Shown here: piece by piece, positions 1-64,000 of the stretch
Layout of the letters: the number at the start of each line of letters is the position of its first letter
How positions within the stretch are numbered: the stretch's first letter is position 1
Assembly: GCA_020199905.1 (NCBI GenBank)
Contig: JAIVJS010000011.1
Span: 1-64,000 of the forward strand
Length of the DNA stretch: 64,000 bases
Source of the DNA: Acidobacteriota bacterium
Lineage (GTDB): Bacteria; Acidobacteriota; Thermoanaerobaculia; UBA5066; Gp7-AA6
Direction: 5' to 3'
The notes under the pieces: model-generated
The model's input: the letters and a program-made list of their open reading frames with translations, nothing else
Told to the model about the DNA's origin: nothing
Database searches by the model: none
Program-made: the position numbers and the translations under genes

Positions 1-144
1 GGAGAGGGTGTAGCGCAGCCGGTCGGGCCCGGTGCGCAAGGTCGCGTCGGTGAAGCGCTTGAGGTCCGCCTGAACCACGAGCCTCCGCATCTCCTGGTCG
101 TGCGAGCTCCCTTGGTCGGTGTCCACGACCGCCTTGCGGGTCAT
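1..144 (-). CDS. Unidentified protein, N-terminal fragment (cut by window edge)
   Basis: An open frame on the minus strand starts with ATG at 144 and runs out of the window after 48 codons. A clear GGAGGT Shine-Dalgarno lies about 9 nt before the ATG, which fixes the start and argues that the frame is real. The 48 residues are polar and charged (MTRKAVVDTDQGSS, then DQEMRRLVVQADLKRF), with no signal peptide or membrane segment, so the product is probably cytoplasmic. It begins 36 nt downstream of the stop of the symporter gene and on the same strand, so the two are probably co-transcribed. I do not recognise a family from so short a fragment. Confidence 0.6.
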   Translation of the reverse strand, partial: MTRKAVVDTDQGSSHDQEMRRLVVQADLKRFTDATLRTGPDRLRYTLS

Positions 145-179
145 TCCCGCGACACCTCCGCTGCGAACGAGCAGGAGCC

Positions 180-1454
180 TCATGGTCGGGCGGCGACCTC
201 GGCGGCGGGCGCGCTTTCGTCCTGCACGACCAGGGGCTCGCCCAGAACCCCTTCCCAGCGGGCGACCACGACCGAGGCGACACAGTTGCCCATGACGTTG
301 ATGGAGGTCCGCGCCATGTCCATGAGCTCGTCCACGGCCAGGATCATCGCCACGCCCGCTTCTCCGGGCAGGTTGAACGCGGCACAGCCGGCCGCGATAA
401 TCACCAGGGAGGCGCGCGGGACTCCCGCCACGCCCTTCGACGTCAGCAGGAACGTCAGCATCATCAGAAGCTCCGTCTCGAGGGACATCCGGATACCGGC
501 CGCCTGGGCGATCGTCAATGCGGCCAGGGAGATGTAAAGCGTCGAGCCGTCGAGGTTGAAGGAGTATCCCGCCGGGATCACGAATCCCGCGACGGACTTC
601 GGCACGCCGTACTCGACCATCTTTTCGAGTGCCCGCGGGAGCGCTGCCTCCGAAGAGGCGGTGGAAAAAGCGAGGAGAAAGGGCTCGCGGATCTTCTGAA
701 AGAACTGCCGGATGGGAGCCCGAGCGATCAGAAGCGCCGGGATGAGGACGATCAGCGTGAACAGGATCAGCGCTCCGTAGAGCGAGCCCACGAGCTTCGC
801 GTAGGAACCGAGCACCTTCAGACCGTGATGAGAAACGGCGCCCGCCATCGCCCCCAGGACCCCGAGCGGCGTCAGCGCCATGACGTAGTCCGTGAGCTGG
901 AACATGACCGCGACCACGGAGTCCATCAGGGTCAGGAACGGTCCCGCCTTTCCCTTGACGTGGGCGGCTGCCACCCCGATCAGGGTGGCGAAGACGACCA
1001 CCTGCAGGATGTCCTGCTTCGCCATCGCGTCGATGACGTTGGAGGGGAACAGGTGGAGGAGAGTCTCGACGAAGGTCTTCGGCTGCACGAGGGACTCGCC
1101 GGAGGGCGGAAGCTTCAACCCATCGCCCGGCCGGACGATGTGCGCGATCGCGAGACCCAGGGCGAGCGCGATCGTGCTCGCGACCTCGAAGTAAACGAGC
1201 GCCTTCCACCCCATCCGTCCGACCGCTCGCACGTCGCCGGTTTTTCCGATGCCGACGACGATGGTCGAGAAGATCAGGGGAACGATCAGCATCTTGATGA
1301 GGCTGATGAAGGCCTTCGACAGGAAACGAAAAGTCTCGTACGCGACGGGGTGGCTCTCCGCCGGGAAGAGTGCGCCGAGCACGACGCCGAGGATGAGGCC
1401 GTAAAAGATGAGCGCGGTCGAGGAGAGCCAGCGGGGGCGTCGGGACGAACGCAT
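180..1454 (-). CDS. Dicarboxylate/amino acid:cation symporter (DAACS family)
   Basis: A 424-residue secondary transporter of the GltP/DctA family, which moves glutamate, aspartate or C4-dicarboxylates across the inner membrane with H+ or Na+. Family signatures are clear: the serine-rich hairpin STASSEAALP (about 264-273), the NLDG motif in GYSFNLDGSTLY (296-307), and the substrate-binding helix DMARTSINVMGN near residue 385. The RT..N pattern resembles the acidic amino acid carriers GltP/GltPh more than DctA, and the final N in place of the GltPh sodium-site Asp fits proton coupling; both points are inference. Length is normal. The ATG at 1454 directly precedes the first hydrophobic helix. 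The cut gene at 1-144 follows by 36 nt. Confidence 0.93.
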   Translation of the reverse strand: MRSSRRPRWLSSTALIFYGLILGVVLGALFPAESHPVAYETFRFLSKAFISLIKMLIVPLIFSTIVVGIGKTGDVRAVGRMGWKALVYFEVASTIALALGLAIAHIVRPGDGLKLPPSGESLVQPKTFVETLLHLFPSNVIDAMAKQDILQVVVFATLIGVAAAHVKGKAGPFLTLMDSVVAVMFQLTDYVMALTPLGVLGAMAGAVSHHGLKVLGSYAKLVGSLYGALILFTLIVLIPALLIARAPIRQFFQKIREPFLLAFSTASSEAALPRALEKMVEYGVPKSVAGFVIPAGYSFNLDGSTLYISLAALTIAQAAGIRMSLETELLMMLTFLLTSKGVAGVPRASLVIIAAGCAAFNLPGEAGVAMILAVDELMDMARTSINVMGNCVASVVVARWEGVLGEPLVVQDESAPAAEVAARP

Positions 1455-1476
1455 GGGGCGGGTCAGCCTACACGAC

Positions 1477-2517
1477 TCATGCGGCAGGAAGCCCGACGGC
1501 GGACCACGCGTCCCGCACTGCGGCCGCTTCCCGCCCTGCTTTTCCGTAGAGCTCTTCTGCCACCGCGGCCGTCAGCCGGGCGGCCTGGGCGAAATCCGTC
1601 GTTTTGCGGAACCGGTCCCGAAGGGCGACGTACCAGATGCGTCCCGCCTTTTCCCACGCGAACCCCCCGATGGCGGTCGCCGCGAGATAGAAGGCCCGGT
1701 TCGGAATCCCCGAATTGATGTGTACTCCTCCGTCGTCGTCGGAGGTCTCGACGTAGTCGCTCATGTGGCCGGGCTGCGGGTCTTTTCCGAGAACCGGGTC
1801 GTCGTAGGCCGTGCCCGGGGTTTCCAGGGACCTCAGCGCCATGCCGGCGACGCGCTTCGTGAAGAGCCCCGCGCCGATCAGCCAGTCGGCGGAAATCGCA
1901 GTCTGCTGAAGCGCCCGCTGCTTGACGAGCGAACCGAACACGTCCGAGATCGACTCGTTCAAGGCGCCCGGCTGGTCCTGGTACTCGAGGTTGGCCTCGT
2001 GCGCCGTCACGCCGTGGGTCAGCTCGTGGCCGATGACGTCTATCGCCACGGTGAACCGCGTGAAGAGCTTCCCGTCTCCGTCGCCATAGACCATCTGCGT
2101 GCCGTTCCAGAACGCGTTGTCGTAGCCGGAGCCGTAGTGGACGGACGAGTCGAGGCGCATGCCCCGGTCGTCGACCGAGTTGCGGCCCCAGGCGTCGAAG
2201 TAGAGGTCGAACGTCGCGCCGGCCCCGTCGTACGCCTCGTCGGCGGTGGCATCCCCGGTCTCGCCCTGGCCCTCGCTGCGGGCGAGCCGGCCCGGCAGAC
2301 TCGTGCCGTGATGCGCGTCGAAGATCGTCCGCCGCTTCTCCCCAGCCGGCGTCATCAGCGGCAGCCCGGCGACGAGCTGGCGGCGGGTCCGAAAACGCTC
2401 GGACGCGAGAAGGGTGGCAAGCGCGTCGCGCCGCTCCCCGGGCGAGCCGTTCTCCGCGATCGCGCGCAGCATGTGCGGAGGGACGATGAAGCACGGAGCC
2501 GCGCGCCTGGACGTCAT
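1477..2517 (-). CDS. M4 metalloprotease, protealysin-like
   Basis: A 346-residue zinc endopeptidase of the thermolysin family. HELTH (164-168) gives two zinc ligands and the catalytic Glu; GALNESISDVFG (184-195) gives the third ligand, Glu188. A DGGVHINSGI stretch follows, with the histidine that polarises the substrate in M4 enzymes. There is no signal peptide. The N-terminus has a short propeptide containing IVPPHMLRAIAENGS, which matches the precursor type of protealysin rather than the long thermolysin propeptide. I chose ATG 2517 because the upstream 45 codons of the open frame are arginine-rich and unlike the family. No emfourin-like inhibitor gene is visible beside it. It is divergent from the aldolase-family gene at 2667. 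Confidence 0.9.
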   Translation of the reverse strand: MTSRRAAPCFIVPPHMLRAIAENGSPGERRDALATLLASERFRTRRQLVAGLPLMTPAGEKRRTIFDAHHGTSLPGRLARSEGQGETGDATADEAYDGAGATFDLYFDAWGRNSVDDRGMRLDSSVHYGSGYDNAFWNGTQMVYGDGDGKLFTRFTVAIDVIGHELTHGVTAHEANLEYQDQPGALNESISDVFGSLVKQRALQQTAISADWLIGAGLFTKRVAGMALRSLETPGTAYDDPVLGKDPQPGHMSDYVETSDDDGGVHINSGIPNRAFYLAATAIGGFAWEKAGRIWYVALRDRFRKTTDFAQAARLTAAVAEELYGKAGREAAAVRDAWSAVGLPAA

Positions 2518-2666
2518 GAGTCCGGAAACAGTGGCGTCCGGACGCCGCGCTGTCAAGCAGGCGCTCTCCGCGCGCGCTCGGAGAGGAGGCGGATCGCGGA
2601 CTCGCCCTATGCTACGCCTGACATGACGTACGCGATGTCTGAGCGCGCTCACGAAGGCGGCCGGCC

Positions 2667-3758
2667 GTGACGGCGAGGGAAGACCTTGCGACTCCCGCCG
2701 TCGTCATCGACCTGGCGGTTCTCGAGCGCAACATCGCGAGGATGGCGCAGGTGGCTGAGGCGGCGGGCGCGCGGCTCCGGCCTCACGCGAAGACGCACAA
2801 GTGCCCGGAGATCGGCCGGATGCAGATCGCGGCCGGCGCCTCGGGCCTGTCGCTCGCCAAGACGTCCGAGGCGGAGGTCTTCGTGGACGCCGGGTTCGAC
2901 GACATCTTCGTGGCGTACCCCGTCGTCGGGAAGGGAAAGCCGGAGCGGCTTCTGGCGCTCCACGACCGCTGCCGGCTGGCGGTCGGAGTCGACAGCGTCG
3001 CCGGCGCTCAGGCTCTCGGCGCGCCCTTCGCGGCCGCGGGCCGGACCCTCGATGTGCTGCTCAAGGTGGACTGCGGCCTGCACCGCGTGGGGGTCGCGCC
3101 CGAGGCGGCCGCCGGGATCGCCTCCCGCATCGCGGGTCTGCCCGGCCTCTCCCTCCGCGGCGTCTTCACCCACGCCGGCCACGCTTACCACGAGGTCTCC
3201 CCCGAAGGTGTCGCCTCGGTCGGCCGCGCCGAAGGCGTGACCCTCGCGGAGACCGCGGCCCGAATCCGCGAGGCGGGCCCTTCCGTTTCCGAAGTGTCGG
3301 TGGGATCAACGCCCTCCGCTCGATACGCGATCGGCGCCGCCGGGGTGACGGAGTGCCGCCCGGGAAACTACGTGTTCCACGACGCGTCGCAGGTCTCGCT
3401 GCGCACCGGAACGATCGAAGACTGCGCCATGACGATCGAGGCCACGGTCGTGAGCGTCCCCGCCGCCGACCGCGCGGTCGTGGACGCCGGCTCGAAGACC
3501 CTGTCCTCCGACGCTCTTCGGCCTCGCGCGGGCGGCCATGGGTTCCTGGTCGGGCGGACGAGCCGGATCGCGCGGCTTTCGGAGGAGCACGGGGTCATCG
3601 ACGTCGCCGCGGGCGAACGGTTTACCGTCGGCGAACGGGTCTCGATCGTCCCGAACCACGCGTGCGTCGTGACCAACCTCCACGATCGCATCCACGCCGT
3701 GCGCGACGGGAAGGTCGAAGCCGTGTGGCGGGTCGCGGCACGGGGGTGCGTGGAGTAG
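2667..3758 (+). CDS. D-threonine aldolase / D-serine dehydratase family PLP enzyme
   Basis: A 363-residue fold-type III (alanine-racemase-like) PLP enzyme. The N-terminal barrel carries RPHAKTHK near residues 38-45, whose first lysine (K42) is the expected PLP Schiff base. The C-terminal beta domain ends with PNHACVVTNLHD, the His-x-Cys metal site seen in metal-dependent D-threonine aldolases and DSD1-type D-serine dehydratases. The enzyme should therefore cleave or dehydrate a D-beta-hydroxy amino acid; sequence alone does not choose the substrate. The start is GTG 2667 behind a weak AAGGCGG; the codons before it have no family similarity. It stands alone, divergent from the M4 protease, and a heptad repeat array begins 13 nt after its stop. 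Confidence 0.87.
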   Translation: MTAREDLATPAVVIDLAVLERNIARMAQVAEAAGARLRPHAKTHKCPEIGRMQIAAGASGLSLAKTSEAEVFVDAGFDDIFVAYPVVGKGKPERLLALHDRCRLAVGVDSVAGAQALGAPFAAAGRTLDVLLKVDCGLHRVGVAPEAAAGIASRIAGLPGLSLRGVFTHAGHAYHEVSPEGVASVGRAEGVTLAETAARIREAGPSVSEVSVGSTPSARYAIGAAGVTECRPGNYVFHDASQVSLRTGTIEDCAMTIEATVVSVPAADRAVVDAGSKTLSSDALRPRAGGHGFLVGRTSRIARLSEEHGVIDVAAGERFTVGERVSIVPNHACVVTNLHDRIHAVRDGKVEAVWRVAARGCVE

Positions 3759-4107
3759 AGAGGGTCAAGGGTTGGCGTTTGTGCGTTAACCGCCTTCCGC
3801 CTGCCGCCGCCCTCCTCCCGCCTGCGGGATGGTCTGGAACGCGGCGCTCGACAAGGCGGTGTGATCCTGGGAGACGAAGTCTCCGTCTCGATCGACCTGC
3901 AGACCCGGCGCGACAGGGCCGTGTGAGGGAGGGGATGTGGACCCCCTTTTCCGGGTCGCGTCCCGGCCCGGCCCGCCGACTCCCTTCCGCTCGCGGCGCC
4001 GCTTTCTCCCCCTCTCCCGCTGCTTCTCGATCCCGCCCGCAGAACCCGGCTGTAAGATCTGCGTAAATTCCGTCATCGGCCTCCGACCACCGCGGGAAAA
4101 TCGCGGG
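3759..4107. other. Spacer without a supported gene
   Basis: About 350 nt between the aldolase-family gene and the TonB receptor. The first part is a heptad repeat array (3771-3824). The rest is G+C-rich, with short frames on both strands that are low-complexity and basic and resemble no family. TAAGAT near 4051 could be a -10 box for the receptor. A small hairpin (CCGCG 4090-4094 with CGCGG 4102-4106) precedes the attenuator-like hairpin. Confidence 0.5.
3771..3824. repeat. Heptad tandem array
   Basis: Successive 7-bp units: three of GTTNNNN type (3771-3791), then four or five of CCGCCTN type (3790-3824). It begins 13 nt after the stop of the aldolase-family gene. Confidence 0.7.
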
Positions 4108-4147
4108 ACGTGGAGCCATCACCGGCGGCGGGCTCACGTGGTTTTTT
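4108..4147 (+). terminator. Hairpin with U-tract just before the TonB receptor RBS (possible attenuator)
   Basis: ACGTGgAGCC (4108-4117, one bulged G) can pair with GGCTCACGT (4131-4139), and TTTTTT follows at 4142-4147. The structure has the form of an intrinsic terminator. It ends only about 8 nt before the AGGAGGG ribosome binding site and 21 nt before the ATG at 4168. Nothing ends immediately upstream on this strand, so conditional attenuation of the receptor gene is a reasonable reading. Confidence 0.5.
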
Positions 4148-4167
4148 AAGAGAAGGAGGGTGGGGCG

Positions 4168-6834
4168 ATGAGAAGGTTTCCCGCTTGCCTCGGCCTCGCG
4201 TTGATTCTGGTGTGCGGGCTTCTGATGACGTGCCCGCCGGCCTTCGCGGCCGAGGGCGACATGGTGATCTCCGGCAGAGTCACCAACCAGGAAGACGGCT
4301 CGGGCGTCGGCAGCGCGACCGTCACGATCCCCGAGCTCAAGTTGAGCGCGACGACGGACCGCCAGGGCCGGTACACGATCACGATCCCGGCGGGCGCGGT
4401 CGCCCCGGGACAGACCGTCGAGGTTCGGGTCCTGGGGCCCACGCTGCAGTCGAAGGTCGTGAAGGTCCCCGTGACGGCGGGGGCGATGAGGCAGGACTTC
4501 GCCGTCGCGCTGTCCTTCTCGCAGGAGATCACCGTCGGGTCCCGTGCGCAGGGAACCGCCGCCGAGAAGGCCGTACCCGTCGATGTCATCTCGGCGCAGC
4601 AGATCGAGACGGCCTCGGGCACCGCGGAAACCGCGCAGATCATCGAGTCGATCGCGCCCTCGTTCAACTTCCCGCGGCCGACGATCGCCGACGGAACGGA
4701 TTCCGTCCGTCCGGCGACGCTGCGCAGTCTCGGACCGGACCAGATGCTGGTCTTGATCAACGGCAAACGCCGCCACACGAGCGCCCTGGTCAACGTGAAC
4801 ACCAGCGTCGGGCGGGGGTCGACGGGCGTGGACCTGAACGCGATCCCCTCGAGCGCCATCGAGAAGGTGGAGGTGCTTCGGGACGGGGCGGCGGCGCAGT
4901 ACGGCTCCGACGCGATCGCGGGCGTCATCAACATCGTCCTGAAGTCGGGCATCACACCTCTCGAGCTCGGATTCACCGGCGGCACAACCACGCACTCGGA
5001 CGGCGAGGTGTACGACGGCACCGCCAACGGCGGCCTCAAGCTCGGGCGGGGAGGGTTGAACTTCACGGGCGAGTACCGCAAACGCAACCCCACGAACCGA
5101 GCGGGCAACGATCCGCGCGATCAGATTGTGGCCGGCGACGCGGGCAACAACGCGGTCAAGCAACCGAGCTACCACTACGGAGACGCGGAAGAACGGGACA
5201 TCCTGGGCTTTGTCAACGGCTCGATTCCCGTCAATGACGACGGAACGACGAACTTCTACATCTTCGGCGGAGCGAGCCGGCGGGACGGGGTGCATGGCGG
5301 TAACTACCGGCGGGCGCTCCAGTCGCAGAACTGGCCGAGCATCTATCCGCTCGGCTTCCTGCCTTTGATCGAGCCCAAGATTGTCGACTACTCCGGCACG
5401 GTCGGAATGCGGGGAGTGGCGGCCGAGAAGTGGTTCTGGGACATCTCCGCCCAGTATGGCCACGACCGATTCGACTTCAACGTCACGCACAGCCTGAACA
5501 CATCGCTCGGACCGAACATCCCCCCCAACCAGACAAACTTCTACGCTGGGGCTCTCGAGTTCAACCAGTTCGTCACCAACCTGGACGTGACGCGTGAGCT
5601 GGAGGTCGGTCTCGCGGGACCCCTGAACGTCGCGGTGGGCGCCGAGTTCCGGCGGGAGAACTACCAGGAGCACGCCGGCGAGTTGAATTCCTACATCGCC
5701 GGCCCCTCCAAGGATCAGTTCGGGGGGACGGCGCCTGCCGGCTCGCAGGTCTTCCCCGGATTCCGCCCGTCCAACGAGGTCGACGACTCCCGCAGCAACT
5801 ACGCGGCCTACGTCGATCTCGAGGCGAATGTCCTCTCTTTCGTGAGGCTCGGCCTCGCCGGCCGTTTCGAGCACTACACGGACTTCGGCAACACGAAGGA
5901 CGCCAAACTGACCGCCCGGATCGAAGCCACCAAGCAGCTGGTCTTTCGCGGCGCCGCTTCGACCGGATTCCGCGCCCCCTCGCTCGGACAGTCCGATTTC
6001 TCGGCGATCAGCACGACTTTCCTCCTCAGGGACGGCGTGTTCACTCCATTCGACGTGGGGCATTTCCGGGTGAACAGCCCGCTCGCCCGCTCGCTCGGCG
6101 CCACGGATCTGCGTCCCGAAGACTCCGTGAACTACAGCGCCGGGTTCGTTCTTTCGCCGACGAGCGCCTTCGACTTCACCGCCGACTATTTCCATATCAA
6201 GATCAAAAACCGGGTCATCCTCTCGGGCAACTTCACCGGTCCGAGCCTGACCCCCATCCTCGCCCCGTTCAATGCGACGGGCGCGCGATTCTTCACGAAT
6301 GCCGCCGACACCTCGACCGAGGGACTGGAGCTCACCGCCAATGCGAAGGCGGATCTGCACAGCGCCGGTGTGCTCCGCTTCCAGGCGGCCTATGCGCACT
6401 CACAGAACAAGATCACGAGGATCAGCGCGACGCCGCCGCAACTGGCCGGGTTCCAGGAAGTCCTCTTCGACCGGCGGGAACAGCGCATCCTGACCTGCGG
6501 GCAGCCCAAGGACAATTTACGGCTGACGACCGACTGGCGCAGCGGAAACTTCGGCGCCAACGTGCGCGCGAGCCGCTACGGCACTTACTGCGCCATCGAC
6601 AGCGGGGCGCTGACCAGCGATCAGACCTTCGGCGCCCAGTGGGTCGTCGACCTGGAAGCGTCCTACCATCTCGGGCGCGTGAATTTCGCGGTGGGGGCCC
6701 AGAACCTCTTCGACAGCTTCCCGGATCGCAATATCCCGGCGAACTTCAATTTCGGGATTTTTACGTATCCCCGCAACGCGCCGAACGGTTTCAACGGCCG
6801 ATACGTCTACCTCCGTACCGGCTACGCCTTCTGA
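4168..6834 (+). CDS. TonB-dependent outer-membrane receptor with carboxypeptidase-like N-terminal domain
   Basis: An 888-residue outer-membrane active transporter. A signal peptide (residues 1-27, ending PPAFA) is followed by a carboxypeptidase-regulatory-like beta domain (about 30-110, with GRVTNQEDGSGV and TTDRQGRYTI). The plug domain follows (about 125-255, with RSLGPDQMLVLINGKRR and VEVLRDGAAAQYGSDAIAG), then a 22-strand-type barrel ending in aromatic YAF, as outer-membrane insertion requires. The substrate cannot be read from the sequence; siderophore-type and peptide-type ligands are both possible. A strong AGGAGGG precedes the ATG. The hairpin and U-tract at 4108-4147 may attenuate it, and a strong terminator closes it at 6844. 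Confidence 0.93.
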   Translation: MRRFPACLGLALILVCGLLMTCPPAFAAEGDMVISGRVTNQEDGSGVGSATVTIPELKLSATTDRQGRYTITIPAGAVAPGQTVEVRVLGPTLQSKVVKVPVTAGAMRQDFAVALSFSQEITVGSRAQGTAAEKAVPVDVISAQQIETASGTAETAQIIESIAPSFNFPRPTIADGTDSVRPATLRSLGPDQMLVLINGKRRHTSALVNVNTSVGRGSTGVDLNAIPSSAIEKVEVLRDGAAAQYGSDAIAGVINIVLKSGITPLELGFTGGTTTHSDGEVYDGTANGGLKLGRGGLNFTGEYRKRNPTNRAGNDPRDQIVAGDAGNNAVKQPSYHYGDAEERDILGFVNGSIPVNDDGTTNFYIFGGASRRDGVHGGNYRRALQSQNWPSIYPLGFLPLIEPKIVDYSGTVGMRGVAAEKWFWDISAQYGHDRFDFNVTHSLNTSLGPNIPPNQTNFYAGALEFNQFVTNLDVTRELEVGLAGPLNVAVGAEFRRENYQEHAGELNSYIAGPSKDQFGGTAPAGSQVFPGFRPSNEVDDSRSNYAAYVDLEANVLSFVRLGLAGRFEHYTDFGNTKDAKLTARIEATKQLVFRGAASTGFRAPSLGQSDFSAISTTFLLRDGVFTPFDVGHFRVNSPLARSLGATDLRPEDSVNYSAGFVLSPTSAFDFTADYFHIKIKNRVILSGNFTGPSLTPILAPFNATGARFFTNAADTSTEGLELTANAKADLHSAGVLRFQAAYAHSQNKITRISATPPQLAGFQEVLFDRREQRILTCGQPKDNLRLTTDWRSGNFGANVRASRYGTYCAIDSGALTSDQTFGAQWVVDLEASYHLGRVNFAVGAQNLFDSFPDRNIPANFNFGIFTYPRNAPNGFNGRYVYLRTGYAF

Positions 6835-6843
6835 TCTGATTCC

Positions 6844-6877
6844 GGCGGGGGGCGTGGCCCCCCGCCTCTTCTCTTTT
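6844..6877 (+). terminator. Intrinsic terminator after the TonB receptor
   Basis: Perfect 10-bp stem GGCGGGGGGC (6844-6853) / GCCCCCCGCC (6857-6866) with a 3-nt loop, followed by the T-rich tract TCTTCTCTTTT. It starts 10 nt after the receptor stop codon. Confidence 0.9.
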
Positions 6878-6889
6878 GGCCCCGCCGCC

Positions 6890-8323
6890 ATGAGCCGCAC
6901 CCTCACCCTCCCTCTCTGGCTCGGGGTCATCGTCGTCATCCTGGCGTTATGGGCGGCGCTCGACCGGCTCCTTCTCCCGAGCATGCGCTGGGTCCTCCGC
7001 CGGAGGGTCAATCGGGTCCTCGAGGAGATCAACACGCGGTTGAAGATCGAGATCCCCGCGTTCAAGCTGACGAAGCGCGCCGTTCTGATCGACCGCCTTC
7101 TCTACGATCCCGAAGTTCAGGAGGCCGCCGACGCGTTCGCGCGCGCGGGCGACATGCCTCGCAGCGTCGTGATGGAGAGAGTCGCGGTTTACGCGCGGGA
7201 GATCGTCCCGAGCTTCAACGCGTATGCCTACTTCCGGATCGGATACTCGCTCGCCCGAAACGTGGCGCGGCTGCTTTATCGGGTCCGGCTCGGCTACTCC
7301 GACGAGGAGGGCCTGGCGAAGATTCCGCCGAAGTCGACGGTCGTCTTTCTGATCAACCACCGCAGCAACATGGACTATGTCCTCGTCGGCTACCTCGCCG
7401 CGGAGAAGGCCGCGCTCTCTTATGCAGTCGGGGAGTGGGCGCGTATCTGGCCTCTTCAACAGCTGGTCCGCGCTATGGGGGCGTACTTCGTGCGCCGCAA
7501 CTCGCGGGACGCCCTGTATCGAAAGGTCCTCGAGCGCTGGGTGACGATGGCCACAGAGGCCGGCGTGACACAGGCCGTTTTTCCGGAGGGCGGCCTTTCG
7601 AAAGACGGGTGCCTCCGGCCGCCGAAGGTCGGGATCCTCGACTACATGATCCGATCGTTCGACCCCGCCGGAGAGCGGGACATCGTCTTCGTTCCCGTGG
7701 GCATCAACTATGACCGGACCCTCGAGGACCGGACGCTCCTCGCCGAGAGAGATCCGGAGGCTCCCCGTCCCGGCGCTCTCGCCACGGCGTGGAAGACCCT
7801 CGGTTTCGTGCTCCACAACCTCGCGCTGATGGCGAGCAACCGCTGGCACCGCTTAGGGTATGCCTGCGTGAATTTCGGCGCCCCCGTCTCGCTGAAGGCG
7901 TACGCAGCGGAGCGCGGCCTCGATCCCCGGCGCCTCGACCGGGAGACTCGATTCGCCCGCGTGACGGAGCTCGCGGAGCACCTGATGCACTCGATCGCGC
8001 GGGTCATCCCGGCGGTTCCCGTCTCGCTGGCGGCGCGGGCGTTCGTCTGCGATTCGGCCCGCACCTGGAGCGAGCTCGAGCTGAAGGCCGAGGTGCTCGG
8101 AGAGATGCGAGAGCTCGAGGCGCGCGGCGCGCACGTGTACGTCCCGCGGAAAGACCAGGACTACGCCATCGACGTGGGCCTGCGCATGCTGACCCTTCGG
8201 CATCTCGTTCTCGATTCCGGCGGCCTCTTCACTCCGGTGCCGGCGGAACTGCCCGTCCTCGAGTACTACGCCAACAGCATCGCGCACCTGTTTGAGAGTC
8301 GGGGGGAAGGCGGGACGCGGTAG
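6890..8323 (+). CDS. Glycerol-phosphate acyltransferase (PlsB/PlsC superfamily)
   Basis: A 477-residue membrane-anchored acyltransferase. One hydrophobic helix (about 5-26) precedes the catalytic domain. The HX4D motif is NHRSNMDYVLVGY (near 157-169), the FPEGG motif is VFPEGGLSKDG (near 235), and FVPVGINYDR follows. The overall arrangement and the long C-terminal region resemble PlsB-type glycerol-3-phosphate acyltransferases rather than the short PlsC enzymes; the exact acceptor is uncertain. I chose ATG 6890 because the frame upstream lies inside the terminator. The last codons (EGGTR and the TAG stop) are supplied by the first two units of a GGCGGGA heptad array, so the natural C-terminus has been altered or extended. 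Confidence 0.85.
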   Translation: MSRTLTLPLWLGVIVVILALWAALDRLLLPSMRWVLRRRVNRVLEEINTRLKIEIPAFKLTKRAVLIDRLLYDPEVQEAADAFARAGDMPRSVVMERVAVYAREIVPSFNAYAYFRIGYSLARNVARLLYRVRLGYSDEEGLAKIPPKSTVVFLINHRSNMDYVLVGYLAAEKAALSYAVGEWARIWPLQQLVRAMGAYFVRRNSRDALYRKVLERWVTMATEAGVTQAVFPEGGLSKDGCLRPPKVGILDYMIRSFDPAGERDIVFVPVGINYDRTLEDRTLLAERDPEAPRPGALATAWKTLGFVLHNLALMASNRWHRLGYACVNFGAPVSLKAYAAERGLDPRRLDRETRFARVTELAEHLMHSIARVIPAVPVSLAARAFVCDSARTWSELELKAEVLGEMRELEARGAHVYVPRKDQDYAIDVGLRMLTLRHLVLDSGGLFTPVPAELPVLEYYANSIAHLFESRGEGGTR

Positions 8324-8371
8324 GCGGGACGCGGAAGCCGGGACGCGGGAGGCGGGAGGCGGCAGGCGGTA
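8309..8371. repeat. Heptad tandem array, GGCGGGA type
   Basis: Nine consecutive 7-bp units with consensus (G/C)GCGGNA and no phase slip. The acyltransferase stop codon lies within the second and third units. Confidence 0.9.
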
Positions 8372-8393
8372 GAAGAAAGCCTGGGAGCCCTCG

Positions 8394-8445
8394 ACTCAGA
8401 ACTGACAACTGATTACTGATAACTGAGAGCTGACAGCTGAGAGCT
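8394..8445. repeat. Heptad tandem array, (A/G)CTGANA type
   Basis: Seven full 7-bp units (ACTCAGA, ACTGACA, ACTGATT and variants through GCTGAGA) plus a partial unit. The partial last unit overlaps the stop codon (8444-8446) of the leftward 80-residue gene. Confidence 0.92.
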
Positions 8446-8686
8446 ATTTCCTCATCCGCCTCGCGGCGAAGAAAATCCCCGCCAGGCTGATCACGACCCA
8501 CGATCCTTCCATCAACATCAGGCCCGGATCGCGGGCCCTGACCGCGAAGAACGTCAGGATCCCGCCTCCGATCAGATTCAGGAGCAGGTAGGGGTAGGCG
8601 CGCTGGTCGAGCCTGCCCATCTGATTCATCGCGTACGCGACGAGAACCACTCCCGCGCCGAGGAGGGAGAGCGCCTGGCCGAGCAT
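8444..8686 (-). CDS. Small membrane protein, CBU_0592-like family
   Basis: An 80-residue protein with about three hydrophobic segments (8-20, 31-47, 57-74) and a basic tail (ARRMRK). It resembles the short conserved CBU_0592-type membrane proteins (pattern G..LVAYA..Q.G.L, LLNL.GG, W..ISL.G), for which I know no function. It starts 3 nt after the stop of the holin-family gene and is probably translated from the same mRNA as that gene and the UbiB-type kinase. Its stop codon is shared with the end of a heptad repeat array. Confidence 0.7.
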   Translation of the reverse strand: MLGQALSLLGAGVVLVAYAMNQMGRLDQRAYPYLLLNLIGGGILTFFAVRARDPGLMLMEGSWVVISLAGIFFAARRMRK

Positions 8687-8689
8687 GCC

Positions 8690-9061
8690 CTAGGGGCGCC
8701 GGGGGTCGGGCTTGCTCACGAAGATCGAGAGAAGAACGCTCACGATCGAGACGACGAGGGCGCCCCAGAAGGCGGACCAGAAATCCGAGACGTGAAATCC
8801 GAGCCCGAACCGGGCCGCGGCCGCGCTCGTCAACCAGAGGATGAAGGCGTTGATCACGAAGGTGAAGAGACCGAGGCTCAGGATCAGAAGAGGGCACGTG
8901 AGCATCGTCACGACCGGCCGGACGAGCGCGTTCAAGAGCCCGAAGACGAGGGCGACCGCCAGAAAGGAGATCGGGTCACCGGGGGCGGAGATTCCGGGAA
9001 CGATCTTCGTCGCGACCCAGAGAGCGGCGGCGTTGATCAGCAGCCGGATCAGGAATCTCAT
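8690..9061 (-). CDS. Phage-holin-family-4 (YvlD-like) membrane protein
   Basis: A 123-residue protein with four predicted transmembrane helices and a short basic tail. The patterns LLNALVRPVVTMLTCPL and FTFVINAFILWLTS are typical of the PF04020/YvlD family of small chromosomal membrane proteins, which are called phage-holin-like although a role in lysis is not established. The ATG at 9061 has no Shine-Dalgarno. Instead TATAGT (9070-9075, read leftward) stands 8 nt before it, so the message may be leaderless. It lies between the UbiB-type kinase and the 80-residue membrane protein on the same strand. Confidence 0.8.
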   Translation of the reverse strand: MRFLIRLLINAAALWVATKIVPGISAPGDPISFLAVALVFGLLNALVRPVVTMLTCPLLILSLGLFTFVINAFILWLTSAAAARFGLGFHVSDFWSAFWGALVVSIVSVLLSIFVSKPDPRRP

Positions 9062-9069
9062 CGCGGGGG

Positions 9070-9075
9070 ACTATA
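9070..9075 (-). promoter_or_regulatory. Putative -10 box (TATAGT) of a leaderless transcript
   Basis: TATAGT on the minus strand, 8 nt before the ATG at 9061, with no Shine-Dalgarno in between. Transcription would start at or next to the start codon. Confidence 0.5.
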
Positions 9076-9124
9076 CCGTCCCGCGGTCCGGCGGAATCCT
9101 GACCGTCGCTCCTGCGCGACGCCG

Positions 9125-10804
9125 CTAGGACTTCGTGCTCCGGGCGCCGCGCCGCGGTTTCCGATCGCTCCAGAGGATCGAAAGGATGAGCGCGCAACCT
9201 CCCGCCGCGGCGAAGAGGAAGAACAGCATCGCGAGCCCCGGGTAGCCGAGAAGGCGAAACGTCGTCGGAACCTGCATCAAAAGCGCCGCGCCGACGATGA
9301 GAGACGCGAGCACCAGACCCATCGCGATGCGGTTGGCGATCTTCTGAAGTCCGCCGATCAACTCGGCCTCGTCGATGGCGTCGACGTGCAGCTTCAGCTG
9401 GTTGCTGGCGACGAGGTCCAGGACACGGTTGACGCGGCCGGGAAGCTTCTCCGCGAACTCTTTCGCTTCGAGAAGCGCCGTCGCCAGGTGCCCCGGCGAG
9501 GCGGATTTCAGAATGCGCTTTCGCAGGAGCTCCGAAGCGTGTCGGCGAATCGCTTCATTCGGCTCGAACTCCGGGTCGAGCGTCCGGCCGATCTCGTCTA
9601 ACTGCAGGAGGGCCTTCGACAGAAGCGTGAGCTCGGTCGGCAGCTGCAGTCCTGCTTCCCCTGAGGCGGTGGCGAGCTCGAGCAGCGTACGGCCGATCCG
9701 CAGGTCCCCCAGGGATGCGTGCTGGTACGCCCCGACCAGATCCGCGACGCGCCTGCGGAAGTCGCCGGGCTCGAAGTCCTCGCGCTGCCGTCCGATCGCC
9801 GCCCCGATCTGCGAGGCCCGGTCGGAATCGCCCTCCGAGACCGCGAGCAGAAGCTTCAGAAGCGACTCCTGCATTCCCGGAGCGATGCGCGCGACCATCC
9901 CCAGATCGAGCAAAGCGATGCGCCGGTCTTCGGTGACGAAGACGTTGCCGGGATGAGGATCCGCATGGAAGAACCCGTCGATCAGAATCTGCTTCAGGTA
10001 GGCGCGGAAGAGCTGGTCGGCGAGCGCGCTGCCGTCGAGCTCCATCCGCACGACCGGCGGGAGGTCGGTGATCTTGCGGCCGTCCACGTACTCCATCGTG
10101 AGCAGCCGCGTGGTCGTGTAGTCGGCGACGGGCTGCGGAACGAAGATGGACGGGAATTCCGCCAGGTTTTCCGCGAGCCTCGAGAGGTTGCCGGCCTCCT
10201 GGCGGTAGTCGAGCTCGGCCGCGAGCGACTTCTGAAATTCCTCGACCGTTTTCTGGAGCTCGAACCTTCCGAGCGTGTCGGAGTGCTTGTCGAGGAACTT
10301 CGCCAGCTCCAAAAATGCCGACAGGTCGTCCGCGATGCGCTCCCGGATTCCCGGCCGCTGGACTTTCACGGCGACCGCGCGGCCATCGCGCAATTTCGCG
10401 CGATGCACCTGACCGAGAGACGCCGCGGCGACGGGCGTCGATTCGAACTCCGAGAAGGCCTTCGAGATCCGGACGCCGAGCTCCTCCGCGACGATCCGTT
10501 CGACCTCACCGAACGAGAACGGCTCGACCCTGTCCTGAAGCCGGGCGAGGGCCTGGATGTAAGCGGGCGGCAGAAAGTCGGCGCGGGTCGAAAGCAGCTG
10601 CCCGAGCTTGATGTAGGTCGGACCCAGACGTTCGAGATCGTCGGCGAGCTCGTCGGCCAGCGGCGCGGGCGTCGGGCGCTCCTCGGGAGTGAGGTCGCTT
10701 TCTATCCCGAGGTTGGCGACGAGATCTGAACGGCCGTACTTGATGAGAAGCCAGGCGAGGTCTTTGTAGCGCTTGAGGTGCTTTCCCGCGAGCATCGTGG
10801 CCAT
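9125..10804 (-). CDS. ABC1/AarF/UbiB family protein kinase-like ATPase
   Basis: A 559-residue member of the UbiB atypical kinase family, linked to ubiquinone and other isoprenoid-lipid metabolism. All family motifs are visible: the N-terminal GPTYIKLGQ (KxGQ), the Ala-rich AAASLGQVH replacing the P-loop, the catalytic loop DGFFHADPHPGN, and LLDLGM in place of DFG. Two C-terminal hydrophobic helices (about 485-535) anchor it in the inner membrane, as in UbiB. Start ATG 10804 has GAGGAGAAG upstream. The two small membrane-protein genes follow on the same strand. No quinone biosynthesis gene is adjacent, so the lipid target is open. Confidence 0.92.
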   Translation of the reverse strand: MATMLAGKHLKRYKDLAWLLIKYGRSDLVANLGIESDLTPEERPTPAPLADELADDLERLGPTYIKLGQLLSTRADFLPPAYIQALARLQDRVEPFSFGEVERIVAEELGVRISKAFSEFESTPVAAASLGQVHRAKLRDGRAVAVKVQRPGIRERIADDLSAFLELAKFLDKHSDTLGRFELQKTVEEFQKSLAAELDYRQEAGNLSRLAENLAEFPSIFVPQPVADYTTTRLLTMEYVDGRKITDLPPVVRMELDGSALADQLFRAYLKQILIDGFFHADPHPGNVFVTEDRRIALLDLGMVARIAPGMQESLLKLLLAVSEGDSDRASQIGAAIGRQREDFEPGDFRRRVADLVGAYQHASLGDLRIGRTLLELATASGEAGLQLPTELTLLSKALLQLDEIGRTLDPEFEPNEAIRRHASELLRKRILKSASPGHLATALLEAKEFAEKLPGRVNRVLDLVASNQLKLHVDAIDEAELIGGLQKIANRIAMGLVLASLIVGAALLMQVPTTFRLLGYPGLAMLFFLFAAAGGCALILSILWSDRKPRRGARSTKS

Positions 10805-10888
10805 GGTGTCTTCTCCTCGTCAACGCGACCGGCGAGGAGACTGCAAAGGCCGCGCCCTGCCGGGTAAGTCATGGGAGAAAATGGCGTT

Positions 10889-11557
10889 ATGGGCGCGGAA
10901 GTCTTCGTGACGGGGGGCACCGGATACGTCGGCCGCCCGCTCATCGCCTCTCTGCTCGGACGAGGACACGGCGTCCGCGCGCTGGTGCGACGGGGGTCCG
11001 AGAGCAGGGTCCCGGCCGGGTGCGAGGCGGAGATCGGCGATCCCTTCGACGAGGCGAGCTTTTCCGGTCGGATTCCGCCGGCGCGCACGTTCGTGCAGCT
11101 GCTCGGGGTCCCGCACCCGTCGCCCGCAAAGGCGGCGGCGTTCCTCTCGGTGGATCTCGCCTCCGTCCGCGTCTCCGCTCGTGCCGCGCGGGCGGCCGGC
11201 ATCCGCCACTTCGTGTACGTGAGCGTCGCCCGCCCGGCGCCTGTCATGAAGGCTTACCAGGAGGTCCGCGCCGAAGGTGAGCGGCTGATCGTGGAAACCG
11301 GGATTCCGGCGACGTTCGTGCGTCCCTGGTACGTCCTCGGGCCCGGGCACCGGTGGCCCCTCGCCCTGGTCCCGTTCTATCGGATCCTCGAGAAGGTGCC
11401 CGCGACGCGGGACGGAGCGCGTCGGCTCGGCCTCGTGACGCTCGCGGAGATGGTGGGCGCCCTCGTGGCCGCCGTGGAAGATCCGCCCCGGGAAGTCCGC
11501 ATCGTCGAGCCTCCCGGGATCCGCGCCTCCGGCCGCTCGCTCGGGGAGAGGAGGTGA
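10889..11557 (+). CDS. NAD(P)-binding atypical short-chain dehydrogenase (NmrA/epimerase-like)
   Basis: A 222-residue protein with a Rossmann N-terminus, VFVTGGTGYVGRPL (GxxGxxG near residue 10), followed by a region with HFVYVSVARPAP and a short C-terminal part. There is no YxxxK catalytic pair in the usual place, so it belongs with the atypical SDRs that bind a dinucleotide and often act as sensors or poorly characterised reductases. I chose ATG 10889 because GGAG sits at 10874-10877 and the next residues open the first beta strand. Its stop overlaps the GTG start of the next gene by 4 nt, so the two are translationally coupled. Confidence 0.8.
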   Translation: MGAEVFVTGGTGYVGRPLIASLLGRGHGVRALVRRGSESRVPAGCEAEIGDPFDEASFSGRIPPARTFVQLLGVPHPSPAKAAAFLSVDLASVRVSARAARAAGIRHFVYVSVARPAPVMKAYQEVRAEGERLIVETGIPATFVRPWYVLGPGHRWPLALVPFYRILEKVPATRDGARRLGLVTLAEMVGALVAAVEDPPREVRIVEPPGIRASGRSLGERR

Positions 11558-12369
11558 CGACCCGCCTCGCGGGACGGCTCCTGCTCGCGATCGCGGCACT
11601 GCACGCGGCCCTGGGAGTCTGGCTCGGCCGCGGCGCGCTGCTGTCGATCGGGCGCGCCGGTTTCTTCGACGCGCTCTCGCTGCACTCCGGCCGTCAGCTC
11701 TGGTTCTGGTTCGTGGCGTTTGCCGCTCCGCTCGCGATGCTCGGGGCGGCGCTCGCGCGCGGCGACGTGCGGCCTCGCACCGGCTGGCTCGGCTGGTCGC
11801 TCGCCGCTCTCGCCGCCGCCGGCGTCGCCCTCCTGCCGGTTTCCCTCCTCTGGCTTCTCTTTCTTCCCGCCGGTCTGCTCATCGCCGGGGCACGGACGCT
11901 CCCGCCGGCTCCCATGGAGTGGACGCGGGGAGAGTTCTCCATCTCGACGGACCCGGCCCGCGTCGACGCGGCTGCCGCCCACGAGTTTCTCTCCCGCTCC
12001 TACTGGGCGGGCGGTATTCCGCGCGAGTTCGTCGACCGCGCGATCGACGGCTCGATCGCGTTCGCGATGTTCCACGAGGGCCGGCAGATCGGGTTCGCCC
12101 GGGTCATCACGGATCGCTCGACGTACGCCTATCTCTCCGACGTCTACGTTCTCGAGGCGTGGCGCGGACGGGGCCTCGCTCTCTGGTTGATGGAGACCAT
12201 CCGCGCGCATCCCGACCTTCAGAATCTGCGCCGCTGGATGCTCTCGACGAGAGACGCGCACCCCCTCTACGCCAGGGCGGGTTTTCAGCCGCTCGCCCAT
12301 CCGGACCGCTTCATGGAGATCTCGGATCCCGGCCTTTATGCCCGGATGTCCTCGGATCGGCCGGGTTGA
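11554..12369 (+). CDS. DUF6463-like membrane domain fused to a GNAT acetyltransferase
   Basis: A 271-residue protein with two parts. Residues 1-115 form about four transmembrane helices with the DUF6463 pattern (early LHAALGVWLGR, then GRQLWFWFVAFAAPL). After a short Pro-rich link, residues 120-265 are a complete GNAT domain: YWAGGIPREFVDRAI, GFARVITDRSTYAYLSDVYV, the acetyl-CoA loop RGRGLALWLM, and a DAHPLYARAGF end. No stop codon separates them. GTG 11554 overlaps the preceding TGA and has GGAGAGGAG upstream, which fixes the start. An internal ATG (11913) could give a soluble GNAT alone, but I see no ribosome binding site for it. The acetylated substrate is unknown. Confidence 0.85.
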   Translation: MTTRLAGRLLLAIAALHAALGVWLGRGALLSIGRAGFFDALSLHSGRQLWFWFVAFAAPLAMLGAALARGDVRPRTGWLGWSLAALAAAGVALLPVSLLWLLFLPAGLLIAGARTLPPAPMEWTRGEFSISTDPARVDAAAAHEFLSRSYWAGGIPREFVDRAIDGSIAFAMFHEGRQIGFARVITDRSTYAYLSDVYVLEAWRGRGLALWLMETIRAHPDLQNLRRWMLSTRDAHPLYARAGFQPLAHPDRFMEISDPGLYARMSSDRPG

Positions 12370-12565
12370 CGGGTCCGGCGGCCGCGGCTAGTCTTGCCGG
12401 AGCCTATGACCGCCGTCCACTGATCGAGCCGCGACCCTCACGGGGGCCGCGGAAGGAAAACAAGCGCAGCCGCCGCTCGCCTGTCGAAAGCGCGAGCGGC
12501 ATACGCCCGTCCGGATCCGCCGTGCGGGCGCCGCGCGGCGCTGCCCGCGTTTTTCTCGACGAAGG

Positions 12566-13333
12566 ATGACCAACCCAATGAACGCTCCTCCCGACTGGTG
12601 GAACGGCTTCTTCTCCGGGTTGATGGTCGATTTCTGGCGCGCCGTCGTGCCTCCCGCGCACACGGCGCTCGAAGCGGATTTCCTCGAGGCTCGCCTCGAG
12701 CTCGCTCCCGCGGCACGGGTCCTCGACGTGCCGTGCGGCGACGGCCGGCTCGCGCGGGCGCTGGCGCGAAGAGGCCACCGCGTCACCGCGGTCGATCTCT
12801 CTTCCGATTTCCTGACGGCCGGCCGGCGCGACGCGGAGCGCGAAGGCGCAGAGCTCACCTGGCGCCAGTCCGACATGCGGGACCTTCCGTGGACCGGCGA
12901 GTTCGACGCCGCGTTCTGCGCCGGCTCGAGCTTCGGTTACCTCGGCGACGAAGGGGACGCCGACTTCGTGCGCGCGGTCGCCCGGACGCTCGCGCCCGGC
13001 GGCCGCTTCGTGCTCGATGCCTCGAAGGTGGCGGAATCGATTCTTCCCTCGTTCATCGAGCGGCGCGAGGTCGACCTCGGCGACATCCGGTTTGTGTCGG
13101 AGAACCGGTACGACGTGCCGCGCGGCCGGATCGAGAACCGGTACACGGCCACCCGCGGCTCGCAGACGGATACGCGCCTCGCCTCCCACCGCATCTACAC
13201 GGCCTCTCAGGTCTGCGGGTTTCTCGAGAGCGCCGGCCTCGAGGTGGCCTCTCTGTTCGGGGCGGCGGACGGGTCCCCGTATCGAGTGGGAGCCCAGCAG
13301 CTCTACATTCTGGCGCGCAAGGGAGGCACTTGA
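12566..13333 (+). CDS. Class I SAM-dependent methyltransferase
   Basis: A 255-residue cytoplasmic methyltransferase. Motif I is VLDVPCGDGRLARAL (near 51-65), followed by VTAVDLSSDFL (acidic end of beta 2), DAAFCAGSSFGYL (beta 4) and LAPGGRFVLDAS. The C-terminal half carries the HRIYTASQVCGFLESAGLEV block common in UbiE/Methyltransf_25-like enzymes. The substrate is not recognisable. The ATG follows GAAGG; a second ATG four codons on is also possible. It stands alone between two spacers of about 200 nt in which I see no gene. Confidence 0.85.
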   Translation: MTNPMNAPPDWWNGFFSGLMVDFWRAVVPPAHTALEADFLEARLELAPAARVLDVPCGDGRLARALARRGHRVTAVDLSSDFLTAGRRDAEREGAELTWRQSDMRDLPWTGEFDAAFCAGSSFGYLGDEGDADFVRAVARTLAPGGRFVLDASKVAESILPSFIERREVDLGDIRFVSENRYDVPRGRIENRYTATRGSQTDTRLASHRIYTASQVCGFLESAGLEVASLFGAADGSPYRVGAQQLYILARKGGT

Positions 13334-13540
13334 ACGAGAGCGGCCCGTGCCGCCTCCCGAATCCGCGCCCTCGTTCGCCGCGTAACACCAGACGGGGGAC
13401 TCGCGGATTTGCCAGAATGGCGGCGGCAGCCGCGTTCGGATGCGAAATGCGCGGCCCCCCGGGAAGGTTGTGTCCCCTGCTCCCATGAAGTTCGAAGACG
13501 GCATCGTTCGCGCGGCCCGCGCCCTTTCCCGGGGGGCCTG

Positions 13541-15490
13541 ATGGCGCGCCCGGGAATTTTGGGCGGCGGGGTCTCTTCGCGCCTCTCGCGGGGAGAGACC
13601 CGGCGGGGCGGCGGCCGCGCTTCGCCCGACGACGAAAAGAAGAAAAAAAAGATCTCCGTCCGGGTCGTGCTGCGGGACGCGGGAGAGCTTGTCGCGGCGC
13701 GGCGCGGGCGACTCGCCCTGGGCCTGGGCCTTCTCATCGTGAACCGTCTGGCCGGCCTCGTCCTGCCGGGGATGCCGCGCTATCTCCTGGACGAGGTCGT
13801 CGGAAAGGGGCGCCGCGACCTCCTGCCTCTGCTCGTCGCCGCGTCCGCCGCGGCCGCCGTCGTTCAGGGCGTGACGTCCTTTTCGCTGTCCCAGGTCCTC
13901 GGGAAAGCGGCGCAGAGGTCGATCACGGAAATGCGGCGCCGCATCCAGCGCCACGTCGGCCGCCTCTCCGTCAACTACTTCGATCAGACCAAAGTGGGCG
14001 CTCTGCTCTCGCGCGTGATGACCGACGCGGAGGGGATCCGCAACCTCGTGGGCACCGGGCTCGTCGAAGTCGTCGGCGGGCTCGTCACGGCCGTCCTCGC
14101 GCTCGCGATCCTGTTCCGCCTGAACTCGAAATTGACGTTCATCGCACTCGCCGTCCTCTCCCTGTTCGGGTTCGTGCTGCTCTTCGCCTTCAAGACGCTC
14201 CGGCCTCTCTTCCGGGAGCGGTCGAAGATCAACGCGGAAGTCTCGGGCCGCCTCACGGAGTCCTTTTCGGGTGTGCGCGTCGTCAAGGCGTACCGCGCGG
14301 AGCGGCGCGAGGCGCTCGTGTTCTCCAAGGGCGTGCACCGCCTCTTCCGCAACGTGGCGCGGACCATGACGGGCTTCTCGGCGGTCGCCGCGTTCTCGAC
14401 CCTGCTGCTCGGGAGCGTCGGCGTCGCGATCATGTGGATCGGCGCCAACGACATCCTCGCCGGACGCATGACGATCGGAGCCTTCGTCTCCTACACTCTC
14501 TACCTCGGCCTCCTCGTGGGCCCCGTCGTTCAGATCGTCTCGATCGGCAGCCAGATCACGGAGGCCTTCGCGGGCCTCGAGCGCATCCGGGAAGTCCGCA
14601 ACGAGCTGACCGAAGACGCGGACGACGCGCGCCGGCACCCGCTCTCGCGCATCGACGGGCGGGTGGAGTTCGAGCGCGTCACCTTCGAGTATGAGAAGGA
14701 TGTTCCGGTCCTGAAGGGCGTCTCCTTCGTCGCGGAGCCCGGCACGTCGACGGCGCTGGTCGGGCCTTCCGGGTCCGGAAAGAGCACGATGATCGGCCTC
14801 GTCGCCGCGTTCTACCGCCCGACCGGCGGGCGGATCTTAGTCGACGGCCGCGACCTCGAGGACGTGCGCCTGTCCGACTACCGCGCGCAGCTCGGCGTCG
14901 TGCTGCAGGACAACTTCCTCTTCGACGGCACGGTGCTCGAGAACATCGCGTACGCGCGGCCCGACGCCTCCGACGAGGAGGTCCTCCGCGCGGCGCGGAT
15001 CGCGCGCTGCGACGACTTCGTCGAGAAGATGCCGGACAAGTACGAGACGATCGTGGGGGAGCGCGGCATCAAGCTCTCGGGAGGGCAGCGGCAGCGCGTG
15101 GCCATCGCCCGAGCGATCCTGGCCGACCCCCGCATTTTGATACTGGACGAGGCGACCTCGTCGCTCGACAGCGAGAGCGAGGCGCTGATCCAGGAAGGGC
15201 TCTCCGAGCTGATGCGCGGACGGACGACGTTCGTCATCGCCCACCGGCTCTCGACGATCCGCAATGCCGACACCATTCTCGTGGTCGAGGCCGGCGAGAT
15301 CGTCGAGCGGGGGCGGCACGAGGTGCTGCTCGCCCGCGGCGGGCGCTACGCCGATCTGTACAACCGCCAGTATGGCGTCGAGGCCAATCTCTTCCGCAAC
15401 CCCGGCGAGACGGAGAAGGAGCCCGAGGAGGCGGCGGCGCCGGCCGCGGCCGCCGATGCGGGAGTCGCGCGGATGCCGCTGGTGGGGTAG
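13541..15490 (+). CDS. MsbA-like ABC exporter (fused permease and ATPase)
   Basis: A 649-residue half-transporter. Residues 1-40 are basic and low in complexity with a KKKKK run, then six transmembrane helices (about 50-330) form the exporter domain. The ATPase follows: Walker A GPSGSGKST, Q-loop VLQDNFLFDG, signature LSGGQRQR, Walker B ILILDEATSSLD and the H-loop in IAHRLST. It should act as a homodimer exporting lipid, lipid A, drug or peptide; the cargo is not evident. The ATG at 13541 has no strong Shine-Dalgarno. It overlaps by one base the stop of an 18-codon frame beginning at 13485, so re-initiation is possible. Its stop codon touches a repeat array. Confidence 0.92.
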   Translation: MARPGILGGGVSSRLSRGETRRGGGRASPDDEKKKKKISVRVVLRDAGELVAARRGRLALGLGLLIVNRLAGLVLPGMPRYLLDEVVGKGRRDLLPLLVAASAAAAVVQGVTSFSLSQVLGKAAQRSITEMRRRIQRHVGRLSVNYFDQTKVGALLSRVMTDAEGIRNLVGTGLVEVVGGLVTAVLALAILFRLNSKLTFIALAVLSLFGFVLLFAFKTLRPLFRERSKINAEVSGRLTESFSGVRVVKAYRAERREALVFSKGVHRLFRNVARTMTGFSAVAAFSTLLLGSVGVAIMWIGANDILAGRMTIGAFVSYTLYLGLLVGPVVQIVSIGSQITEAFAGLERIREVRNELTEDADDARRHPLSRIDGRVEFERVTFEYEKDVPVLKGVSFVAEPGTSTALVGPSGSGKSTMIGLVAAFYRPTGGRILVDGRDLEDVRLSDYRAQLGVVLQDNFLFDGTVLENIAYARPDASDEEVLRAARIARCDDFVEKMPDKYETIVGERGIKLSGGQRQRVAIARAILADPRILILDEATSSLDSESEALIQEGLSELMRGRTTFVIAHRLSTIRNADTILVVEAGEIVERGRHEVLLARGGRYADLYNRQYGVEANLFRNPGETEKEPEEAAAPAAAADAGVARMPLVG

Positions 15491-15584
15491 GCGGGAGGCG
15501 GGATCGGGAGCCGAGCGACCAACGGGAGCGAGACGGCCGCGGTACTCCGCGGTCAACTCGATCGGGAATCGGGAATCGAAGGAG
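15490..15584 (+). repeat. Interspersed ~75-bp element, copy 1, with flanking heptads
   Basis: Two GGCGGGA heptads start in the exporter's stop codon (15490-15503). A ~70-bp block follows (15504-15573) that recurs at 60280 and, inverted, at 62621. It contains CCGCGG-TACT-CCGCGG, able to form a hairpin, and ends in ATCGGGA heptads. Confidence 0.85.
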
Positions 15585-15618
15585 AAGGGCTGATGCTTCG
15601 GCGTTTCGGTCTCGGGCC

Positions 15619-15654
15619 AAAAAAAACGGGCGGGTCATGCCCGCCCGTTTGTTT
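15619..15654. terminator. Bidirectional intrinsic terminator
   Basis: An 11-bp stem (AAACGGGCGGG 15624-15634 with CCCGCCCGTTT 15640-15650), 5-nt loop, an A8 run on the left and TTTGTTT on the right. It can stop the rightward exporter transcript and the leftward BAX-inhibitor-family transcript, whose genes converge here. Confidence 0.9.
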
Positions 15655-15668
15655 GAAGGCCAAAGGCG

Positions 15669-16388
15669 CTAGTTGCGGCGGCCGCCGCCCAGGAACCGGA
15701 GCATGAACAGGAACAGGTTGATGAAGTCGAGGTACAGCGAGAGGGCTCCGACCACAGCGTAGGAGCCCGTCTGCCCCTCCGGGGTGGCGACCGCCCACTG
15801 CTTCAGCCGCTGCGCGTCCCACGCGGTCAGCGCGGTGAACACGATGACCCCGACGACCGAGATGATGAACTGGAGTCCCGCGCTGTGCAGGAACATCCCC
15901 ACGAGGCTCGCCAGGATGAGGCCGATCAGGCCCATGAAGGCGAACTGGCCGACGCCGGCGAGGCTGCGGCGCGTCACGGTGCCGAAGAGCGCGAGCGCGC
16001 CGAACATCCCGGCGGTCACGACGAACGTCGTCGCGATCGAGGTTCCGGTGTACATCAGCAGGATCATCGACAGCGTCACGCCGTTCAAGGCCGAGTAGGC
16101 GAGGAAGAGGCCAGCGGCCGTCGACGGCGACAGCTTCGCGACGCGGGCCGAGAGGTAGAACACGAGACCGAGCTCGGCGATCACGAGACCGAAGAAGAGC
16201 ATCCGGTTAGCGGCGAGCACGGCGGCGGCGCTCGAGTTCGCGACCGCGAACGCCACGGAGGCCGTGACCCCGAGGCCGACGAACATCCACCCGTACACTT
16301 TTCGAAGAAACGCGGTGACCCGCTCGGCGGTCGCGACGGTGGTCGTCGTGAAGGCCGAAGAGGGGGTCATGTCGAATCCTTGGGCCAT
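15669..16388 (-). CDS. BAX inhibitor-1 / YccA family membrane protein
   Basis: A 239-residue protein with seven hydrophobic helices. It has the family patterns FLRKVYGWMFVGLGVTA near the start, a GVTLSMILL block in the middle, and TAWDAQRLKQWA near the end, where the conserved acidic pair of the BI-1 calcium-leak and pH-sensing site lies. Bacterial YccA-type members are associated with the FtsH protease or with ion leak, but its role here is unknown. ATG 16388 follows AAGGAGCG. An internal ATG six codons on is less well placed. It converges on the ABC exporter and shares a bidirectional terminator with it. Confidence 0.9.
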   Translation of the reverse strand: MAQGFDMTPSSAFTTTTVATAERVTAFLRKVYGWMFVGLGVTASVAFAVANSSAAAVLAANRMLFFGLVIAELGLVFYLSARVAKLSPSTAAGLFLAYSALNGVTLSMILLMYTGTSIATTFVVTAGMFGALALFGTVTRRSLAGVGQFAFMGLIGLILASLVGMFLHSAGLQFIISVVGVIVFTALTAWDAQRLKQWAVATPEGQTGSYAVVGALSLYLDFINLFLFMLRFLGGGRRN

Positions 16389-16568
16389 TTTTTTCGCTCC
16401 TTGTGGGCGCATCCGCCCGACATCAAAACGTCCCCGCCCGGCCGCCGATTCCCGCGCCGGGGCGGCCGCAGAGGCCCGCTCTCTGCAGTCTATCTCCCCC
16501 CGCCCGGCGCCGCCCGCGGCCCGCCCCGGAGGGATTATTCTTCGCAGCCTCCGGATTGAGGAGGCGGC

Positions 16569-17201
16569 ATGCGGACCCGGCGGCTCCTTTCGGCACTCCT
16601 GATCGTCACGGGGCTCGGCCTCTGCGGCGTGGCGGCGCGCCACTACGTGCGCGGGTGGCAGGCCCAGGCAGAGGGCCGGCGGCAGCTCGCGGGCGGCGGC
16701 CGAAGGGAGAACCCCGGGGTCGAGCGAGTCTCTGACAGGCTGGGGCTCGACTCGGACGAGGTCCCGCACTCGGGCGAGATCCCCGCCGACTACCCCTACG
16801 GCCAGCCGATCGCCCGCTTGAAGATCCCGGTCGCCCGGATCGATTCGGTCGTTTTCGCGGGCGCCGACCAGGACACGCTGGAGAAGGGTCCGGGTCACGT
16901 CCCCGGGACGGAGATGCCGGGAGCGGCGCCGCCCCTCCACAACTGCGTGATTACGGGGCATCGAGACTCCCACTTCCGGCACCTCGGCTGGCTGAAGGAG
17001 GGCACGGATATCGAGCTGGACGCTCCCGGGGGAAACCGCCTCTACCGGGTCGTCTCCCGGGAGATCGTCAAGCCGGACGCGGTCCGCGTCCTGGAGCCCA
17101 CGGCGAGCCCGCGTCTGACGCTCATCACCTGCTACCCGTTCAACTACATCGGGCCGGCGCCGAGGCGCCTGGTCGTCGTCGCGCTCCCGTTTCCGAGATA
17201 G
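16569..17201 (+). CDS. Sortase (class D/E-like), solitary
   Basis: A 210-residue sortase: an N-terminal membrane anchor (residues 5-25), a linker, then the sortase beta barrel. The catalytic His is in VITGHRD (H131), the Cys in TLITCYPF (C188), and an Arg follows in GPAPRR (199-200). All three catalytic residues are therefore present. Sortases cleave LPXTG-like sorting signals and transfer the protein to an amine. None of the complete proteins in this window ends with such a signal, so the substrate must be elsewhere or use a different motif. GAGGAGGCGGC precedes the ATG. A sortase is unusual in a diderm and stands alone between the BI-1-like gene and the glucan synthase. Confidence 0.88.
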   Translation: MRTRRLLSALLIVTGLGLCGVAARHYVRGWQAQAEGRRQLAGGGRRENPGVERVSDRLGLDSDEVPHSGEIPADYPYGQPIARLKIPVARIDSVVFAGADQDTLEKGPGHVPGTEMPGAAPPLHNCVITGHRDSHFRHLGWLKEGTDIELDAPGGNRLYRVVSREIVKPDAVRVLEPTASPRLTLITCYPFNYIGPAPRRLVVVALPFPR

Positions 17202-17219
17202 CCCCGGGCGGCGAGCCGC

Positions 17220-20200
17220 TCAACCCATGACGACGCGAATCCGGTGCGCCTTGCCGTCGTCGACCAGAGGGATCTCGCGCGCGCCATTCGGCTGCACGGC
17301 GCCGTCGATCTCGACCGAAGCGATTCCCCGGGTCGCGCCGTTCGGGTTCCTGACGGAGAGCTCGTAGCGCGCGGAGTGGTACCGGAAAGCGATCTCGAAT
17401 CCCTCCCACGACCGCGGGATGCAGGGATCGAGGTGGAGCGAGGTCCCCCGCAAGCGGAACCCCAGGATCCATTCGACTCCCGCGCGATACATCCACCCGG
17501 CGGAGCCCGTGTACCAGGTCCATCCTCCCCGTCCGATGTGGGGAACCTCGTTGTAGACGTCGGCCGCGGCGACGTAGGGCTCCACCTTGTACCGGTGAAG
17601 GCCCGCGCGCGTCGAGGCGTGGTTGACGGGGTTCAGGATCGAGAAGAGCTCGGTGGCCTTGTCGCCTTCGCCGAGCGCCGCGAACGCGATGACGCACCAG
17701 AGCGCCGCGTGCGTGTACTGCCCCCCGTTCTCCCGCACGCCGGGGAGATACCCCTTGATGTAGCCCGGATCGACCGGCGCGCGGTCGAAGGGCGGCGTGA
17801 AGAGGAGGACGAGCCCGTCGCCGCGGCGCACCAGGTATTCCTCGACGGCGGCCATCGCCCGGCGCACGCGCTCGGGATCGCCGGCTCCCGAGATGGCAGC
17901 CCACGACTGCGCGATCGAATCGATCCGGCATTCCTCGCTCCCGGCGGACCCGACCGGCGTTCCGTCGTCGAAGTACGCCCGGCGGTACCAGTTGCCGTCC
18001 CAACCGGCGCCCTCGAGCGCCTCCTTGAGCTCCGCGACGCGCGCGCGCCAGCGCTGTGCCCGCTCCGTCTCGCCCCGCTTCTCCGCGATCGACGTGAACT
18101 CCCGGAGCGCCGTGTGGAGGAACCAGCCGAGCCAGATGCTCTCCCCCTTGCCGTGCTCTCCGATACGGTTCATCCCGTCGTTCCAGTCGCCCGTCCCCAT
18201 GAGCGGGAGCCCGCGCTCGCCGGCCGCGAGGCTCACGTCCAGAGCGCGCGCGCAATGCTCGTACAGCGTCGCGTCCTCCGACGAGATCTCCGGCTGGAAG
18301 AACCTCTCGGCTTCCCCGGGAGCCAGCGGGGCACCGTTGACGAACGGAAGGCGCTCGTCCAGGATCGCCCGGTCCTCGGTCACGTCGAGGTAATGGACGA
18401 CGCAGTACGGCAGCCAGATCCGGTCGTCCGAGATGCGCGTGCGAACGCCCTTTCCGGACGGGACGTGCCACCAGTGCTGGACGTCTCCCTCGGGGAACTG
18501 CCGCGAAGCCGCCCGGAGGATCTGCTCGCGCGTCAGGTCTCGCCGCGAGACCGTCAGAGCCAGCACGTCCTGGAGCTGGTCGCGGAAGCCGAACGCGCCC
18601 CCCGCCTGGTAGAACGCGGAACGGCCCCACACCCGGCAGGCGAGCGTCTGGTAGAGCAGCCAGCGATTCAGCATGAGGTCCATCGAGCGGTCAGGCGTCG
18701 TGACCCTGAGGGCGCCCAGGACGTCGTCCCACTGCCGCTCGACCGCCGCGAAGGCGGCTTCGATGCCGTCCGAGCGGAAACGCTGCACGAGCGAACGCGC
18801 GGCCGTCTCATTCGGGGCGTGCCCCAGGAGGAAAACGACCGCGGCCTTCTCTCCCGGGGCGAGACGGATCTTCGTCTGGAGCGCGGCGCACGGGTCGAAG
18901 CCCGCGCCGACGCGGCCGGACAACCGCGCGCCCCTGGCGAGGCCCGCCGCGGTCTCGAGACGCCCGTTGCGTCCGAGGAACTCCGTCCGGTCAGTCGTCC
19001 AGGCAGAGACCCCCGCCCCGAGGTCCGCGAAGGCCAGCCCCTGAAAATCCTCGTTCCAGGCGTTTCGCGCCAGCAGCGTTCCGGTCTTGCCGTCCCGCTC
19101 GGTGACGATGAAGGGCGCCATCGCGCTGCGCGAAGTCCCGAGGGTCCACTCCGCGTACGCGTTCACCGAAAGCACGCGCGTCTCGGAAGAGCGATTCTCC
19201 AGAGTGAGCCGCGAGATCTTGATGCTCTCCTCGACCGGCACGAACTGGAGGAGCTCGAGCTTCAGGCCAGACACGTCGTGTTCGAAGCGGCTGTATCCCT
19301 GACCGTGCCGGGCGACGTAGGGAGCGTCGTCGCGGACCGGCAACGCCGTCACGCCGAACACTTCGCTCGTTTCCTCATCGCGGATCAGGATCGCCTCGCC
19401 GGGGGGGTCGCTCACGGGATCGTTCGACCATGGCGTCAACTGGTTCTCGCGGCTGTTGCCCGCCCACGTGTAGCCGCTTCCCGAGTCCGAGACGAGGAAG
19501 CCGAAATTCGGATTCGCCACGACGTTGATCCAGGGGGCGGGAGTCCACTGCCGCTCGCCGAGGATCGTGACGTATTCGCGGCCGTCCTGATCGAACCCTC
19601 CGAGCCCGTTGAAGAACTCGAGCCCCTGCTGCGAAGGGGGCGTCTCCGCGGCGACCCGTCTCAAAGGCAGCGCCCGCGGGGCCGGAGGCGCCGGGGTCGC
19701 GCGCAGAAGACGCACGATCTGCTCTGAGAGGCTTCCGTGGCGGGAGAGCAGCACCACGCGCGCCGCCGTCAGGAGAAGATCTCTGTCTTCGTCGGTCAGG
19801 CGGTCGCCGCGAAGGACGAAGATCCCCCCGGTGTCTCCGGCGTCTCCCGACAGGCGCTGTCGCGTGCGGACCAGCGCCTCGAGCGCGCCCTGCAGATCCT
19901 CCCCGTAGGATGTGGCCTGCTCGTTGATGACCGCGAGATCGACGACCAGCCGCTTCAGGCGGAAGTATTCGTGGGCTCGAAGGAGCTGGCGGACGATGTC
20001 CTGGTCGTCCTCGCTGTCGATCCGAAGGAGAACGATCGGATGGTCTCCGGAAATCCCGTGGCGCCAGAGGCCGGACCTGCCTTTCCGGTTCCGCACGAGC
20101 AGTTCGCCCGGCGCCCGCAGGCTCGGGTCGAAGTAGACCAGCCGGGTCGCGAGCCTCTGGAACAGGTGCGCTTCGTCCGGCGTGATCGAGAGGTGCCGCA

Positions 20201-23200
20201 GCTGGATCTGCGCCTGCGTCCACGCGAGCATCGTGGTGCGGTCGAAGGCGGCGCCTTCCCGGTACTTGTCGACGAGGCCGATCGCCTCTTCGCGGCTGTC
20301 GGCCGCGAGGGTGACGTACTGGATGCGCGCCGTCTCGCCCGGACGGATGAGGACGCGACGCCGCAGCGAGAAGACGGGGTCGAGGACCGGGCCCGTGGTG
20401 TTCGAGAGAAGCCGGCCCGCTTCGAGCGACGCGGGGTTTCGGACCGTCCGCCCGCGGCCCAGAAACCGCGCCCGATCGGTCTCGTACTCGAGGGTGCCCA
20501 CCGTCTCTCCGTCGACGCGCGCGGCGTGCGCCGCCCAGATAGGCGCCTCGGAGGCCTCTCGCGGCCGCCGGTGCGCGAGCAGCGCCTCCGGGCCTGGGAG
20601 AAACTCGGTCTGGACGAACAGTTTCGAAAAAGCCGGATGCGAAGAATCGCCCGCCGGGGACGCCAGCGCGAGCTCGAGATAGGAGGTGACTTCGATCTCC
20701 CTCGCGCGAGTCCCGTAGTTGGTCAGGGAGAGCTGGCGCACTTCGGCATCGGCCTCCGGAGAGACGACGATCAGAAGAGCGGTCGCGATCGGACCGTCCC
20801 GGCGGTGAATCTCGACCCGGTCTTCGTAGAAAACGGCCTCGTAGGAGTCCGCTTCCACGCCCGAGGGTTGATACCCGGCGGACCAGACGCGAAGACTCTG
20901 CGTATCCCGGAGGAAGAAATACGTTCCCCAGTCGTCGCGTGTGACGTCCTCGCGCCACCGGGAGATGTCCCGGTCCTTCCAGCGGCTGTACCCCGACCCG
21001 GCCGCGGTCGTCATCACGCTGTAGCGGCCGTTCGAGAGGATGTGGCCGCGCGGGATCGGATCGTGCGGAGACCGGAACCGGCGGAGCACCGGCGGAACGA
21101 AGTCGCGGACGTGAAGAGGCGAGCGCACCTCTTCGGCTCGAGGGCGCGCGACAGCGACCGCGCGCGGCGTACGCTCCTGCAGGAGCATCTCCGTCGCCTG
21201 GACGGACGGCTCGGAGTGAAACCGCCGGCGCATGACGCCCTCGAGGAGGACGTTGGCGAGCGCGACGATCGTCATGCCCTGGTGGTGGGCCATGAAGGCG
21301 CGCACGATCGCGATCCGTTCTCCGGCGGGCAGCCGGGACGGCGTCGCGTCGAGCGACTCGTAGAAGCCGTACCGGCCGCGCGCTCCGATCTCCGCGAAGC
21401 GCCGGAAGTTCTTCGCCGCGGCCGACGGGTCGATCATCGCGGCGAGGCCGGTCGCGTACGGCGCGACGACGAGGTCTTCGGACAGGCCCCGCTTCAGCCC
21501 GAGTCCGCTGACGCCGAAGTTCGAGTACTGGTACGTGAAATCGAGATCGCGCGCGTTGTAGGCGGCCTCGGAGACGCCCCAGGGAACGCCACGCTCCTCT
21601 CCGAATCGGATCTGGCGCGCGACGACGAGCCGGCTCGTCTGGTCGAGCAGGCTCCCTCCTGGAACGTCGAGTACCAGGTCGGGCATCAGGTACTCGAACA
21701 TCGATCCGGACCACGAGATGAGCGCCGACCCCTTCCCGACGGGCGTGAGAGCACGGCCGAGGCGGTACCAGTGCGAGGCGGGCACGTCGCCGCGCGCGAT
21801 AGCCAGGAAGCTCGCCAGACGCGCTTCGGACGCGAGGAGGTCGTAGTACCCGGGGTCGAGCCGCCCGTCCGCGGCGCGGTAGCCGATCGAGAAGAGCTTG
21901 CGTTCGGGGTCGAAGAGGAAGCGGAAGTCCATCTCCTCGAGGTATCGCGAAGCGTCGCGCGCGGTATCGAGGAAGCTCTGGGCGAGCGCCCGCGCCGAGT
22001 CCGCGCACCTCTCGAGCGAAGAGATCCGGGAGACGAGCCGCGGAGAACGGTCGGTCAGCTCCCGCAGGGCGAGAGCCGCCGTCTCGTAGCGGTCTCCCGC
22101 GGCTGCCAGCGAGATCTCCTCCCGCTCGAGCTCCTCGAGAATCGCGCGCGCCGGCCCGCCGAGGTCGCCGGCGGGAGTCGCCCAGCCGAAGAGCGCCGTC
22201 GCGTCCCTGCGCGCGCTCGCGACCGTTCCGCGCGCCGCCCGCGCCCAGTCGACCGCCTCGTCTGAAACGGCGCCGGGCTCTTCGAGCGCGAGCGCCTGCG
22301 CGGTGTCGACGAGCGTGTCGGCGTGGCCCGCGAGCGCCTCCCCCCGGGCAAGCCACTCGGATGCCGTTTCCGGCGCCGGAGCGAGAAGGGAGGAGAGCTC
22401 CGCGACCGGCGACTCAAGCTGCCGGCGCGTCACGGCGCCCTCCCGCCGCGCCGTCAGTCCCTCCATGCTCTCCCTCAGGATGGCGACCGAGTCGCCCACG
22501 CCCAGGAGCCCCTCGGGCGACCACAGCGGCCGCTCCCGGCGGGAGAGGCAGGCCTGGCGCATCGCGATCAGGAACCCGGCGAGGTTGCCGCTATCCACCG
22601 TCGACACGTAGCGCGGCTCGAGCGGCGCCAGGCTCGCGACGTTGTACCAGTTGAAGAAATGCCCGCGGTGGCGTTCCAGCTTTTCGAGCGTCGCGAAGGC
22701 CTTCTGGAGTCTCTCGCCCATCTGGAGGCTCCCGATCCATTCGAAGTCCGCGGCGGCCGCGGTCGAGAGAAGGCCGAGGCCGATGTTGGTCGGAGACGTC
22801 CGGCGCGCGACCACGGGCGCGGGGATCTCCTGAAAATTGTCCGCCGGCAGAAAGTTCTCCTCCGGTCCGGCGAAGTCCTCGAAGTAACGCCACGTCCGGC
22901 GCGCGACGAGGCGGAGCGCCGCGGCGTCGACCGCGGAGAGCGGCGCTTCCTCGATCACGCGCGGGGGCAGGGAGACGGTGCGCGCGATCAGCGGAGACAG
23001 CGCCCAGAGAAGGCTGAACCCGAGGGCCCACGGCAGGGCGGACGGCGTCATCCACGGCGCGAGAAGGGCGGCCGCGGCGACCACGACGGCCCCCGACATC
23101 CGGCGGTAGAACCCCGACACCTTAAGGTCCAGAACGAGATCCGCTTTCGCCGCGGGCGTCCACTCGAGCAGGTGGCGGCGGGTCACAAGGAGTCGCACGA

Positions 23201-25934
23201 GCGTGCGGAGGATCGCGTCCGAGAACATCCACGCCTGGTGGGCTAGAAACGCCACCCGCAGCGCCGTCTGGCCGCCCCACTGAAGAACGTCGGCCCCCAG
23301 GCCGCGGAGAAAGCTGCGCTTGGCGATGCCGCGACGCCGCGGCATCAGCTCCGCGAGAAAGGCGAACACGCCGGGCAGCGCGATCGTCCCCAGAACGAAG
23401 GCCGCCCAAACGAGAGGCCGGGCGCCGGTCGCGAGCCAGCTCGTGATCAGCAGCGCCACGGCGGCGGGCGCGGACAGCGAACGGCGGAGGTTGTCGAGGA
23501 TCTTCCAGCGCGCGATCGAAGGGAGCGGATTCGGGACCCGCTTGCGCGCGGCGTCGGGAACGCGCGGCCGGAGCCAGGGAAGCAGCTGCCAGTCGCCGCG
23601 CGTCCACCGGTGCTGACGGGAAGCGGCCACCTCGTAGTGTCCGGGAAACTCTTCGAAGAGGAGGATGTCGGAAACGAGACCCGCGCGCGCGAAGAGCCCC
23701 TCGAAGAGATCGTGGGAGAGGAGGGCGTTTTCGGGGACCCGATTCGAAAGCGCCCGCTCGAAGGCGGCGACGTCGTAGATTCCCTTGCCGGTGTAGATCC
23801 CCTCTCCGAACAGGTCCTGGTAGACGTCGGAGACCGCGAACGCATAGGGGTCGATTCCGCGCGGGCCGGAAAAGAGGCGCTGATAGAGAGTCCCGGCTCC
23901 GACGGCCGGCAGCATCGGCGTGACGCCCGGCTGGAGGACCCCGTAGCCCTCGACGACGCGCCCCGTTCCGGGATCGAAGACCGGCTCGTTCAGCGGGTGA
24001 GCCATCGTCCCGGCGAGCCATGCGACGTCGTCCCGCGCCAGACGCGTGTCCGCGTCGAGCGTCACCACGTACCGAACGCGGTCCGGCGCCTGAACGGAGG
24101 CGCCGGCGGTCGGGAGAAACGTCGTGTCGCGGGCGCCGCTCAGGAGCCGATTCAGCTCGTGGAGCTTGCCGCGCTTTCTCTCCCAGCCCATCCAGACGCC
24201 CTCGGCGGGATTCCAGACGCGCTTGCGATGGAAGAGATAGAAGCGGGGCAGACCGCCCGGGCCCGGACCGTACTTCTCGTTCAGGTCGGTTATCGCGGAC
24301 ACGGCGGTCGCGAGCAGCGCTTCGTCTTCCTCGGCGGTTTCGGAGGAGGAGTCCTCCCAGTCGGAGAGCAGCGCGAAGAAGACCTCCCCCTCTCCGTTTC
24401 CGAGGTAGTGGACCTCGAGCCGTTCGATCGTTTCGAGAGTCTCCGACTCCCCGGTCAGGAGCACGGGCACGGCGACCAGGGTCCGGGCTTCGGGCGGCAC
24501 GCCGCGGAGATATTCGAGCTTCGGAAGGCGGCGCGGGCCGCGGCTCTCCGTGACGTCCCGGTTCACGACGGCGATCGCGAGCTCCGAAGCGGGCACGAGC
24601 GCGAGCAGCGCGAGGAGCCAGAGAAGGGGGACCGGAGCGGGGCCGTTCGCCGTGAGCAGAAGGGGAAGAGCGGTCATCGCGGCGGTGAGCGCGAGGATGC
24701 TTCCCAGGTATCCGGGCGTCGCCCACCGGACGAACGCGCGCCGGATTCTCTGGGCGAGAGGCACGCGGCAGGCGAGCTCCTTCTCGAAGGCCTCGCGGCC
24801 CGACGAGATGAGGAAGTGCCCTGGGTCGCGAAAGCGGCCCGGAACCCCGGGGTCCGTCGCTTCCCGGGCATGCGCGGCGGCGCGCCGCGCGACCTGTGTC
24901 TCGGAGAATTCGCTCGTCTTCGCGAGCTCTTCGACGGCGTGCCGGTACCGGTCGCGGGTCGCAAAATCCATCTCGGCGACGCGGGTTCCCTCCTGGAGCG
25001 CCGCCTCCACGACACTGACGCTCTCGAAGAACGCGTTCCAGTCGACGGCGGACAAAAGCCGCATCGTCGTGATCACGTTGCGGACGCTGACGTGCGTAGC
25101 GACCTGGGCCTGCTGCTCCAGCCGCACGAGCTCATCCGCGTTCAGTCCCTCGGACGACAACCGCTTGTCGAGCCACTGGAGCGCGGGAGTCACGGCCGGG
25201 TCCTGTTCCCTGAGGCGCCCGAGGAGCCGCACGGCAAACTCACGCCGCAGAGGGACGCGGTCGAGAGCCGCGAGGCGCGACGCCGCGCTCGGGCCCGCGG
25301 CGGGAGCGGCGCCCCCGAGGAGGAACACGTCGGCGAGGATGTCGGCCTTCTCCCTCGCGCCGTGGCGCTCGTCCATCTCCTCGATCAGGCGGCGGAGGTT
25401 CTCGACCAGCACCAGTCGGAGCGAGATCGCGAGCGCCCAGAGCTCGCCGATCTTCAGGGTCTGGACCCGCTGGTAGGCGGCGATGAACCGCCGGAGGGTT
25501 TCAATCTCGAAATAGCTGTCCGTGTGCGCGACAAACGCCCACGCGATGGTGTTCACGCGCGGAAACCCGGCGAACGGGCCGGACCCGAGCTTCGGCAGCT
25601 CCGCATAGAACCCCGACGGCAGGTCCTGGCGGATCTCCCGGATCTGCTCTTCGACGAGGTGGAAGTTGTCGACCAGCCATTCGGCCGCGGGCGTGATCCC
25701 GCCCTCCCGCCGCATCGAGTCCGCGATGGACCGATAGGAGGTCAGGAGGACGCGGCTGTTTTCCTCCAGCCGTTTCAGGACGCCGCGTCCCCGGCGCTTC
25801 CCCGGCAGAACGGAATGCGATGCCGCGAGCGCCTCGGCGAACTGCTCCAGCCTTTCGGTCGAGAAGATCTCGGCGCGGATCGGCGCGGCCGAGTCCGGAG
25901 ACAGGACGGCGACCTCTTTTCCCGGAGCGATCAT
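17220..25934 (-). CDS. ndvB: Cyclic beta-1,2-glucan synthase (NdvB/ChvB/Cgs type)
   Basis: A 2904-residue inner-membrane enzyme that builds and cyclises periplasmic beta-1,2-glucan from UDP-glucose. An N-terminal helical region is followed by membrane helices (near 410-445) and a family-84-type glycosyltransferase with DADTRL near residue 627 and HRWTRGDWQ near 775. More helices follow, then a glycoamylase-like domain (around 1450-1620). Two beta-sandwich regions precede the C-terminal GH94-like phosphorylase domain with GTGDWNDGMNRIG (near 2580), which sets chain length in Brucella Cgs. The length matches NdvB (about 2800-2900). I chose ATG 25934; the frame stays open for 139 more codons upstream, but these are low-complexity. 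TAGAAT at 26015-26020 is a possible -10. Confidence 0.93.
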   Translation of the reverse strand: MIAPGKEVAVLSPDSAAPIRAEIFSTERLEQFAEALAASHSVLPGKRRGRGVLKRLEENSRVLLTSYRSIADSMRREGGITPAAEWLVDNFHLVEEQIREIRQDLPSGFYAELPKLGSGPFAGFPRVNTIAWAFVAHTDSYFEIETLRRFIAAYQRVQTLKIGELWALAISLRLVLVENLRRLIEEMDERHGAREKADILADVFLLGGAAPAAGPSAASRLAALDRVPLRREFAVRLLGRLREQDPAVTPALQWLDKRLSSEGLNADELVRLEQQAQVATHVSVRNVITTMRLLSAVDWNAFFESVSVVEAALQEGTRVAEMDFATRDRYRHAVEELAKTSEFSETQVARRAAAHAREATDPGVPGRFRDPGHFLISSGREAFEKELACRVPLAQRIRRAFVRWATPGYLGSILALTAAMTALPLLLTANGPAPVPLLWLLALLALVPASELAIAVVNRDVTESRGPRRLPKLEYLRGVPPEARTLVAVPVLLTGESETLETIERLEVHYLGNGEGEVFFALLSDWEDSSSETAEEDEALLATAVSAITDLNEKYGPGPGGLPRFYLFHRKRVWNPAEGVWMGWERKRGKLHELNRLLSGARDTTFLPTAGASVQAPDRVRYVVTLDADTRLARDDVAWLAGTMAHPLNEPVFDPGTGRVVEGYGVLQPGVTPMLPAVGAGTLYQRLFSGPRGIDPYAFAVSDVYQDLFGEGIYTGKGIYDVAAFERALSNRVPENALLSHDLFEGLFARAGLVSDILLFEEFPGHYEVAASRQHRWTRGDWQLLPWLRPRVPDAARKRVPNPLPSIARWKILDNLRRSLSAPAAVALLITSWLATGARPLVWAAFVLGTIALPGVFAFLAELMPRRRGIAKRSFLRGLGADVLQWGGQTALRVAFLAHQAWMFSDAILRTLVRLLVTRRHLLEWTPAAKADLVLDLKVSGFYRRMSGAVVVAAAALLAPWMTPSALPWALGFSLLWALSPLIARTVSLPPRVIEEAPLSAVDAAALRLVARRTWRYFEDFAGPEENFLPADNFQEIPAPVVARRTSPTNIGLGLLSTAAAADFEWIGSLQMGERLQKAFATLEKLERHRGHFFNWYNVASLAPLEPRYVSTVDSGNLAGFLIAMRQACLSRRERPLWSPEGLLGVGDSVAILRESMEGLTARREGAVTRRQLESPVAELSSLLAPAPETASEWLARGEALAGHADTLVDTAQALALEEPGAVSDEAVDWARAARGTVASARRDATALFGWATPAGDLGGPARAILEELEREEISLAAAGDRYETAALALRELTDRSPRLVSRISSLERCADSARALAQSFLDTARDASRYLEEMDFRFLFDPERKLFSIGYRAADGRLDPGYYDLLASEARLASFLAIARGDVPASHWYRLGRALTPVGKGSALISWSGSMFEYLMPDLVLDVPGGSLLDQTSRLVVARQIRFGEERGVPWGVSEAAYNARDLDFTYQYSNFGVSGLGLKRGLSEDLVVAPYATGLAAMIDPSAAAKNFRRFAEIGARGRYGFYESLDATPSRLPAGERIAIVRAFMAHHQGMTIVALANVLLEGVMRRRFHSEPSVQATEMLLQERTPRAVAVARPRAEEVRSPLHVRDFVPPVLRRFRSPHDPIPRGHILSNGRYSVMTTAAGSGYSRWKDRDISRWREDVTRDDWGTYFFLRDTQSLRVWSAGYQPSGVEADSYEAVFYEDRVEIHRRDGPIATALLIVVSPEADAEVRQLSLTNYGTRAREIEVTSYLELALASPAGDSSHPAFSKLFVQTEFLPGPEALLAHRRPREASEAPIWAAHAARVDGETVGTLEYETDRARFLGRGRTVRNPASLEAGRLLSNTTGPVLDPVFSLRRRVLIRPGETARIQYVTLAADSREEAIGLVDKYREGAAFDRTTMLAWTQAQIQLRHLSITPDEAHLFQRLATRLVYFDPSLRAPGELLVRNRKGRSGLWRHGISGDHPIVLLRIDSEDDQDIVRQLLRAHEYFRLKRLVVDLAVINEQATSYGEDLQGALEALVRTRQRLSGDAGDTGGIFVLRGDRLTDEDRDLLLTAARVVLLSRHGSLSEQIVRLLRATPAPPAPRALPLRRVAAETPPSQQGLEFFNGLGGFDQDGREYVTILGERQWTPAPWINVVANPNFGFLVSDSGSGYTWAGNSRENQLTPWSNDPVSDPPGEAILIRDEETSEVFGVTALPVRDDAPYVARHGQGYSRFEHDVSGLKLELLQFVPVEESIKISRLTLENRSSETRVLSVNAYAEWTLGTSRSAMAPFIVTERDGKTGTLLARNAWNEDFQGLAFADLGAGVSAWTTDRTEFLGRNGRLETAAGLARGARLSGRVGAGFDPCAALQTKIRLAPGEKAAVVFLLGHAPNETAARSLVQRFRSDGIEAAFAAVERQWDDVLGALRVTTPDRSMDLMLNRWLLYQTLACRVWGRSAFYQAGGAFGFRDQLQDVLALTVSRRDLTREQILRAASRQFPEGDVQHWWHVPSGKGVRTRISDDRIWLPYCVVHYLDVTEDRAILDERLPFVNGAPLAPGEAERFFQPEISSEDATLYEHCARALDVSLAAGERGLPLMGTGDWNDGMNRIGEHGKGESIWLGWFLHTALREFTSIAEKRGETERAQRWRARVAELKEALEGAGWDGNWYRRAYFDDGTPVGSAGSEECRIDSIAQSWAAISGAGDPERVRRAMAAVEEYLVRRGDGLVLLFTPPFDRAPVDPGYIKGYLPGVRENGGQYTHAALWCVIAFAALGEGDKATELFSILNPVNHASTRAGLHRYKVEPYVAAADVYNEVPHIGRGGWTWYTGSAGWMYRAGVEWILGFRLRGTSLHLDPCIPRSWEGFEIAFRYHSARYELSVRNPNGATRGIASVEIDGAVQPNGAREIPLVDDGKAHRIRVVMG

Positions 25935-26199
25935 GGGACCGATTCCCCGTCGAGAGGCCTCAGGATCTCGGTGAGGCCGAGGCGGGAGCCCGATGGAAAA
26001 GGCCAAGATGGGGATTCTATTCCGGCGGCGAGAGGTCGCGTTTGGAACGCGGCGGCCTTCGATGAACGATTCCGCGAGCCAGCTCCCCACACCCCAGCCC
26101 CTCTCCCCGCGCGTGGCGAGGGAGCAAAGGGGGCCGGCCGATCCCTGGCAGCTCGAACCAGACCACCGCCCGGGCATTGTTCTTGCGGGCTCGGCCGTC
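25935..26199. other. Divergent intergenic region between ndvB and the L,D-transpeptidase gene
   Basis: 265 nt with no supported gene. It must hold both promoters; TAGAAT (26015-26020, leftward) is the best -10-like hexamer for ndvB. A G/C-rich imperfect palindrome (CTCTCCCCGC... ...GCGAGGGAG, about 26097-26123) resembles two others at 28706-28836 and one at the right edge. Confidence 0.45.
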
Positions 26200-27228
26200 A
26201 TGACACACACAGCCCGGGCCCTCCTCTGTCTCTTCGTTGCCGTCGGAGCGATTCCCGCGTCGGCGAGCCCGCGCCGCGCGCCGGCTCGAAAGCCGCGGGC
26301 CTCGCGGCCGCCGAAAACCGCAACCGTTCGGCTCGACGCCGCCACCGTCAACGATCCCGCGCTGGCCGCGCCGGTGCGCCCGGGATCGGGCGGCGGCGCC
26401 GTCCTGCGGGCGCAGGTGCTTCTGGCGCGAGCCCACTTCTCTCCGGGGGAAATCGACGCGAAGTACGGGAGCAGCCTGAAAAAAGCGATCGCCGCTTTTC
26501 AGAAAGCGAAGAGCCTCCCGGAAACCGGCGAAGTGGACGCGGCGACCTGGGCCGTACTCAACTCCGACACGGCGCCCGCGCTCGTGCAGGCGCCGATCTC
26601 GCCCGAAGACGTGGCCGGCCCGTTTCTGCCGATTCCCCGGGACATGGCGGAGAAGGCGCAGCTGCCCGCCATGAATTACTCCTCTCCGCTCGAGGGTCTC
26701 GCGGAGAAATACCACGCGAGCCCGAGCCTGCTGAAAGCGTTGAACCCGGGCGCGACATTCGACCAGGCCGGGCAGACACTGACCGTGCCTGGAGTGGCCG
26801 TTCCGCTCCCCGGCCGAGCCGCGCGCATCCGCGTCTCGAAAAACGAGCGATCCGTGACCGCCTACGACGACCAGGGAAACGCGCTCGCCTGGTACCCTGC
26901 CACGATCGGAAGCGAGCACGACCCCCTGCCGCTCGGGGAGTGGAAGATCCGGGGCGTGTCCCGGAACCCGCGCTTTCGCTACAACCCGGACCTCTTCTGG
27001 GACGCGCGGCCCGGGGAGGGGAAGGAGTGGATTCCGGCCGGACCCAACAACCCGGTCGGAGTCGCCTGGATCGACCTGTCCAAGCCTCACTATGGAATCC
27101 ACGGGACGCCGGAGCCTGCGAACGTGGGCAAGACCGAGTCGCACGGGTGCATCCGGCTGACGAACTGGGACGTGTGGGAGCTGCAGCAGATGGTTTCGCC
27201 GGGCACGCCCGCTCTCCTCGAGGAGTGA
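26200..27228 (+). CDS. L,D-transpeptidase (YkuD) with peptidoglycan-binding and LysM-like domains
   Basis: A 342-residue exported peptidoglycan cross-linking enzyme. After a signal peptide (1-24, ending PASASP) and a basic linker comes a peptidoglycan-binding-1 domain (about 60-120: VLLARAHFSPGEIDAKYG, then AIAAFQKAKSLPETGEVDAATW). A LysM-like segment follows (about 160-200: LAEKYHASPSLLKALNPG). The YkuD catalytic domain (about 205-340) holds IHGTPEP and the catalytic ESHGCIRLTNWD, with the nucleophilic Cys. It should make 3-3 cross-links or attach proteins. The frame is open 69 codons upstream, but only ATG 26200 gives a signal peptide. The M23 peptidase gene follows within 3 nt. Confidence 0.92.
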   Translation: MTHTARALLCLFVAVGAIPASASPRRAPARKPRASRPPKTATVRLDAATVNDPALAAPVRPGSGGGAVLRAQVLLARAHFSPGEIDAKYGSSLKKAIAAFQKAKSLPETGEVDAATWAVLNSDTAPALVQAPISPEDVAGPFLPIPRDMAEKAQLPAMNYSSPLEGLAEKYHASPSLLKALNPGATFDQAGQTLTVPGVAVPLPGRAARIRVSKNERSVTAYDDQGNALAWYPATIGSEHDPLPLGEWKIRGVSRNPRFRYNPDLFWDARPGEGKEWIPAGPNNPVGVAWIDLSKPHYGIHGTPEPANVGKTESHGCIRLTNWDVWELQQMVSPGTPALLEE

Positions 27229-27230
27229 CG

Positions 27231-27977
27231 GTGCGCGCTCGAGGGGCGCTGCTCTTTGTCGCCGGATTCCTCGCCGGAGCGCTGGCGTTCTACTCCGTCG
27301 CGTGGAGAACGGGAGCGCTCGCGCCGGGACACTGGCTTTCGCGAACCAGCCGCGACGTTTCCAGTTCCGCCGGCGAGAGCCCTGCGCCGTCGGCGCCGGC
27401 GCCTCTTCCGACGATTCCGTTTCCCACGCCCACCGCTCACGCGGCCGCCGGAGCCGCCGCCGCTCCCCTCGCGGCGCCGCTGGAGACTCCGCGGCCCTCT
27501 TCGCCGCTGGCGGGAGCCCTCGCGATCTCGGACATGGGCCGGCTTCTCCTGCCGGTGCACGGAGCCCGGATTGCCGCCTTGAAGGACAATTTCTTGGAGA
27601 CGCGAAGCAACGGGTCCCGGCCGCACGACGCGATCGATATCCTCGCTCCGCGCGGCACGCCGGTGCTCGCGGCGGCCACCGGAACGGTCGCCAAGCTCTT
27701 CACGAGCCAGCAGGGGGGGCTGACGGTCTACCAGTTCGACCCCACCGGCACCTGGGCGTACTACTACGCCCACCTCGACCGCTACGCGCCGGGGCTGGCG
27801 GAAGGAGTGACTCTCTCGCGGGGCGAACGCGTCGGCGACGTGGGATCGACGGGCAACGCGTCCCCGGAGGCGCCCCACCTTCATTTCGCGATCTTCCGCC
27901 TGGGCCCCGAAAAACACTGGTGGAAGGGGGAGCCCGTGAATCCCTACCCCCTGCTGCTGAAAGGCGAGGAGAGGTAG
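27231..27977 (+). CDS. Membrane-anchored M23 (LytM-type) peptidase
   Basis: A 248-residue protein with an N-terminal membrane anchor (about 5-22), an Ala/Pro-rich linker to about residue 90, and an M23 domain. The zinc-site motifs are SRPHDAIDI (HxxxD) and the terminal HLHFAIF (HxH). These suggest an active endopeptidase or amidase cutting peptidoglycan cross-links. GTG 27231 is 5 nt after GAGGAG; GTG 27225, overlapping the preceding stop, is an alternative. It is coupled to the L,D-transpeptidase, so the pair probably remodels the wall together. A much longer frame containing it is an artefact of high GC content. Confidence 0.88.
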   Translation: MRARGALLFVAGFLAGALAFYSVAWRTGALAPGHWLSRTSRDVSSSAGESPAPSAPAPLPTIPFPTPTAHAAAGAAAAPLAAPLETPRPSSPLAGALAISDMGRLLLPVHGARIAALKDNFLETRSNGSRPHDAIDILAPRGTPVLAAATGTVAKLFTSQQGGLTVYQFDPTGTWAYYYAHLDRYAPGLAEGVTLSRGERVGDVGSTGNASPEAPHLHFAIFRLGPEKHWWKGEPVNPYPLLLKGEER

Positions 27978-27979
27978 AA

Positions 27980-28014
27980 AAGCCCTCAGCTGCCAGCTCT
28001 CGGCTGTCGGCTGC
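27980..28014. repeat. Heptad tandem array, C(A/G)GCTNN type
   Basis: Five 7-bp units starting 2 nt after the M23 stop codon. A 7-bp perfect hairpin (CCCGGGG/CCCCGGG, 28016-28033) follows directly. Confidence 0.8.
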
Positions 28015-28153
28015 CCCCGGGGCCCTCCCCGGGTACGTCGATGGCGGAACTTGCTTCAGAATTCGAAAACTCCGCTATTCTTAGTCGTCGGCTGTCGGAG
28101 GATCGATCGGCCAGACTTCGAGGTTGATCCCGCGGCCCTTCCGAGACTTGATC

Positions 28154-28188
28154 GCTGAAAGCTGAGAGCTGACAGCTGATAGCTACTT
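28154..28188. repeat. Heptad tandem array, GCTGANA type
   Basis: Five units in perfect 7-bp phase; the first four match GCTGANA exactly. The array ends 1 nt before the ATG of the zinc-ribbon gene and occupies the position where a ribosome binding site would be. Confidence 0.9.
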
Positions 28189-28189
28189 T

Positions 28190-28627
28190 ATGAACGATCG
28201 CAAATACGGCCATCGCGGCTACATGGAGTCCGACCGCGGTGAGTCGGGTCCGCGGCGCCCGTCGGGACCCCGGCCCGACCGTCCCGAGGGACCTCGAGGC
28301 CGCGGGGCGGACCAGAACAAGCCTTTCGTCTTCGCCTGCCGCGCCTGCGGCGAGAAGCACCGGGACGTCACCGGCCTGCGTCCCGACACGACGTGCGCCC
28401 GGTGCGGGGCCGACCTGCACGCCTGCGCCCAGTGCTCGAACTTCGACACGGGCGCGCGCTGGGAGTGCGCCCGGTGGAAGGAGATTCCGGCGCGCGTGCC
28501 TTCGAAGAAGCTCCGCAACGAGTGCCCTCTCTTCTCACCGACTCGCTCCTTCGACCTGACCGGCACGCGGGCCGCGGAGACGCCCGACACGTCCCGCGCG
28601 GCGTTCGACGCTCTGTTCAAGAAGTAA
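28190..28627 (+). CDS. Zinc-ribbon protein of unknown function
   Basis: A 145-residue soluble protein. The first 42 residues are a disordered Arg/Pro/Gly stretch. A zinc ribbon follows, with two CxxC pairs (ACRACGEKH and CARCGAD), then another Cys-rich block, CAQCSNFDTGARWEC, and a conserved-looking tail ARVPSKKLRNECPLFSP. In total eight or nine cysteines could bind two metals. I do not recognise a named family. There is no Shine-Dalgarno: a heptad repeat array runs to 1 nt from the ATG, so the start is tentative, though the next in-frame ATG (residue 12) also lacks one. Confidence 0.7.
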   Translation: MNDRKYGHRGYMESDRGESGPRRPSGPRPDRPEGPRGRGADQNKPFVFACRACGEKHRDVTGLRPDTTCARCGADLHACAQCSNFDTGARWECARWKEIPARVPSKKLRNECPLFSPTRSFDLTGTRAAETPDTSRAAFDALFKK

Positions 28628-28885
28628 CTCTCGAGTTTGTGAGTCCCGTCTCGCCTCCCGCAGGAGTCTTCTCCAGGCCATAGTCAGGACGCGAGGCGGC
28701 GCGGTCCTCCCCTCTCCACCCGCGACAGCGGGGGAAAGCAGGAGAGGAAGGGTGAGGGGGCGACCCGCAGCGGCTCAGTCACCAGAGGAACTGCCCCTCG
28801 ACCCAACTTCTCCCCGGGCGCGGGGAGAGGGGACGACCCGAGCGGGAACGGATCCTGCACTCGACTCAGCCTTTAAGGAGGCGCC
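28628..28885. other. Spacer with REP-like palindromes
   Basis: 258 nt without a supported gene. It holds two G/C-rich palindromic units, about 28706-28766 and 28793-28836; the second has CTCCCCG (28810-28816) facing CGGGGAG (28821-28827). Related units are at 26097 and at the right edge of the window. Confidence 0.5.
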
Positions 28886-29323
28886 ATGAAGGCACAGGAT
28901 TTGATGACGAAGGATCCCGAGACGTGCGAGGCGAGCGACACCCTGCGGGACGTCGTCGAGATCATGCGGGAAGAGGACTGCGGGCTCGTGCCCATCACGG
29001 GCGGCAACGGAGAGGCGCGGGTGATCGGCGTCGTCACGGACCGCGACGTCGCCCTCTACCTGGGCAAGGAGGACCGCAAGCCGTCCGACGTCCGGGCGGA
29101 GGACGTCATGAAGTCCGACATCGTCCGGTGCGATCCCGATACGGACGTTTCCGAGGTCACGCGGATGATGGAAAAAGCGCAGGTCCGCCGGATCCTCGTC
29201 TGCGACGGGCCGCGACTCGTCGGCGTCATCTCGACGGCGGACGTGGCGCGCGCGACCGGGAGGAGCGAGGCCGGCCGGGTCCTCGAAGGAGTTTCTCAGC
29301 CGGGACATACGCAGGGGCACTGA
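28886..29323 (+). CDS. Tandem CBS-domain protein
   Basis: A 145-residue cytoplasmic protein consisting of two CBS domains (about 1-62 and 70-128), each with the GVVTDRDVA / GVISTADVA type motif that contacts adenosyl nucleotides. Such stand-alone pairs usually sense ATP, AMP or SAM and regulate a partner. No partner domain is attached. A strong AAGGAGG precedes the ATG. Its last 33 codons overlap, on the opposite strand, the 3' end of the uracil-DNA glycosylase gene (98 bp shared). The tail after residue 130 is glycine-rich and may be non-essential. Confidence 0.88.
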   Translation: MKAQDLMTKDPETCEASDTLRDVVEIMREEDCGLVPITGGNGEARVIGVVTDRDVALYLGKEDRKPSDVRAEDVMKSDIVRCDPDTDVSEVTRMMEKAQVRRILVCDGPRLVGVISTADVARATGRSEAGRVLEGVSQPGHTQGH

Positions 29324-29978
29324 CGCCGGAATCCTCCGGCGCCGCGCTCCGCTTCGCCCGCGCGAGGACGGCCTGAAGCATGTCCTGGGTGAGCTTGCCC
29401 GTGAAGGTGTTCTGCTGGCTCGGGTGATAGGTCGCGAAGAGCCGGTAGCCGCCGATCTCAAATTCCGCGCCGTGCGCGAACCGCGGCTTCGGCCGGGGCA
29501 GCGGGATGCCGGACCGGGCGAGGGACCCGAGGGACGCGTCGAAGGCGAGGCTTCCGAGCGCGACCATGACCCGGGCGCCGGGCAGCGCGTCCCGCTCCCG
29601 GTCGAGGTATTCGCGGCAGAACGCGAACTCTTCGGGCAGCGGGCGATTGTCGGGCGGAGCGCAGCGCACCGCTGCGGTGATGAGCACTTCGGACAGCGCG
29701 AGGCCGTCTCCCGCCCGTCGGGACTCCGGCTGGTTGGCGAGCCCGACGGCGTGCAGGGCCCGAAATAGAAAATCTCCGGACGCGTCCCCGGTGAACATCC
29801 GCCCGGTCCGGTTTCCCCCGTGCGCGGCGGGGGCGAGCCCGACGAGCAGGATCCGCGGGCGCGGGTCTCCGAAGGCGGGGAGCGGGCGAGCCCAGTACGC
29901 CTCGCCACGAAAGGCGCGGCGATCGTCCTCGCTCTCGTCCGTCGCGACAGGGGGAATGGGCGTTTCGGGATCGGCCAT
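29226..29978 (-). CDS. Uracil-DNA glycosylase, family 5 (UdgB-like)
   Basis: A 250-residue DNA repair enzyme that removes uracil and other deaminated bases. Motif 1 is GLAPAAHGGNRTGRMFTGD (about 47-65), where family 5 lacks the usual catalytic Asp/Asn. The C-terminal motif is HPSQQNTFTGKLT (about 197-209). The cysteines needed for the family iron-sulfur cluster are only partly evident. Residues 215-250 form a basic tail whose codons overlap the CBS gene on the other strand. The ATG at 29978 has no Shine-Dalgarno, but TAATAT (29986-29991) stands 7 nt upstream, so a leaderless message is likely. Confidence 0.85.
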   Translation of the reverse strand: MADPETPIPPVATDESEDDRRAFRGEAYWARPLPAFGDPRPRILLVGLAPAAHGGNRTGRMFTGDASGDFLFRALHAVGLANQPESRRAGDGLALSEVLITAAVRCAPPDNRPLPEEFAFCREYLDRERDALPGARVMVALGSLAFDASLGSLARSGIPLPRPKPRFAHGAEFEIGGYRLFATYHPSQQNTFTGKLTQDMLQAVLARAKRSAAPEDSGVSAPAYVPAEKLLRGPGRPRSSRSRAPRPPSR

Positions 29979-29985
29979 GGCGCGA

Positions 29986-29991
29986 ATATTA
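29986..29991 (-). promoter_or_regulatory. Putative -10 box (TAATAT) of a leaderless transcript
   Basis: TAATAT on the minus strand, 7 nt before the glycosylase ATG, with no ribosome binding site between them. Confidence 0.5.
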
Positions 29992-30012
29992 CGGGAAGTG
30001 GCGATGGAGAAG

Positions 30013-30105
30013 GTTGAGCGTCGAGCGTTCAGCGTTGAGCGTTCAGACCGGAGCCGGGTTTCGCCTCGATTGAAGTCTCAACTCATGACCCTCAACTCTC
30101 GAATC
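30013..30105. repeat. Heptad tandem array, GTTNAGC and TCAACTC types
   Basis: Five clear units of GTTNAGC type (30013-30047), a degenerate middle, then units of TCAACTC type (about 30078-30105). It lies just beyond the stop codon of the first PKD-cupredoxin gene. Confidence 0.8.
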
Positions 30106-30119
30106 TGCACTTCTCCATT

Positions 30120-31166
30120 TCACTGCACAACCAGGGTTCCCAGCATGAACGTGTGCTGCTGCGGGTCTCCGCCGCAATCGTTGTTGGTGCAGGAGAAGGG
30201 GTGCGCTCCGCGATGAAAAGACTGGGGCGTGAAGACTTCGGTCGTGTAGTCGCGGCCGGGCGAGATCGTGTTGCCGGGGCTCGCGGAGATGCCGATGTCC
30301 GAGATTCCGGAGAAACCATGGTTGGGCAGGGTCGTGCCCGCGGGGTCGACGTTGTGAAACCGCAGCCGGTAGGCGGTGCCGACGTTGACGACCAGCGGCG
30401 GCGCGAACGGACCTCCCGGCGAGAACTCCCATGCCTTGGTGTTGATCGTGATGACCTGCACTCCCGCGGGCGGCGTCGGGGTCGGCGTCGGTGCCGGCGT
30501 CGGCGTGAAACCGGACGTATCGAACTGCCCCGACGGATGCGCGGGATCCTGCGCGTACGTCTTGACGATTCCCGTCGCGTTTTCCTTCACCGACAGGGAG
30601 AAATCCAGATCCGTCATCGTCCCGTAAAACACCCAGTAACCCTGCCCGATCCCGGAGGCGTCCACCATCTTGACGATCAGCTCGGGGTTCCCTGGATTGC
30701 CGGACAGCGTCGGCAGGCTGAAGTAGCCGTACACGTCGTTCTGACCGATCACGACGCCGGACCCGGTCGCGCCGGTGCGCTGGTCGCGCGCCGTCAGCGT
30801 GATGTCGAAGCTGTGCGCCGCGTTCAGGCGGAGGACCCCGGCGGGAGTGACGGTGATCGGCAGCGTCGCGCTTGCCGAGCCCGAGGCGTTGCCCGCGGTC
30901 AGCCGGACGGTGAACGCGCCCGCGGTGGCGAATGCGTGCGCCGGATTGCGCTCGCTGGACCTGCCGCCGTCGCCGAAGTCCCAGCTCCAGGCGGTCGGGT
31001 TGCCCGAAGACGCGTCCGCGAAGGAAACGAGAGAGCCGGCGGCCGGGCTCGGCGTGGAGGCGGTAAAGGCCGCCCCGGGAACGGCCGCGGTCAGACCCAG
31101 AACCGCGCCGAGCGCCAGGAGGCACAGCACGACGGCGCCTCCCCCGTCGAGCCGGACGCGCCGCAT
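30120..31166 (-). CDS. Secreted PKD / cupredoxin-like protein, paralogue 1 (last of three in the operon)
   Basis: A 348-residue exported protein. A signal peptide (about 1-30) leads to a PKD domain (about 35-105, with WSWDFGDGGRSSERNP), then a conserved middle domain (about 110-225, with IGQNDVYGYFSLP, IVKMVDASGIG and YWVFYGTMTD). A Pro-Thr linker follows, then a C-terminal cupredoxin-like domain (about 245-348) with LPNHGFSGI and HPFSCTNNDCGG, and a terminal His/Met region that could bind type I copper. It differs from its two neighbours by an insertion before the last ligands. Start ATG 31166 gives the signal peptide and has AAAGGG upstream. It is probably a periplasmic or surface copper protein; the function of the middle domain is unknown. 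Confidence 0.8.
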   Translation of the reverse strand: MRRVRLDGGGAVVLCLLALGAVLGLTAAVPGAAFTASTPSPAAGSLVSFADASSGNPTAWSWDFGDGGRSSERNPAHAFATAGAFTVRLTAGNASGSASATLPITVTPAGVLRLNAAHSFDITLTARDQRTGATGSGVVIGQNDVYGYFSLPTLSGNPGNPELIVKMVDASGIGQGYWVFYGTMTDLDFSLSVKENATGIVKTYAQDPAHPSGQFDTSGFTPTPAPTPTPTPPAGVQVITINTKAWEFSPGGPFAPPLVVNVGTAYRLRFHNVDPAGTTLPNHGFSGISDIGISASPGNTISPGRDYTTEVFTPQSFHRGAHPFSCTNNDCGGDPQQHTFMLGTLVVQ

Positions 31167-31297
31167 GCCCTTTGGACGACCGCCGGAGCCTTCGAGTTGA
31201 CGCCTCCTTTGGGACCGGGTTGAGAGTGGAGCCTTCGGCGTCGAGCGCCAGCCCCCGGTAACCCTCCCTGGCAACCCCTCCCCGGCCCCGGTCCCCG

Positions 31298-31332
31298 GAC
31301 TCAGGATGGAAAACTGATCACCGAAAACTCTC
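31298..31332. repeat. Heptad tandem array
   Basis: Five 7-bp units (GACTCAG, AACTGAT, AACTCTC and variants). It ends exactly at the stop codon of the second PKD-cupredoxin gene (31333). Confidence 0.75.
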
Positions 31333-32385
31333 TCATCTCACCACCTGAATGACCCCCGTCATGCCGTCGTGGCCGATTCCGCAGCCGGTGTTGCTGCAGC
31401 CGAACGGGTGGAAGCCCACCTGCGCGGCGGTCGGTGTGAACGTCCGGATCACCGCGGCGGCCTGCGGCGGGAGGTTCGTTCCGCTCAGTCCGAGAGCCGG
31501 GATCCCGCTGAAGGCGTGGTCGGCGTTGCCGCGAGCGTCGATGTCCTTGATGTGCAGCTCGTACTTCGTCCCGACTTTCGCGACGAACGCGCTGCCGCCA
31601 TTGTCGAAGTCCCATTGGAACTGTCGCGCGGTGAGAGTCACGACGATCGCGCCGGCAGGTCCGGGGGTGGGCGTCGGGGTCGGCGTGGGACTCGGAGTCG
31701 GCGGCGGATCCTCGGTGACCGGGATCGGCAGGAATCCGGAGGTGTCGAACTGGCCACAGGGCTTCCCCAGGTCTTTCGCGTATCTCTTCACGACGCCTGT
31801 CGCGTTCTCCTTGACCGAGAGCGTGTACTCGAGGTCCGTCATGCATCCGTAGAAGACCCAGTAGTTCTGGCCGATGCCCGTCGCGTCGACCATTTTGACG
31901 ATTACTTCCGGATTGCCCGCGTTGCCCGAGACCGCGGGAATGCTGAAATAGCCGTACACGTCGTTCTGCCCGATCACTTTTCCCGAGCCGGTGTTGCCCG
32001 TCCTCGGGTCGTTCGCCGTCAGGGTCAGGTCAAACGTGTGCGCCGCGTTCAAGCGCAGAACCGTGTCGGGCGTGACGGTGACGGCGAGTGTGGACGTGGC
32101 GGGGCCCGACGCGTTGCTCGCCGTCAAACGGACCGTGAACGCCCCCGGCGCCGCATACGCGTGGGTCGGGCTCTGCGCCGTGGACGTGGTGCCGTCGCCG
32201 AAGTCCCATGCCCACGACGTCGGGCCCCCCGTCGAGGTGTCGGTGAACTGCACGACCGAGTTCGCCGCCGGATTGGGGGTCGAAGCCTGAAAGGACGCGG
32301 ACGGCGCCGTGACGGCGGTGACGCCGGCGAGAATCGAGAGCCCGAAGACGGCGAACATCTTGAGAAGGCCGGAAAAAGGGGTCAT
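31333..32385 (-). CDS. Secreted PKD / cupredoxin-like protein, paralogue 2
   Basis: A 350-residue paralogue of the genes on either side. Order: signal peptide or anchor (1-28), PKD domain with WAWDFGDGTTSTAQSP, middle domain with IGQNDVYGYFSIP, IVKMVDATGIG and YWVFYGCMTD, a (P/T)-repeat linker (TPTPTPTPGP), then the C-terminal cupredoxin-like domain. There, NADHAFSGI offers a His, and FGCSNTGCGIGHDGMTG offers the Cys-His-Met set of a blue-copper site. An extra pair of cysteines (in GCMTD and KPCGQ) is absent from paralogue 3 and could form a disulphide. GAGGCG precedes ATG 32385. The copper assignment is inferred from the ligand pattern. Confidence 0.82.
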   Translation of the reverse strand: MTPFSGLLKMFAVFGLSILAGVTAVTAPSASFQASTPNPAANSVVQFTDTSTGGPTSWAWDFGDGTTSTAQSPTHAYAAPGAFTVRLTASNASGPATSTLAVTVTPDTVLRLNAAHTFDLTLTANDPRTGNTGSGKVIGQNDVYGYFSIPAVSGNAGNPEVIVKMVDATGIGQNYWVFYGCMTDLEYTLSVKENATGVVKRYAKDLGKPCGQFDTSGFLPIPVTEDPPPTPSPTPTPTPTPGPAGAIVVTLTARQFQWDFDNGGSAFVAKVGTKYELHIKDIDARGNADHAFSGIPALGLSGTNLPPQAAAVIRTFTPTAAQVGFHPFGCSNTGCGIGHDGMTGVIQVVR

Positions 32386-32471
32386 AACGCCTCGAGTTGG
32401 ACGACCGGGACGGCGCTCAGGTTCGCGCCGGATCCGGAAACCAAAAAGTTGGACACCATGGGCCGCACCGG

Positions 32472-33536
32472 TCAGTTCACGTGGAGGACGCCGACCATGC
32501 CCGAGTGGCCCGTGCCGCAATTGGGAATCGCGGAGCACGAGAAGGTATACGTTTTCCCGCGCTCGGACAGCGGCGCGGTGAACGTCACCCGGTAAGGCCG
32601 CGGCGGGCTCCCGCCGCCGTAGGGATCTCCCTCGCTTCCGGGGCTGATGTTCGAGGTGCCCGCGATTCCCAGGGCCGGAACTCCCGAGAAGCCGTGCGTC
32701 ACGTCCAGCGCAGTGAAGATGAGGGTCGCCGGCGCCCCCGCGGTCACCTCAATCGGCGACGCGGTCCCCGGCTGGAATCGGAACTGCGAGACGCCGATTT
32801 CGATCGTCTGCGGAGCCGAGCTGCCCGGCGGCGGCGTGGGCGTCGGGGTGGGGAGCGCCGCGCCCGGCGTGGGCGTCGACGCGAAGCCGGTCGTGTCGAA
32901 CTGGCCGGACGGTTTCGCGTCATTCTTCCTGTAGGTCTTGACGACGCCCGTCGCGTTCTCTTTGACGGAGAGCGTGAACTCGAGGTCCGTCATCGAACCG
33001 TAGAAGACCCAGTAGTTCTGGCCGATGCCCGTCGCGTCGACCATCTTCACGATGATCTCCGGGTTTCCCGCGTTTCCCGACAGGGACGGAAGGCTGAAGT
33101 ACCCGTAGACGTCGTTCTGGCCGATCACCTTGCCGGAGCCCGTGTTCCCCGTGCGGGGGTCTCGCGCGGTGAGCGTCAGATCGAACGGGTGCGCTCCGTT
33201 CAGGCGCAGGACGCCGGAATCGGTGACCGTGACCGCGAGCGTTGCGCTCGAAGGTCCCGACGCGTTGGACGCCGTGAGCCGCGCCGTGAAGGATCCGGGC
33301 GCCGCGTACACGTGCGACGGGTTGCGCTCGGTGGAGGTTCCGCCGTCGCCGAAATCCCACGCCCACGACGCGGGTCCGCCGGTCGACGTGTCGGTGAACA
33401 GGATGAGCGACTCGGCGGCCGGGTTTGACGTCGACGCGGTGAACGACGCGCTCGGGGCGGAGGTCGCGAAGATCCCGCCGACGGAGGCGAAAACCGAAAG
33501 GGTGAGAACGGCGAAGAGACTGGCCGTGAAATTCAT
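32472..33536 (-). CDS. Secreted PKD / cupredoxin-like protein, paralogue 3 (first in the operon)
   Basis: A 354-residue protein with the same four-part build: signal peptide (1-28), PKD domain with WAWDFGDGGTSTERNP, middle domain with IGQNDVYGYFSLP, IVKMVDATGIG and YWVFYGSMTD, then a Pro-Thr linker. The cupredoxin-like C-terminus has VTHGFSGV, TFSCSAIPNCGTGHSGMVG and a final beta strand. Cys, His and Met spacing fits a type I copper site. It is separated from paralogue 2 by 86 nt and from 1 by another spacer, all on the same strand. The three-fold tandem duplication, with strong conservation of the middle domain, implies selection on that domain as well as on the copper site. Confidence 0.82.
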   Translation of the reverse strand: MNFTASLFAVLTLSVFASVGGIFATSAPSASFTASTSNPAAESLILFTDTSTGGPASWAWDFGDGGTSTERNPSHVYAAPGSFTARLTASNASGPSSATLAVTVTDSGVLRLNGAHPFDLTLTARDPRTGNTGSGKVIGQNDVYGYFSLPSLSGNAGNPEIIVKMVDATGIGQNYWVFYGSMTDLEFTLSVKENATGVVKTYRKNDAKPSGQFDTTGFASTPTPGAALPTPTPTPPPGSSAPQTIEIGVSQFRFQPGTASPIEVTAGAPATLIFTALDVTHGFSGVPALGIAGTSNISPGSEGDPYGGGSPPRPYRVTFTAPLSERGKTYTFSCSAIPNCGTGHSGMVGVLHVN

Positions 33537-33597
33537 ACAGCCGCAGGATAGAGGCCGGATCCGCCGCAGCTCGTGACTTTAGGAGGCTCTTAAATCG

Positions 33598-33657
33598 ACT
33601 CTCAACGCTCAACGCTGAACTCTCAACGCTTAACCAACTCTTAACTCTGAACTCTGG
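33598..33657. repeat. Heptad tandem array, ACTCTCA/ACGCTNA type
   Basis: Eight 7-bp units with one 4-bp slip at 33633-33636. It fills the spacer between the PKD operon and the tyrS promoter. Confidence 0.88.
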
Positions 33658-33675
33658 CCTCTCGACCCGGCTCCG

Positions 33676-33681
33676 TATAAT
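33676..33681 (+). promoter_or_regulatory. Putative -10 box (TATAAT) for tyrS
   Basis: A consensus TATAAT, 11 nt before the GTG start. The leader would be only a few nucleotides and no Shine-Dalgarno is present. Confidence 0.6.
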
Positions 33682-33692
33682 CCCGCCCCACC

Positions 33693-34925
33693 GTGAGTAC
33701 CCTCGATTCGGGCCTGGAGCTGATCCGGCGAGGGGCCGTCGACTTGATCGACGAGAAGGACCTCGCCCGGAAGCTTTCCCGCGGTCCCGTGACGGTCAAG
33801 GTCGGCTTCGATCCGTCCGCTCCCGACATCCACCTGGGCCACACGGTCGTTTTGAGGAAGATGCGCCACTTTCAGCAGCTCGGTCACAAGGTCGTCTTCG
33901 TCATCGGCGACTTCACGGCGATGATCGGCGATCCCTCCGGAAAGAAGACGACGCGCCCGCAGCTCACCCGGGAAGAGGTCGAGGCAAACGCCGCGACCTA
34001 CACGAGCCAGGCCTTCAAGATCCTGGACGCCGCCGCGACGTCCATCGAGTTCAACAGCCGCTGGCTCTCGGCGCTCGGCGCGGAGGGGCTCGTGCGTCTC
34101 TGTTCCCGAATCACCGTGGCGAGGATCCTCGAGCGCGACGACTTTCAGAAGAGGTGGAAGAGCCAGCAGCCGATCGCGCTGCACGAGCTCCTCTACCCGC
34201 TCGCGCAGGGCTACGACTCGGTGGCGTTGAAAGCGGACGTCGAGCTCGGGGGCACCGATCAGCTCTTCAACCTGCTGGTCGGGCGGGACCTGATGCGCGA
34301 AGAGAAGCTCGAGCCGCAGGTCGTGCTGACGCTGCCTCTGCTCGTCGGCCTCGACGGGACGGAGAAGATGTCCAAATCTCTCGGGAACGCGATTGGCGTT
34401 CAGGAGCCGCCCGCCGAGATCTACGGGAAGCTGATGTCGATCGGGGATGATCTGATGTGGAGCTACTGGGAGCTGCTGACCGACGTGCCGTCCGCCGAGA
34501 TCGCCGTCATGCGCGCCGGGATGCAGTCGGGGAGCTTGAACCCGCGCGACGTGAAGGCGGCGCTGGCGCGCAATATCACCGCGCAGTTTCACGGACCGGA
34601 GGCCGCGGCCGGCGCCGAGGGCGACTTTCGCCGGGCGTTCTCGAAGGGAGAGCTTCCCGAGACGATCGAGCAGGCGACTGTCTCCGGACAGGCGCGCGAC
34701 TGGGGCGCGGCGAAGGTGCTGGTCGAGGTTCGCCTCGCGGAATCGATGAGGGAAGCGCGGCGGAAGATCGCCGAGGGCGCGCTCTCGCTCTACGGCCGCG
34801 GGGCCCCGGCGGGCGGCGGCGAGGTCGTCCGAGACCCCAACGCGAAGATCCTGTCGGACCTCGAGGACGGGGGCCGCGTGCTGCGTCTCGGCCGAAGGTT
34901 TCTCGAAGTGCGCCTCGAGGCGTAG
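33693..34925 (+). CDS. tyrS: Tyrosyl-tRNA synthetase (HLGH/KMSKS type)
   Basis: A 410-residue class I synthetase that charges tRNA-Tyr. HLGH (47-50) is the HIGH motif and KMSKS (near 225) the second signature, typical of the TyrZ-like group rather than the KFGKT group. [14 protein letters not shown] opens the ATP site. [17 protein letters not shown] is the tyrosine-recognition block, and the C-terminus (about 340-410) is an S4-type RNA-binding domain. The start is GTG 33693 because the family begins here and TATAAT lies just upstream. It is a single-gene unit between the PKD operon and the convergent iron operon. No T-box is visible. Confidence 0.95.
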
Positions 34926-34994
34926 TCGAAAGGCCCTTCCGTCTCGGGAAAGAGAGTCCGGCTCAGCGGCTCCTCGGCGCTTAGCGCAGAACGC

Positions 34995-35567
34995 TCAACG
35001 ATCTTCCGCTTCATCGGGCCCGCGCCTCGCCCCCGGACGCCCGTGGGACCCGCGCGAGCGCGCCCGGACGCGCGGCTCCGTCCGCGCGCCGTTCTTTCCG
35101 GCTTTCAGGAACAGGAGGAGCCCCACGAGCAGAAACGCGAGCATGGCCTGGAGCGTCAGGAACGACAGGAGCTTCAACCACGCGAATCGCGGATCGACGA
35201 ATCTCACGAGCCACGAGCTTCCCTCTTCGACGAGCGCCGAAAGGAAGGAGGTGGCGATCATGGCGATCTTCGCGCGCCGGGACCAGGGCGCGAAGATCAT
35301 CAGGTGCGTCAGGAGAAGAAGGACGAGAGCCATCATCGGCAGATGGCTGTGCGTCACTTCGAGCATCGCGCCCGCCGTCCGCGGAGCCCGGAAATCCGCC
35401 TCGGACCCGCGGTAGTACGCCCCGATCGAGGCCGGAGTCAGCCCGAGCCGGGACACGAACAGGACGGCGTTCGTGCACCAGAAGCCCGCCAGCAGGAGAC
35501 AGGTGAGCCCGAGGGTCCAGCGCATGAGCTCCTGAGACTGGAATCCGCCGCGCTCCATGTACTTCAT
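34995..35567 (-). CDS. Four-helix membrane protein of the iron operon
   Basis: A 190-residue inner-membrane protein with hydrophobic helices at about 16-38, 76-92, 100-120 and 133-155, and a basic, disordered tail from about residue 158. Three histidines near the second helix (H73 and H75 in VTHSHLP, H88 in LLTHLM) could ligate haem, so a b-type cytochrome role is possible but not proven. I do not recognise a named family. ATG 35567 overlaps the stop of the FMN-binding gene by 4 nt, and the upstream open frame is low-complexity. As the last gene of the fur-apbE operon it may pass electrons from the membrane to the flavoprotein. Confidence 0.72.
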   Translation of the reverse strand: MKYMERGGFQSQELMRWTLGLTCLLLAGFWCTNAVLFVSRLGLTPASIGAYYRGSEADFRAPRTAGAMLEVTHSHLPMMALVLLLLTHLMIFAPWSRRAKIAMIATSFLSALVEEGSSWLVRFVDPRFAWLKLLSFLTLQAMLAFLLVGLLLFLKAGKNGARTEPRVRARSRGSHGRPGARRGPDEAEDR

Positions 35568-36157
35568 GGCGCGGCGGAGAGAACGTGGTGGACCGCGAGA
35601 ACGCGCCGGACCGCGGCCGCGATCGCCCGGGTCGTCAGCGTCGCGCCCGAAACGTGCGCGAGGCCGCGTCCGACCGAGAGCTCGTCGTCCAGGGGTTTCT
35701 TCGAGAAGAGACGCAGCCACGACGGCCGCGGGAGATAGTCCTCGGGCTCCCCGAACGCGACGACCTCGACCTCGCCCGCCGCTCCATCGGGCGTTACGGT
35801 GACGAGAAGGGTCTCCGACGCGGTGCGGACGGGATGGGTGTCGAAGTAGGCCGTCCCCAGGAGTCCCGAAGCGCTGCGGCCCGCGTACGCGACGACGAGC
35901 GAGGACTCGACCTTCGCGCGGGCCTCCCGGCTCGCCCGCTTCCGCTGCTCGGGTGTCAGAGAGAGCGTGCGGCGCTCGATCGTCGCCGGAGACGGAAACG
36001 CGCGGGCCAGAGCCTGATCACGCGTCTCATAGACGGGCGCCGCCGCCACGGGCGCCGCGAAAAAGAGGCACAGCAGGAATCGCCGGGCCGGGCGCCGTTT
36101 GATTCTCTGCCCTTCCCCCTTCGCCGTGCGCCGTGTCGTTCCCCTCAAAACAGCCAC
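35564..36157 (-). CDS. Exported FMN-binding domain protein (flavinylation target)
   Basis: A protein of up to 197 residues. A basic start is followed by a signal peptide (about 26-40, FLLCLFFAAPVAAA) and an FMN_bind domain. Near the C-terminus is HVSGATLTTRA (168-178), the [S/T]GAT motif in which ApbE attaches FMN to the threonine, here T173. The protein should carry covalent flavin in the periplasm. The ApbE gene two positions upstream in the operon supports this. GTG 36157 overlaps the porin 3' end by 13 nt; the exact start is uncertain because no clear ribosome binding site is visible. Its stop overlaps the next ATG. Confidence 0.82.
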   Translation of the reverse strand: MAVLRGTTRRTAKGEGQRIKRRPARRFLLCLFFAAPVAAAPVYETRDQALARAFPSPATIERRTLSLTPEQRKRASREARAKVESSLVVAYAGRSASGLLGTAYFDTHPVRTASETLLVTVTPDGAAGEVEVVAFGEPEDYLPRPSWLRLFSKKPLDDELSVGRGLAHVSGATLTTRAIAAAVRRVLAVHHVLSAAP

Positions 36158-37542
36158 CCGAGCGCGACGTTCCAGCGATCGGTCGAGGAGCGGGCGCGAT
36201 CGTCGAAATCCTGGTAGTCGGCCTTCACCACGATCTGGGGGATCGGCTTGAACTGGAGCCCGAACGTCCAGAGCCGCACGTCGTTTGCGGGGTTGCTGGC
36301 GAACCCGGCAGGCACCCGCTGCTGCGTCCGAAGGCGCTCGTAGCGGAAAAACGGAACCAGCGATGCGTCGCCGCCGCGGAAAAAGAGCACGTCATAGCCG
36401 GCTTCGGCGTAGGCCCCCGAAAAGACCTCCGGCACCGAGCCCTCTCCCGTCAGACCCGCGAGCGCGTTGATCCGGGCGGCGTCGCCGATCGTCCCTCTCG
36501 CGTAAAGAGCGCGCGCCTGAATCCCCCGCCAGCGCCACTCGGCGTGCAGATCGAAGAGCGAGACCCCGCCGCGCAGGCGCCTTCCTTCGATTTCCCGGCC
36601 CTGTCCCGACTCTCCGAAGTATCCGGAGGTTCCGGCGACGACCCCCGGCAACCCGACGTAGTCGAGGCGTCCGGTCACTGCGACGCTCTCCGCGAGCGCG
36701 TTCGAGCCTTCCTGGCGACCGCCCCGGATCGCCTCGCCGGCCGAGAAGCCGGCGGCGTCGAGGCCGCTGACGACGTATCCCCGGTAGGCGAGAGGCCCCG
36801 CCTGCCCGAACACACCGACGCCGAGCTCGCTCCACGTCGAGGGAAGGATCCGCTGTTCGACCTCGGGGCGGCTCGCTCCGAGGAAGACCGGCGGCTCATG
36901 CAGCTCGTTGACGAATCCCATCGGGACCAGGACGAGGCCGGCGCGGACTCCCATGGCGCGGTTCTTTCCGATCAGATAGTCCAGGTACGCGAACTCGACG
37001 GCGACCTCTCCTTTTTCCTCGCTTCCCGCGCCCGTCGACGCGTGCTCGTACTCGACTTCCGAATTGAACAGGAAACGGTCGTCGAACTTGTACCCGAAAT
37101 AAAAGACGGCGCGCAGGAGGTCGACACGGTCGGAGAGGTCGGACATCGTCCCGTCATCCCTCTTCCGCGCGAAATTCTGATAGAGAGCCTCGCCGTATCC
37201 GCCGATCGACGCGCCGTGCTCCGAGCGATAGACGCGCGAGGCCGCCGGCCCCAGACCCGGCACGGAATGGGAGGCGGCCGCGCTCTCCGCGGCCTTCTCG
37301 GGGACGCCCGTCCGCAGCGTCTCGATCTCCCGCGTCAGCGCGTCGATCTGAACCCGAAGCTCCTCGAGCGCGCGGCGGGTCTCTTCGTCTGCCGCCCGGG
37401 AAACCGCGTCGAGCCGCTTCTGAAGCTCTTCGATCTTCGCCTCGAGCTCCCGGGTTTTCTGCTCGGAAGCGGTCTGCGCCGCGAGCGGCGAGGGCCCCGT
37501 CAGAAAAAGGAGGGCCACGGCCAGGCACGCGATTCTCTTCAC
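36145..37542 (-). CDS. Outer-membrane porin-like protein with N-terminal coiled coil
   Basis: A 465-residue protein. A signal peptide (1-22, ending PLAAQ) is followed by a heptad-rich coiled coil (about 26-78: ELEAKIEELQKRLDAV...) and a beta-barrel domain of alternating hydrophobic strands. It ends in an aromatic residue (ALGWLF), as outer-membrane proteins require. The coiled coil followed by a barrel resembles trimeric phosphate or iron-regulated porins of other diderms. The substrate is not known. ATG 37542 overlaps the apbE stop by 4 nt. Its place in a fur-led operon suggests a role in passing an iron source across the outer membrane. Confidence 0.82.
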   Translation of the reverse strand: MKRIACLAVALLFLTGPSPLAAQTASEQKTRELEAKIEELQKRLDAVSRAADEETRRALEELRVQIDALTREIETLRTGVPEKAAESAAASHSVPGLGPAASRVYRSEHGASIGGYGEALYQNFARKRDDGTMSDLSDRVDLLRAVFYFGYKFDDRFLFNSEVEYEHASTGAGSEEKGEVAVEFAYLDYLIGKNRAMGVRAGLVLVPMGFVNELHEPPVFLGASRPEVEQRILPSTWSELGVGVFGQAGPLAYRGYVVSGLDAAGFSAGEAIRGGRQEGSNALAESVAVTGRLDYVGLPGVVAGTSGYFGESGQGREIEGRRLRGGVSLFDLHAEWRWRGIQARALYARGTIGDAARINALAGLTGEGSVPEVFSGAYAEAGYDVLFFRGGDASLVPFFRYERLRTQQRVPAGFASNPANDVRLWTFGLQFKPIPQIVVKADYQDFDDRARSSTDRWNVALGWLF

Positions 37543-38624
37543 GAATTCCCCCGGTCCGCCGCCGCGGGCGGCGTTTCCGCCCAGGAGCCGAGCCGCCTCC
37601 AGGCCCGGCTGGCTCGGCGGGCGCCCGACGCCTCCACGAAAAACGCCGCAATGCTCCGGGCATCGGCGAAGGCGAGTCCGGCGTCGGGGCCCATTACGAA
37701 AAGCGCGGTCGAAAGCGCATCGGCGCGCAGGCCCGCGGCCGCGAAGACGCTCGCGGAGCCGTGAAACGAGGCCGCGCGGCCGGTGCGCGGGTCAATCAGG
37801 TGGCCCGGCTGCTCCGCATCTCCCGAAGTCGACAGCGACCCGTCGGGGATTTCGACGCGTGAGACCACGCATCCCGACGCGTCGGGCGCCGCGACGGCGA
37901 CGCGCCCATAACCCCCCGTCCGGCCGGCGGGCGTCGCCGAGCCGAACACGAGGATCTGTCCGCCAAAATTGAGGCGGGCGCTTTCGACACCGCCGGCGCG
38001 CAAGGCGGCAGCGGCCGCGTCGAGGCCCTCCCCTTTTCCGAACGCGCCCGAATCGATCGCCGTCTCTGCCGAGTCGAACGCGAGCGTGCCTCTCTCGGGG
38101 TCGAAACGAGCGTGACGGTACCCGATGGAGGCCAGCACGGCCGCGGCGGGGTCCTGGTTGCGGTCGGCGGGAGTCGAGACGAGCTTCGAGATCGTAATGG
38201 CGCCGACGGTGGGATCGAACGCCCCGCCGGTTTCCTCGGCGAGGGCGAAGGCGGCGGAGAGGCTTCCCCAGGTCTCGGGCGAAAGCGTAAACGGGCTCCG
38301 CCCCGCGGCGCGATTGGCCCGCGAGAGCTCGGACGCCGGCGACCAGTTCGAGAGACGGCTCTCGACCCGACCGACGGCCGCAAACGCTCTCTCGACGGCC
38401 GCCTCGAGGGAGGACGCGGGAAGAGGACCCGCCGCGTCGATCTCGAGGACGGTGCCCATCCGGTACTGAACGCGCCGCACGGACGGCCGGGCCCGGCCCG
38501 CGGAGGCGGCTCGCGGCGGCAGGGCCGCGGCCGTGGCGAGAACCGCGCCGCCAAGACAGAGACTCAGTCTCAACGCGATCCGGCTCCGCGGCGCCGGCGA
38601 GACTCGAGAGGAGGGCAACGTCAC
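37539..38624 (-). CDS. apbE: FAD:protein FMN transferase
   Basis: A 361-residue exported ApbE enzyme that transfers FMN from FAD to a Thr of FMN-binding proteins. After a signal or anchor segment (about 12-32), the catalytic domain has YRMGTVLEIDAAG, GAFDPTVGAI, and AIDSGAFGKGEGLDAAAAAL (the family usually has DLGGIAKGYA here). The end carries SGDAEQPGHLIDPRTGR and ALSTALFVMGPD, the Mg/FAD site. GTG 38624 forms a GTGA overlap with the fur stop, which fixes the start. A 13-bp perfect palindrome, GAGACTCAGTCTC, lies in its first codons (38559-38571) and resembles the Fur-box candidate upstream of fur. The likely substrate is encoded two genes downstream. Confidence 0.9.
   Translation of the reverse strand: MTLPSSRVSPAPRSRIALRLSLCLGGAVLATAAALPPRAASAGRARPSVRRVQYRMGTVLEIDAAGPLPASSLEAAVERAFAAVGRVESRLSNWSPASELSRANRAAGRSPFTLSPETWGSLSAAFALAEETGGAFDPTVGAITISKLVSTPADRNQDPAAAVLASIGYRHARFDPERGTLAFDSAETAIDSGAFGKGEGLDAAAAALRAGGVESARLNFGGQILVFGSATPAGRTGGYGRVAVAAPDASGCVVSRVEIPDGSLSTSGDAEQPGHLIDPRTGRAASFHGSASVFAAAGLRADALSTALFVMGPDAGLAFADARSIAAFFVEASGARRASRAWRRLGSWAETPPAAADRGNS
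38559..38571. promoter_or_regulatory. Palindrome inside apbE resembling the Fur-box candidate
   Basis: GAGACTCAGTCTC is a perfect 13-bp palindrome. It shares a 14-base identity (GACTCAGTCTCAAC) with the site at 39164-39180. It could be a second Fur site or chance within coding DNA. Confidence 0.3.
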
Positions 38625-39136
38625 GCCGTCGGAAGAATGCGGAGCTTCCCGCCCGGCACGGCCGCCGCCGCCGCCGCCCGCCCGGCCTCGCGCGAGCTGA
38701 CCCGAGGACGGCACTGCCGGCAGATTCCCCTCAGCTGGTGGCTGTGGGATAGCGCCAGGAAACCGTACTTCTCGCAGACCTGGTCCTGGAGGCTCTCGAT
38801 GGCGGGCTCGAAGAACTCGATCACCCGTCCACACTCATTGCAGATCAGGTGGTCGTGGTGCTCCCCCGCCCGGAGGCGCTCGTAGCGATAGCCCGATTCG
38901 CCGATCCGGACGCGGCCGACGATCCCGGAATCGACGAGCAGGTCGAGTGTGCGGTAGATCGTGGCGCGCGAGATCTTCTTGTGCTTGGTCCGAAGCCGCA
39001 CGAGCAGCTCGTCGGCCTCGAAATGCTCGTGGCGGGCGAAGAGCTCATCGAAGAGGGCCTGCCGCTCCGACGTCAGCTTCAAGCCCCGCTTTTCGAGGTA
39101 CTTCCTGAAGATGCTCAGTTCGCGGTGCGGCTTCAT
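38621..39136 (-). CDS. fur: Ferric uptake regulator family repressor
   Basis: A 171-residue metalloregulator. The winged helix is at about 10-85 (LTSERQALFDELFARHEHFEADELL, then ISRATIYRTLDLLVDSG), and the dimerisation and metal domain follows with GEHHDHLICNECGRVIEFF and CRQC, giving the zinc Cys pairs and His ligands. The tail after about 150 is Ala-rich. ATG 39136 has GGGGAGG just upstream; the longer open frame adds unrelated residues. It is the first gene of a five-gene operon, and a Fur-box-like palindrome lies 28 nt upstream. Autoregulation and control of the divergent FTR1 gene are therefore likely. PerR or Zur specificity cannot be excluded from sequence alone. Confidence 0.9.
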   Translation of the reverse strand: MKPHRELSIFRKYLEKRGLKLTSERQALFDELFARHEHFEADELLVRLRTKHKKISRATIYRTLDLLVDSGIVGRVRIGESGYRYERLRAGEHHDHLICNECGRVIEFFEPAIESLQDQVCEKYGFLALSHSHQLRGICRQCRPRVSSREAGRAAAAAAVPGGKLRILPTA

Positions 39137-39163
39137 GCGCCCTCCCCGGCGAAGAATATGCGA

Positions 39164-39180
39164 TTGCGACTCAGTCTCAA
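39164..39180. promoter_or_regulatory. Candidate Fur box between fur and the FTR1 gene
   Basis: TTGCGACTCAGTCTCAA is a 17-bp inverted repeat (8-1-8, one mismatch). It fits the 7-1-7 Fur pattern TGA.A.T.A.T.TCA in spacing and ends. It lies midway between the divergent starts (39136 and 39239), next to CATATT and GTATTC, which are possible -10 boxes on either strand. Confidence 0.6.
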
Positions 39181-39238
39181 CTGGCGTATTCTTCCGCTCC
39201 CGGACGGCCGCTGTCAAGCCGGCAAGGAGCACAGAGCC

Positions 39239-40021
39239 ATGTGGCAGGGATTCACGATCGCGCTGCGAGAGGGGATCGAGGCGTTCCTCATCGTCGCGCT
39301 CATCCTGTCTTATTTGAGGCGGACCGGCCGGATCGGCCTGGCCCGCGCCGTCTACTCCGCGACCGCCGTGTCCGTGGTCACGTGCTTCGGGGCCGGCCTC
39401 CTCTTCTCGAAGGCCGCGAACCAGTCGCTCTGGGAGGGCATTCTCGCGCTCGTCGCCGCCGCTCTCGTCGGAAGCCTTCTCGTCTACATGAAGCGCGTTT
39501 CCTCCCGCCTGAAGAGCGACATCGAATCGCGTGTGGCGGCCCGGACCGCCGGGGCCACGGGGACGGGCGCGTTCTGGGGCGTCTTCGCTTTCACGCTGAT
39601 GATGATCACCCGCGAAGGGATGGAGACGGCGCTTCTCATCTCGACTGCGCTCTTCCAGCTGAAGTCCTCGGCCGTTCTTCTCGGCCTCGGTCTCGGCATC
39701 CTCGCCGCCGCGGGGATCGCCTTAGCCTGGACCCGTCTCGGCCGGGGCGTCGACATCCGCGGCCTCCTGAACGTCTCGTCGGTCTTCCTGCTGATCTTCC
39801 TGGTTCAGCTGGTCCTTTACGGCGTCCACGAGCTCTCGGAGGCCCGGATTCTCCCCGCCTCGCAGGCCGTGCACGACGCGACGGAGATCCTGGGGCCGGA
39901 CGGCCTCGTCGGCCACATCCTCGCGTACGCGCTCGCCATCGTCCCGACGGTCTGGCTCGCCAGTCTCTGGCTGCGGCGCCGCGCGGCGGCTCACGTGGCG
40001 GATGCCGGAAAAGCGGCCTGA
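39239..40021 (+). CDS. FTR1/EfeU family iron permease
   Basis: A 260-residue inner-membrane protein with about seven helices. The two REXXE iron-binding motifs are REGIE (helix 1, near residue 10) and REGME (helix 4, near 130), the hallmark of FTR1/EfeU iron permeases. In yeast FTR1 takes Fe(III) from a multicopper oxidase; bacterial EfeU works with EfeO and EfeB, neither of which is encoded here. ATG 39239 has AAGGAG upstream. It is divergent from the fur operon across the Fur-box candidate, so the flavoprotein system of that operon is the best candidate for its redox partner. Confidence 0.92.
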   Translation: MWQGFTIALREGIEAFLIVALILSYLRRTGRIGLARAVYSATAVSVVTCFGAGLLFSKAANQSLWEGILALVAAALVGSLLVYMKRVSSRLKSDIESRVAARTAGATGTGAFWGVFAFTLMMITREGMETALLISTALFQLKSSAVLLGLGLGILAAAGIALAWTRLGRGVDIRGLLNVSSVFLLIFLVQLVLYGVHELSEARILPASQAVHDATEILGPDGLVGHILAYALAIVPTVWLASLWLRRRAAAHVADAGKAA

Positions 40022-40026
40022 AGAGG

Positions 40027-40159
40027 GTTCAGCGTTGAGCGTCGGGCGTTAAGCGTCCAGGCGAAGCGTCCAGGCGGGTCGCCAGTATCCGGTCTGCCCG
40101 GAGCCGCGGTCTGCGCCCTCCCTTCGATTCCCGATCCCGGCCTCCTGCCTCCCGCCTTC
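40027..40159. repeat. Two heptad arrays between the FTR1 gene and the lipoprotein gene
   Basis: GTTNAGC/GTCCAGG-type units at 40027-40074 (seven units, one 6-bp) and CGATTCC/TGCCTCC-type units at 40125-40159 (five units). Together with a G/C-rich middle they make up the whole spacer. Confidence 0.75.
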
Positions 40160-40172
40160 CCCCCCCGTCCTC

Positions 40173-41051
40173 CTACAGCTCGTTCACCGGCCTCGCCGAG
40201 AAGAACAGATTCGGGAACGCCTGTTTGAAGTAGTTCGTCACTTCGGTCACGAGCCGGTTCTCCCCGTTCTTCCAGCCCGGATCCCGGAACTTGTACTCCT
40301 CGCCGGTATAGGTGACGAAGCCGATTTCGAGGCAAAGATTCTGGTTCGGCCGCAGCACGCAGGTGTTGAAGATCTCCTTGATGTTCCTGGCGTACACCGA
40401 GAAGTTCTTGTCCGCGTCCGCGCTGCCCGTCCACGTCATGGTCTCGCCGTCGACCACCAGCCGGCCGACGTTCTTGGTCGACGTTCCGAAGACGATGAAT
40501 CCCTTCCCGACGCGGGCCAGCCCGGAAAATTCCGCGCGGCGCGCGACGGCGGCGCCGGCGACCGCGGCCGGCGGCTGCCCGGACCGGAGCATGACCTCGA
40601 GAACGGTTTCTGAAACGCCCGCGGACCGCAACTCCACGATCTCCGCCGTGTTGAGCCGATAGTTGACGTTCTCCGTTCTCACCTTGTTCAGGATGAACTC
40701 GTCTGAGAGGCCGGCCTGCTTCAACTTCAGAACGTCCTGGTAAGGGCGGGACGTGGCGTCGACGGCGGGAGCGGGCGCCTGCGCCGGCACGGCCGCGGCC
40801 GGCGGCGGCGGCACGGGAGGCTCCGCGGGAACGGGCGCGACCGGGGCGATCGCGGGCGCGGAAGCGGCGGGAGGAACGGTCGGTGCCGGATTCGGAGGCG
40901 GCGTCGTGGGGGGGACGATGTTCGGGTTCGGGCTCGAAACTCCGGTCCCGGGATTCGACGGGCCCGGGGGCGCCGGAGCCGCCCCTGTGCTGCTGCAACC
41001 GGCCGCCGCCAGGGCGCCCGCGATCCAGAGGACCCAGAAGCGCATTCTCAT
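40173..41051 (-). CDS. Proline-rich lipoprotein of unknown function
   Basis: A 292-residue lipoprotein. The lipobox ALAAAGC places the lipidated Cys at residue 19. Residues 20-95 are an Ala/Pro/Thr linker suited to spanning the periplasm. A helical segment follows (about 100-155, LKLKQAGLSDEFILNKVRTE, then VELRSAGVSETVLEVML), resembling two repeats of a short helical motif. The C-terminal domain (about 170-292) contains WTGSADADKNFSVYARNIKEI and two cysteines (in NTCVLRPNQNLC). I recognise no named family for that domain. ATG 41051 starts the signal peptide. No operon partner is evident on this strand. Confidence 0.78.
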   Translation of the reverse strand: MRMRFWVLWIAGALAAAGCSSTGAAPAPPGPSNPGTGVSSPNPNIVPPTTPPPNPAPTVPPAASAPAIAPVAPVPAEPPVPPPPAAAVPAQAPAPAVDATSRPYQDVLKLKQAGLSDEFILNKVRTENVNYRLNTAEIVELRSAGVSETVLEVMLRSGQPPAAVAGAAVARRAEFSGLARVGKGFIVFGTSTKNVGRLVVDGETMTWTGSADADKNFSVYARNIKEIFNTCVLRPNQNLCLEIGFVTYTGEEYKFRDPGWKNGENRLVTEVTNYFKQAFPNLFFSARPVNEL

Positions 41052-41188
41052 GGGAGATCTCCTTATCGATGTTCCGCGATGCTATCGAATCAAACGTTTC
41101 CGGGCGACGGCATCCTAGGGTACCGGCGAGGCTCCCGGGCCCGGAACTTGCTCCTCTCCACCCCGGCCACCCGGCCATGGAGGACCAC

Positions 41189-41389
41189 ATGAAGTGGATG
41201 GGAATCTATCTTCTCGGATATGCCCTTCTGGTCGTCGGTGCGCTCCTCGCCCTCTGGAAGACCGGGGTTCTCGCCTCGATCGGCACGTTCTGGGTGGGCG
41301 TCGGGCTCTTGGTGGCGATCGGGATCGGGATCATGATCGCCGTCGGCAACAGCGGCCGTAAGGAAAACATCACGATCGACAAGAGTTGA
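41189..41389 (+). CDS. 66-residue two-helix membrane protein
   Basis: A small protein with two hydrophobic helices (about 6-27 and 33-54) and a polar tail GRKENITIDKS. GGAGGA at 41179-41184 is placed 4 nt before ATG 41189, which makes the short frame credible; an earlier in-frame ATG at 41177 would overlap that site. I recognise no family. The stop codon lies in the first unit of a heptad array, so the natural C-terminus may have been truncated. Confidence 0.65.
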   Translation: MKWMGIYLLGYALLVVGALLALWKTGVLASIGTFWVGVGLLVAIGIGIMIAVGNSGRKENITIDKS

Positions 41390-41454
41390 GAGTCATGAGT
41401 TAAGAGTTGGAAGTCCCGACGCAGCGCACTGACGCTGACAGCTGACAGCTGAGT
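41384..41454. repeat. Heptad tandem array, AGTTNAG then GCTGACA type
   Basis: Five AGTNNNG-type units (41384-41418) and four (A/G)CTGANN-type units (41428-41454). It covers the spacer between the 66-residue gene and the btuF pseudogene and contains the stop codon of the former. Confidence 0.85.
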
Positions 41455-42088
41455 CCTCCCCACCTCTTCCACGCGACGCCCTCCCAGCCGAAGGAGAAGC
41501 GGTCCGGGTGGAAGATCTCGGCCAGGATCTCGAGGGTCTCGACCACACGGGGACCCGGCCGGTTGAAGAACTGATTGCCGTCGCAGAAAAAGACCGAGCC
41601 GTTCGCGACGGGGGCCAGGTCGTCAAAGCCGGGGGTCTCGCGGAGAAGGTCCGCCTCCGCTTCCGTCCGCGCGAGCGAAAACCCCAGGGGAAGACGACGA
41701 GCACGTCGGGATTCGCGCCGGCCAGCGCGTCCCGCGCAAGCCCAGGGCGAGTGCCGACCCGCCTGCCCGAAGATTCTCCCCGCCGGCCATTTCGACGAGC
41801 TCCGGGGTCGGCCATCGGCGGCGCCGGCCCCTCGATCGTGGCGGCACGCACCGCCGGGGCGCCGAAGCCGCACCGGACGTGATCCCGTTCATCCGCGCGG
41901 AGAGCACGCGCGTCAGCGAGACTCCCCGTCGCGGCGCGCCGTGAGCGGCGCCGTCAACACCGGCAGATCCTCGACCTCCGGCGGGAATCGCACTCGTGAG
42001 ACCGGCCGACCAGCGCGTCCGCGAAACCGAGCGCGGAGACGATCTCGGTCGCGGAAGGCAGAAGCGAGACGATGCGCGGAACGGTCAC
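41455..42088 (-). pseudogene. btuF: Decayed btuF-like cobalamin-binding protein gene
   Basis: Fragments of a BtuF-type cobalamin substrate-binding protein in three frames. GTG 42088 (4-nt overlap with the DUF71 gene) starts [15 protein letters not shown] and GRSHECD. A one-base loss near 41986 shifts to [14 protein letters not shown]. About 100 residues are then missing. The remainder alternates between frames: TIEGPAPPMADP, then PELVEMAGGENL, then AGANPDVLVVFPWGF, then FSLARTEAEADLL with NQFFNRPGPRVVETLEILAE and FSFGWEGVAW. No signal peptide remains, and the 3' end runs into a heptad array. Several indels plus a deletion rule out a single sequencing error. Its neighbours in the cobalamin operon are intact. 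Confidence 0.85.
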
Positions 42089-42777
42089 GCTTCCGGTGTC
42101 GAACCTTCAAGAAGGAGGTCCGCGAAGACGAACCCGTCGCGGGTCACGGTCTCGCCCCGCCGGAGCGGGAGCGGGGCTCCGAACATCGGGCCGTCCGTGG
42201 CGCACGTGTGGAACTCCCCATTCTCCCCGCACGGGTCGACGCTCGCGGGAAGGTCCGCCAGGAGCGAGACGTCCCATTCGCGCCCGGCCGTCCCGGCCGA
42301 GAGCCGCTCCGGGTCGACACACACGACGGTGGCGCGGAGACCCCCGTCGAGCATTTCGCGGGCGAGCCCTCCCGTGTCGCGGCCCCAGAGAGGAAAGACG
42401 GGGACGATTCCCGAGCCGGAGAGCAGACGCTCCCGGTACTCCCGGATGTCCTCGAGGAAGAGGTCTCCGAAAACGATCTGCTCGACACCGCCGTCTCGCG
42501 CCGCGGCGACGGCCGTCAGAAAGGCGTCTTCATAGTCCGCATTGGTGCACCCTGCCGGGATCCGCACCGGGATCGAAGGAAGACCGGTGCTCTCCGCCTG
42601 AGCCGCGAGCACCTCCTCGCGAACGCCGTGCATCGACACGCGGCCGTAGTCGATCGTCACCGTCGTCAGAAGCCCGACGACCTCGGCCGTTCCCCGGCGC
42701 CGCGTCTCGTAAAGCGCCCACGCGCTGTCTTTTCCGGAGCTCCAGGAAATCAGGGCGCCCGGCAGCCCGCGCGTCAC
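42085..42777 (-). CDS. DUF71/COG2102 PP-loop ATPase, cobalamin-associated subgroup
   Basis: A 230-residue cytoplasmic enzyme. The PP-loop [12 protein letters not shown] (about 11-22) binds ATP for adenylation, followed by [19 protein letters not shown] and [15 protein letters not shown], typical of the Dph6-like DUF71 family. Eukaryotic and archaeal members amidate diphthine. Bacterial members near cobalamin genes have been predicted by published comparative genomics to act in B12 salvage. Here the gene overlaps the adenosyltransferase gene by 4 nt and sits behind a cobalamin riboswitch, which fits the second role. The substrate is not known. Confidence 0.85.
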
Positions 42778-43337
42778 GCCCGGCTGTCCCAGAGGACGTC
42801 TGGCTTTCCTTTGCGCGCGTTCTCGGCGCGCGCGAGAACGAAGAGAGCGTCTGACAGGCGGTTCAGGTACCGAACCGTCTCGGCCCCGACGGGCTCGCTG
42901 CGCGACAGCGCGAGGACCAGCCGCTCGGCGCGGCGGCAGATGGTGCGCGCCAGATGCAGGTGCGCCGCTCCCGGCGACCCGCCCGGAAGAACGAAATTGT
43001 CGAGCGGCGGGATCGACTCCGAAAGCCGGTCCATCAACGACTCGAGCGCGATGATGTGCCGCTCCTCGATCCGCGGCACGGGCCGGCGCTCTTTGGCTTC
43101 TTCCCGGACGCAGAGGTCGGCCCCGAGGTGGAACAGCTCGTTCTGGACCGATCGCAGCGGAGCCGACACCTCGGGGTCGAGACCGGCGGCGAGCGCGACG
43201 CCGATCGCGCTGTTCAGCTCATCGACCGTCCCATATGCCGCGATCCGAGGCGAGTCCTTCGGGACGCGGTCTCCGTCCCCGAGCGATGTCGTCCCGTCGT
43301 CCCCCGTGCGCGTGTAGACGCGTGTGATCCTCGGCAT
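42774..43337 (-). CDS. pduO: PduO-type cob(I)alamin adenosyltransferase
   Basis: A 187-residue enzyme that transfers adenosine from ATP to reduced cobalamin, completing B12 activation. [14 protein letters not shown] (about 10-23) is the N-terminal ATP-binding signature. [14 protein letters not shown], preceded by [16 protein letters not shown], forms the second nucleotide and cobalamin region, and [14 protein letters not shown] closes the fold. Length and motifs match the family. ATG 43337 has GGACGGAAAG upstream. It follows the BtuB fusion by 40 nt and overlaps the DUF71 gene. Confidence 0.95.
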
Positions 43338-43376
43338 CTTTCCGTCCTGTCTGCCGCGGAAGCGGCCGCCCGAACG

Positions 43377-45689
43377 CTAGAATCGCACCTCGAGACCTCC
43401 GGCCCATCGGCGTCCGGGCGCGGGGTATCCGTCGACCTCCGCGTACGCCCTGTCGGCGAGATTCTCCATCCGCACATAGGGCGCGAACAGCCCGGCGCGA
43501 TACCGCGCGAAGAAGTCGATCCGCACGTATCCTGGATCTCGGACCCGCTCCCGGGTGAGCGCGTCGAAGTCGGCGCGCGGACCGACGAGCGCCGCGCGCG
43601 GCGACAGATCGAGACCGGGAAGGGGCTCGATCGTGAGGCCGACCGACGCGGAGTTGCGCGCCCTCCGGATCAACGGGAGCCCGGTCTCGCGATCGCGAGC
43701 GTCGAGGTACCGATAGCTCGCGTCCGCCGCCAGCCCCGAGGTCAGAGGCTGCCGCCACGCGATCTCCAGGCCTCGAGTCCGCGCGCGCCCCACGTTGAAG
43801 TTCTGAAATCGCGAAAAGTCGTACACGATCAGGTGGCGGAAGTCGTTCCAGAACAGGGAGAGCTCGACGCGGCCGGAACCGGCCTGGCTCTCGACTCCCG
43901 CGTCGAACGAGGTGGACCGCTCGGGCTGCAGGGCCGGATTGCCCGAGAAGGGGTAATACAGCTCGCCGACCGACGGCGCCCGAAATCCGGTGCCGGCGGA
44001 GGCGCGCAGCTTCCAGCCGCCGGCGCGCCAGGCCATCGTCGCGCGCGGGCTCCAGGCGGCGCCGTACTGGGAGTGGCGGTCGTAGCGCAGCCCGGCGGTC
44101 ACGATCGCCGCGCCGAGCCGAACCGAGTCTTCCGCGCCGACGTGCCACAGCGTCGCGCGTGCTCCGTCCAGGTTCGAGCCGAAGTTCGAGGCATCGTCTA
44201 CGGTCCAGCGTTCCCAGCCCCCGAATCCCGTCACCGTATGAGCGCCCGCGACGAAACTGTCGGAGACGCGCCCCTGAAGCGTCCGGGCATCCGTGTCGGA
44301 ATGAAAACCCGGCGTGTCGTACGAGGGACGCGACGAGGCGAAACCGAGCACGACGGCGGCGGTGTGCCCCTCCGCCGGGTGGAAGGTTGCGGGAAGCGAG
44401 ATGCGTTCCTCCCTCGGGTGATAGCGATCCCGGGGAGACTCCGCTCCGACGGGCCCGGGGAGGCCCAGCTCTCCGTCCGAGATGGCGCCCTCGAGCGCGA
44501 CGTGAAGGCCGTCAGAGAAACGGCCCTCGAGACGCACGGAGCCGGACCGTTCGCGCCAGTCGTCGTTGGCCCGGTCGCCGTCGGAGCGATGGTCCCGAAA
44601 ACTCGCCGCGACGCCCCAGGGACCGGTCCCGCCCGTGGCAAACGCGGTCTCCTCGCGCAGCCGCGCGTTACCGGTTTCGGCGGAGACGCGCCCGGAGAGC
44701 TTTCCGGAGGCGGGGCGCGTGAAGATCTGGATGACGCCGCCGAGCGCGTCGGAACCGTACAGCGCGGAGAACGGGCCGCGGACGATTTCGATCCGGTCGA
44801 CGTTCTCGGTGCTCTGAAGCGCGAAGTCGTACCCCGGGAAAAACGGAGAGTTGACGCGCACACCGTCGACGAGCACGAGCGCGTGCGTCGAGTTGGATCC
44901 CCGCAGAAAGACGGACGTCTGCGAGCCCGGACCGCCGGAGCCCAGAACGTCGACCCCCGGGACCGATCGCAGAGCGTCGGAAACCGTCCTCCAGCCGTTG
45001 CGCTCGATGTCTTCGCGGAGGACGACCGTCGCCGCCGTGCCCAGGTCCTCGCGCTCCTCCGGAGCGGCCGTCGCGGTCACGACGACCGCTTCGGAAACGG
45101 GCGCGGGCACCGGTCCCGCGGGCTGCCCGATCGCATGCCCGCTGACGAACACCAGCCCGAGCGACAGCACGGCCGCGGTCCTCACGGCGCGCACCGCGCC
45201 GCGCCGCGAGAGCGCGTCGAGGCCGAAGAGCATGGCGGTCCCCGCCAGATCCGCCAGAAGCGTGTTCCAGAACCAGGGGATGGCCGCGATGTAGCAGAGC
45301 GCGAGACCGGCAAGGGTCCTGGGGTACGTGTCGAACTGGAGCCAGTTGGCGAAGTTCGTCGCCAGGAAGAAGAAGACCGCGGACCCTCCCGCCAGAGCCG
45401 CGAGCCGCAACGGCCCGGCCGCGGAAGCCGCCAGGCGCCCCGCGAGAACGGTGAGAAGGAAGCAGCCGTACACGGCGGCGCGGATCGGCGTGATCGCTTC
45501 GCGCCCGGTCCCGAGATCCAGAACGAGGTCCGAGAGCGCGAGCGCGAGAACGGGGACCACGAAGGCGAGGCCGCGGGGAAGGCGGGCCCCCGCGTAGAGG
45601 GCGATGGCTCCGAGAGCCACGGCGTTCGGTGGATGCGGGAGAAGCCGGGACAGGGCGCCGAGTAAGGTGAGCAGGACCGCGATCGTCAT
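43377..45689 (-). CDS. btuB: Fusion: DUF6580 membrane domain + BtuB-like TonB-dependent cobalamin receptor
   Basis: A 770-residue open frame with two parts. Residues 1-160 are a DUF6580-type inner-membrane protein (SRLLPHPPNAVALGAIALYAGA, SDLVLDLG, TNFANWLQFDTYPRTLAGLA), about five or six helices. Without a stop, residues 166-189 read as a signal peptide (VRTAAVLSLGLVFVSGHAIG). A TonB-box-like SEAVVVTAT, a plug (about 213-320, VFLRGSNSTHALVLVDGVRV) and a 22-strand-type barrel ending in VRF follow. GGGAGG precedes ATG 45689 and no stop lies between the parts. GTG 45185 could start a normal receptor, but it has no ribosome binding site. The cobalamin riboswitch and the adenosyltransferase gene support cobalamin as substrate. 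Confidence 0.86.
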   Translation of the reverse strand: MTIAVLLTLLGALSRLLPHPPNAVALGAIALYAGARLPRGLAFVVPVLALALSDLVLDLGTGREAITPIRAAVYGCFLLTVLAGRLAASAAGPLRLAALAGGSAVFFFLATNFANWLQFDTYPRTLAGLALCYIAAIPWFWNTLLADLAGTAMLFGLDALSRRGAVRAVRTAAVLSLGLVFVSGHAIGQPAGPVPAPVSEAVVVTATAAPEEREDLGTAATVVLREDIERNGWRTVSDALRSVPGVDVLGSGGPGSQTSVFLRGSNSTHALVLVDGVRVNSPFFPGYDFALQSTENVDRIEIVRGPFSALYGSDALGGVIQIFTRPASGKLSGRVSAETGNARLREETAFATGGTGPWGVAASFRDHRSDGDRANDDWRERSGSVRLEGRFSDGLHVALEGAISDGELGLPGPVGAESPRDRYHPREERISLPATFHPAEGHTAAVVLGFASSRPSYDTPGFHSDTDARTLQGRVSDSFVAGAHTVTGFGGWERWTVDDASNFGSNLDGARATLWHVGAEDSVRLGAAIVTAGLRYDRHSQYGAAWSPRATMAWRAGGWKLRASAGTGFRAPSVGELYYPFSGNPALQPERSTSFDAGVESQAGSGRVELSLFWNDFRHLIVYDFSRFQNFNVGRARTRGLEIAWRQPLTSGLAADASYRYLDARDRETGLPLIRRARNSASVGLTIEPLPGLDLSPRAALVGPRADFDALTRERVRDPGYVRIDFFARYRAGLFAPYVRMENLADRAYAEVDGYPAPGRRWAGGLEVRF

Positions 45690-45797
45690 TCGAACCTCCC
45701 GTTCGACGAGACGAAGATCCCGATCGAGAGAGAGAGGTCCGCGGCCTGCGCGAATTCGAAGGCAGCGCCTCTCCGGTTCCCCGACCGAGAAGTGCGT

Positions 45798-45990
45798 CCG
45801 TCCGGCAGGTCTCCTGACTTCCGGATCCTCCGCCTTCGGGCTCCTTCCCGAACGCGCGACCGATTGCTCGATCACTCGCGCCCAGTGGTTCGTGCCCGGG
45901 GCGTCCCCGGTAACAGTGGCGGGGGCCGCGCGGGAGTTTCACCCGCTTCCCTTATGACCCGGCTCTGTTCGAGGCCCGGGTCAACGCCAG
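45798..45990 (-). ncRNA. Cobalamin riboswitch
   Basis: On the minus strand the conserved B12 box, AAGTCAGGAGACCTGCC, lies at about 45804-45820. Upstream are GGGAAGCGGGTGAAACTCCC and CCGCCACTGT, the other conserved core elements of the adenosylcobalamin aptamer, in the right order. The aptamer ends about 110 nt before the ATG of the BtuB fusion, whose strong ribosome binding site can be masked. It should switch off the operon when cobalamin is abundant. Confidence 0.95.
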
Positions 45991-46016
45991 ACGGATTCAA
46001 AGATCTCGAGTGCGGG

Positions 46017-46045
46017 ACGATACGCTCCGGGTTTCCGTAATGCAA
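46017..46045 (-). promoter_or_regulatory. Candidate promoter of the cobalamin operon
   Basis: On the minus strand TTGCAT (46040-46045) and TATCGT (46017-46022) are separated by exactly 17 bp and would start transcription near 46010, just upstream of the riboswitch aptamer. Confidence 0.55.
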
Positions 46046-46052
46046 CCCGGAG
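46025..46052. terminator. 9-bp hairpin between the DHS-like gene and the riboswitch
   Basis: CTCCGGGTT (46025-46033) pairs with AACCCGGAG (46044-46052) around a 10-nt loop. It lacks a U-tract. It may be a weak terminator for the DHS-like gene, or simply overlap the cobalamin promoter. Confidence 0.4.
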
Positions 46053-46060
46053 AATCTTCC

Positions 46061-46116
46061 GTCGTCAGTTTTCAGTCGTCCGTGGACGCCTCGAGCCATC
46101 CGGTCGACTGAGAACT
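46061..46116. repeat. Degenerate heptad array
   Basis: GTNNTCA/GTCGTCC-type units at 46061-46081 and a GACTGAG/AACTACT pair at the right end, which overlaps the stop codon (46115-46117) of the DHS-like gene. Confidence 0.55.
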
Positions 46117-47236
46117 ACTTGATCCGCTTCACCTTTCGGAGGATGTCGCCGTCCCAGTCGTGCGCCAGCCGCGTCCGGTCCTTTGCGGCGCCCTTCTGGA
46201 GCGCGTATCCATACAGCATCGGAAGGGCGACAGACGTCTCGATGAACGCCATCTCGTGGGTCGCCTGCTTGGAGACCTTGCCCCACGACGTCGCCTCGGA
46301 CAGGGTCGACCCTCCAAGTCCGCCCCAGTGCGGCGCGTCGGTCGTGATCTGAAGCGCGTACTTGTGGCCGCCGGTGTCGATCCCGAAGATGTAGGACATC
46401 ACGATCGAGTCGTTGATGTAGTTCTTCGGCACGCCTCCGGACACGTAGATCGCGGCCGTCGCGGAGCTCTGGACGACGATCTGCGTGAGCTCGTAGTTGT
46501 CGCGGATCGAGGAGATCGTGAAAGGCTCCTTTCCCGCTTTCCGCGCGCGGTGGTAGTGCTCTGTCAATCCGATCCCGATCGAGGAGTCGTTCAAGGCGGG
46601 CACGAAGAGCGGTACCCCGCGGCGCGCGCACGCGCCGAGGATCGAGCCCGCGTCGCCCCGCGCCCGCTCGGCGAGCAGCGCGAGGAAGGCGCGAGAGGAC
46701 AGAGAGCGGGGTGCGAGCGAATCGGCAAACTTCGAGACCGCAAGATCGGTCTCCCAGTATTTTTCCTCGTCGATGAAGGTGTCGTAGAGGCGGTCGATGT
46801 AGAGGTCTCGCAGCTCCTTGTCGTCCGCGTCGGGGCTGCCGTGGTAATGGCGCCCGCCCCGCACCTGGTAGTAGTCCTGCGAAATGATCGCGCCGGTCGA
46901 GACGAGTACGTCGACCATGTTGTTTTCGATCAGGTCGACGATCACCTGACGCATCCCCGCGGCGATCAGGGACCCGGCGAGCCCGAGGAAGATGGTCGGC
47001 CGCTGCCGGTCGCGAAGCATGCCCTCGAACACCGCCGCGCACTTGCCGAGGGCCCGCGCCTGGAACGAAGCGTTGCGGTAGGAGTCGAGCAGTTCCGAGA
47101 CGGTGGTTTTTTCGGTCAGCCGGACCGGCGTCGTCGGACGGCCGAGGAGCGCTTTCTTGCGCTTCCGGTCGACTCCGACCGCGGCTTCGTGCGTGTACTC
47201 GCGGGCGCTCGCCGCGGCTCTTTTTTTCGATCCCAT
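46115..47236 (-). CDS. Deoxyhypusine-synthase family protein
   Basis: A 373-residue member of the deoxyhypusine synthase family, which transfers the aminobutyl group of spermidine using NAD. VLVSTGAIISQDYY and YVSGGVPKNYINDS are NAD and substrate blocks. LSEATSWGKVSKQATHE holds the catalytic lysine, K320. Bacteria lack eIF5A, and bacterial homologues have been linked to homospermidine or other polyamine transfers; the actual acceptor here is unknown. ATG 47236 starts inside the larB gene (121-bp overlap in another frame). The conserved fold begins near residue 40, so a later start cannot be excluded. Confidence 0.88.
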   Translation of the reverse strand: MGSKKRAAASAREYTHEAAVGVDRKRKKALLGRPTTPVRLTEKTTVSELLDSYRNASFQARALGKCAAVFEGMLRDRQRPTIFLGLAGSLIAAGMRQVIVDLIENNMVDVLVSTGAIISQDYYQVRGGRHYHGSPDADDKELRDLYIDRLYDTFIDEEKYWETDLAVSKFADSLAPRSLSSRAFLALLAERARGDAGSILGACARRGVPLFVPALNDSSIGIGLTEHYHRARKAGKEPFTISSIRDNYELTQIVVQSSATAAIYVSGGVPKNYINDSIVMSYIFGIDTGGHKYALQITTDAPHWGGLGGSTLSEATSWGKVSKQATHEMAFIETSVALPMLYGYALQKGAAKDRTRLAHDWDGDILRKVKRIK

Positions 47237-47901
47237 CGACGCGGACCTCCGGAAAGAATTCGGTACGCGGCCATCGCGGCCCCGTAACCGGAGTCAATGT
47301 TCACCGCCGTGACGCCGTTCGCGCACGAGTTCACGGCCGAAAGGAGCGCTGCGAGACCTCCGAAGGCGGCGCCGTAGCCGCGCGCCGTGGGGACCGCGAT
47401 CAAGGGCCGCCCGACGAGACCCGCGATCACCGAGAAGAGCGACGCCTCCATGCCCGCGACCGCGATGACGACGTCGGCGCGCTCGATCTCCTCGAGTCTC
47501 GAGAGAAGGCGCAGGAGCCCGGCGACTCCGACATCGGGGACGATCCCCGATGTCACGCCGAGGTACTCGAGCGTCTTGCGCGCCTCCTCCGCGGCGTCCA
47601 TGTCCATCGTTCCGGCGGTGACGATGCAGACCGTCCCCTCGACCCGCGGCATCGGTTTGCCGACGGAGAGATGGAGGGTGCGCGAGCGAGGGTCGTAGTC
47701 GGCGCGGCCCGGAAGCGGCGATGAGCCCGCGACCTCTTCCCACGCCTCGGGCGAAAGGCGCGTCACGAGGACATCGTGAGCGCGGGCGAGCTGGCGGCAG
47801 ATCTCGGCGATCTGAACCACGGACTTCCCGTCCGCGAGCACGACCTCGGGAAAGCCGACGCGCCGCAGTCGGTCGAAGTCGAGCGTGTAGTCCGCGGTCA
47901 C
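47116..47901 (-). CDS. larB: LarB-like carboxylase of nickel-pincer cofactor biosynthesis
   Basis: A 261-residue protein with a PurE-like C-terminal domain. LarB carboxylates and hydrolyses nicotinic acid adenine dinucleotide in the synthesis of the nickel-pincer nucleotide. Typical blocks are FPEVVLADGKS, VTAGTMDMDAAEEARKT, PDVGVAGLLRLL, VIAVAGMEASLFSV and NSCANGVTAVNIDSGYGAA. The last 35 residues are an Arg/Lys/Ser-rich tail read out of frame through the start of the DHS-like gene. The GTG at 47901 has no Shine-Dalgarno; TAAGAT (47908-47913) is 6 nt upstream, suggesting a leaderless message. No larC, larE or lactate racemase gene is visible. Confidence 0.87.
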   Translation of the reverse strand: MTADYTLDFDRLRRVGFPEVVLADGKSVVQIAEICRQLARAHDVLVTRLSPEAWEEVAGSSPLPGRADYDPRSRTLHLSVGKPMPRVEGTVCIVTAGTMDMDAAEEARKTLEYLGVTSGIVPDVGVAGLLRLLSRLEEIERADVVIAVAGMEASLFSVIAGLVGRPLIAVPTARGYGAAFGGLAALLSAVNSCANGVTAVNIDSGYGAAMAAYRILSGGPRRWDRKKEPRRAPASTRTKPRSESTGSARKRSSAVRRRRSG

Positions 47902-47913
47902 GGGGGGATCTTA

Positions 47914-48037
47914 TTGTGAGTTGTCAGTTTTCAGTTGTCAGTTGTCAGTTGTCAGTCGAGGCCGGGACGCCGGGCGCTGGGTGTGAGGCGCCGGGCGGAT
48001 TCGGGGCCGGAAAAGAACGCTCAACGCTGAACAGGCC
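47914..48037. repeat. Composite heptad region running into the DUF1573 gene
   Basis: Six TTGTCAG-type units (47914-47955), a GCCGGGA/CGCCGGG-type stretch (about 47957-47997), and ACGCTCA/ACGCTGA units (about 48018-48031). Three repeat classes are stacked, and the last ~30 codons of the DUF1573 gene lie within them. Confidence 0.88.
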
Positions 48038-48712
48038 TTCCGGAGCGTCCGCGGTGACGGTGATCCGGACGCGATACTGCTCGCCCGGGTGCCCGGGGAT
48101 CTTGTCCTTGTCGCCGGCCGGCGCGATCTCCGCCTTGACGTAGGGCTGGGAGGCCTCGGCGACTGTCGGCTTGAAGGTCTTCTCTTCGGAGAGGAGGATC
48201 ACGTCGCGCGAATCCGTGTCGCCCTTGACGACGGCCACGCGGACGTAGGGCTGCGGCAGGATGTCCACGAACGGCTTGACCGTGGCCTTGATGAAGAGGT
48301 TGATCTGTCCCCGCTCGGGGTCGTTCGAGACGAGGAGGACCGACTTCGAGATCGGGCCCGAGAAGGCCTTGGTGTCGACCGAGGTGACGACCTTGCCCTC
48401 GCCGCCCGGCTTGATGACCTTGTCGAAGTTCGCCACGGTGCAGCCGCACCCCGGGCGCGCGTCGTTGATCATGAGATCGGAGCCGCCGTTGTTCTTGATC
48501 AGGAAGGTCGTCTCGATCACCTGGCCTTTGGCGACGATTCCGGCGTCCTTCGTCTCGGGGATGACCTCGATCTTGGGCGCCGCGACGACCGCCGCCTTCG
48601 CCTTCGGATCCGCGGCCTTGGCCCTGGCGGCCGGCTTCTGCTGAGCGCTGACGGCGCCTGCGGTGAGCAGGGCGGTGAGCGCGACACACGTGAGGCGTTG
48701 GATCTGACGCAT
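47945..48712 (-). CDS. DUF1573 periplasmic protein, 3' end replaced by repeats
   Basis: A 255-residue exported protein. Signal peptide (1-23, ending GAVSAQ), an Ala/Lys linker, then a DUF1573 immunoglobulin-like domain with FLIKNNGGSDLMINDARPGCGCTVANFD, the usual CGCT motif, and LLVSNDPERGQINLFIKATV. A second beta domain follows. At residue 224 (GLFSVERSF...) the sequence enters heptad repeats that encode the remaining residues to ASTDN and supply the stop codon, so the last strand of the second domain is probably missing. AGGAGG precedes ATG 48712. It is divergent from mpl. The role of DUF1573 proteins is poorly known. Confidence 0.82.
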   Translation of the reverse strand: MRQIQRLTCVALTALLTAGAVSAQQKPAARAKAADPKAKAAVVAAPKIEVIPETKDAGIVAKGQVIETTFLIKNNGGSDLMINDARPGCGCTVANFDKVIKPGGEGKVVTSVDTKAFSGPISKSVLLVSNDPERGQINLFIKATVKPFVDILPQPYVRVAVVKGDTDSRDVILLSEEKTFKPTVAEASQPYVKAEIAPAGDKDKIPGHPGEQYRVRITVTADAPEGLFSVERSFPAPNPPGASHPAPGVPASTDN

Positions 48713-48832
48713 TCCGAGGTCCTCCTGTCTTACTATGCCGGAAGGTCGAAACTCGGTGGAACGACGGAATATTTCCACGAAACGGCGCAAAACGCGGACT
48801 TTTCGAGAGCGTCGGGCCCCGGAGGAGTTCTC

Positions 48833-50239
48833 TTGAAGATCCACATGGTGCCGATCGGGGGGACGGCCATGGTTCCGCTGGCCGCGCTGCTGGCGGAAAA
48901 GGGACACAGGATCACCGGCTCGGACCTCGAGCTCTACCCCCCGATGTCCACACTCCTGGAATCCCTGGCGATCCCGGTCCGCCGGGGGTTCGCCCCGGAC
49001 AACGTCCCGGCAGACGCCGAGCGCGTGATCGTCGGAAACGCCGCCCTTCGGGACAACGTCGAGGCGGCGGAGGCGGCGCGCCGGAATCTCCCCGTGCTGT
49101 CGATGCCGACCGCGATCCGCGAGTTCCTCCTGCCGGGGAAGACTTCTGTGGTCGTGACGGGGACGCACGGAAAGACGACGACGACGGCGCTCGTCGCCTG
49201 GATGCTGCTCGACTCGGGCCGGGATCCCGGGTTCATCGTGGGCGGAGAGATGCGCAACCTCGGGCACGGATACCGCCTCGGGGCCGGTCCCCACTTCGTG
49301 CTCGAGGGGGACGAGTACAACGCGGCGTTCTTCGACCGCGGCCCGAAGTTTCTCCATTACGAGCCGCGGCACCTGTTCATCGGAAACATCGAGTACGACC
49401 ACGCCGACCTCTATCCCGACATCGCGTCGATCGAAGACGCGTTCCGGCAGGTCTCGGCCCTGGTGCCCGCCGGCGGGATCGTCGCCGTCAACACGGACGA
49501 TCGCCGCGCGATCGACGCGGCGCGCCGCGGAGGCGCCGGCGAAGCCGGCAGGGCGCGCCTCGTCCGCGTGTCCCTCGACGACCGGGACGCCGATTTTTCG
49601 GCCGCCGGCGCCGAAGAGGGATCTTCCGGAACGCGGTTCACGCTTCTCGAAGCCGGGCGGCCCGCCGCGCGGCTCTCCTCGCCGCTCGTCGGAACGCACA
49701 ACCTCCGCAATGCGCTCGGCGCGGTCGCCCTGGTCCGGGGGCTCGGTCTCTCGGCGGAGGAGATCGGGCGCGCCCTCCCCCGCTTCTCCGGCGTGCGCCG
49801 CCGGCTCGAGGTCAAGGGGGAGCGAAACGGCATCCTGGTCGTCGACGATTTCGCGCATCATCCGACGGCCGTCCGCGGCACGCTTCAGGCGGCGCGCTCG
49901 CGGTGGCCCGGACGCCGAGTCTGGGCGCTCTTCGAGCCGCGATCCAACACGGCTGGCCGCAAGATGTTCGAACAGGAGTATGCCGACGCCTTTTCGGCGG
50001 CCGACGCGCTCGTCGTGGCGCCCGTCTTCCACGCGCGGCGGCTCGAGCCGGTCGGCGTGCTCGATCGCGCGGCGCTGGTCCGACGGTTCACCGACGCGGG
50101 CCGGCCGGGATTCGCCCCGGAATCCCTCGAGGAGATTCCGGCGCTCCTGAAGGCGGAGGCGCGTTCGGGAGACGTCCTTCTCCTGATGTCCTCGGGCGCT
50201 TTCGGAAAGCTGCCGGCGACGCTCCTCGACAGCCTTTAG
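48833..50239 (+). CDS. mpl: UDP-MurNAc:L-Ala-gamma-D-Glu-mDAP ligase (murein recycling)
   Basis: A 468-residue Mur ligase that attaches recycled tripeptide to UDP-MurNAc. The Rossmann start KIHMVPIGGTAMVPLAALL and SDLELYPPMSTLLE are typical of Mpl. The ATP loop VTGTHGKTTTT is at about 108-117, the central EGDEYN at about 160, and HHPTAVRGTL opens the C-terminal domain. The start is TTG 48833: GGAGGAG is placed 5 nt upstream, and the Mpl N-terminus aligns from this residue. The membrane-protein gene follows 6 nt later. Together with dapF it indicates mDAP-type peptidoglycan. Confidence 0.94.
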   Translation: MKIHMVPIGGTAMVPLAALLAEKGHRITGSDLELYPPMSTLLESLAIPVRRGFAPDNVPADAERVIVGNAALRDNVEAAEAARRNLPVLSMPTAIREFLLPGKTSVVVTGTHGKTTTTALVAWMLLDSGRDPGFIVGGEMRNLGHGYRLGAGPHFVLEGDEYNAAFFDRGPKFLHYEPRHLFIGNIEYDHADLYPDIASIEDAFRQVSALVPAGGIVAVNTDDRRAIDAARRGGAGEAGRARLVRVSLDDRDADFSAAGAEEGSSGTRFTLLEAGRPAARLSSPLVGTHNLRNALGAVALVRGLGLSAEEIGRALPRFSGVRRRLEVKGERNGILVVDDFAHHPTAVRGTLQAARSRWPGRRVWALFEPRSNTAGRKMFEQEYADAFSAADALVVAPVFHARRLEPVGVLDRAALVRRFTDAGRPGFAPESLEEIPALLKAEARSGDVLLLMSSGAFGKLPATLLDSL

Positions 50240-50245
50240 GGGACC

Positions 50246-51886
50246 ATGCGCCCGCAGCGGATCCTCTTTGTCTTCCTCGGGGCAGCGGGCCTGGCGATCT
50301 ACCTCTGGACGGCGCTCCGCGCGCCGGTGATCCTGTGGTCCGACAGCCGGCTTGACCTGTCGTGGGCGGAGCACGGGATCGGGCTCTGGAAAGCGGTGCC
50401 GCAATCGACGGAAGTTCATCCCCTGAAGCCGGGGTTCCTGCTCTTTCTGCGGGCCGCCGGCCCTGTCTTCTCGTCGGCGGGCAGAGAGCGGTCCATCGTC
50501 ATCGTCCAGTCGCTCCTGCTCTGGGCCTCCATTTTCTTGACCTGCGCGTTCCTCGCGCGCAGGCGGGGCATGACTGTCGGGCTAACGGGCCTCCTGGCGA
50601 TCTTCTGCTTCCTGCGCTTGAGAAACTCGGCGAGCGCCGTGATGTCGGAGGCTCTGGCGGCGGCGCTTTTTCTGCCGTTGAGCGCCATTGCGTTCGAGCG
50701 GCCCCGCAATCGGCGGCTCGTTCCGGTGGTCGCCCTTCCTCTGCTGGTTCTTTTCTGGGTGCGACCGAACGTCGGCGTCATCGCCTTTCTCGTTCTCCTC
50801 GCCGGGTGGGGTCTCGAGAAATGTTGGAGAGAAATTCTGGTCGTCGGAGTCCTGATGACTGCGGGAGTTCTGATTTCCTGGTCAGCCACGCGGCAGTTCG
50901 CTGGCCAGGAGCCCGGCCGAGGAATTGCCGGCGTGGTTCTCTTTGGAAGCGCCGAGTATGGCTGGTTGCCGTCGCTCGGAATCTGGCCTGGAACGGAGGG
51001 TTCGTGGCTTTCGAATCCCCGGCTGCGCCTCGCTGCGCGCAATTGGGTTCAGACTCTTCGCCTTCCCGCCGCGGATCGCGATCGGGAGCTCGCCTGGCGC
51101 GCCCTCCACGGAATCTTTGGACTGGAGTACTACGACGCGCGTTGGTCGAGGATCTATCGAATGCTGGACAAGACCGAACGAATCGCCGGGCTTTTTCTAC
51201 TCGTGGCGGCAATCGCGCTCTCTGTTTCCGCGGGAAGACGCGATGCTGTGGTTGCCGTCTGCGCGACCTCGCTGCTGGCGCTACTGATCGCGCACAACCT
51301 GCTCTTCGCCTCCAGTCCGCGGCTGATTCTACCCTTTCTGCCGGCCTTCCTCACGATGGCCGCCGCCGCCGCTCACGCGCGGCCCCGCTTCGGAGCCGGT
51401 CCCTTCGTTTTTCTGGGCCTGGTCGTGATCGCGCTCGCGATCGCCCCTCAAGTCAGCTCCTGGGACTGGGGGCAGATCGAGACTGCCGGTGTGATCCTGC
51501 AACAGCGGATCCCCGCTCGCGCCTTGCCACGGTCTTCTCCGGCCACCCTCCACGTCCGGATCGCTCCGCCGGGCGGCCACTCCGCGCATCTGATCGTCAC
51601 CATCGCCGATCGCGTCCTCTATCGCAGCACGGAGGACCACGACCGCACCCGTCCCCTGATCACGGTCCCGCTCCCCCCGGAAGTCCTCCGGGAAAATGCG
51701 GCGGCTCCTCTCGTAATGCGGCTGACCTCTACGGGCGAGTACAACCCCGTGTCGTACCTGCTCTTCCCGGTCCTTCCACCGCCGTGGCGAACGGGCGCCT
51801 CTCGGGCGGATCGAATGGGCCTCTCGCCCGGCTCCGACATCGATTTCGGCGCGCTCGACTGGTGGGCGCACGCCGGAACCCGTTGA
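50246..51886 (+). CDS. Polytopic membrane protein, glycosyltransferase-C-like
   Basis: A 546-residue inner-membrane protein with about ten helices in residues 1-410 and a soluble C-terminal domain (about 420-546). The arrangement (a short first helix, then a loop with WSDSRLDLSWAEHG where GT-C enzymes have their acidic catalytic loop, many helices, and a periplasmic tail) resembles lipid-linked-sugar glycosyltransferases, but I find no firm family signature. GGGGACC precedes the ATG, 6 nt after mpl. Its stop is directly adjacent to the stop of the convergent GT39-like gene. Confidence 0.7.
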   Translation: MRPQRILFVFLGAAGLAIYLWTALRAPVILWSDSRLDLSWAEHGIGLWKAVPQSTEVHPLKPGFLLFLRAAGPVFSSAGRERSIVIVQSLLLWASIFLTCAFLARRRGMTVGLTGLLAIFCFLRLRNSASAVMSEALAAALFLPLSAIAFERPRNRRLVPVVALPLLVLFWVRPNVGVIAFLVLLAGWGLEKCWREILVVGVLMTAGVLISWSATRQFAGQEPGRGIAGVVLFGSAEYGWLPSLGIWPGTEGSWLSNPRLRLAARNWVQTLRLPAADRDRELAWRALHGIFGLEYYDARWSRIYRMLDKTERIAGLFLLVAAIALSVSAGRRDAVVAVCATSLLALLIAHNLLFASSPRLILPFLPAFLTMAAAAAHARPRFGAGPFVFLGLVVIALAIAPQVSSWDWGQIETAGVILQQRIPARALPRSSPATLHVRIAPPGGHSAHLIVTIADRVLYRSTEDHDRTRPLITVPLPPEVLRENAAAPLVMRLTSTGEYNPVSYLLFPVLPPPWRTGASRADRMGLSPGSDIDFGALDWWAHAGTR

Positions 51887-60387: not shown

Positions 60388-61620
60388 CTATTTCCTCGCT
60401 CGCGCCGCGAGCGCCTGGATGGCCGCCTCGACGACGGCGTCCTCCTGGCCCGCGGCTTTCGCGGGACGGTCGGGCACCAGGACGTCGGGGCGCACTCCGC
60501 GGCCCTCGTACGAGCGGCCGTCCGCGTCCTCGATCGCGCGGGCGGAGAACCACAGCGTGGAACCGTCGGCCAGCTTCGCCACCGCGGCGCCGCCCGAGAG
60601 CATTCCGGCCGTTTCCTCGCCGACGATCGGTCCGATCGCATGGCGCCGGAACTTCAGCGCGAGAGCTTCTCCCGAGCTCGCCGTGCCCGAGTTGACCAGG
60701 AGGGCGATTGGAAGCGGACGGTATTCCGGAGGAACCACCCGGACTCTCCCGCGGCTGCGCACGCGGTAGTCGCCGGCGCTCCATCGCCCGCGCAGGAAGG
60801 TCGAAAGAATCCCGGGGTCGTAACCGCCGCTGTTTCCCCGCACGTCCAGGAGAAGCCCGTCGATGTCCGCGAGACCCGCGAGCTCGGGTTTGGCCGCGGC
60901 CGACTCCGTGCGGTCGGAGAGGAGGTCGACCAGCGCGAGCGCGACCTCCGGCGAGATGCCCCAGAGGCGGGCGTATCCCCAGGCGTGCCCCCCGCGCCGC
61001 AGCACGCGCGCGCTGCGCCAGAAGAGTGTGTCACCCGGCGGCTCGGGCTCGAGGGCGAGAGCCGCGGTCCTCCGCTCGCCGGCCGCCGTCTCCCACGCGA
61101 CTTCCACGGTCGATCGCAACGGGCCCTCGAGCGCGAGAAAGAGCGCGCGGAAGTCGACCCGCGGGAGGCCGTACTCTCTGCCCCCGATCGACAGGATCCG
61201 GTCTCCGAGCCGCAGGCCGGCGCGCTCCGCCGCCCCGCCCGGCAGGACGGCCTTGACGGCATACCCCGCGCCGTCGCGGCCGATGCGAAGCCCGGCCGTC
61301 GCCCATCGGGCCTCGGGAAGCTTTCCCGCGGGGATGCGGAACGTGTGGGAATCGTCGAGCCGGGCGAGCAGCCGGTCGTAGGCCGCGTCCCGCTCCGGCT
61401 GGCCCGCGGCGGAGGCGAGCTCTGCGGCAGCCCGCTCCACCGCCCCGTTCCAGTCCACGCCCTTGAGGTTGGGGTCCCAGAATTCCTCGCGGATGCGGCG
61501 GTCGATCTCCGCGAGCGCCGGCGGACGCGGCGAGGGTGCCGAAGGCGGATCGGGGGAAGCCGAGGATGGGAAGACGGAGGACGCGACCGCGAGAAGAAGA
61601 AAGGCGAAGGGCCCGCTCAT
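60388..61620 (-). CDS. S41 (C-terminal-processing-like) serine protease
   Basis: A 410-residue exported protease. A signal peptide (about 1-22) leads to an N-terminal helical part, a PDZ domain (about 105-185, with GGAAERAGLRLGDRILSIGG) and the catalytic core. LLLDVRGNSGGYDPGI and ALLVNSGTASSGEALALKFRRH contain the nucleophilic Ser (in TASSGE) and the Lys of the Ser-Lys dyad. It probably trims periplasmic proteins. ATG 61620 overlaps the xerC stop by 4 nt, so it is coupled to xerC. It separates xerC from hslV-hslU, which are adjacent in Bacillus. Confidence 0.9.
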   Translation of the reverse strand: MSGPFAFLLLAVASSVFPSSASPDPPSAPSPRPPALAEIDRRIREEFWDPNLKGVDWNGAVERAAAELASAAGQPERDAAYDRLLARLDDSHTFRIPAGKLPEARWATAGLRIGRDGAGYAVKAVLPGGAAERAGLRLGDRILSIGGREYGLPRVDFRALFLALEGPLRSTVEVAWETAAGERRTAALALEPEPPGDTLFWRSARVLRRGGHAWGYARLWGISPEVALALVDLLSDRTESAAAKPELAGLADIDGLLLDVRGNSGGYDPGILSTFLRGRWSAGDYRVRSRGRVRVVPPEYRPLPIALLVNSGTASSGEALALKFRRHAIGPIVGEETAGMLSGGAAVAKLADGSTLWFSARAIEDADGRSYEGRGVRPDVLVPDRPAKAAGQEDAVVEAAIQALAARARK

Positions 61621-62552
61621 GCGCGCGGGTGCGCGCGGCGGTAGACGTCCCGCAGGCGCGCGGCATCCAGGTGTGTGTACTTCTGCGTCGTCGAAAGCGA
61701 CGCGTGGCCGAGCAGCTCCTGGATCGCGCGCAGGTCCGCGCCCGCCTGCAGCAGATGCGTGGCGAAGGTGTGGCGCAGCGCATGGGGTGAGATGGCGGCC
61801 GGCAGACCGGCGGCCCGGAGCCGGCGCTTCAAGACGCGTGACATCGACCGGGTCGTCAGGCGTCCGCCGCGGGAGTTGACGAACAGCGGCTCTGTCTGTC
61901 CCGAGCGCCCTCCCCCCCGGCCCGCCGCCGACGCGCGCAGGGCGCGCCGCAGGGGCAGCCAGCAGCGCAGCGCCTCTTCCGCCTCCTCTCCGAATGGCAC
62001 GATGCGCTCCTTGCGCCCCTTGCCCTGGGCCCGGAGCATCCGCGCCGAAAGGTCGACGTCCTCGAGATCGAGCCCGGCCGCCTCCGAGACGCGGAGCCCG
62101 GTTGCATAAAGAAGCTCGAACAGGGCGCGCTCGCGCTCCGGAAAAGGCGTTTCATCCTCGGTGTCCAGCAGGGCCTCCGTGTCGGGCACGGTGAGCGCCC
62201 GGGGCAGGGCCTTCGGCGCGCGGGGCGACGGAAGGCCGCGGGCGGGATTTTTCTCCAGGTGATTCTCGCGGCATGCCCAGCGGAGAAAGGAACGGATCGT
62301 CGAGAGATGCCGCCCGAGCGACCGGTTGGACAGCTTCGCGCGATGGAGCGACGCGACGTGGGAGCGCACCGCCAGGGTGTCGATCTTCGACAGAGGAGTC
62401 TTCGACGCCGGAGTCTCGCCGAAATCCGACTCCCAGAAATCCGAGAACCGCTCGAGGTCGGAGCGGTAGGCAAGGACGGTGGCGGGCGAGAATCGGCGCT
62501 CATCCGCCAGGTAGGCGATGAAGTCTTCGATCGCCCGCGAGAGCGTGATCAC
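61617..62552 (-). CDS. xerC: Tyrosine recombinase XerC/XerD
   Basis: A 311-residue site-specific recombinase for chromosome dimer resolution. The N-terminal SAM-like domain starts at AIEDFIAYLADERRFSPAT. The catalytic residues are Arg in LYATGLRVSEA, Lys in GKGRKERIVP, HALRHTFATH (HxxR), His in LLGHASLSTTQ, and Tyr292 in QKYTHL. I chose GTG 62552: the longer open frame upstream is an Arg-rich reading of a repeat element. No Shine-Dalgarno is seen; TAGACT (62560-62565) is 7 nt upstream. The order xerC, hslV, hslU is that of codV-clpQ-clpY in Bacillus, here with an S41 protease gene inserted. Confidence 0.92.
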   Translation of the reverse strand: MITLSRAIEDFIAYLADERRFSPATVLAYRSDLERFSDFWESDFGETPASKTPLSKIDTLAVRSHVASLHRAKLSNRSLGRHLSTIRSFLRWACRENHLEKNPARGLPSPRAPKALPRALTVPDTEALLDTEDETPFPERERALFELLYATGLRVSEAAGLDLEDVDLSARMLRAQGKGRKERIVPFGEEAEEALRCWLPLRRALRASAAGRGGGRSGQTEPLFVNSRGGRLTTRSMSRVLKRRLRAAGLPAAISPHALRHTFATHLLQAGADLRAIQELLGHASLSTTQKYTHLDAARLRDVYRRAHPRA

Positions 62553-62562
62553 TCGACGAAGT

Positions 62563-63036
62563 CTAAGGGAAGAGAAGGGCGCTCGGCGCGGGGCGCGAGG
62601 AAGTAAAGCTCTCCGCTTCTCTTCGACTCCCGATCTCGTCGACCGCGGAGTACCGCGGCCGTCTCGCTCCCTTTGGTCGCTCGGCTCCCGATTCCCGTTT
62701 CCCGGCCCGTCCAAAGCCCCGCACGTCGTCCCTCACCAGGTTCTGGATCTGTTCCTTCGAGAACTTCTTTCCGAAGGCGGGCATGTCTTCTCCGCCCTTC
62801 GTGACGATCTTGATCAGCTCGGCGTCGCTCTTGGCCGACTGCCACTCGGCGTCCGTGAAGTCTCTCGCCATGAGCTGCTTTCCCTTGGGGGTGTTGCCCT
62901 TGCCGTCTTCGCCGTGGCACTTGGCGCAGTACTCGACGTAGGCGGGCGAGGGATGCGGCCCGGCCGCCATCAGGACGACGGCGGTGCCGCCGATGACCGC
63001 GAAGATCAGGCTCGCCGCGACGCGGGTGCTCTTCAT
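62563..63036 (-). CDS. Monohaem cytochrome c with a C-terminus made of repeat DNA
   Basis: A 157-residue exported c-type cytochrome. A signal peptide or anchor (1-26) is followed by the haem site CAKCH (37-41), and M85 in DMPAFG is the likely axial ligand. A final helix follows (IQNLVRDDVRGFGRAGKRE). Normal members end there. Here residues about 115-157 (ESGAERPKGARRPRYSAVDE...) are the translation of an inverted copy of the interspersed element, and the stop lies beyond it. It starts 4 nt downstream of the SCO-like gene, so the pair probably serves a respiratory copper/haem pathway. Confidence 0.88.
   Translation of the reverse strand: MKSTRVAASLIFAVIGGTAVVLMAAGPHPSPAYVEYCAKCHGEDGKGNTPKGKQLMARDFTDAEWQSAKSDAELIKIVTKGGEDMPAFGKKFSKEQIQNLVRDDVRGFGRAGKRESGAERPKGARRPRYSAVDEIGSRREAESFTSSRPAPSALLFP
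62621..62691 (-). repeat. Interspersed ~75-bp element, copy 3 (inverted)
   Basis: The reverse complement matches copies 1 and 2 closely, including the CCGCGG-TACT-CCGCGG hairpin. It lies inside the 3' end of the cytochrome c gene and upstream of xerC. Confidence 0.88.
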
Positions 63037-63040
63037 GTCT

Positions 63041-63970
63041 TCAACCCTTCCTCGCTTTCTCGATGTCGCGGAGCAGGTGCTCCGGTTCCCAGCTCTCCCC
63101 GTAATAGATGGAGGAGAGGCGTCCGTCGGGACCGACCACCGCGACGGCCTGGCCGTGGATGACCTGTCCGCGCTCGGGGTAGTAGAGGACGCCGAAGGAA
63201 GACGCGACGTCGGCGACCGCGGCGGGAGAGCCGGTCAGGAATCTCCACCGCCTGCCGTCCGCTCCCGCCTTTTTCGCGTAGTCGGCCAGGACGGCGGGCG
63301 TGTCGTGCTCGGGGTCGACGGTCACCACGAGAAGCCTTCCGTACCCCTTCTGCTTCAGGAGCGCGTCGAGCCGCGAGAACTTCGCGGTGGTCATCGGGCA
63401 CGCGGTCGCGACCGGGCACCGCGTGTAGAGAAACGTGACCGCGACCGGCTCGCCTCGCAGCGAGGAGAGCTTCACCGGTTTCGAGGCCTGATCGATCAGC
63501 TCGAAGTCGGGGATCCGCTCGCCCAGCCGGACGGCGCGATTGGGGACCGGCGTCACGGCACCCGGGGACGGCGGCTCAGGAGAAGCGGCGGCCACGGGAG
63601 TCCGAGGCGGCCCCGAGCCGGGACGGCGCCGGATTCCCTCGAGCCAGTAACGGCTCTCCTCGACGACGAGCGTGGCGTCAATCGAGTCGCCCGCGGCGAG
63701 CGCGCGCGCCACCTCGGGCGCTCCCCGCGTCGGGAACAGCATGGTCATCGCGCCCATGAACCCCGGCACCGCGTCGTGCTGGACGAGGACGTCCGCGCCG
63801 CCGTTTTTGACCTCGCGCACGATGCCGTGAAAGGGGTATCGCTTCACCGCGGCCGGTTCTTCGCCGGCGGCCGGGTCGCCGCGCCGGCATCCGGCGACGC
63901 CCGCCAGGAGAAGGAGAGCGGCGGCGAGGGCGGCGGGAAAGGAGGCTCGCCGGAGGGCCCGACCCCTCAC
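63041..63970 (-). CDS. CusF-like copper-binding domain fused to SCO1/SenC/PrrC
   Basis: A 309-residue lipoprotein (lipobox GVAGC, Cys28). Residues 42-105 form a CusF-like domain: FHGIVREVKNGGADVLVQHDAVPGF, with His and Met in MGAMTM. A Pro-rich linker leads to the SCO thioredoxin-like domain (about 145-309) with LYTRCPVATACPM (copper-binding Cys185 and Cys191, spaced CP-x4-CP) and the His in QVIHGQAVAVVG. SCO proteins insert copper into cytochrome oxidase CuA or act as thiol reductases. GTG 63970 follows GGAGGGGGAACG, which decides the start. The cytochrome c gene follows 4 nt downstream. Confidence 0.9.
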   Translation of the reverse strand: MRGRALRRASFPAALAAALLLLAGVAGCRRGDPAAGEEPAAVKRYPFHGIVREVKNGGADVLVQHDAVPGFMGAMTMLFPTRGAPEVARALAAGDSIDATLVVEESRYWLEGIRRRPGSGPPRTPVAAASPEPPSPGAVTPVPNRAVRLGERIPDFELIDQASKPVKLSSLRGEPVAVTFLYTRCPVATACPMTTAKFSRLDALLKQKGYGRLLVVTVDPEHDTPAVLADYAKKAGADGRRWRFLTGSPAAVADVASSFGVLYYPERGQVIHGQAVAVVGPDGRLSSIYYGESWEPEHLLRDIEKARKG

Positions 63971-64000
63971 CGTTCCCCCTCCCCCGGCCGGGGGCAAGGG

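Follow-up and report, generated by a model that had tools for sequence, protein, structure and literature searches.

CuA domains are the electron-entry domains of cytochrome oxidase and N2O reductase. The canonical CuA site contains two coppers and two bridging thiolates and displays a purple mixed-valent spectrum. Its ligands follow the spacing Hx34Cx3Cx3Hx2M, as defined in the available part of one report (PMC6189053). Blue and red type 1 copper sites have a Cys-to-His spacing of two to four residues, according to the accessible text of another (PMC4059628). Loop length on the CuA scaffold has been explored through engineering, as described in the available section of a third (PMC7480511). 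Among titles and the starts of abstracts in the open-licence PMC literature, we found no paper on stretched CuA loops or on the proteins described here.

Gene architecture and the middle domain

Positions 30120-33536 of the window (the whole 64,000-nucleotide stretch of DNA that was analyzed) exactly enclose three tandem minus-strand ORFs, which we designate P1 (30120..31166; 348 amino acids), P2 (31333..32385; 350 amino acids), and P3 (32472..33536; 354 amino acids). The initial annotation described three secreted, modular paralogues with common parts, and this description holds. A search of the genome against itself linked P1-P3 with E-values of 1.1e-103 or better, well beyond chance, and all three share the same order of parts: a hydrophobic leader that reads as a signal peptide, a PKD domain, a middle domain, a TP-rich linker, and a C-terminal cupredoxin domain, hereafter the head. 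Hydropathy analysis revealed no membrane helix downstream of the leader in P1-P3, and the proteins are read as exported. Ten neighboring ORFs were scanned, and none was identified as an oxidase or copper-handling gene.

The PKD domains (all on the minus strand) occupy 30846..31070 in P1 (amino acids 33-107), 32071..32304 in P2 (amino acids 28-105), and 33225..33455 in P3 (amino acids 28-104). All three match Pfam PF18911 (E-values of 4.8e-16 to 1.4e-19) with scores of 59, 70.4, and 64.4 bits, above the Pfam gathering score of 27, which places them in the PKD family; the P1 domain also matches PF00801. A full-length structure model was poor everywhere except in PKD, with a pLDDT of about 45 in the region of the middle domain. 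A scan of genome contigs returned 80 loci, dominated by the PKD part of the query, and neither the middle domain nor a convincing head was present among them.

The middle domain, also encoded on the minus strand, lies at 30507..30836 in P1 (amino acids 111-220), 31732..32061 in P2 (amino acids 109-218), and 32883..33212 in P3 (amino acids 109-218). As first annotated, it is the best conserved part of the proteins, with 78-85% identity among P1-P3 versus 32-38% for the C-terminal domain. This high identity results from strong purifying selection, as indicated by a dN/dS of about 0.09-0.12. Recent gene conversion is unsupported as a cause of the high stalk identity within the window, because dS between the paralogues is about 1 in both the stalk and the head, close to saturation.

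No function could be named for the middle domain at the outset. Three sequences of the domain (one from the window itself, the others from different parts of the genome) had no Pfam or NCBIfam match at E<=10, and the best PDB match to its profile (E 0.017) was a single chain aligned over 31 positions only. The search across genomes that had been recommended now allows the domain to be recast as class-wide and usually C-terminal. It is present in dozens of other proteins throughout the class, with up to 63 copies per genome, and is therefore not specific to copper. Its usual place is the extreme C-terminus (27 of 36 ORFs in one set and 23 of 25 in another, the latter being the best-scoring loci of ten hand-picked genomes); P1-P3 are unusual in that their copies are internal. 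The 37 mixed genomes searched were drawn from the 80 scan loci and are hence PKD-rich, and two of them, G506 and G512, are apparently G007 and G073 again, as judged from identical match positions. The analysis draws attention to a highly abundant C-terminal domain, as yet unnamed, in the window's class.

The extra cysteines of P2, C181 and C210, are located in this domain, away from the copper loop. We accordingly abandoned the earlier suggestion that they tune redox potential, and they are ruled out as copper ligands.

The C-terminal heads and their ligand loops

The heads, on the minus strand, span 30123..30467 in P1 (amino acids 234-348), 31336..31656 in P2 (amino acids 244-350), and 32475..32819 in P3 (amino acids 240-354). 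When a profile of the three heads was compared with the PDB, 30 of the 31 matches at E<=1 were CuA proteins (oxidase subunit II, N2O reductase, and CuA azurin), the best with an E-value of 0.0031. The NCBIfam CoxB family TIGR02866 matched the heads of P2 (2.3e-5) and P3 (2.4e-4); the P1 head alone matched no CuA family. Head-search profiles built from or including stretched heads bias which matches surface first. Membership in CoxB was rejected: the P2 and P3 heads score 24 and 20.7 bits, below the curated cut-off of 147.7, and no membrane anchor is apparent by hydropathy. Viral relatives were absent from three scans (one with a head, two with the middle domain), and no plasmid relatives of the P2 head were found.

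The initial annotation had named, as the result that would count against it, a structure prediction lacking the cupredoxin fold or with the ligands apart. On the fold, the prediction went the other way: the P2 head was modeled with confidence (pLDDT 85.7, pTM 0.79) as nine strands in a cupredoxin fold. In the alignment, the predicted copper ligands occupy the places expected of them. The top Foldseek matches of the model were caa3 subunit II (2yev; 5.3e-6), CoxB (4w9z), N2O reductase, and 2cua. In VIA-align, CuA tied with Cupredoxin_1, AcoP, and nitrosocyanin among the families listed (Z 11-12), so CuA is not distinguished by structure alone. Judged by ligand set, sequence profiles, and model together, the C-terminal domain of P1-P3 resembles CuA domains more closely than it does blue copper proteins. 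With the predicted fold, the aligned ligands, and an exported, modular build, a copper redox role for the three proteins is plausible.

The structural matches also include CupA (4f2e) and a CopA domain (4f2f), copper chaperones that use cupredoxin folds; PCuAC, in the available text of PMC6696091, offers a further precedent. The heads might thus bind Cu(I) through thiols and methionine in order to scavenge copper, detoxify it, or hand it over, with no electron transfer. We regard this as improbable: the ligands, with two His in CuA positions, match a redox site rather than a Met-rich chaperone motif, and no copper transport gene was found among the ten neighboring ORFs.

His, Cys, Cys, His, and Met are present in that order in all three heads, as in CuA. 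The ligand loops (minus strand) are located at 30144..30191 in P1 (C326, C331, H338, and M341, with His283 as first ligand), 31360..31398 in P2 (C330, C335, H339, and M342, with His290), and 32496..32537 in P3 (C334, C340, H344, and M347, with His281). An HxF motif follows the first His in P1-P3. All five ligand columns fall within the 20 invariant columns of the three heads, a coincidence with a chance probability of 2e-4. The His and Cys-His-Met ligands originally proposed are therefore all present; the set was incomplete, since both loop cysteines are kept in all three heads. The plain blue-copper site deduced from that set was given up, given the conservation of a second Cys and the fact that CuA domains are the closest matches both by sequence and in Foldseek.

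The spacing of these ligands differs in each paralogue: C-x4-C-x6-H-x2-M in P1, C-x4-C-x3-H-x2-M in P2, and C-x5-C-x3-H-x2-M in P3. The insertion noticed near the P1 ligands corresponds to three additional residues that separate the second Cys from the His; P3 has one more residue than the others between its cysteines (x5 versus x4) and a longer stretch ahead of the loop. From first His to first Cys, the gap is x42 in P1, x39 in P2, and x52 in P3. None of the three shows the canonical CuA spacing as defined in the available part of PMC6189053. Neither do they show the single Cys and short Cys-to-His spacing of type 1 sites given in the accessible text of PMC4059628, as each has two Cys and the His lies 8-11 residues from the first. 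Type 1 blue copper was ruled out as first choice, given the two retained Cys and the precedence of CuA in profile and Foldseek searches, and is retained as a rival below.

Stretched heads in related genomes

We collected ten stretched heads: P1, P2, P3, two more from the same genome, and those designated G001, G002b, G018, G009, and G005. In the samples searched, all ten belong to the window's taxonomic order. The five ligands are kept in 10/10, the cysteines are exactly four residues apart in 9/10, and the Cys-to-His spacing ranges from 3 to 9. All 17 homologues from elsewhere in the phylum (L142-L158) have the canonical C-x3-C-x3-H-x2-M. The head G001, from another genus of the same family, is carried by a protein that repeats the full order of PKD, middle domain, linker, and head.

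These data bear on whether the heads hold metal at all. The two cysteines could instead form a structural disulfide in a cupredoxin-fold surface domain, leaving P1-P3 as stalk and adhesion proteins only; the proteins are exported, the cysteines are 5-6 apart, the heads diverge rapidly, and the stalk domain is common to many proteins. We nevertheless consider this unlikely, since every one of the ten heads conserves the two His and the Met of the CuA set along with the cysteines, and a one-Cys orthologue described below retains a complete type 1 set.

A profile of the heads (A5) comprised 20 of 30 head sequences; the ten left out include the one-Cys G002a and a broken fragment, C84. A loop-free tree had 30 rows, consisting of 29 of the 30 head sequences (all but the C84 fragment) and G001. 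In this tree, three of the stretched heads have the canonical G017 as their sister (95/93), so loop length has changed more than once. The placement of G001, which has a very long branch, is unsure.

The relative G002 is syntenic with the window, with the same L,D-transpeptidase, M23, and CBS neighbors (CBS is 61% identical). Its heads are orthologues of P1 (98/98) and P3 (99/99) in the loop-free tree and sit on a different stalk from P1-P3. The two stalk ends of G002, with a dS of 0.35 over 40 codons, look more recent than its heads (dS 0.84). Between the P1 and G002b heads, dN/dS is about 0.3 and dS is near saturation. G002a, the syntenic orthologue of P3, has a one-Cys, plastocyanin-like loop, C-x2-H-x4-M, with a complete type 1 set, and only this orthologue has the single Cys typical of type 1 sites.

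The loop of G002a indicates that the fold of this lineage tolerates a mononuclear loop. In the stretched heads, a CuA ancestor may have become a type 1 or green-type site through loop lengthening, with one Cys, two His, and Met as ligands and the other Cys spare or weakly bound. Green sites with Cys-to-His gaps of six or more (six in AcoP, seven to eight in NiR) appear in the accessible text of PMC4059628, and the available section of PMC7480511 describes engineered one-Cys loops that function on the CuA scaffold. This alternative is credible and yet rather doubtful, because a spare Cys would hardly need to be kept in every stretched head and at a nearly constant distance from its partner. A binuclear site in the heads is judged somewhat likelier than not, because neither loop Cys is lost in any of the ten stretched sequences.

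Proposed function and comparison with known systems

We favor, with moderate confidence, a model from sequence and structure prediction in which P1-P3 are exported copper electron carriers with CuA-derived heads on exchangeable stalks. The proteins would leave the cytoplasm by the Sec route; the PKD stalk, the class-typical domain, and the flexible TP-rich linker would then carry the C-terminal copper head. The head would descend from a CuA-type cupredoxin detached from any oxidase. It would have kept the five CuA side-chain ligands while its four-ligand loop gained one or two residues between its cysteines and as many as three ahead of the His (six in a relative). Most likely, the heads bind copper and carry electrons one at a time from partner to partner, in the periplasm or beyond the cell. 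The differences in loop length may give each paralogue a potential or a partner of its own, and the stalks may serve as exchangeable display modules. Several observations argue against this model: the canonical spacing is broken in all three paralogues, CuA ties with other cupredoxins in VIA-align, the scan of ten neighboring ORFs identified no oxidase or copper-handling gene, the P1 head alone matches no CuA family, a Cys-to-His range of 3-9 in ten heads is odd for a strict site, and the heads have diverged fast between paralogues (32-38% identity).

More tentatively, we suggest that this order may have freed CuA from respiratory enzymes and placed it on exported stalks, varying its loops (4-5 residues between cysteines, 3-9 before His) while keeping the ligands and working two-copper sites. 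P3 and G002a would then represent a natural switch between CuA and type 1, with no direction implied. The locus suggests that a group of Acidobacteriota may display copper electron carriers on exported stalks.

The closest described system is the CuA domain of CoxB (TIGR02866; T. thermophilus ba3 CuA, 2cua), which shares with P1-P3 the predicted fold, the order and identity of the five side-chain ligands, and the HxF after the first His, and which gives the closest profile and Foldseek matches. It differs in having C-x3-C rather than C-x4/5-C followed by x3 or x6 to His, and 34 rather than 39-52 residues between the first His and first Cys. Unlike CoxB, P1-P3 lack a membrane hairpin, sit on stalks of PKD and middle domains, and have no identified oxidase gene among the ten neighboring ORFs scanned. 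Within the phylum, small CuA-like proteins of a single domain (L142-L158, and L140 in the same genome) resemble P1-P3 in having a homologous head outside oxidases, but all 17 of the former are canonical. Type 1 cupredoxins (plastocyanin, AcoP, and rusticyanin) share the fold and His, Cys, His, and Met; they have one Cys and another loop spacing, which only the G002a orthologue fits.

PmoD, as described in the available part of PMC6189053, also provides a non-canonical CuA site in a cupredoxin outside an oxidase. That site lies between two monomers and uses another ligand set, whereas P1-P3 keep the canonical five in one domain. A natural series of lengthened loops, together with a two-Cys/one-Cys pair of orthologues, would make the effects of loop length on the number of coppers, potential, and reorganization energy testable with evolved proteins. 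In CuA-based chimeric T1 sites, the loop is swapped on a CuA scaffold, as between P3 and G002a; those sites, in the available section of PMC7480511, are engineered, whereas P3 and G002a reflect natural divergence of orthologues.

Architecture and predicted fold of the putatively exported paralogues

The three tandem paralogues are encoded on the minus strand within 30120–33536 and are read in the order P3 (32472–33536), P2 (31333–32385), and P1 (30120–31166), with intergenic gaps of 86 and 166 bases. Each protein has a hydrophobic leader at its N-terminus and, by hydropathy, no further membrane-like stretch. The leader is followed by a PKD domain that scores well over the Pfam cut-off, a middle domain (32883–33212, 31732–32061, and 30507–30836, in the same order), a TP-rich linker, and finally the head, as we designate the C-terminal ~110 residues. 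Identity among the paralogues is 78–85% in the middle domain, 61–74% in the PKD domain, and 32–38% in the head. A neighbour scan placed a divergent tyrS-like gene upstream of the cluster and genes for uracil-DNA glycosylase and a CBS protein downstream. Two mutually inverted arrays, each built from a degenerate 7-base unit (TTGAGCG), flank the three genes at 30014–30048 and 33599–33633, and a third such array lies at 40028–40055; arrays of this type gave 7 matches in the window vs 0 in 100 shuffles. Elsewhere in the window, a minus-strand ORF of 3043 codons (17220–26351) presumably resembles cyclic beta-glucan synthase.

Scans of the whole P1–P3 proteins returned PKD plus a weak CoxB match. 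Scanned alone, the heads of P2 and P3 matched CoxB at 2.3e-5 and 2.4e-4, respectively, and the P1 head gave no family match in the same scan. A profile of the three heads recovered 31 PDB sequences at E≤1, 30 of which are CuA proteins. A 20-head profile, which contains canonical CuA sequences and is thus biased, reached T. thermophilus-type CuA at ~1e-20 to 1e-22, with N2O reductase following at 1.7e-13. The AlphaFold2 model of the P2 head, built from three sequences, has a pLDDT of 85.7 and nine strands. Foldseek gave its top ranks to CuA domains of subunit II and to N2O reductase, while VIA-align placed CuA, Cupredoxin_1, AcoP, and nitrosocyanin level at Z 11–12. Because of these profile matches, the model, and the tie in VIA-align, we consider the predicted cupredoxin fold firm and the kinship of the heads to CuA well supported by sequence, with weaker backing from structure.

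The stretched ligand loop

The canonical CuA spacing is given as Hx34Cx3Cx3Hx2M (PMC6189053). Loops with C-x4-C or C-x5-C are termed stretched here. Gap lengths (inter-Cys, then Cys-His) are 4,6 in P1; 4,3 in P2; 5,3 in P3; and 4,3 in each of two heads on other contigs of the same genome (C81 and C84). In other genomes of the class they are 4,9 (G001), 4,6 (G018, G009, and G002b, the second head gene of G002), and 4,5 (G005). All 10 stretched heads retain His...Cys, Cys, and His-x2-Met. Tested for membership in canonical CuA, the P1–P3 heads fell outside it; they are CuA-like, not canonical CuA domains.

Across 148 genomes of the class, the search for heads identified 11 places, spread over 6 genomes; nine are stretched, one (G017) is canonical, and one has a single Cys (G002a, the first head gene of G002). 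The head profile did not pick up the G001 head, which was found through a full-length search; further stretched heads may therefore be hidden. Outside the window's order, a phylum sample of 396 genomes yielded 17 places in 15 genomes, every one canonical, and the head matches in 5 of 37 mostly foreign genomes were all C-x3-C. Thus, within the samples searched, stretching is limited to the window's order. The genome that carries P1–P3 additionally encodes a CoxB and a small CuA-like protein, both canonical.

Heads, stalks, and the middle domain

G002, a genome of the same family, contains, on a 5.7-kb contig, two head genes whose neighbours are shared with the window: genes for an L,D-transpeptidase, an M23 peptidase, and a CBS protein (CBS identity, 61%). 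In a loop-free tree, the G002b head groups with P1 (98/98), in a clade that also takes in the long-branched G001, and the G002a head groups with P3 (99/99). The N-terminal part of G002b is a different exported scaffold that lacks PKD and middle domains, and as much of G002a as the contig contains matches the same scaffold. Since these orthologous heads sit on other N-terminal parts, the heads have been conserved at this locus and the stalks swapped. The P1 and G002b heads (dN 0.30 vs dS 0.99) are under purifying selection, with synonymous sites near saturation. The loop of G002a, the P3 orthologue, reads C-x2-H-x4-M with a single Cys in an uninterrupted frame; this one-Cys spacing is that of plastocyanin.

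For three middle-domain sequences, of which one is from the window and two come from other places in the same genome, neither Pfam nor NCBIfam gave a match at E≤10, and a middle-domain profile gave no convincing match in the PDB. Of 145 genomes of the class, 80 have the domain, with 30 copies in the genome of P1–P3 and, at the highest number seen, 63 in one genome. It was found in 2 of 37 mixed genomes, both titled Acidobacteria or Thermoanaerobaculia and, from identical match positions, seemingly the same as G007 and G073. In the first locus set, it ends ≤10 residues before the stop in 27 of 36 ORFs (P1, P2, and P3 are among the nine exceptions), as it does in 23 of 25 ORFs from ten other genomes of the class; there it often appears as two tandem copies. 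The domain has no name, is very common in the class, and normally sits at the C-terminus. Its position is reminiscent of the C-terminal sorting or attachment domains of other secretion systems, and it possibly plays such a part. In P1–P3 and the G001 protein, it is internal and precedes the predicted copper head.

Genomic neighbours and proposed role

Beyond the P1–P3 tandem, three stretched heads lie directly behind a same-strand DUF1800–DUF1501 pair: on C81 (L160:7048–11325), on C84 (L161:7849–12410; DUF1501 assigned through similarity to that of C81), and in G001 (contig C61; L180:3821–9234). The C81 and C84 head genes are frame-broken or truncated at the N-terminus. The C81 head (L160:7048–9007) is out of frame relative to the DUF1501 end; the C84 head (L161:7849–8700) lacks its first strands and shows a frame shift after a lipoprotein-like leader. 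Both copies look like pseudogenes or assembly faults. In G009 (L163:2124–10070), DUF1549/DUF1553, DUF1501, and a cytochrome-type gene whose product has a cytochrome-c type domain (PF13442) precede, within several kilobases, a stretched head on the opposite strand. G018 has a DUF1549/DUF1553 gene within several kilobases of its head gene. DUF1501 and DUF1800 belong to the domains of unknown function. It is possible that DUF1800–DUF1501 pairs are functionally tied to copper redox heads and offer a lead to partners. One paper describes both families jointly in operons that also contain bacterial chitin synthase genes, and it predicts that DUF1501 is exported by Tat (PMC5122149). In the window, past tyrS, minus-strand genes at 34995–39232 encode a hydrophobic protein, a weak FMN_bind protein, a porin-like protein, ApbE, and FUR; the hydrophobic and porin-like proteins gave no match in the Pfam scan. 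The group has the look of an extracytoplasmic redox cluster based on flavin, near the predicted copper-head genes.

We propose that P1–P3 are exported and carry single electrons on copper, their heads being derived from CuA. Loop length reportedly shapes cupredoxin copper sites (PMC4059628) and, on a CuA scaffold, reorganisation energy (PMC7480511), so the unlike loops of P1, P2, and P3 suggest unlike potentials or partners. The stretched loop may still bind two coppers: the kept cysteines argue for it, and the broken spacing and variable Cys-His gap argue against it. The finding is real and modest to good: nature's own, uncommon version of a textbook metal site rather than a new kind of system.

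Follow-up and report, generated by a model that had tools for sequence, protein, structure and literature searches.

A Fur-linked flavinylation operon divergent from an FTR1 permease: a candidate iron-reduction cassette in an Acidobacteriota bacterium

The stretch of DNA analysed here, called the window, covers 64,000 nucleotides of an Acidobacteriota genome. Open reading frames and Pfam searches identify in it a minus-strand operon of five overlapping genes, divergent from a lone FTR1 permease. The features are the following.

39239 to 40021, plus strand: FTR1/EfeU-type iron permease (PF03239, 9.8e-26), across the operator from fur
39186 to 39217, minus strand: promoter-like TTGACA...GAATAC upstream of fur, read by eye; same arrangement in L013
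39165 to 39179, between fur and FTR1: Fur-type 7-1-7 operator TGAGACTGAGTCGCA, at most one mismatch to TGAGACTNAGTCTCA; conserved in L013
38621 to 39136, minus strand: fur, Fur-family repressor of 171 aa, first gene of the operon (PF01475, 4e-32)
38558 to 38572, inside the 5' end of apbE (signal-peptide region): second Fur-type operator TGAGACTGAGTCTCT, found by genome scan
37539 to 38624, minus strand: apbE, FAD:protein FMN transferase with a GTG start and a 4-nt overlap with fur (PF02424, 2.7e-51)
36145 to 37542, minus strand: 16-stranded outer-membrane porin with an N-terminal coiled coil, closest to OprO/OprP by AlphaFold model and structure alignment
35564 to 36157, minus strand: FMN-binding protein with an SGAT flavinylation site (PF04205); stop at 35564
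34995 to 35567, minus strand: four-helix membrane protein with conserved H73, H75 and H88, a putative transmembrane electron donor without a Pfam or NCBIfam family match

The junction overlaps of 4, 4, 13 and 4 nt given in the initial annotation were confirmed on the reading frames, the value of 13 presuming a GTG start of the FMN-binding protein at 36157. An alternative TTG start at 36148 would leave a 4-nt TTGA overlap, and all four junctions would then read NTGA. Genome-wide searches show that the operon and the divergent FTR1 hold the genome's sole ApbE, FMN_bind, FTR1 and FUR (PF01475) genes. An Rfam scan of 34.9-41.4 kb gave no match.

At the sequence level, both parts of ApbE-dependent extracytosolic flavinylation are present: an apbE gene, and an FMN-binding substrate with a [S/T]GA[S/T] motif. 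The SGAT site had been placed at T173, and the motif does end there when residues are numbered from GTG 36157. The PF04205 assignment lies at the cut-off (21.9 bits against a cut-off of 22, and 23.6 bits, above it, in a second search), and a profile of the protein matches RnfG chains (7.6e-8). The strict motif [ST]GA[ST] is found in 24 of 43 FMN proteins. The remainder mostly have AGAT or AGAS, and one (L099) has NSS.

The AlphaFold model of the porin (pLDDT 85.9) has 16 strands and aligns with OprO at a VIA-align Z of 26.6 and an rmsd of 3.2 over 309 residues. No Pfam porin family matches the window protein. A divergent member of the family (L027) matches PF07396.

The four-helix protein is modelled by AlphaFold with four helices (pLDDT 80). 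Its HxH motif is kept in all 43 aligned members, and a third histidine, 13 residues after HxH, in 39 of them. A PDB profile search with the family gave no sequence match. Comparison of the model with known structures returned generic helical bundles only (best VIA Z 9.4; none by Foldseek at E<=0.001), and no structure match marks the protein as a cytochrome. Pfam, NCBIfam and the PDB profile search place it in none of the described donor classes (NapH, MsrQ, PepSY, DsbD, NQR/RNF-like), and the absence of a Pfam match to DUF4405 sets it outside the DUF4405/FezC group. A plasmid search with the protein found no match. Some distant members (L103-L106) adjoin apbE, an FMN protein and an ECF-type membrane protein.

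The permease carries an FTR1 domain and two REXXE motifs (REGIE10 and REGME125), as expected of the FTR1/EfeU family. It had been described as lacking EfeO and EfeB, which holds for its neighbourhood: Pfam assigns the genes at 40-46 kb to a protein without family, Diphthami_syn_2, Cob_adeno_trans and a DUF6580-TonB receptor. None of the genes scanned between 34 and 46 kb matches P19. The best FeoB match in the genome scores 56 bits, against 157-191 for FeoB proteins, so that none is of true-FeoB strength. In other systems FTR1 permeases can handle ferric iron together with an oxidase. Because of this, FTR1 alone is no proof of reduction.

Fur equivalog models outscore PerR and Zur models on the fur product, all scores being under their cut-offs. 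Membership of the Fur family alone does not exclude PerR- or Zur-like sensing. Both operators resemble the Fur 7-1-7 box. The Fur box reported earlier between fur and FTR1 is present; it lies directly downstream of the promoter-like element and is kept in the sister genome (G002, locus L013). With at most one mismatch to TGAGACTNAGTCTCA, there are two sites in the 3.9 Mb genome, both in the fur operon. Conclusions use this pair alone, because a scan at two mismatches brings in a third site at another place in the genome, and a reversed control pattern also matches, at two sites per strand.

Among relatives, the operator TGANAN5TNTCA is found at 21 of 35 apbE starts and 8 of 11 fur starts. At other starts it occurs in 10 of 437 other genes and in none of 35 porin, 41 FMN and 43 four-helix genes. 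Fisher tests for the apbE and fur starts give p 4e-20 and 2e-10, on rows that are related to each other. The count covers 43 loci, with KSB1 represented by L011 alone and gene starts taken from a simple codon-usage gene caller. Relatives in which no fur adjoins also have the operator at the apbE start. Several boxes share nucleotides with apbE codons, and for this reason an artefact of signal-peptide codons was weighed. That the box is a mere by-product of these codons is disfavoured, since it fits the noncoding fur or feoA box of the same genome: in nine genomes, the two boxes of one genome are more alike than shuffled pairs, with 25 mismatches where the shuffled pairs have 43 (p 5e-5).

Three phylum-level groups share a conserved block made up of the porin, the FMN protein and the four-helix protein, and apbE often accompanies it. 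The operon is not a chance arrangement, as the block recurs in 55 loci of relatives with a strong four-helix match; the FMN protein adjoins in 54, a porin is near in 48 and apbE in 32. An iron regulator or permease lies near the block in 22 of the 55. These counts omit the window, the weak four-helix matches L028, L029, L103-L107, L143-L146 and L162-L166, and the weak matches G468, G488 and G217, for which there is no wide region. The initial annotation had proposed five genes plus FTR1 as the unit. As far as sequence can show, both refuting conditions of that annotation, no conservation beyond this genome and no iron response, are countered: the block extends far beyond the window genome, and Fur, DtxR and the operators support a link of the flavinylation operon to iron. 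All six genes, FTR1 included, were seen together in the window genome and G002 only. Other relatives have FeoB as the permease, or no permease next to the block.

The partners of the block vary by lineage. Fur with FTR1 is the partner set within the window's family (window genome and L013). In Elusimicrobiota the partners are Fur, or FeoA-FeoB-Fur: the order is feoA-feoB-fur-apbE-porin-FMN-4TM in L010 and L080, where 4TM is the four-helix gene, and in L099 FeoB stands ahead of apbE. In the KSB1 phylum, DtxR-FeoA-FeoB are the partners and apbE is nearby in none of 16 blocks. Three loci (L011, L129, L138) read porin-FMN-4TM-DtxR-FeoA-FeoB, L139 does so with extra genes, and in L128, L130 and L137 FeoB follows 4TM. 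One KSB1 genome (L133) has FTR1-FtrD, two FtsX/MacB genes and an ABC gene, then the FMN and four-helix genes. FTR1 itself was dropped as a conserved partner; it adjoins the block only in the window genome, L013 and L133.

FeoB is an importer of ferrous iron. Several partners of the block therefore need Fe(II). The block stays constant while importer and switch change by lineage, which suggests that it collects iron by reduction. From the Fur, DtxR and operator evidence, the predicted iron regulation of the operon is well supported. In a tree of 49 loci (porin, FMN and four-helix proteins joined), the three groups fall mostly by lineage; the window clusters with other members of its taxonomic order (99/99), and L027, L143 and L144 are on long branches. 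The tree thus gives no support to a recent horizontal transfer of the block from one phylum to another.

The gene set, its conservation, the operator and the swapping of permeases and regulators can be read directly from the genomes. We consider it rather probable that they describe a Fur-repressed assimilatory iron-reduction cassette, with a four-helix electron donor outside the published flavinylation classes. We infer the cargo of the porin, the use of haem or quinol, the direction of electron flow and iron reduction itself as follows. At low iron, Fur would vacate both operators, the one at fur/FTR1 and the one within apbE. Small ferric chelates, perhaps anionic, may then cross the outer membrane through the OprO/OprP-like porin. 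In the periplasm, ApbE would load the FMN protein with its flavin at the SGAT threonine. Electrons would reach this FMN from the quinone pool by way of the four-helix protein, probably a di-haem or quinol-oxidising membrane protein with HxH and the third histidine at its core. The FMN would turn Fe(III) into Fe(II), and import of the iron would fall to the neighbouring permease, which is FTR1 here and FeoB in relatives. Several findings weigh against this scheme: the lack of apbE near the KSB1 blocks, the FMN proteins that depart from the strict motif, the structure comparisons with no cytochrome among their matches, and the loci with no iron gene nearby or with thiol-redox neighbours.

Alternatively, the block may be an iron-sparing redox module, in which a Fur-controlled flavoprotein stands in for haem-based periplasmic carriers and serves thiol reduction or respiration, not uptake. 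In a subset of Elusimicrobiota, TetR, TlpA/AhpC-like and DsbA-like genes lie upstream of apbE, and some relatives have no permease beside the block; in other Elusimicrobiota, SCO1/SenC lies downstream. Such neighbours are a pointer to thiol or general periplasmic redox. The same reading gains from haem-c motifs (CxxCH in the periplasmic loop before HxH) in five distant four-helix members (L028, L145, L164, L165, L166), which count for the reductive cassette as well, from 33 of the 55 loci, some of them at contig ends, where 6.5 kb on the same strand as the block hold no iron gene (FTR1 being counted on either strand), and from the suggestion, in the main text of PMC8238504, of flavin use under poor iron. 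Against it, separate lineages have FeoA-FeoB, FTR1 or DtxR joined directly to the operon, and a purely periplasmic carrier would make the conserved porin unnecessary. On balance this explanation is unlikely.

The porin, periplasmic electron carrier and inner-membrane donor in one operon could also form a conduit for extracellular electron transfer, a flavin counterpart of porin-cytochrome complexes that sends electrons out to minerals. The neighbourhood of the distant members L103-L106 is in keeping with this. Known electron-conduit porins are much wider, however, than the ordinary 16-strand OprO/OprP-like barrel modelled here, and assimilatory permeases under Fur or DtxR control better suit uptake, which makes a conduit quite improbable. 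Oxidative import, in which the flavoprotein and four-helix protein would oxidise Fe(II) for FTR1 as Fet3 does for yeast Ftr1, draws on FTR1 as a partner in two lineages; it is very improbable, as relatives use the Fe(II) importer FeoB and the redox potentials of flavins make Fe(III) reduction the favoured direction. A chance placing of fur and FTR1 next to a flavinylation operon with which they have nothing to do would suit the adjacency of FTR1 in only the window family and one KSB1 locus, but this is next to negligible and already contradicted by the 55-locus conservation and the operator counts, with operators at apbE and the order fur-apbE-porin-FMN-4TM in 11 of 27 Elusimicrobiota loci.

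Beyond the reductive cassette at this locus, a wider proposal seems to us evenly poised: that the four-helix HxH protein founds a further transmembrane donor class, and that in at least three phyla porin, FMN protein and donor make up a portable cassette for reductive iron acquisition, with swappable importers (FTR1, FeoAB, FTR1-FtrD/ABC) and sensors (Fur, DtxR) and a Fur operator that overlaps the start of apbE. So far, proposals of ferric reduction by flavins in the envelope have come mainly from clusters with PepSY-, MsrQ- or P19-type partners. If the wider proposal is true, reductive iron uptake would be assembled from a separable module that brings its own porin and works with interchangeable importers and regulators. 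A family absent from Pfam and NCBIfam would gain a function, and iron acquisition would be explained in little-cultured lineages. The predictions are haem in the four-helix protein, FMN on the named threonine and Fur binding at the two sites.

The initial annotation held that extracytosolic flavinylation systems are known but this exact set is not. This agrees with the searched literature, which leaves subscription papers mostly outside. In the main text of PMC8238504, extracytosolic ApbE flavinylation systems have NapH-, MsrQ-, PepSY-, DsbD- or NQR/RNF-like donors. They share with the present block ApbE, an FMN-binding protein with a flavinylation motif and a membrane protein, and some clusters lie near iron transporters. 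The block differs in a membrane component that belongs to no Pfam family and falls outside these five donor classes, and in containing a porin of its own as well as FeoB or DtxR partners; FeoB, Elusimicrobia and Acidobacteria have no match in that main text.

DUF4405 and FezC cytochromes, as described in parts of PMC11334425, are small membrane proteins with conserved histidines that are tied to flavinylation or iron, and for FezC a haem-binding homodimer is proposed. The window protein differs from them in having four helices, with HxH and one further histidine on helix 2, and no DUF4405 match. The window porin is predicted to share the 16-strand barrel fold of OprO/OprP porins, and differs by an identity of 13-16% and its N-terminal coiled coil.

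EfeUOB has in common the FTR1/EfeU permease with two REXXE motifs; efeO and efeB are not beside the window FTR1. P19-FTR1 and FetMP-FetABCDEF, in the parts of PMC8238504 and PMC10783030 that treat them, likewise pair an FTR1 permease with a periplasmic redox protein. No P19 gene is adjacent in the window or among the scanned L133 neighbours. The window FTR1 differs from FetMP-FetABCDEF in having no adjoining ABC genes, and in L133 the FMN and four-helix genes occupy the place of the FetEF thioredoxins.

The operon, and the permease gene that faces it, are laid out as follows:

39136-34995, minus strand: fur, apbE, porin, FMN-binding protein and four-helix membrane protein, neighbouring genes overlapping at every junction
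From 39239, plus strand: FTR1 (Pfam), in the opposite direction to the fur operon
39165-39179: Fur-type 15-bp palindrome at the fur promoter
38558-38572: second copy of the palindrome, within the start of apbE

Coordinates and Pfam matches (Fur, 4e-32; ApbE, 2.7e-51; FTR1, 9.8e-26) bear out the overlapping five-gene operon with divergent FTR1 proposed in the initial annotation, and the Fur box claimed between fur and FTR1 is present as the first palindrome. The FMN_bind match lies at the Pfam cut-off; porin and four-helix protein are without a convincing family in Pfam or NCBIfam. Within the 3.9-Mb genome (92% complete), ApbE, FMN_bind, FTR1 and FUR have one match each, every one at this operon or FTR1 locus. 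FeoB_N matches there are weak (best 56 bits) and are taken as other GTPases, because true FeoB proteins of relatives score 157-191 bits. On the window's Fur, the NCBIfam Fur models score above those for PerR and Zur, yet all fall below cut-off. Fur-family proteins can sense signals other than iron.

Elsewhere in the window, a single ORF (43377-45689, minus strand) has a DUF6580 membrane domain at its N terminus, followed by a TonB-dependent receptor with both plug and barrel, and it neighbours a gene for cobalamin adenosyltransferase. Either the fusion, an unusual one, is real and perhaps acts as a receptor for cobalamin, or two genes were merged by a reading error. Three look-alike secreted proteins stand in tandem at 30120-33536 (minus strand); the two that were scanned, 31333-32385 and 32472-33536, carry a PKD domain.

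As a query, the four-helix protein has matches in 8 of 60 near relatives, the window's own genome counted, and, in a search of named genomes, in three MAGs (two from Elusimicrobia, one from KSB1). Its profile matches 34 of 340 Elusimicrobiota genomes (27 at E<1e-60), 19 of 82 from KSB1 (16 at E<1e-50) and 15 of 396 sampled from the window's own phylum. Neighbourhoods were counted at 55 relatives' loci with a strong match (12 own phylum, 27 Elusimicrobiota, 16 KSB1), where contig ends account for several misses. The FMN protein adjoins the four-helix gene in 54, and a porin is found in 48 and apbE in 32 (0 of 16 in KSB1). An iron regulator or permease is present in 22 (1, 12 and 9, respectively); the other 33 have no iron gene nearby, some of these misses being contig ends. 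The block of porin, FMN and four-helix genes thus recurs in three phyla, but the adjacency to FTR1 that was sought with it is rare.

Examples of different partners can be found among these loci (L-numbers). The window and L013, of the same family, share fur-apbE-porin-FMN-four-helix with FTR1 divergent. In L010 and L080, feoA-feoB-fur precedes apbE and the block, and a cation/Ca exchanger gene follows; in L099, FeoB precedes apbE. In KSB1, DtxR-FeoA-FeoB follows the block in L011, L129 and L138, and in L139 with a PepSY_TM gene inserted between; FeoB follows directly in L128, L130 and L137. Finally, KSB1 locus L133 (3881-9475) has FTR1-FtrD, two FtsX/MacB genes, one ABC gene, the FMN protein and the four-helix protein in a row, its flavin pair occupying the position of the thioredoxins in FetMP-type clusters. 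Because a tree of 49 joined proteins groups the loci mostly by lineage, the permease and regulator pairings are read as having separate origins in separate lineages, not one recent spread.

Across the window's whole genome, TGAGACTNAGTCTCA with at most one mismatch occurs only at the two palindromes. Relatives were scanned for the generic operator TGANAN5TNTCA from -150 to +100 of gene starts. It was found at 21/35 apbE, 8/11 fur and 2/3 feoA starts against 10/437 other genes (Fisher p 4e-20 for apbE and 2e-10 for fur, overstated since rows are related), and at 0/35 porin, 0/41 FMN and 0/43 four-helix starts. L079 and L084 carry a classical-looking TGATAATCGTTATCA; in L017, TGAGACTCAGTCTCA overlaps the called start codon of apbE. 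In nine genomes, picked because both boxes were found, the fur/feoA and apbE boxes differ at 25 positions in total versus 43 in shuffled pairs (p 5e-5, taking the genomes as unrelated). Since the operator is also kept in same-order relatives without fur in the operon (L014, L015, L017, L018, L019), iron control seems to be a property of the block itself.

An HxH motif lies in helix 2, at its predicted periplasmic end, in 43/43 four-helix members, with a third His 13 residues on in 39. Five distant members have the haem-c motif CxxCH just before HxH, in the loop that connects helices 1 and 2:

L028, 4613-5431: distant relative with CxxCH
L145, 3315-4205: distant relative with CxxCH
L164, 8019-8786: distant relative with CxxCH
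L165, 426-1295: distant relative with CxxCH
L166, 1535-2257: distant relative with CxxCH

This motif is an independent sign of redox work. A structure search with the four-helix model gave no specific match; by analogy with the homodimer proposed for FezC, we infer a putative haem-binding homodimer.

In one branch of Elusimicrobiota, SCO1/SenC lies behind the block and the genes ahead of apbE are TetR, TlpA/AhpC-like and DsbA-like, so some of the family may act in thiol redox.

In L082, L088, L095, L098 and L102, from one Elusimicrobiota branch, the genes that recur ahead of apbE encode TetR, DsbA-like and mandelate racemase-like proteins and, in most of these loci, AhpC/TlpA-like ones. Another arrangement, in Elusimicrobiota L103-L106, places the four-helix protein, an unnamed protein, ApbE and the FMN protein behind a membrane protein, which in L103 has Hpre_diP_synt_I and CbiQ domains and a likeness to a flavin-supply ECF transporter.

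The porin is modelled as a 16-strand barrel (pLDDT 85.9), closest to OprO/OprP (Z 26.6, rmsd 3.2, 309 aligned), which are anion-selective channels. Such selectivity, if shared, would suit anionic ferric chelates as putative cargo. The FMN protein family profile matches RnfG (7.6e-8). Strict [ST]GA[ST] is present in 24/43 FMN proteins; the others have mostly AGAT or AGAS, with two TGSS and one NSS.

A published flavinylation survey recognises five classes of transmembrane donor and connects flavinylation with iron by way of VIT1, PepSY/Fur and P19-FTR1 (PMC8238504); DUF4405/FezC cytochromes are described in another paper (PMC11334425). In Bifidobacterium breve, FMN-binding SifE adjoins an FTR1 system, and both SifE and an apbE mutant are reported to affect growth under iron chelation (PMC5449479), which offers an experimental precedent for a link between flavinylation and iron. 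As initially supposed, flavinylation systems are known from published surveys and this exact set was not found in the literature searched. By Pfam, the four-helix family matches neither any of the five donor classes nor DUF4405/FezC. We therefore rate the cassette as a probable route of iron assimilation based on flavinylation, with a porin of its own and a donor not yet described.

Follow-up and report, generated by a model that had tools for sequence, protein, structure and literature searches.

We describe a gene in which an inner-membrane domain of the DUF6580 family is joined in frame to a complete BtuB-type TonB receptor, and which probably encodes a single precursor that signal peptidase I would cut to give a BtuM-like protein for the inner membrane and a BtuB-like mature receptor. 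The gene lies in the window, by which we mean the whole stretch of 64,000 nucleotides that was analysed; the genome of the window, which is that of a soil Acidobacteriota, is referred to as G000, and the relatives that carry the same fusion as G002, G006 and G404. The frame runs on the minus strand from an ATG at 45689 to a stop codon at 43377, is free of stops throughout and encodes 770 amino acids, with the six-helix DUF6580 domain followed by a predicted internal signal peptide and the receptor. The features of the locus are listed here in the direction of transcription.

45787-46006, minus strand: cobalamin riboswitch aptamer, upstream of the fused gene (Rfam RF00174, 101.7 bits, E 2.6e-24)
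45695-45700, minus strand: Shine-Dalgarno sequence GGGAGG, within the short palindrome TCGAAC-GGGAG-GTTCGA
45204-45689, minus strand: DUF6580, residues 1-162 (PF20221, AF2 model, best PDB match BtuM, charge pattern)
45126-45206, minus strand: predicted internal signal peptide, residues about 162-188 (anatomy the same in four fusions; modelled helix)
45051-45092, minus strand: TonB box region EAVVVTATAAPEER, residues 200-213 (alignment with E. coli BtuB 1nqf)
44733-45050, minus strand: plug, residues 214-319 (PF07715, E 1.4e-28)
43380-44732, minus strand: TonB-dependent beta-barrel, residues 320-770, complete to the C-terminal F (PF00593)
42774-43337, minus strand: PduO-type cob(I)alamin adenosyltransferase, the next gene downstream (TIGR00636, 205 bits, over cut-off; PF01923, E 5e-62)
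42085-42777, minus strand: ATP-pyrophosphatase (Dph6-like), overlapping the end of the adenosyltransferase gene (PF01902, E 4e-25)

The Pfam matches of DUF6580, the plug and the barrel each score above the curated cut-off. DUF6580 is matched over residues 3-162 (E 5e-37, 128 bits, family cut-off 27) and the barrel over residues 361-733 (E 1.4e-46). The first start codon is preceded by GGGAGG, which pairs with the anti-Shine-Dalgarno sequence at -10.9 kcal/mol. We found the same fusion in G002 and G006, which belong to the window's order along with G000, and in G404, from another class of the phylum; in these three assemblies the sequence is 43-68% identical. A sequencing artefact or a missed stop codon can be ruled out, as the fusion is common to four separate assemblies. 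The preliminary description, which had reported an in-frame fusion of DUF6580 to BtuB behind one good ribosome binding site, is borne out on both points.

We assessed the anatomy of the joint from hydropathy and the -3,-1 rule. The joint of G000 consists of an n-region (RRGAVRAVR), an h-region (TAAVLSLGLVFVS) and a c-region (GHAIG), with the cut predicted at AIG/Q (188/189). All four joints present basic residues, then a hydrophobic stretch, then a signal peptidase site before Gln; the sites of the relatives are ASA/Q (G002), SRA/Q (G006) and ARA/Q (G404), compared with which that of G000 is less canonical. The TonB box lies 6-11 residues past the predicted cut in the four fusions, a spacing that in three of them is within two residues of that in mature E. 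coli BtuB. Residues E200 and V202-V204 are invariant across the four, and E200 of G000 corresponds in the alignment to residue 6 of mature E. coli BtuB (1nqf). In a whole-chain model (mean pLDDT 88.1) the helices of DUF6580 are followed by another helix (167-182), a stretch of low confidence (183-209) and then the plug and the barrel. A signal-peptide-like segment had already been noted at 166-189; the segment is present, but the joint anatomy and the model place it a few residues earlier, at 162-188.

Loops 2 and 4 and the C-terminal end of DUF6580 are rich in Lys/Arg, and loops 1, 3 and 5 are poorer. This distribution predicts an N-in/C-in domain with both ends in the cytoplasm, and a C-in topology is what a following signal peptide needs, since it must begin in the cytoplasm. 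The elements of a precursor with an internal signal peptide are all found in this gene, namely an unbroken frame, a predicted C-in membrane domain, a signal peptide and an exported domain.

We propose that the cobalamin riboswitch and the one ribosome site would govern synthesis of the precursor. DUF6580, with its six-helix, BtuM/S-component-like fold, would be made first and would insert in the inner membrane with both ends cytoplasmic. The former N-terminal signal peptide of the receptor, now internal, would start in the cytoplasm, span the membrane and pass the remaining chain to the periplasm. Cleavage by signal peptidase I, after AxG/AxA and before Gln, would then leave one extra helix on the inner-membrane product and free a BtuB receptor that has its TonB box and the N-terminus of a normal mature receptor and that would go on to the outer membrane. 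The DUF6580 half would probably deal with corrinoids, by import or by processing, like BtuM. The preliminary description had offered two alternatives, a chain cut by signal peptidase, giving equimolar products, and a hidden start within the joint. The sequences favour the first, under which the two products would presumably be made in equal amounts.

The Bradyrhizobium fbcH gene for cytochrome b/c1 encodes a precursor that is cut at an internal signal sequence. Here, as in fbcH, an internal signal sequence, cleaved in fbcH and predicted to be cleaved here, connects a multi-helix inner-membrane protein to an exported one; however, both fbcH products remain in one inner-membrane complex, whereas one of the present products would be bound for the outer membrane. 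The earlier statement that no characterised example was known needs qualifying, as fbcH is the nearest characterised mechanism. The principle of an internally cut precursor is not wholly new; the novelty would lie in sending its two products to different membranes. If the proposal is true, a signal peptide that lies inside a chain, after a multi-helix membrane protein, can serve to deliver an outer-membrane protein, and one precursor is able to supply both membranes.

A different reading, which we regard as unlikely, is that DUF6580 merely precedes the receptor as a passenger in a decaying fusion and has lost its own function. The fusion is indeed patchy, with DUF6580 missing from G001 and G004, which are of the same genus as the fused G006; BtuFCD-type genes are present elsewhere, and the neighbouring BtuF-like frame is broken. 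Nevertheless, the domain retains R15, P18, H19, N22, D54, W116, C132, Y133 and P138, which are near-invariant in the family, and its substitutions between G000 and G002 fit a protein under selection, with a rate of 0.20 at codon position 2 and 0.52 at position 3.

Translation could also begin within the joint, at GTG 45185 (codon 169), as the preliminary description had suggested, or at ATG 45233 (codon 153), yielding a separate receptor with an N-terminal signal peptide. In-frame ATG or GTG codons are present in all four joints; codon 153, the better of the two candidates for the window, is ATG or GTG in three of the four fusions and is preceded by GCGGGGAC in G000 and G002. However, no start codon is common to the four. 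Codon 153 is ATT in G006; codon 169 is GTC in G002, with no ATG, GTG or TTG at the matching place in G006 and G404. The candidate ribosome sites are ordinary, at -5.7 for codon 153 and -4.0 for codon 169 compared with -10.9 for the true start, and over the fusions the values range from -10.3 to -10.9 kcal/mol at the first start and from +1.0 to -5.9 at the joint. A locus from Ignavibacteriales (L118, 4938-7505) shows the order of the fusions in unfused form, with DUF6580 and then the receptor adjacent in the same frame and a cobalamin riboswitch in front. Its two genes are separated by one stop codon, a GGGAGG and an ATG, none of which the fusions have at this place. Even if an internal start were used, the full-length chain would still be produced. 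The start at GTG 45185, with its weak ribosome site and a codon not conserved in G002, G006 and G404, is accordingly not upheld, and internal initiation as a whole appears improbable.

That the chain stays uncut, so that the receptor and the inner-membrane domain form one tethered unit across the envelope, would fit the single open frame and a cleavage site in G000 that is not the strongest, but is very hard to credit because only about 30 residues (184-213) lie between the membrane helix and the plug, near 100 Å when fully stretched in a periplasm about 200 Å wide, and because the relatives carry canonical AxA/Q-type sites.

The receptor released by the proposed cleavage is like E. coli BtuB in its plug, barrel, TonB box position, predicted structure and cobalamin riboswitch control, and E. 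coli BtuB (1nqe) is the best PDB match of the whole-chain model, with a TM of 0.91 on the target. It is unlike E. coli BtuB in that its signal peptide is internal, behind a 162-residue inner-membrane domain, and its identity is 25%. Against the TIGR01779 B12 equivalog it scores 273.2 bits, under the cut-off of 599.7, and for this reason its predicted B12 specificity rests on the riboswitch, the neighbours and the fold.

The locus is assigned to vitamin B12 handling because the riboswitch lies upstream and the PduO-type adenosyltransferase gene downstream; the riboswitch at 46006-45787 is an addition to the preliminary description. An intact BtuF-BtuC-BtuD cluster was found on another contig of G000, with no riboswitch match there. 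The remains of a BtuF-like binding protein gene are seen in the window at 42085-41460 (minus strand), where the frame is broken and later pieces are in other frames; no piece of these remains has a Pfam match.

The AF2 model of DUF6580, built from a 69-row alignment, is confident (pLDDT 95.8) and has six membrane helices. In the PDB it is matched best by two cobalamin-bound BtuM structures (8c7p and 8ovv, TM 0.66-0.68), with a Foldseek probability of 1.0 and E-values of only 0.025-0.03, and next by the S components PanT 4rfs and ThiT 3rlb (TM about 0.5). In a sequence search with E-values up to 10, a DUF6580 profile of 69 sequences matched no chain in the PDB, not even those of BtuM. The B12 transporter BtuM of Thiobacillus denitrificans is solitary and S-component-like, and a cysteine in its loop 3 is essential (PMC6072759). 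DUF6580 is like BtuM in its predicted six-helix S-component fold, its occurrence with btuB and a genome without an ECF module; it is unlike BtuM in having no sequence match to it, and BtuM is a separate gene. Furthermore, the cobalt-binding Cys80 of BtuM is in loop 3, whereas the near-invariant Cys132 of DUF6580 comes after helix 5 (loop 3 is 59-67), and the near-invariant His19 is also outside loop 3. The model thus suggests a BtuM-like fold, which does not establish the identity of DUF6580 as a BtuM.

ECF S components work with EcfAAT, whereas the EcfT family is missing from 48 of 50 DUF6580 genomes, and neither G000 nor any of its three fused relatives gave a CbiQ/EcfT match. A strong FecCD permease is absent from about 36 of the 50; G029, a genome 99% complete, has the riboswitch, btuB and DUF6580 and no FecCD or CbiQ match. 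A FecCD (BtuC-type) permease is encoded in all four fused genomes, and in G000 and G404, where its surroundings were read, BtuF- and BtuD-type genes lie next to it. DUF6580 therefore need not be the B12 importer. Given these BtuC-type ABC importer genes, the inner-membrane half may be redundant in the fused genomes, or it may serve as a second route or a corrinoid-processing step; B12 would be its presumed ligand. Our search of the literature returned no paper mentioning DUF6580. The fusion, riboswitch, gene order and fold tie this family of unknown function to vitamin B12 handling.

Of 80 named DUF6580 loci taken bacteria-wide, two are fusions; in 20 a separate receptor gene immediately precedes DUF6580 on the same strand, and in three the two genes are also separate but DUF6580 precedes the receptor. 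At four loci the receptor is encoded on the opposite strand, and at 51 no receptor occurs within 1.5 kb. DUF6580 usually follows the receptor, whereas in the fusions it comes first. Seven of the 20 receptor-then-DUF6580 loci were scanned, and a cobalamin riboswitch precedes the receptor in six; the seventh locus starts inside the receptor.

Within the window's order the receptor is present in all 19 genomes and DUF6580 in three (G000, G002 and G006), in each of which it is fused to the receptor. A cobalamin riboswitch lies upstream of the fused gene in all four fused genomes, and likewise upstream of the receptor in each of the eight unfused genomes of the order examined, which lack DUF6580 and show an ordinary N-terminal signal peptide. 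The close unfused relatives have no DUF6580 at the locus, rather than two separate genes set apart by a base difference or by a stop between the halves. Because the Shine-Dalgarno context of the fused gene is common to the fused relatives and the unfused G001 and G004, an in-frame insertion of DUF6580 seems to have separated the signal peptide of the receptor from its ribosome site. The receptor gene of G001 (L128, just downstream of a riboswitch at 3419-3612, minus strand) has the ribosome site and first codons of the fused gene, with DUF6580 absent: its start is that of the fused G002 (CGAACGGGAGGTTCGAATGACGACCGCG) with the first hydrophobic codons, followed directly by the end of the signal peptide and the receptor. 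From its sequence, G001 apparently carries an in-frame deletion scar of DUF6580 from a fused ancestor.

A single clean origin was suggested by a first receptor tree, which had the four fusions as one clade, but was rejected on adding the unfused orthologs of the order (AU test p 2.7e-73). The DUF6580 parts of the fusions cluster with three unfused Planctomycetota copies in the domain tree. Receptor and domain trees require at least two to three changes, and gain, loss and horizontal transfer are therefore all in play; one old fusion with losses and horizontal transfer, or more than one gain, could account for these sequences. A 1032-aa frame of G158 was considered as a further fusion and set aside, having DUF6580 at its end and no receptor match in the part read. 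No viral contig encodes a relative. The fused frame of G404 changes within the barrel (L043, 3609-3786), through either an assembly error or decay.

The ribosome site of the fused gene sits in the loop of its palindrome (window 45710-45687, minus strand), the arms of which are altered yet still pairing in G004 (CGAAAC/GTTTCG) and in G003 and G018 (GGAAC/GTTCC). This palindrome is a possible riboswitch expression platform; RNA folding of the fused-gene leader gave nothing beyond shuffles. Upstream of the fused gene are deoxyhypusine-synthase-like and AIR-carboxylase-domain genes (window 46115-47236 and 47116-47901, minus strand), and an AIRC-like gene is likewise upstream in G002.
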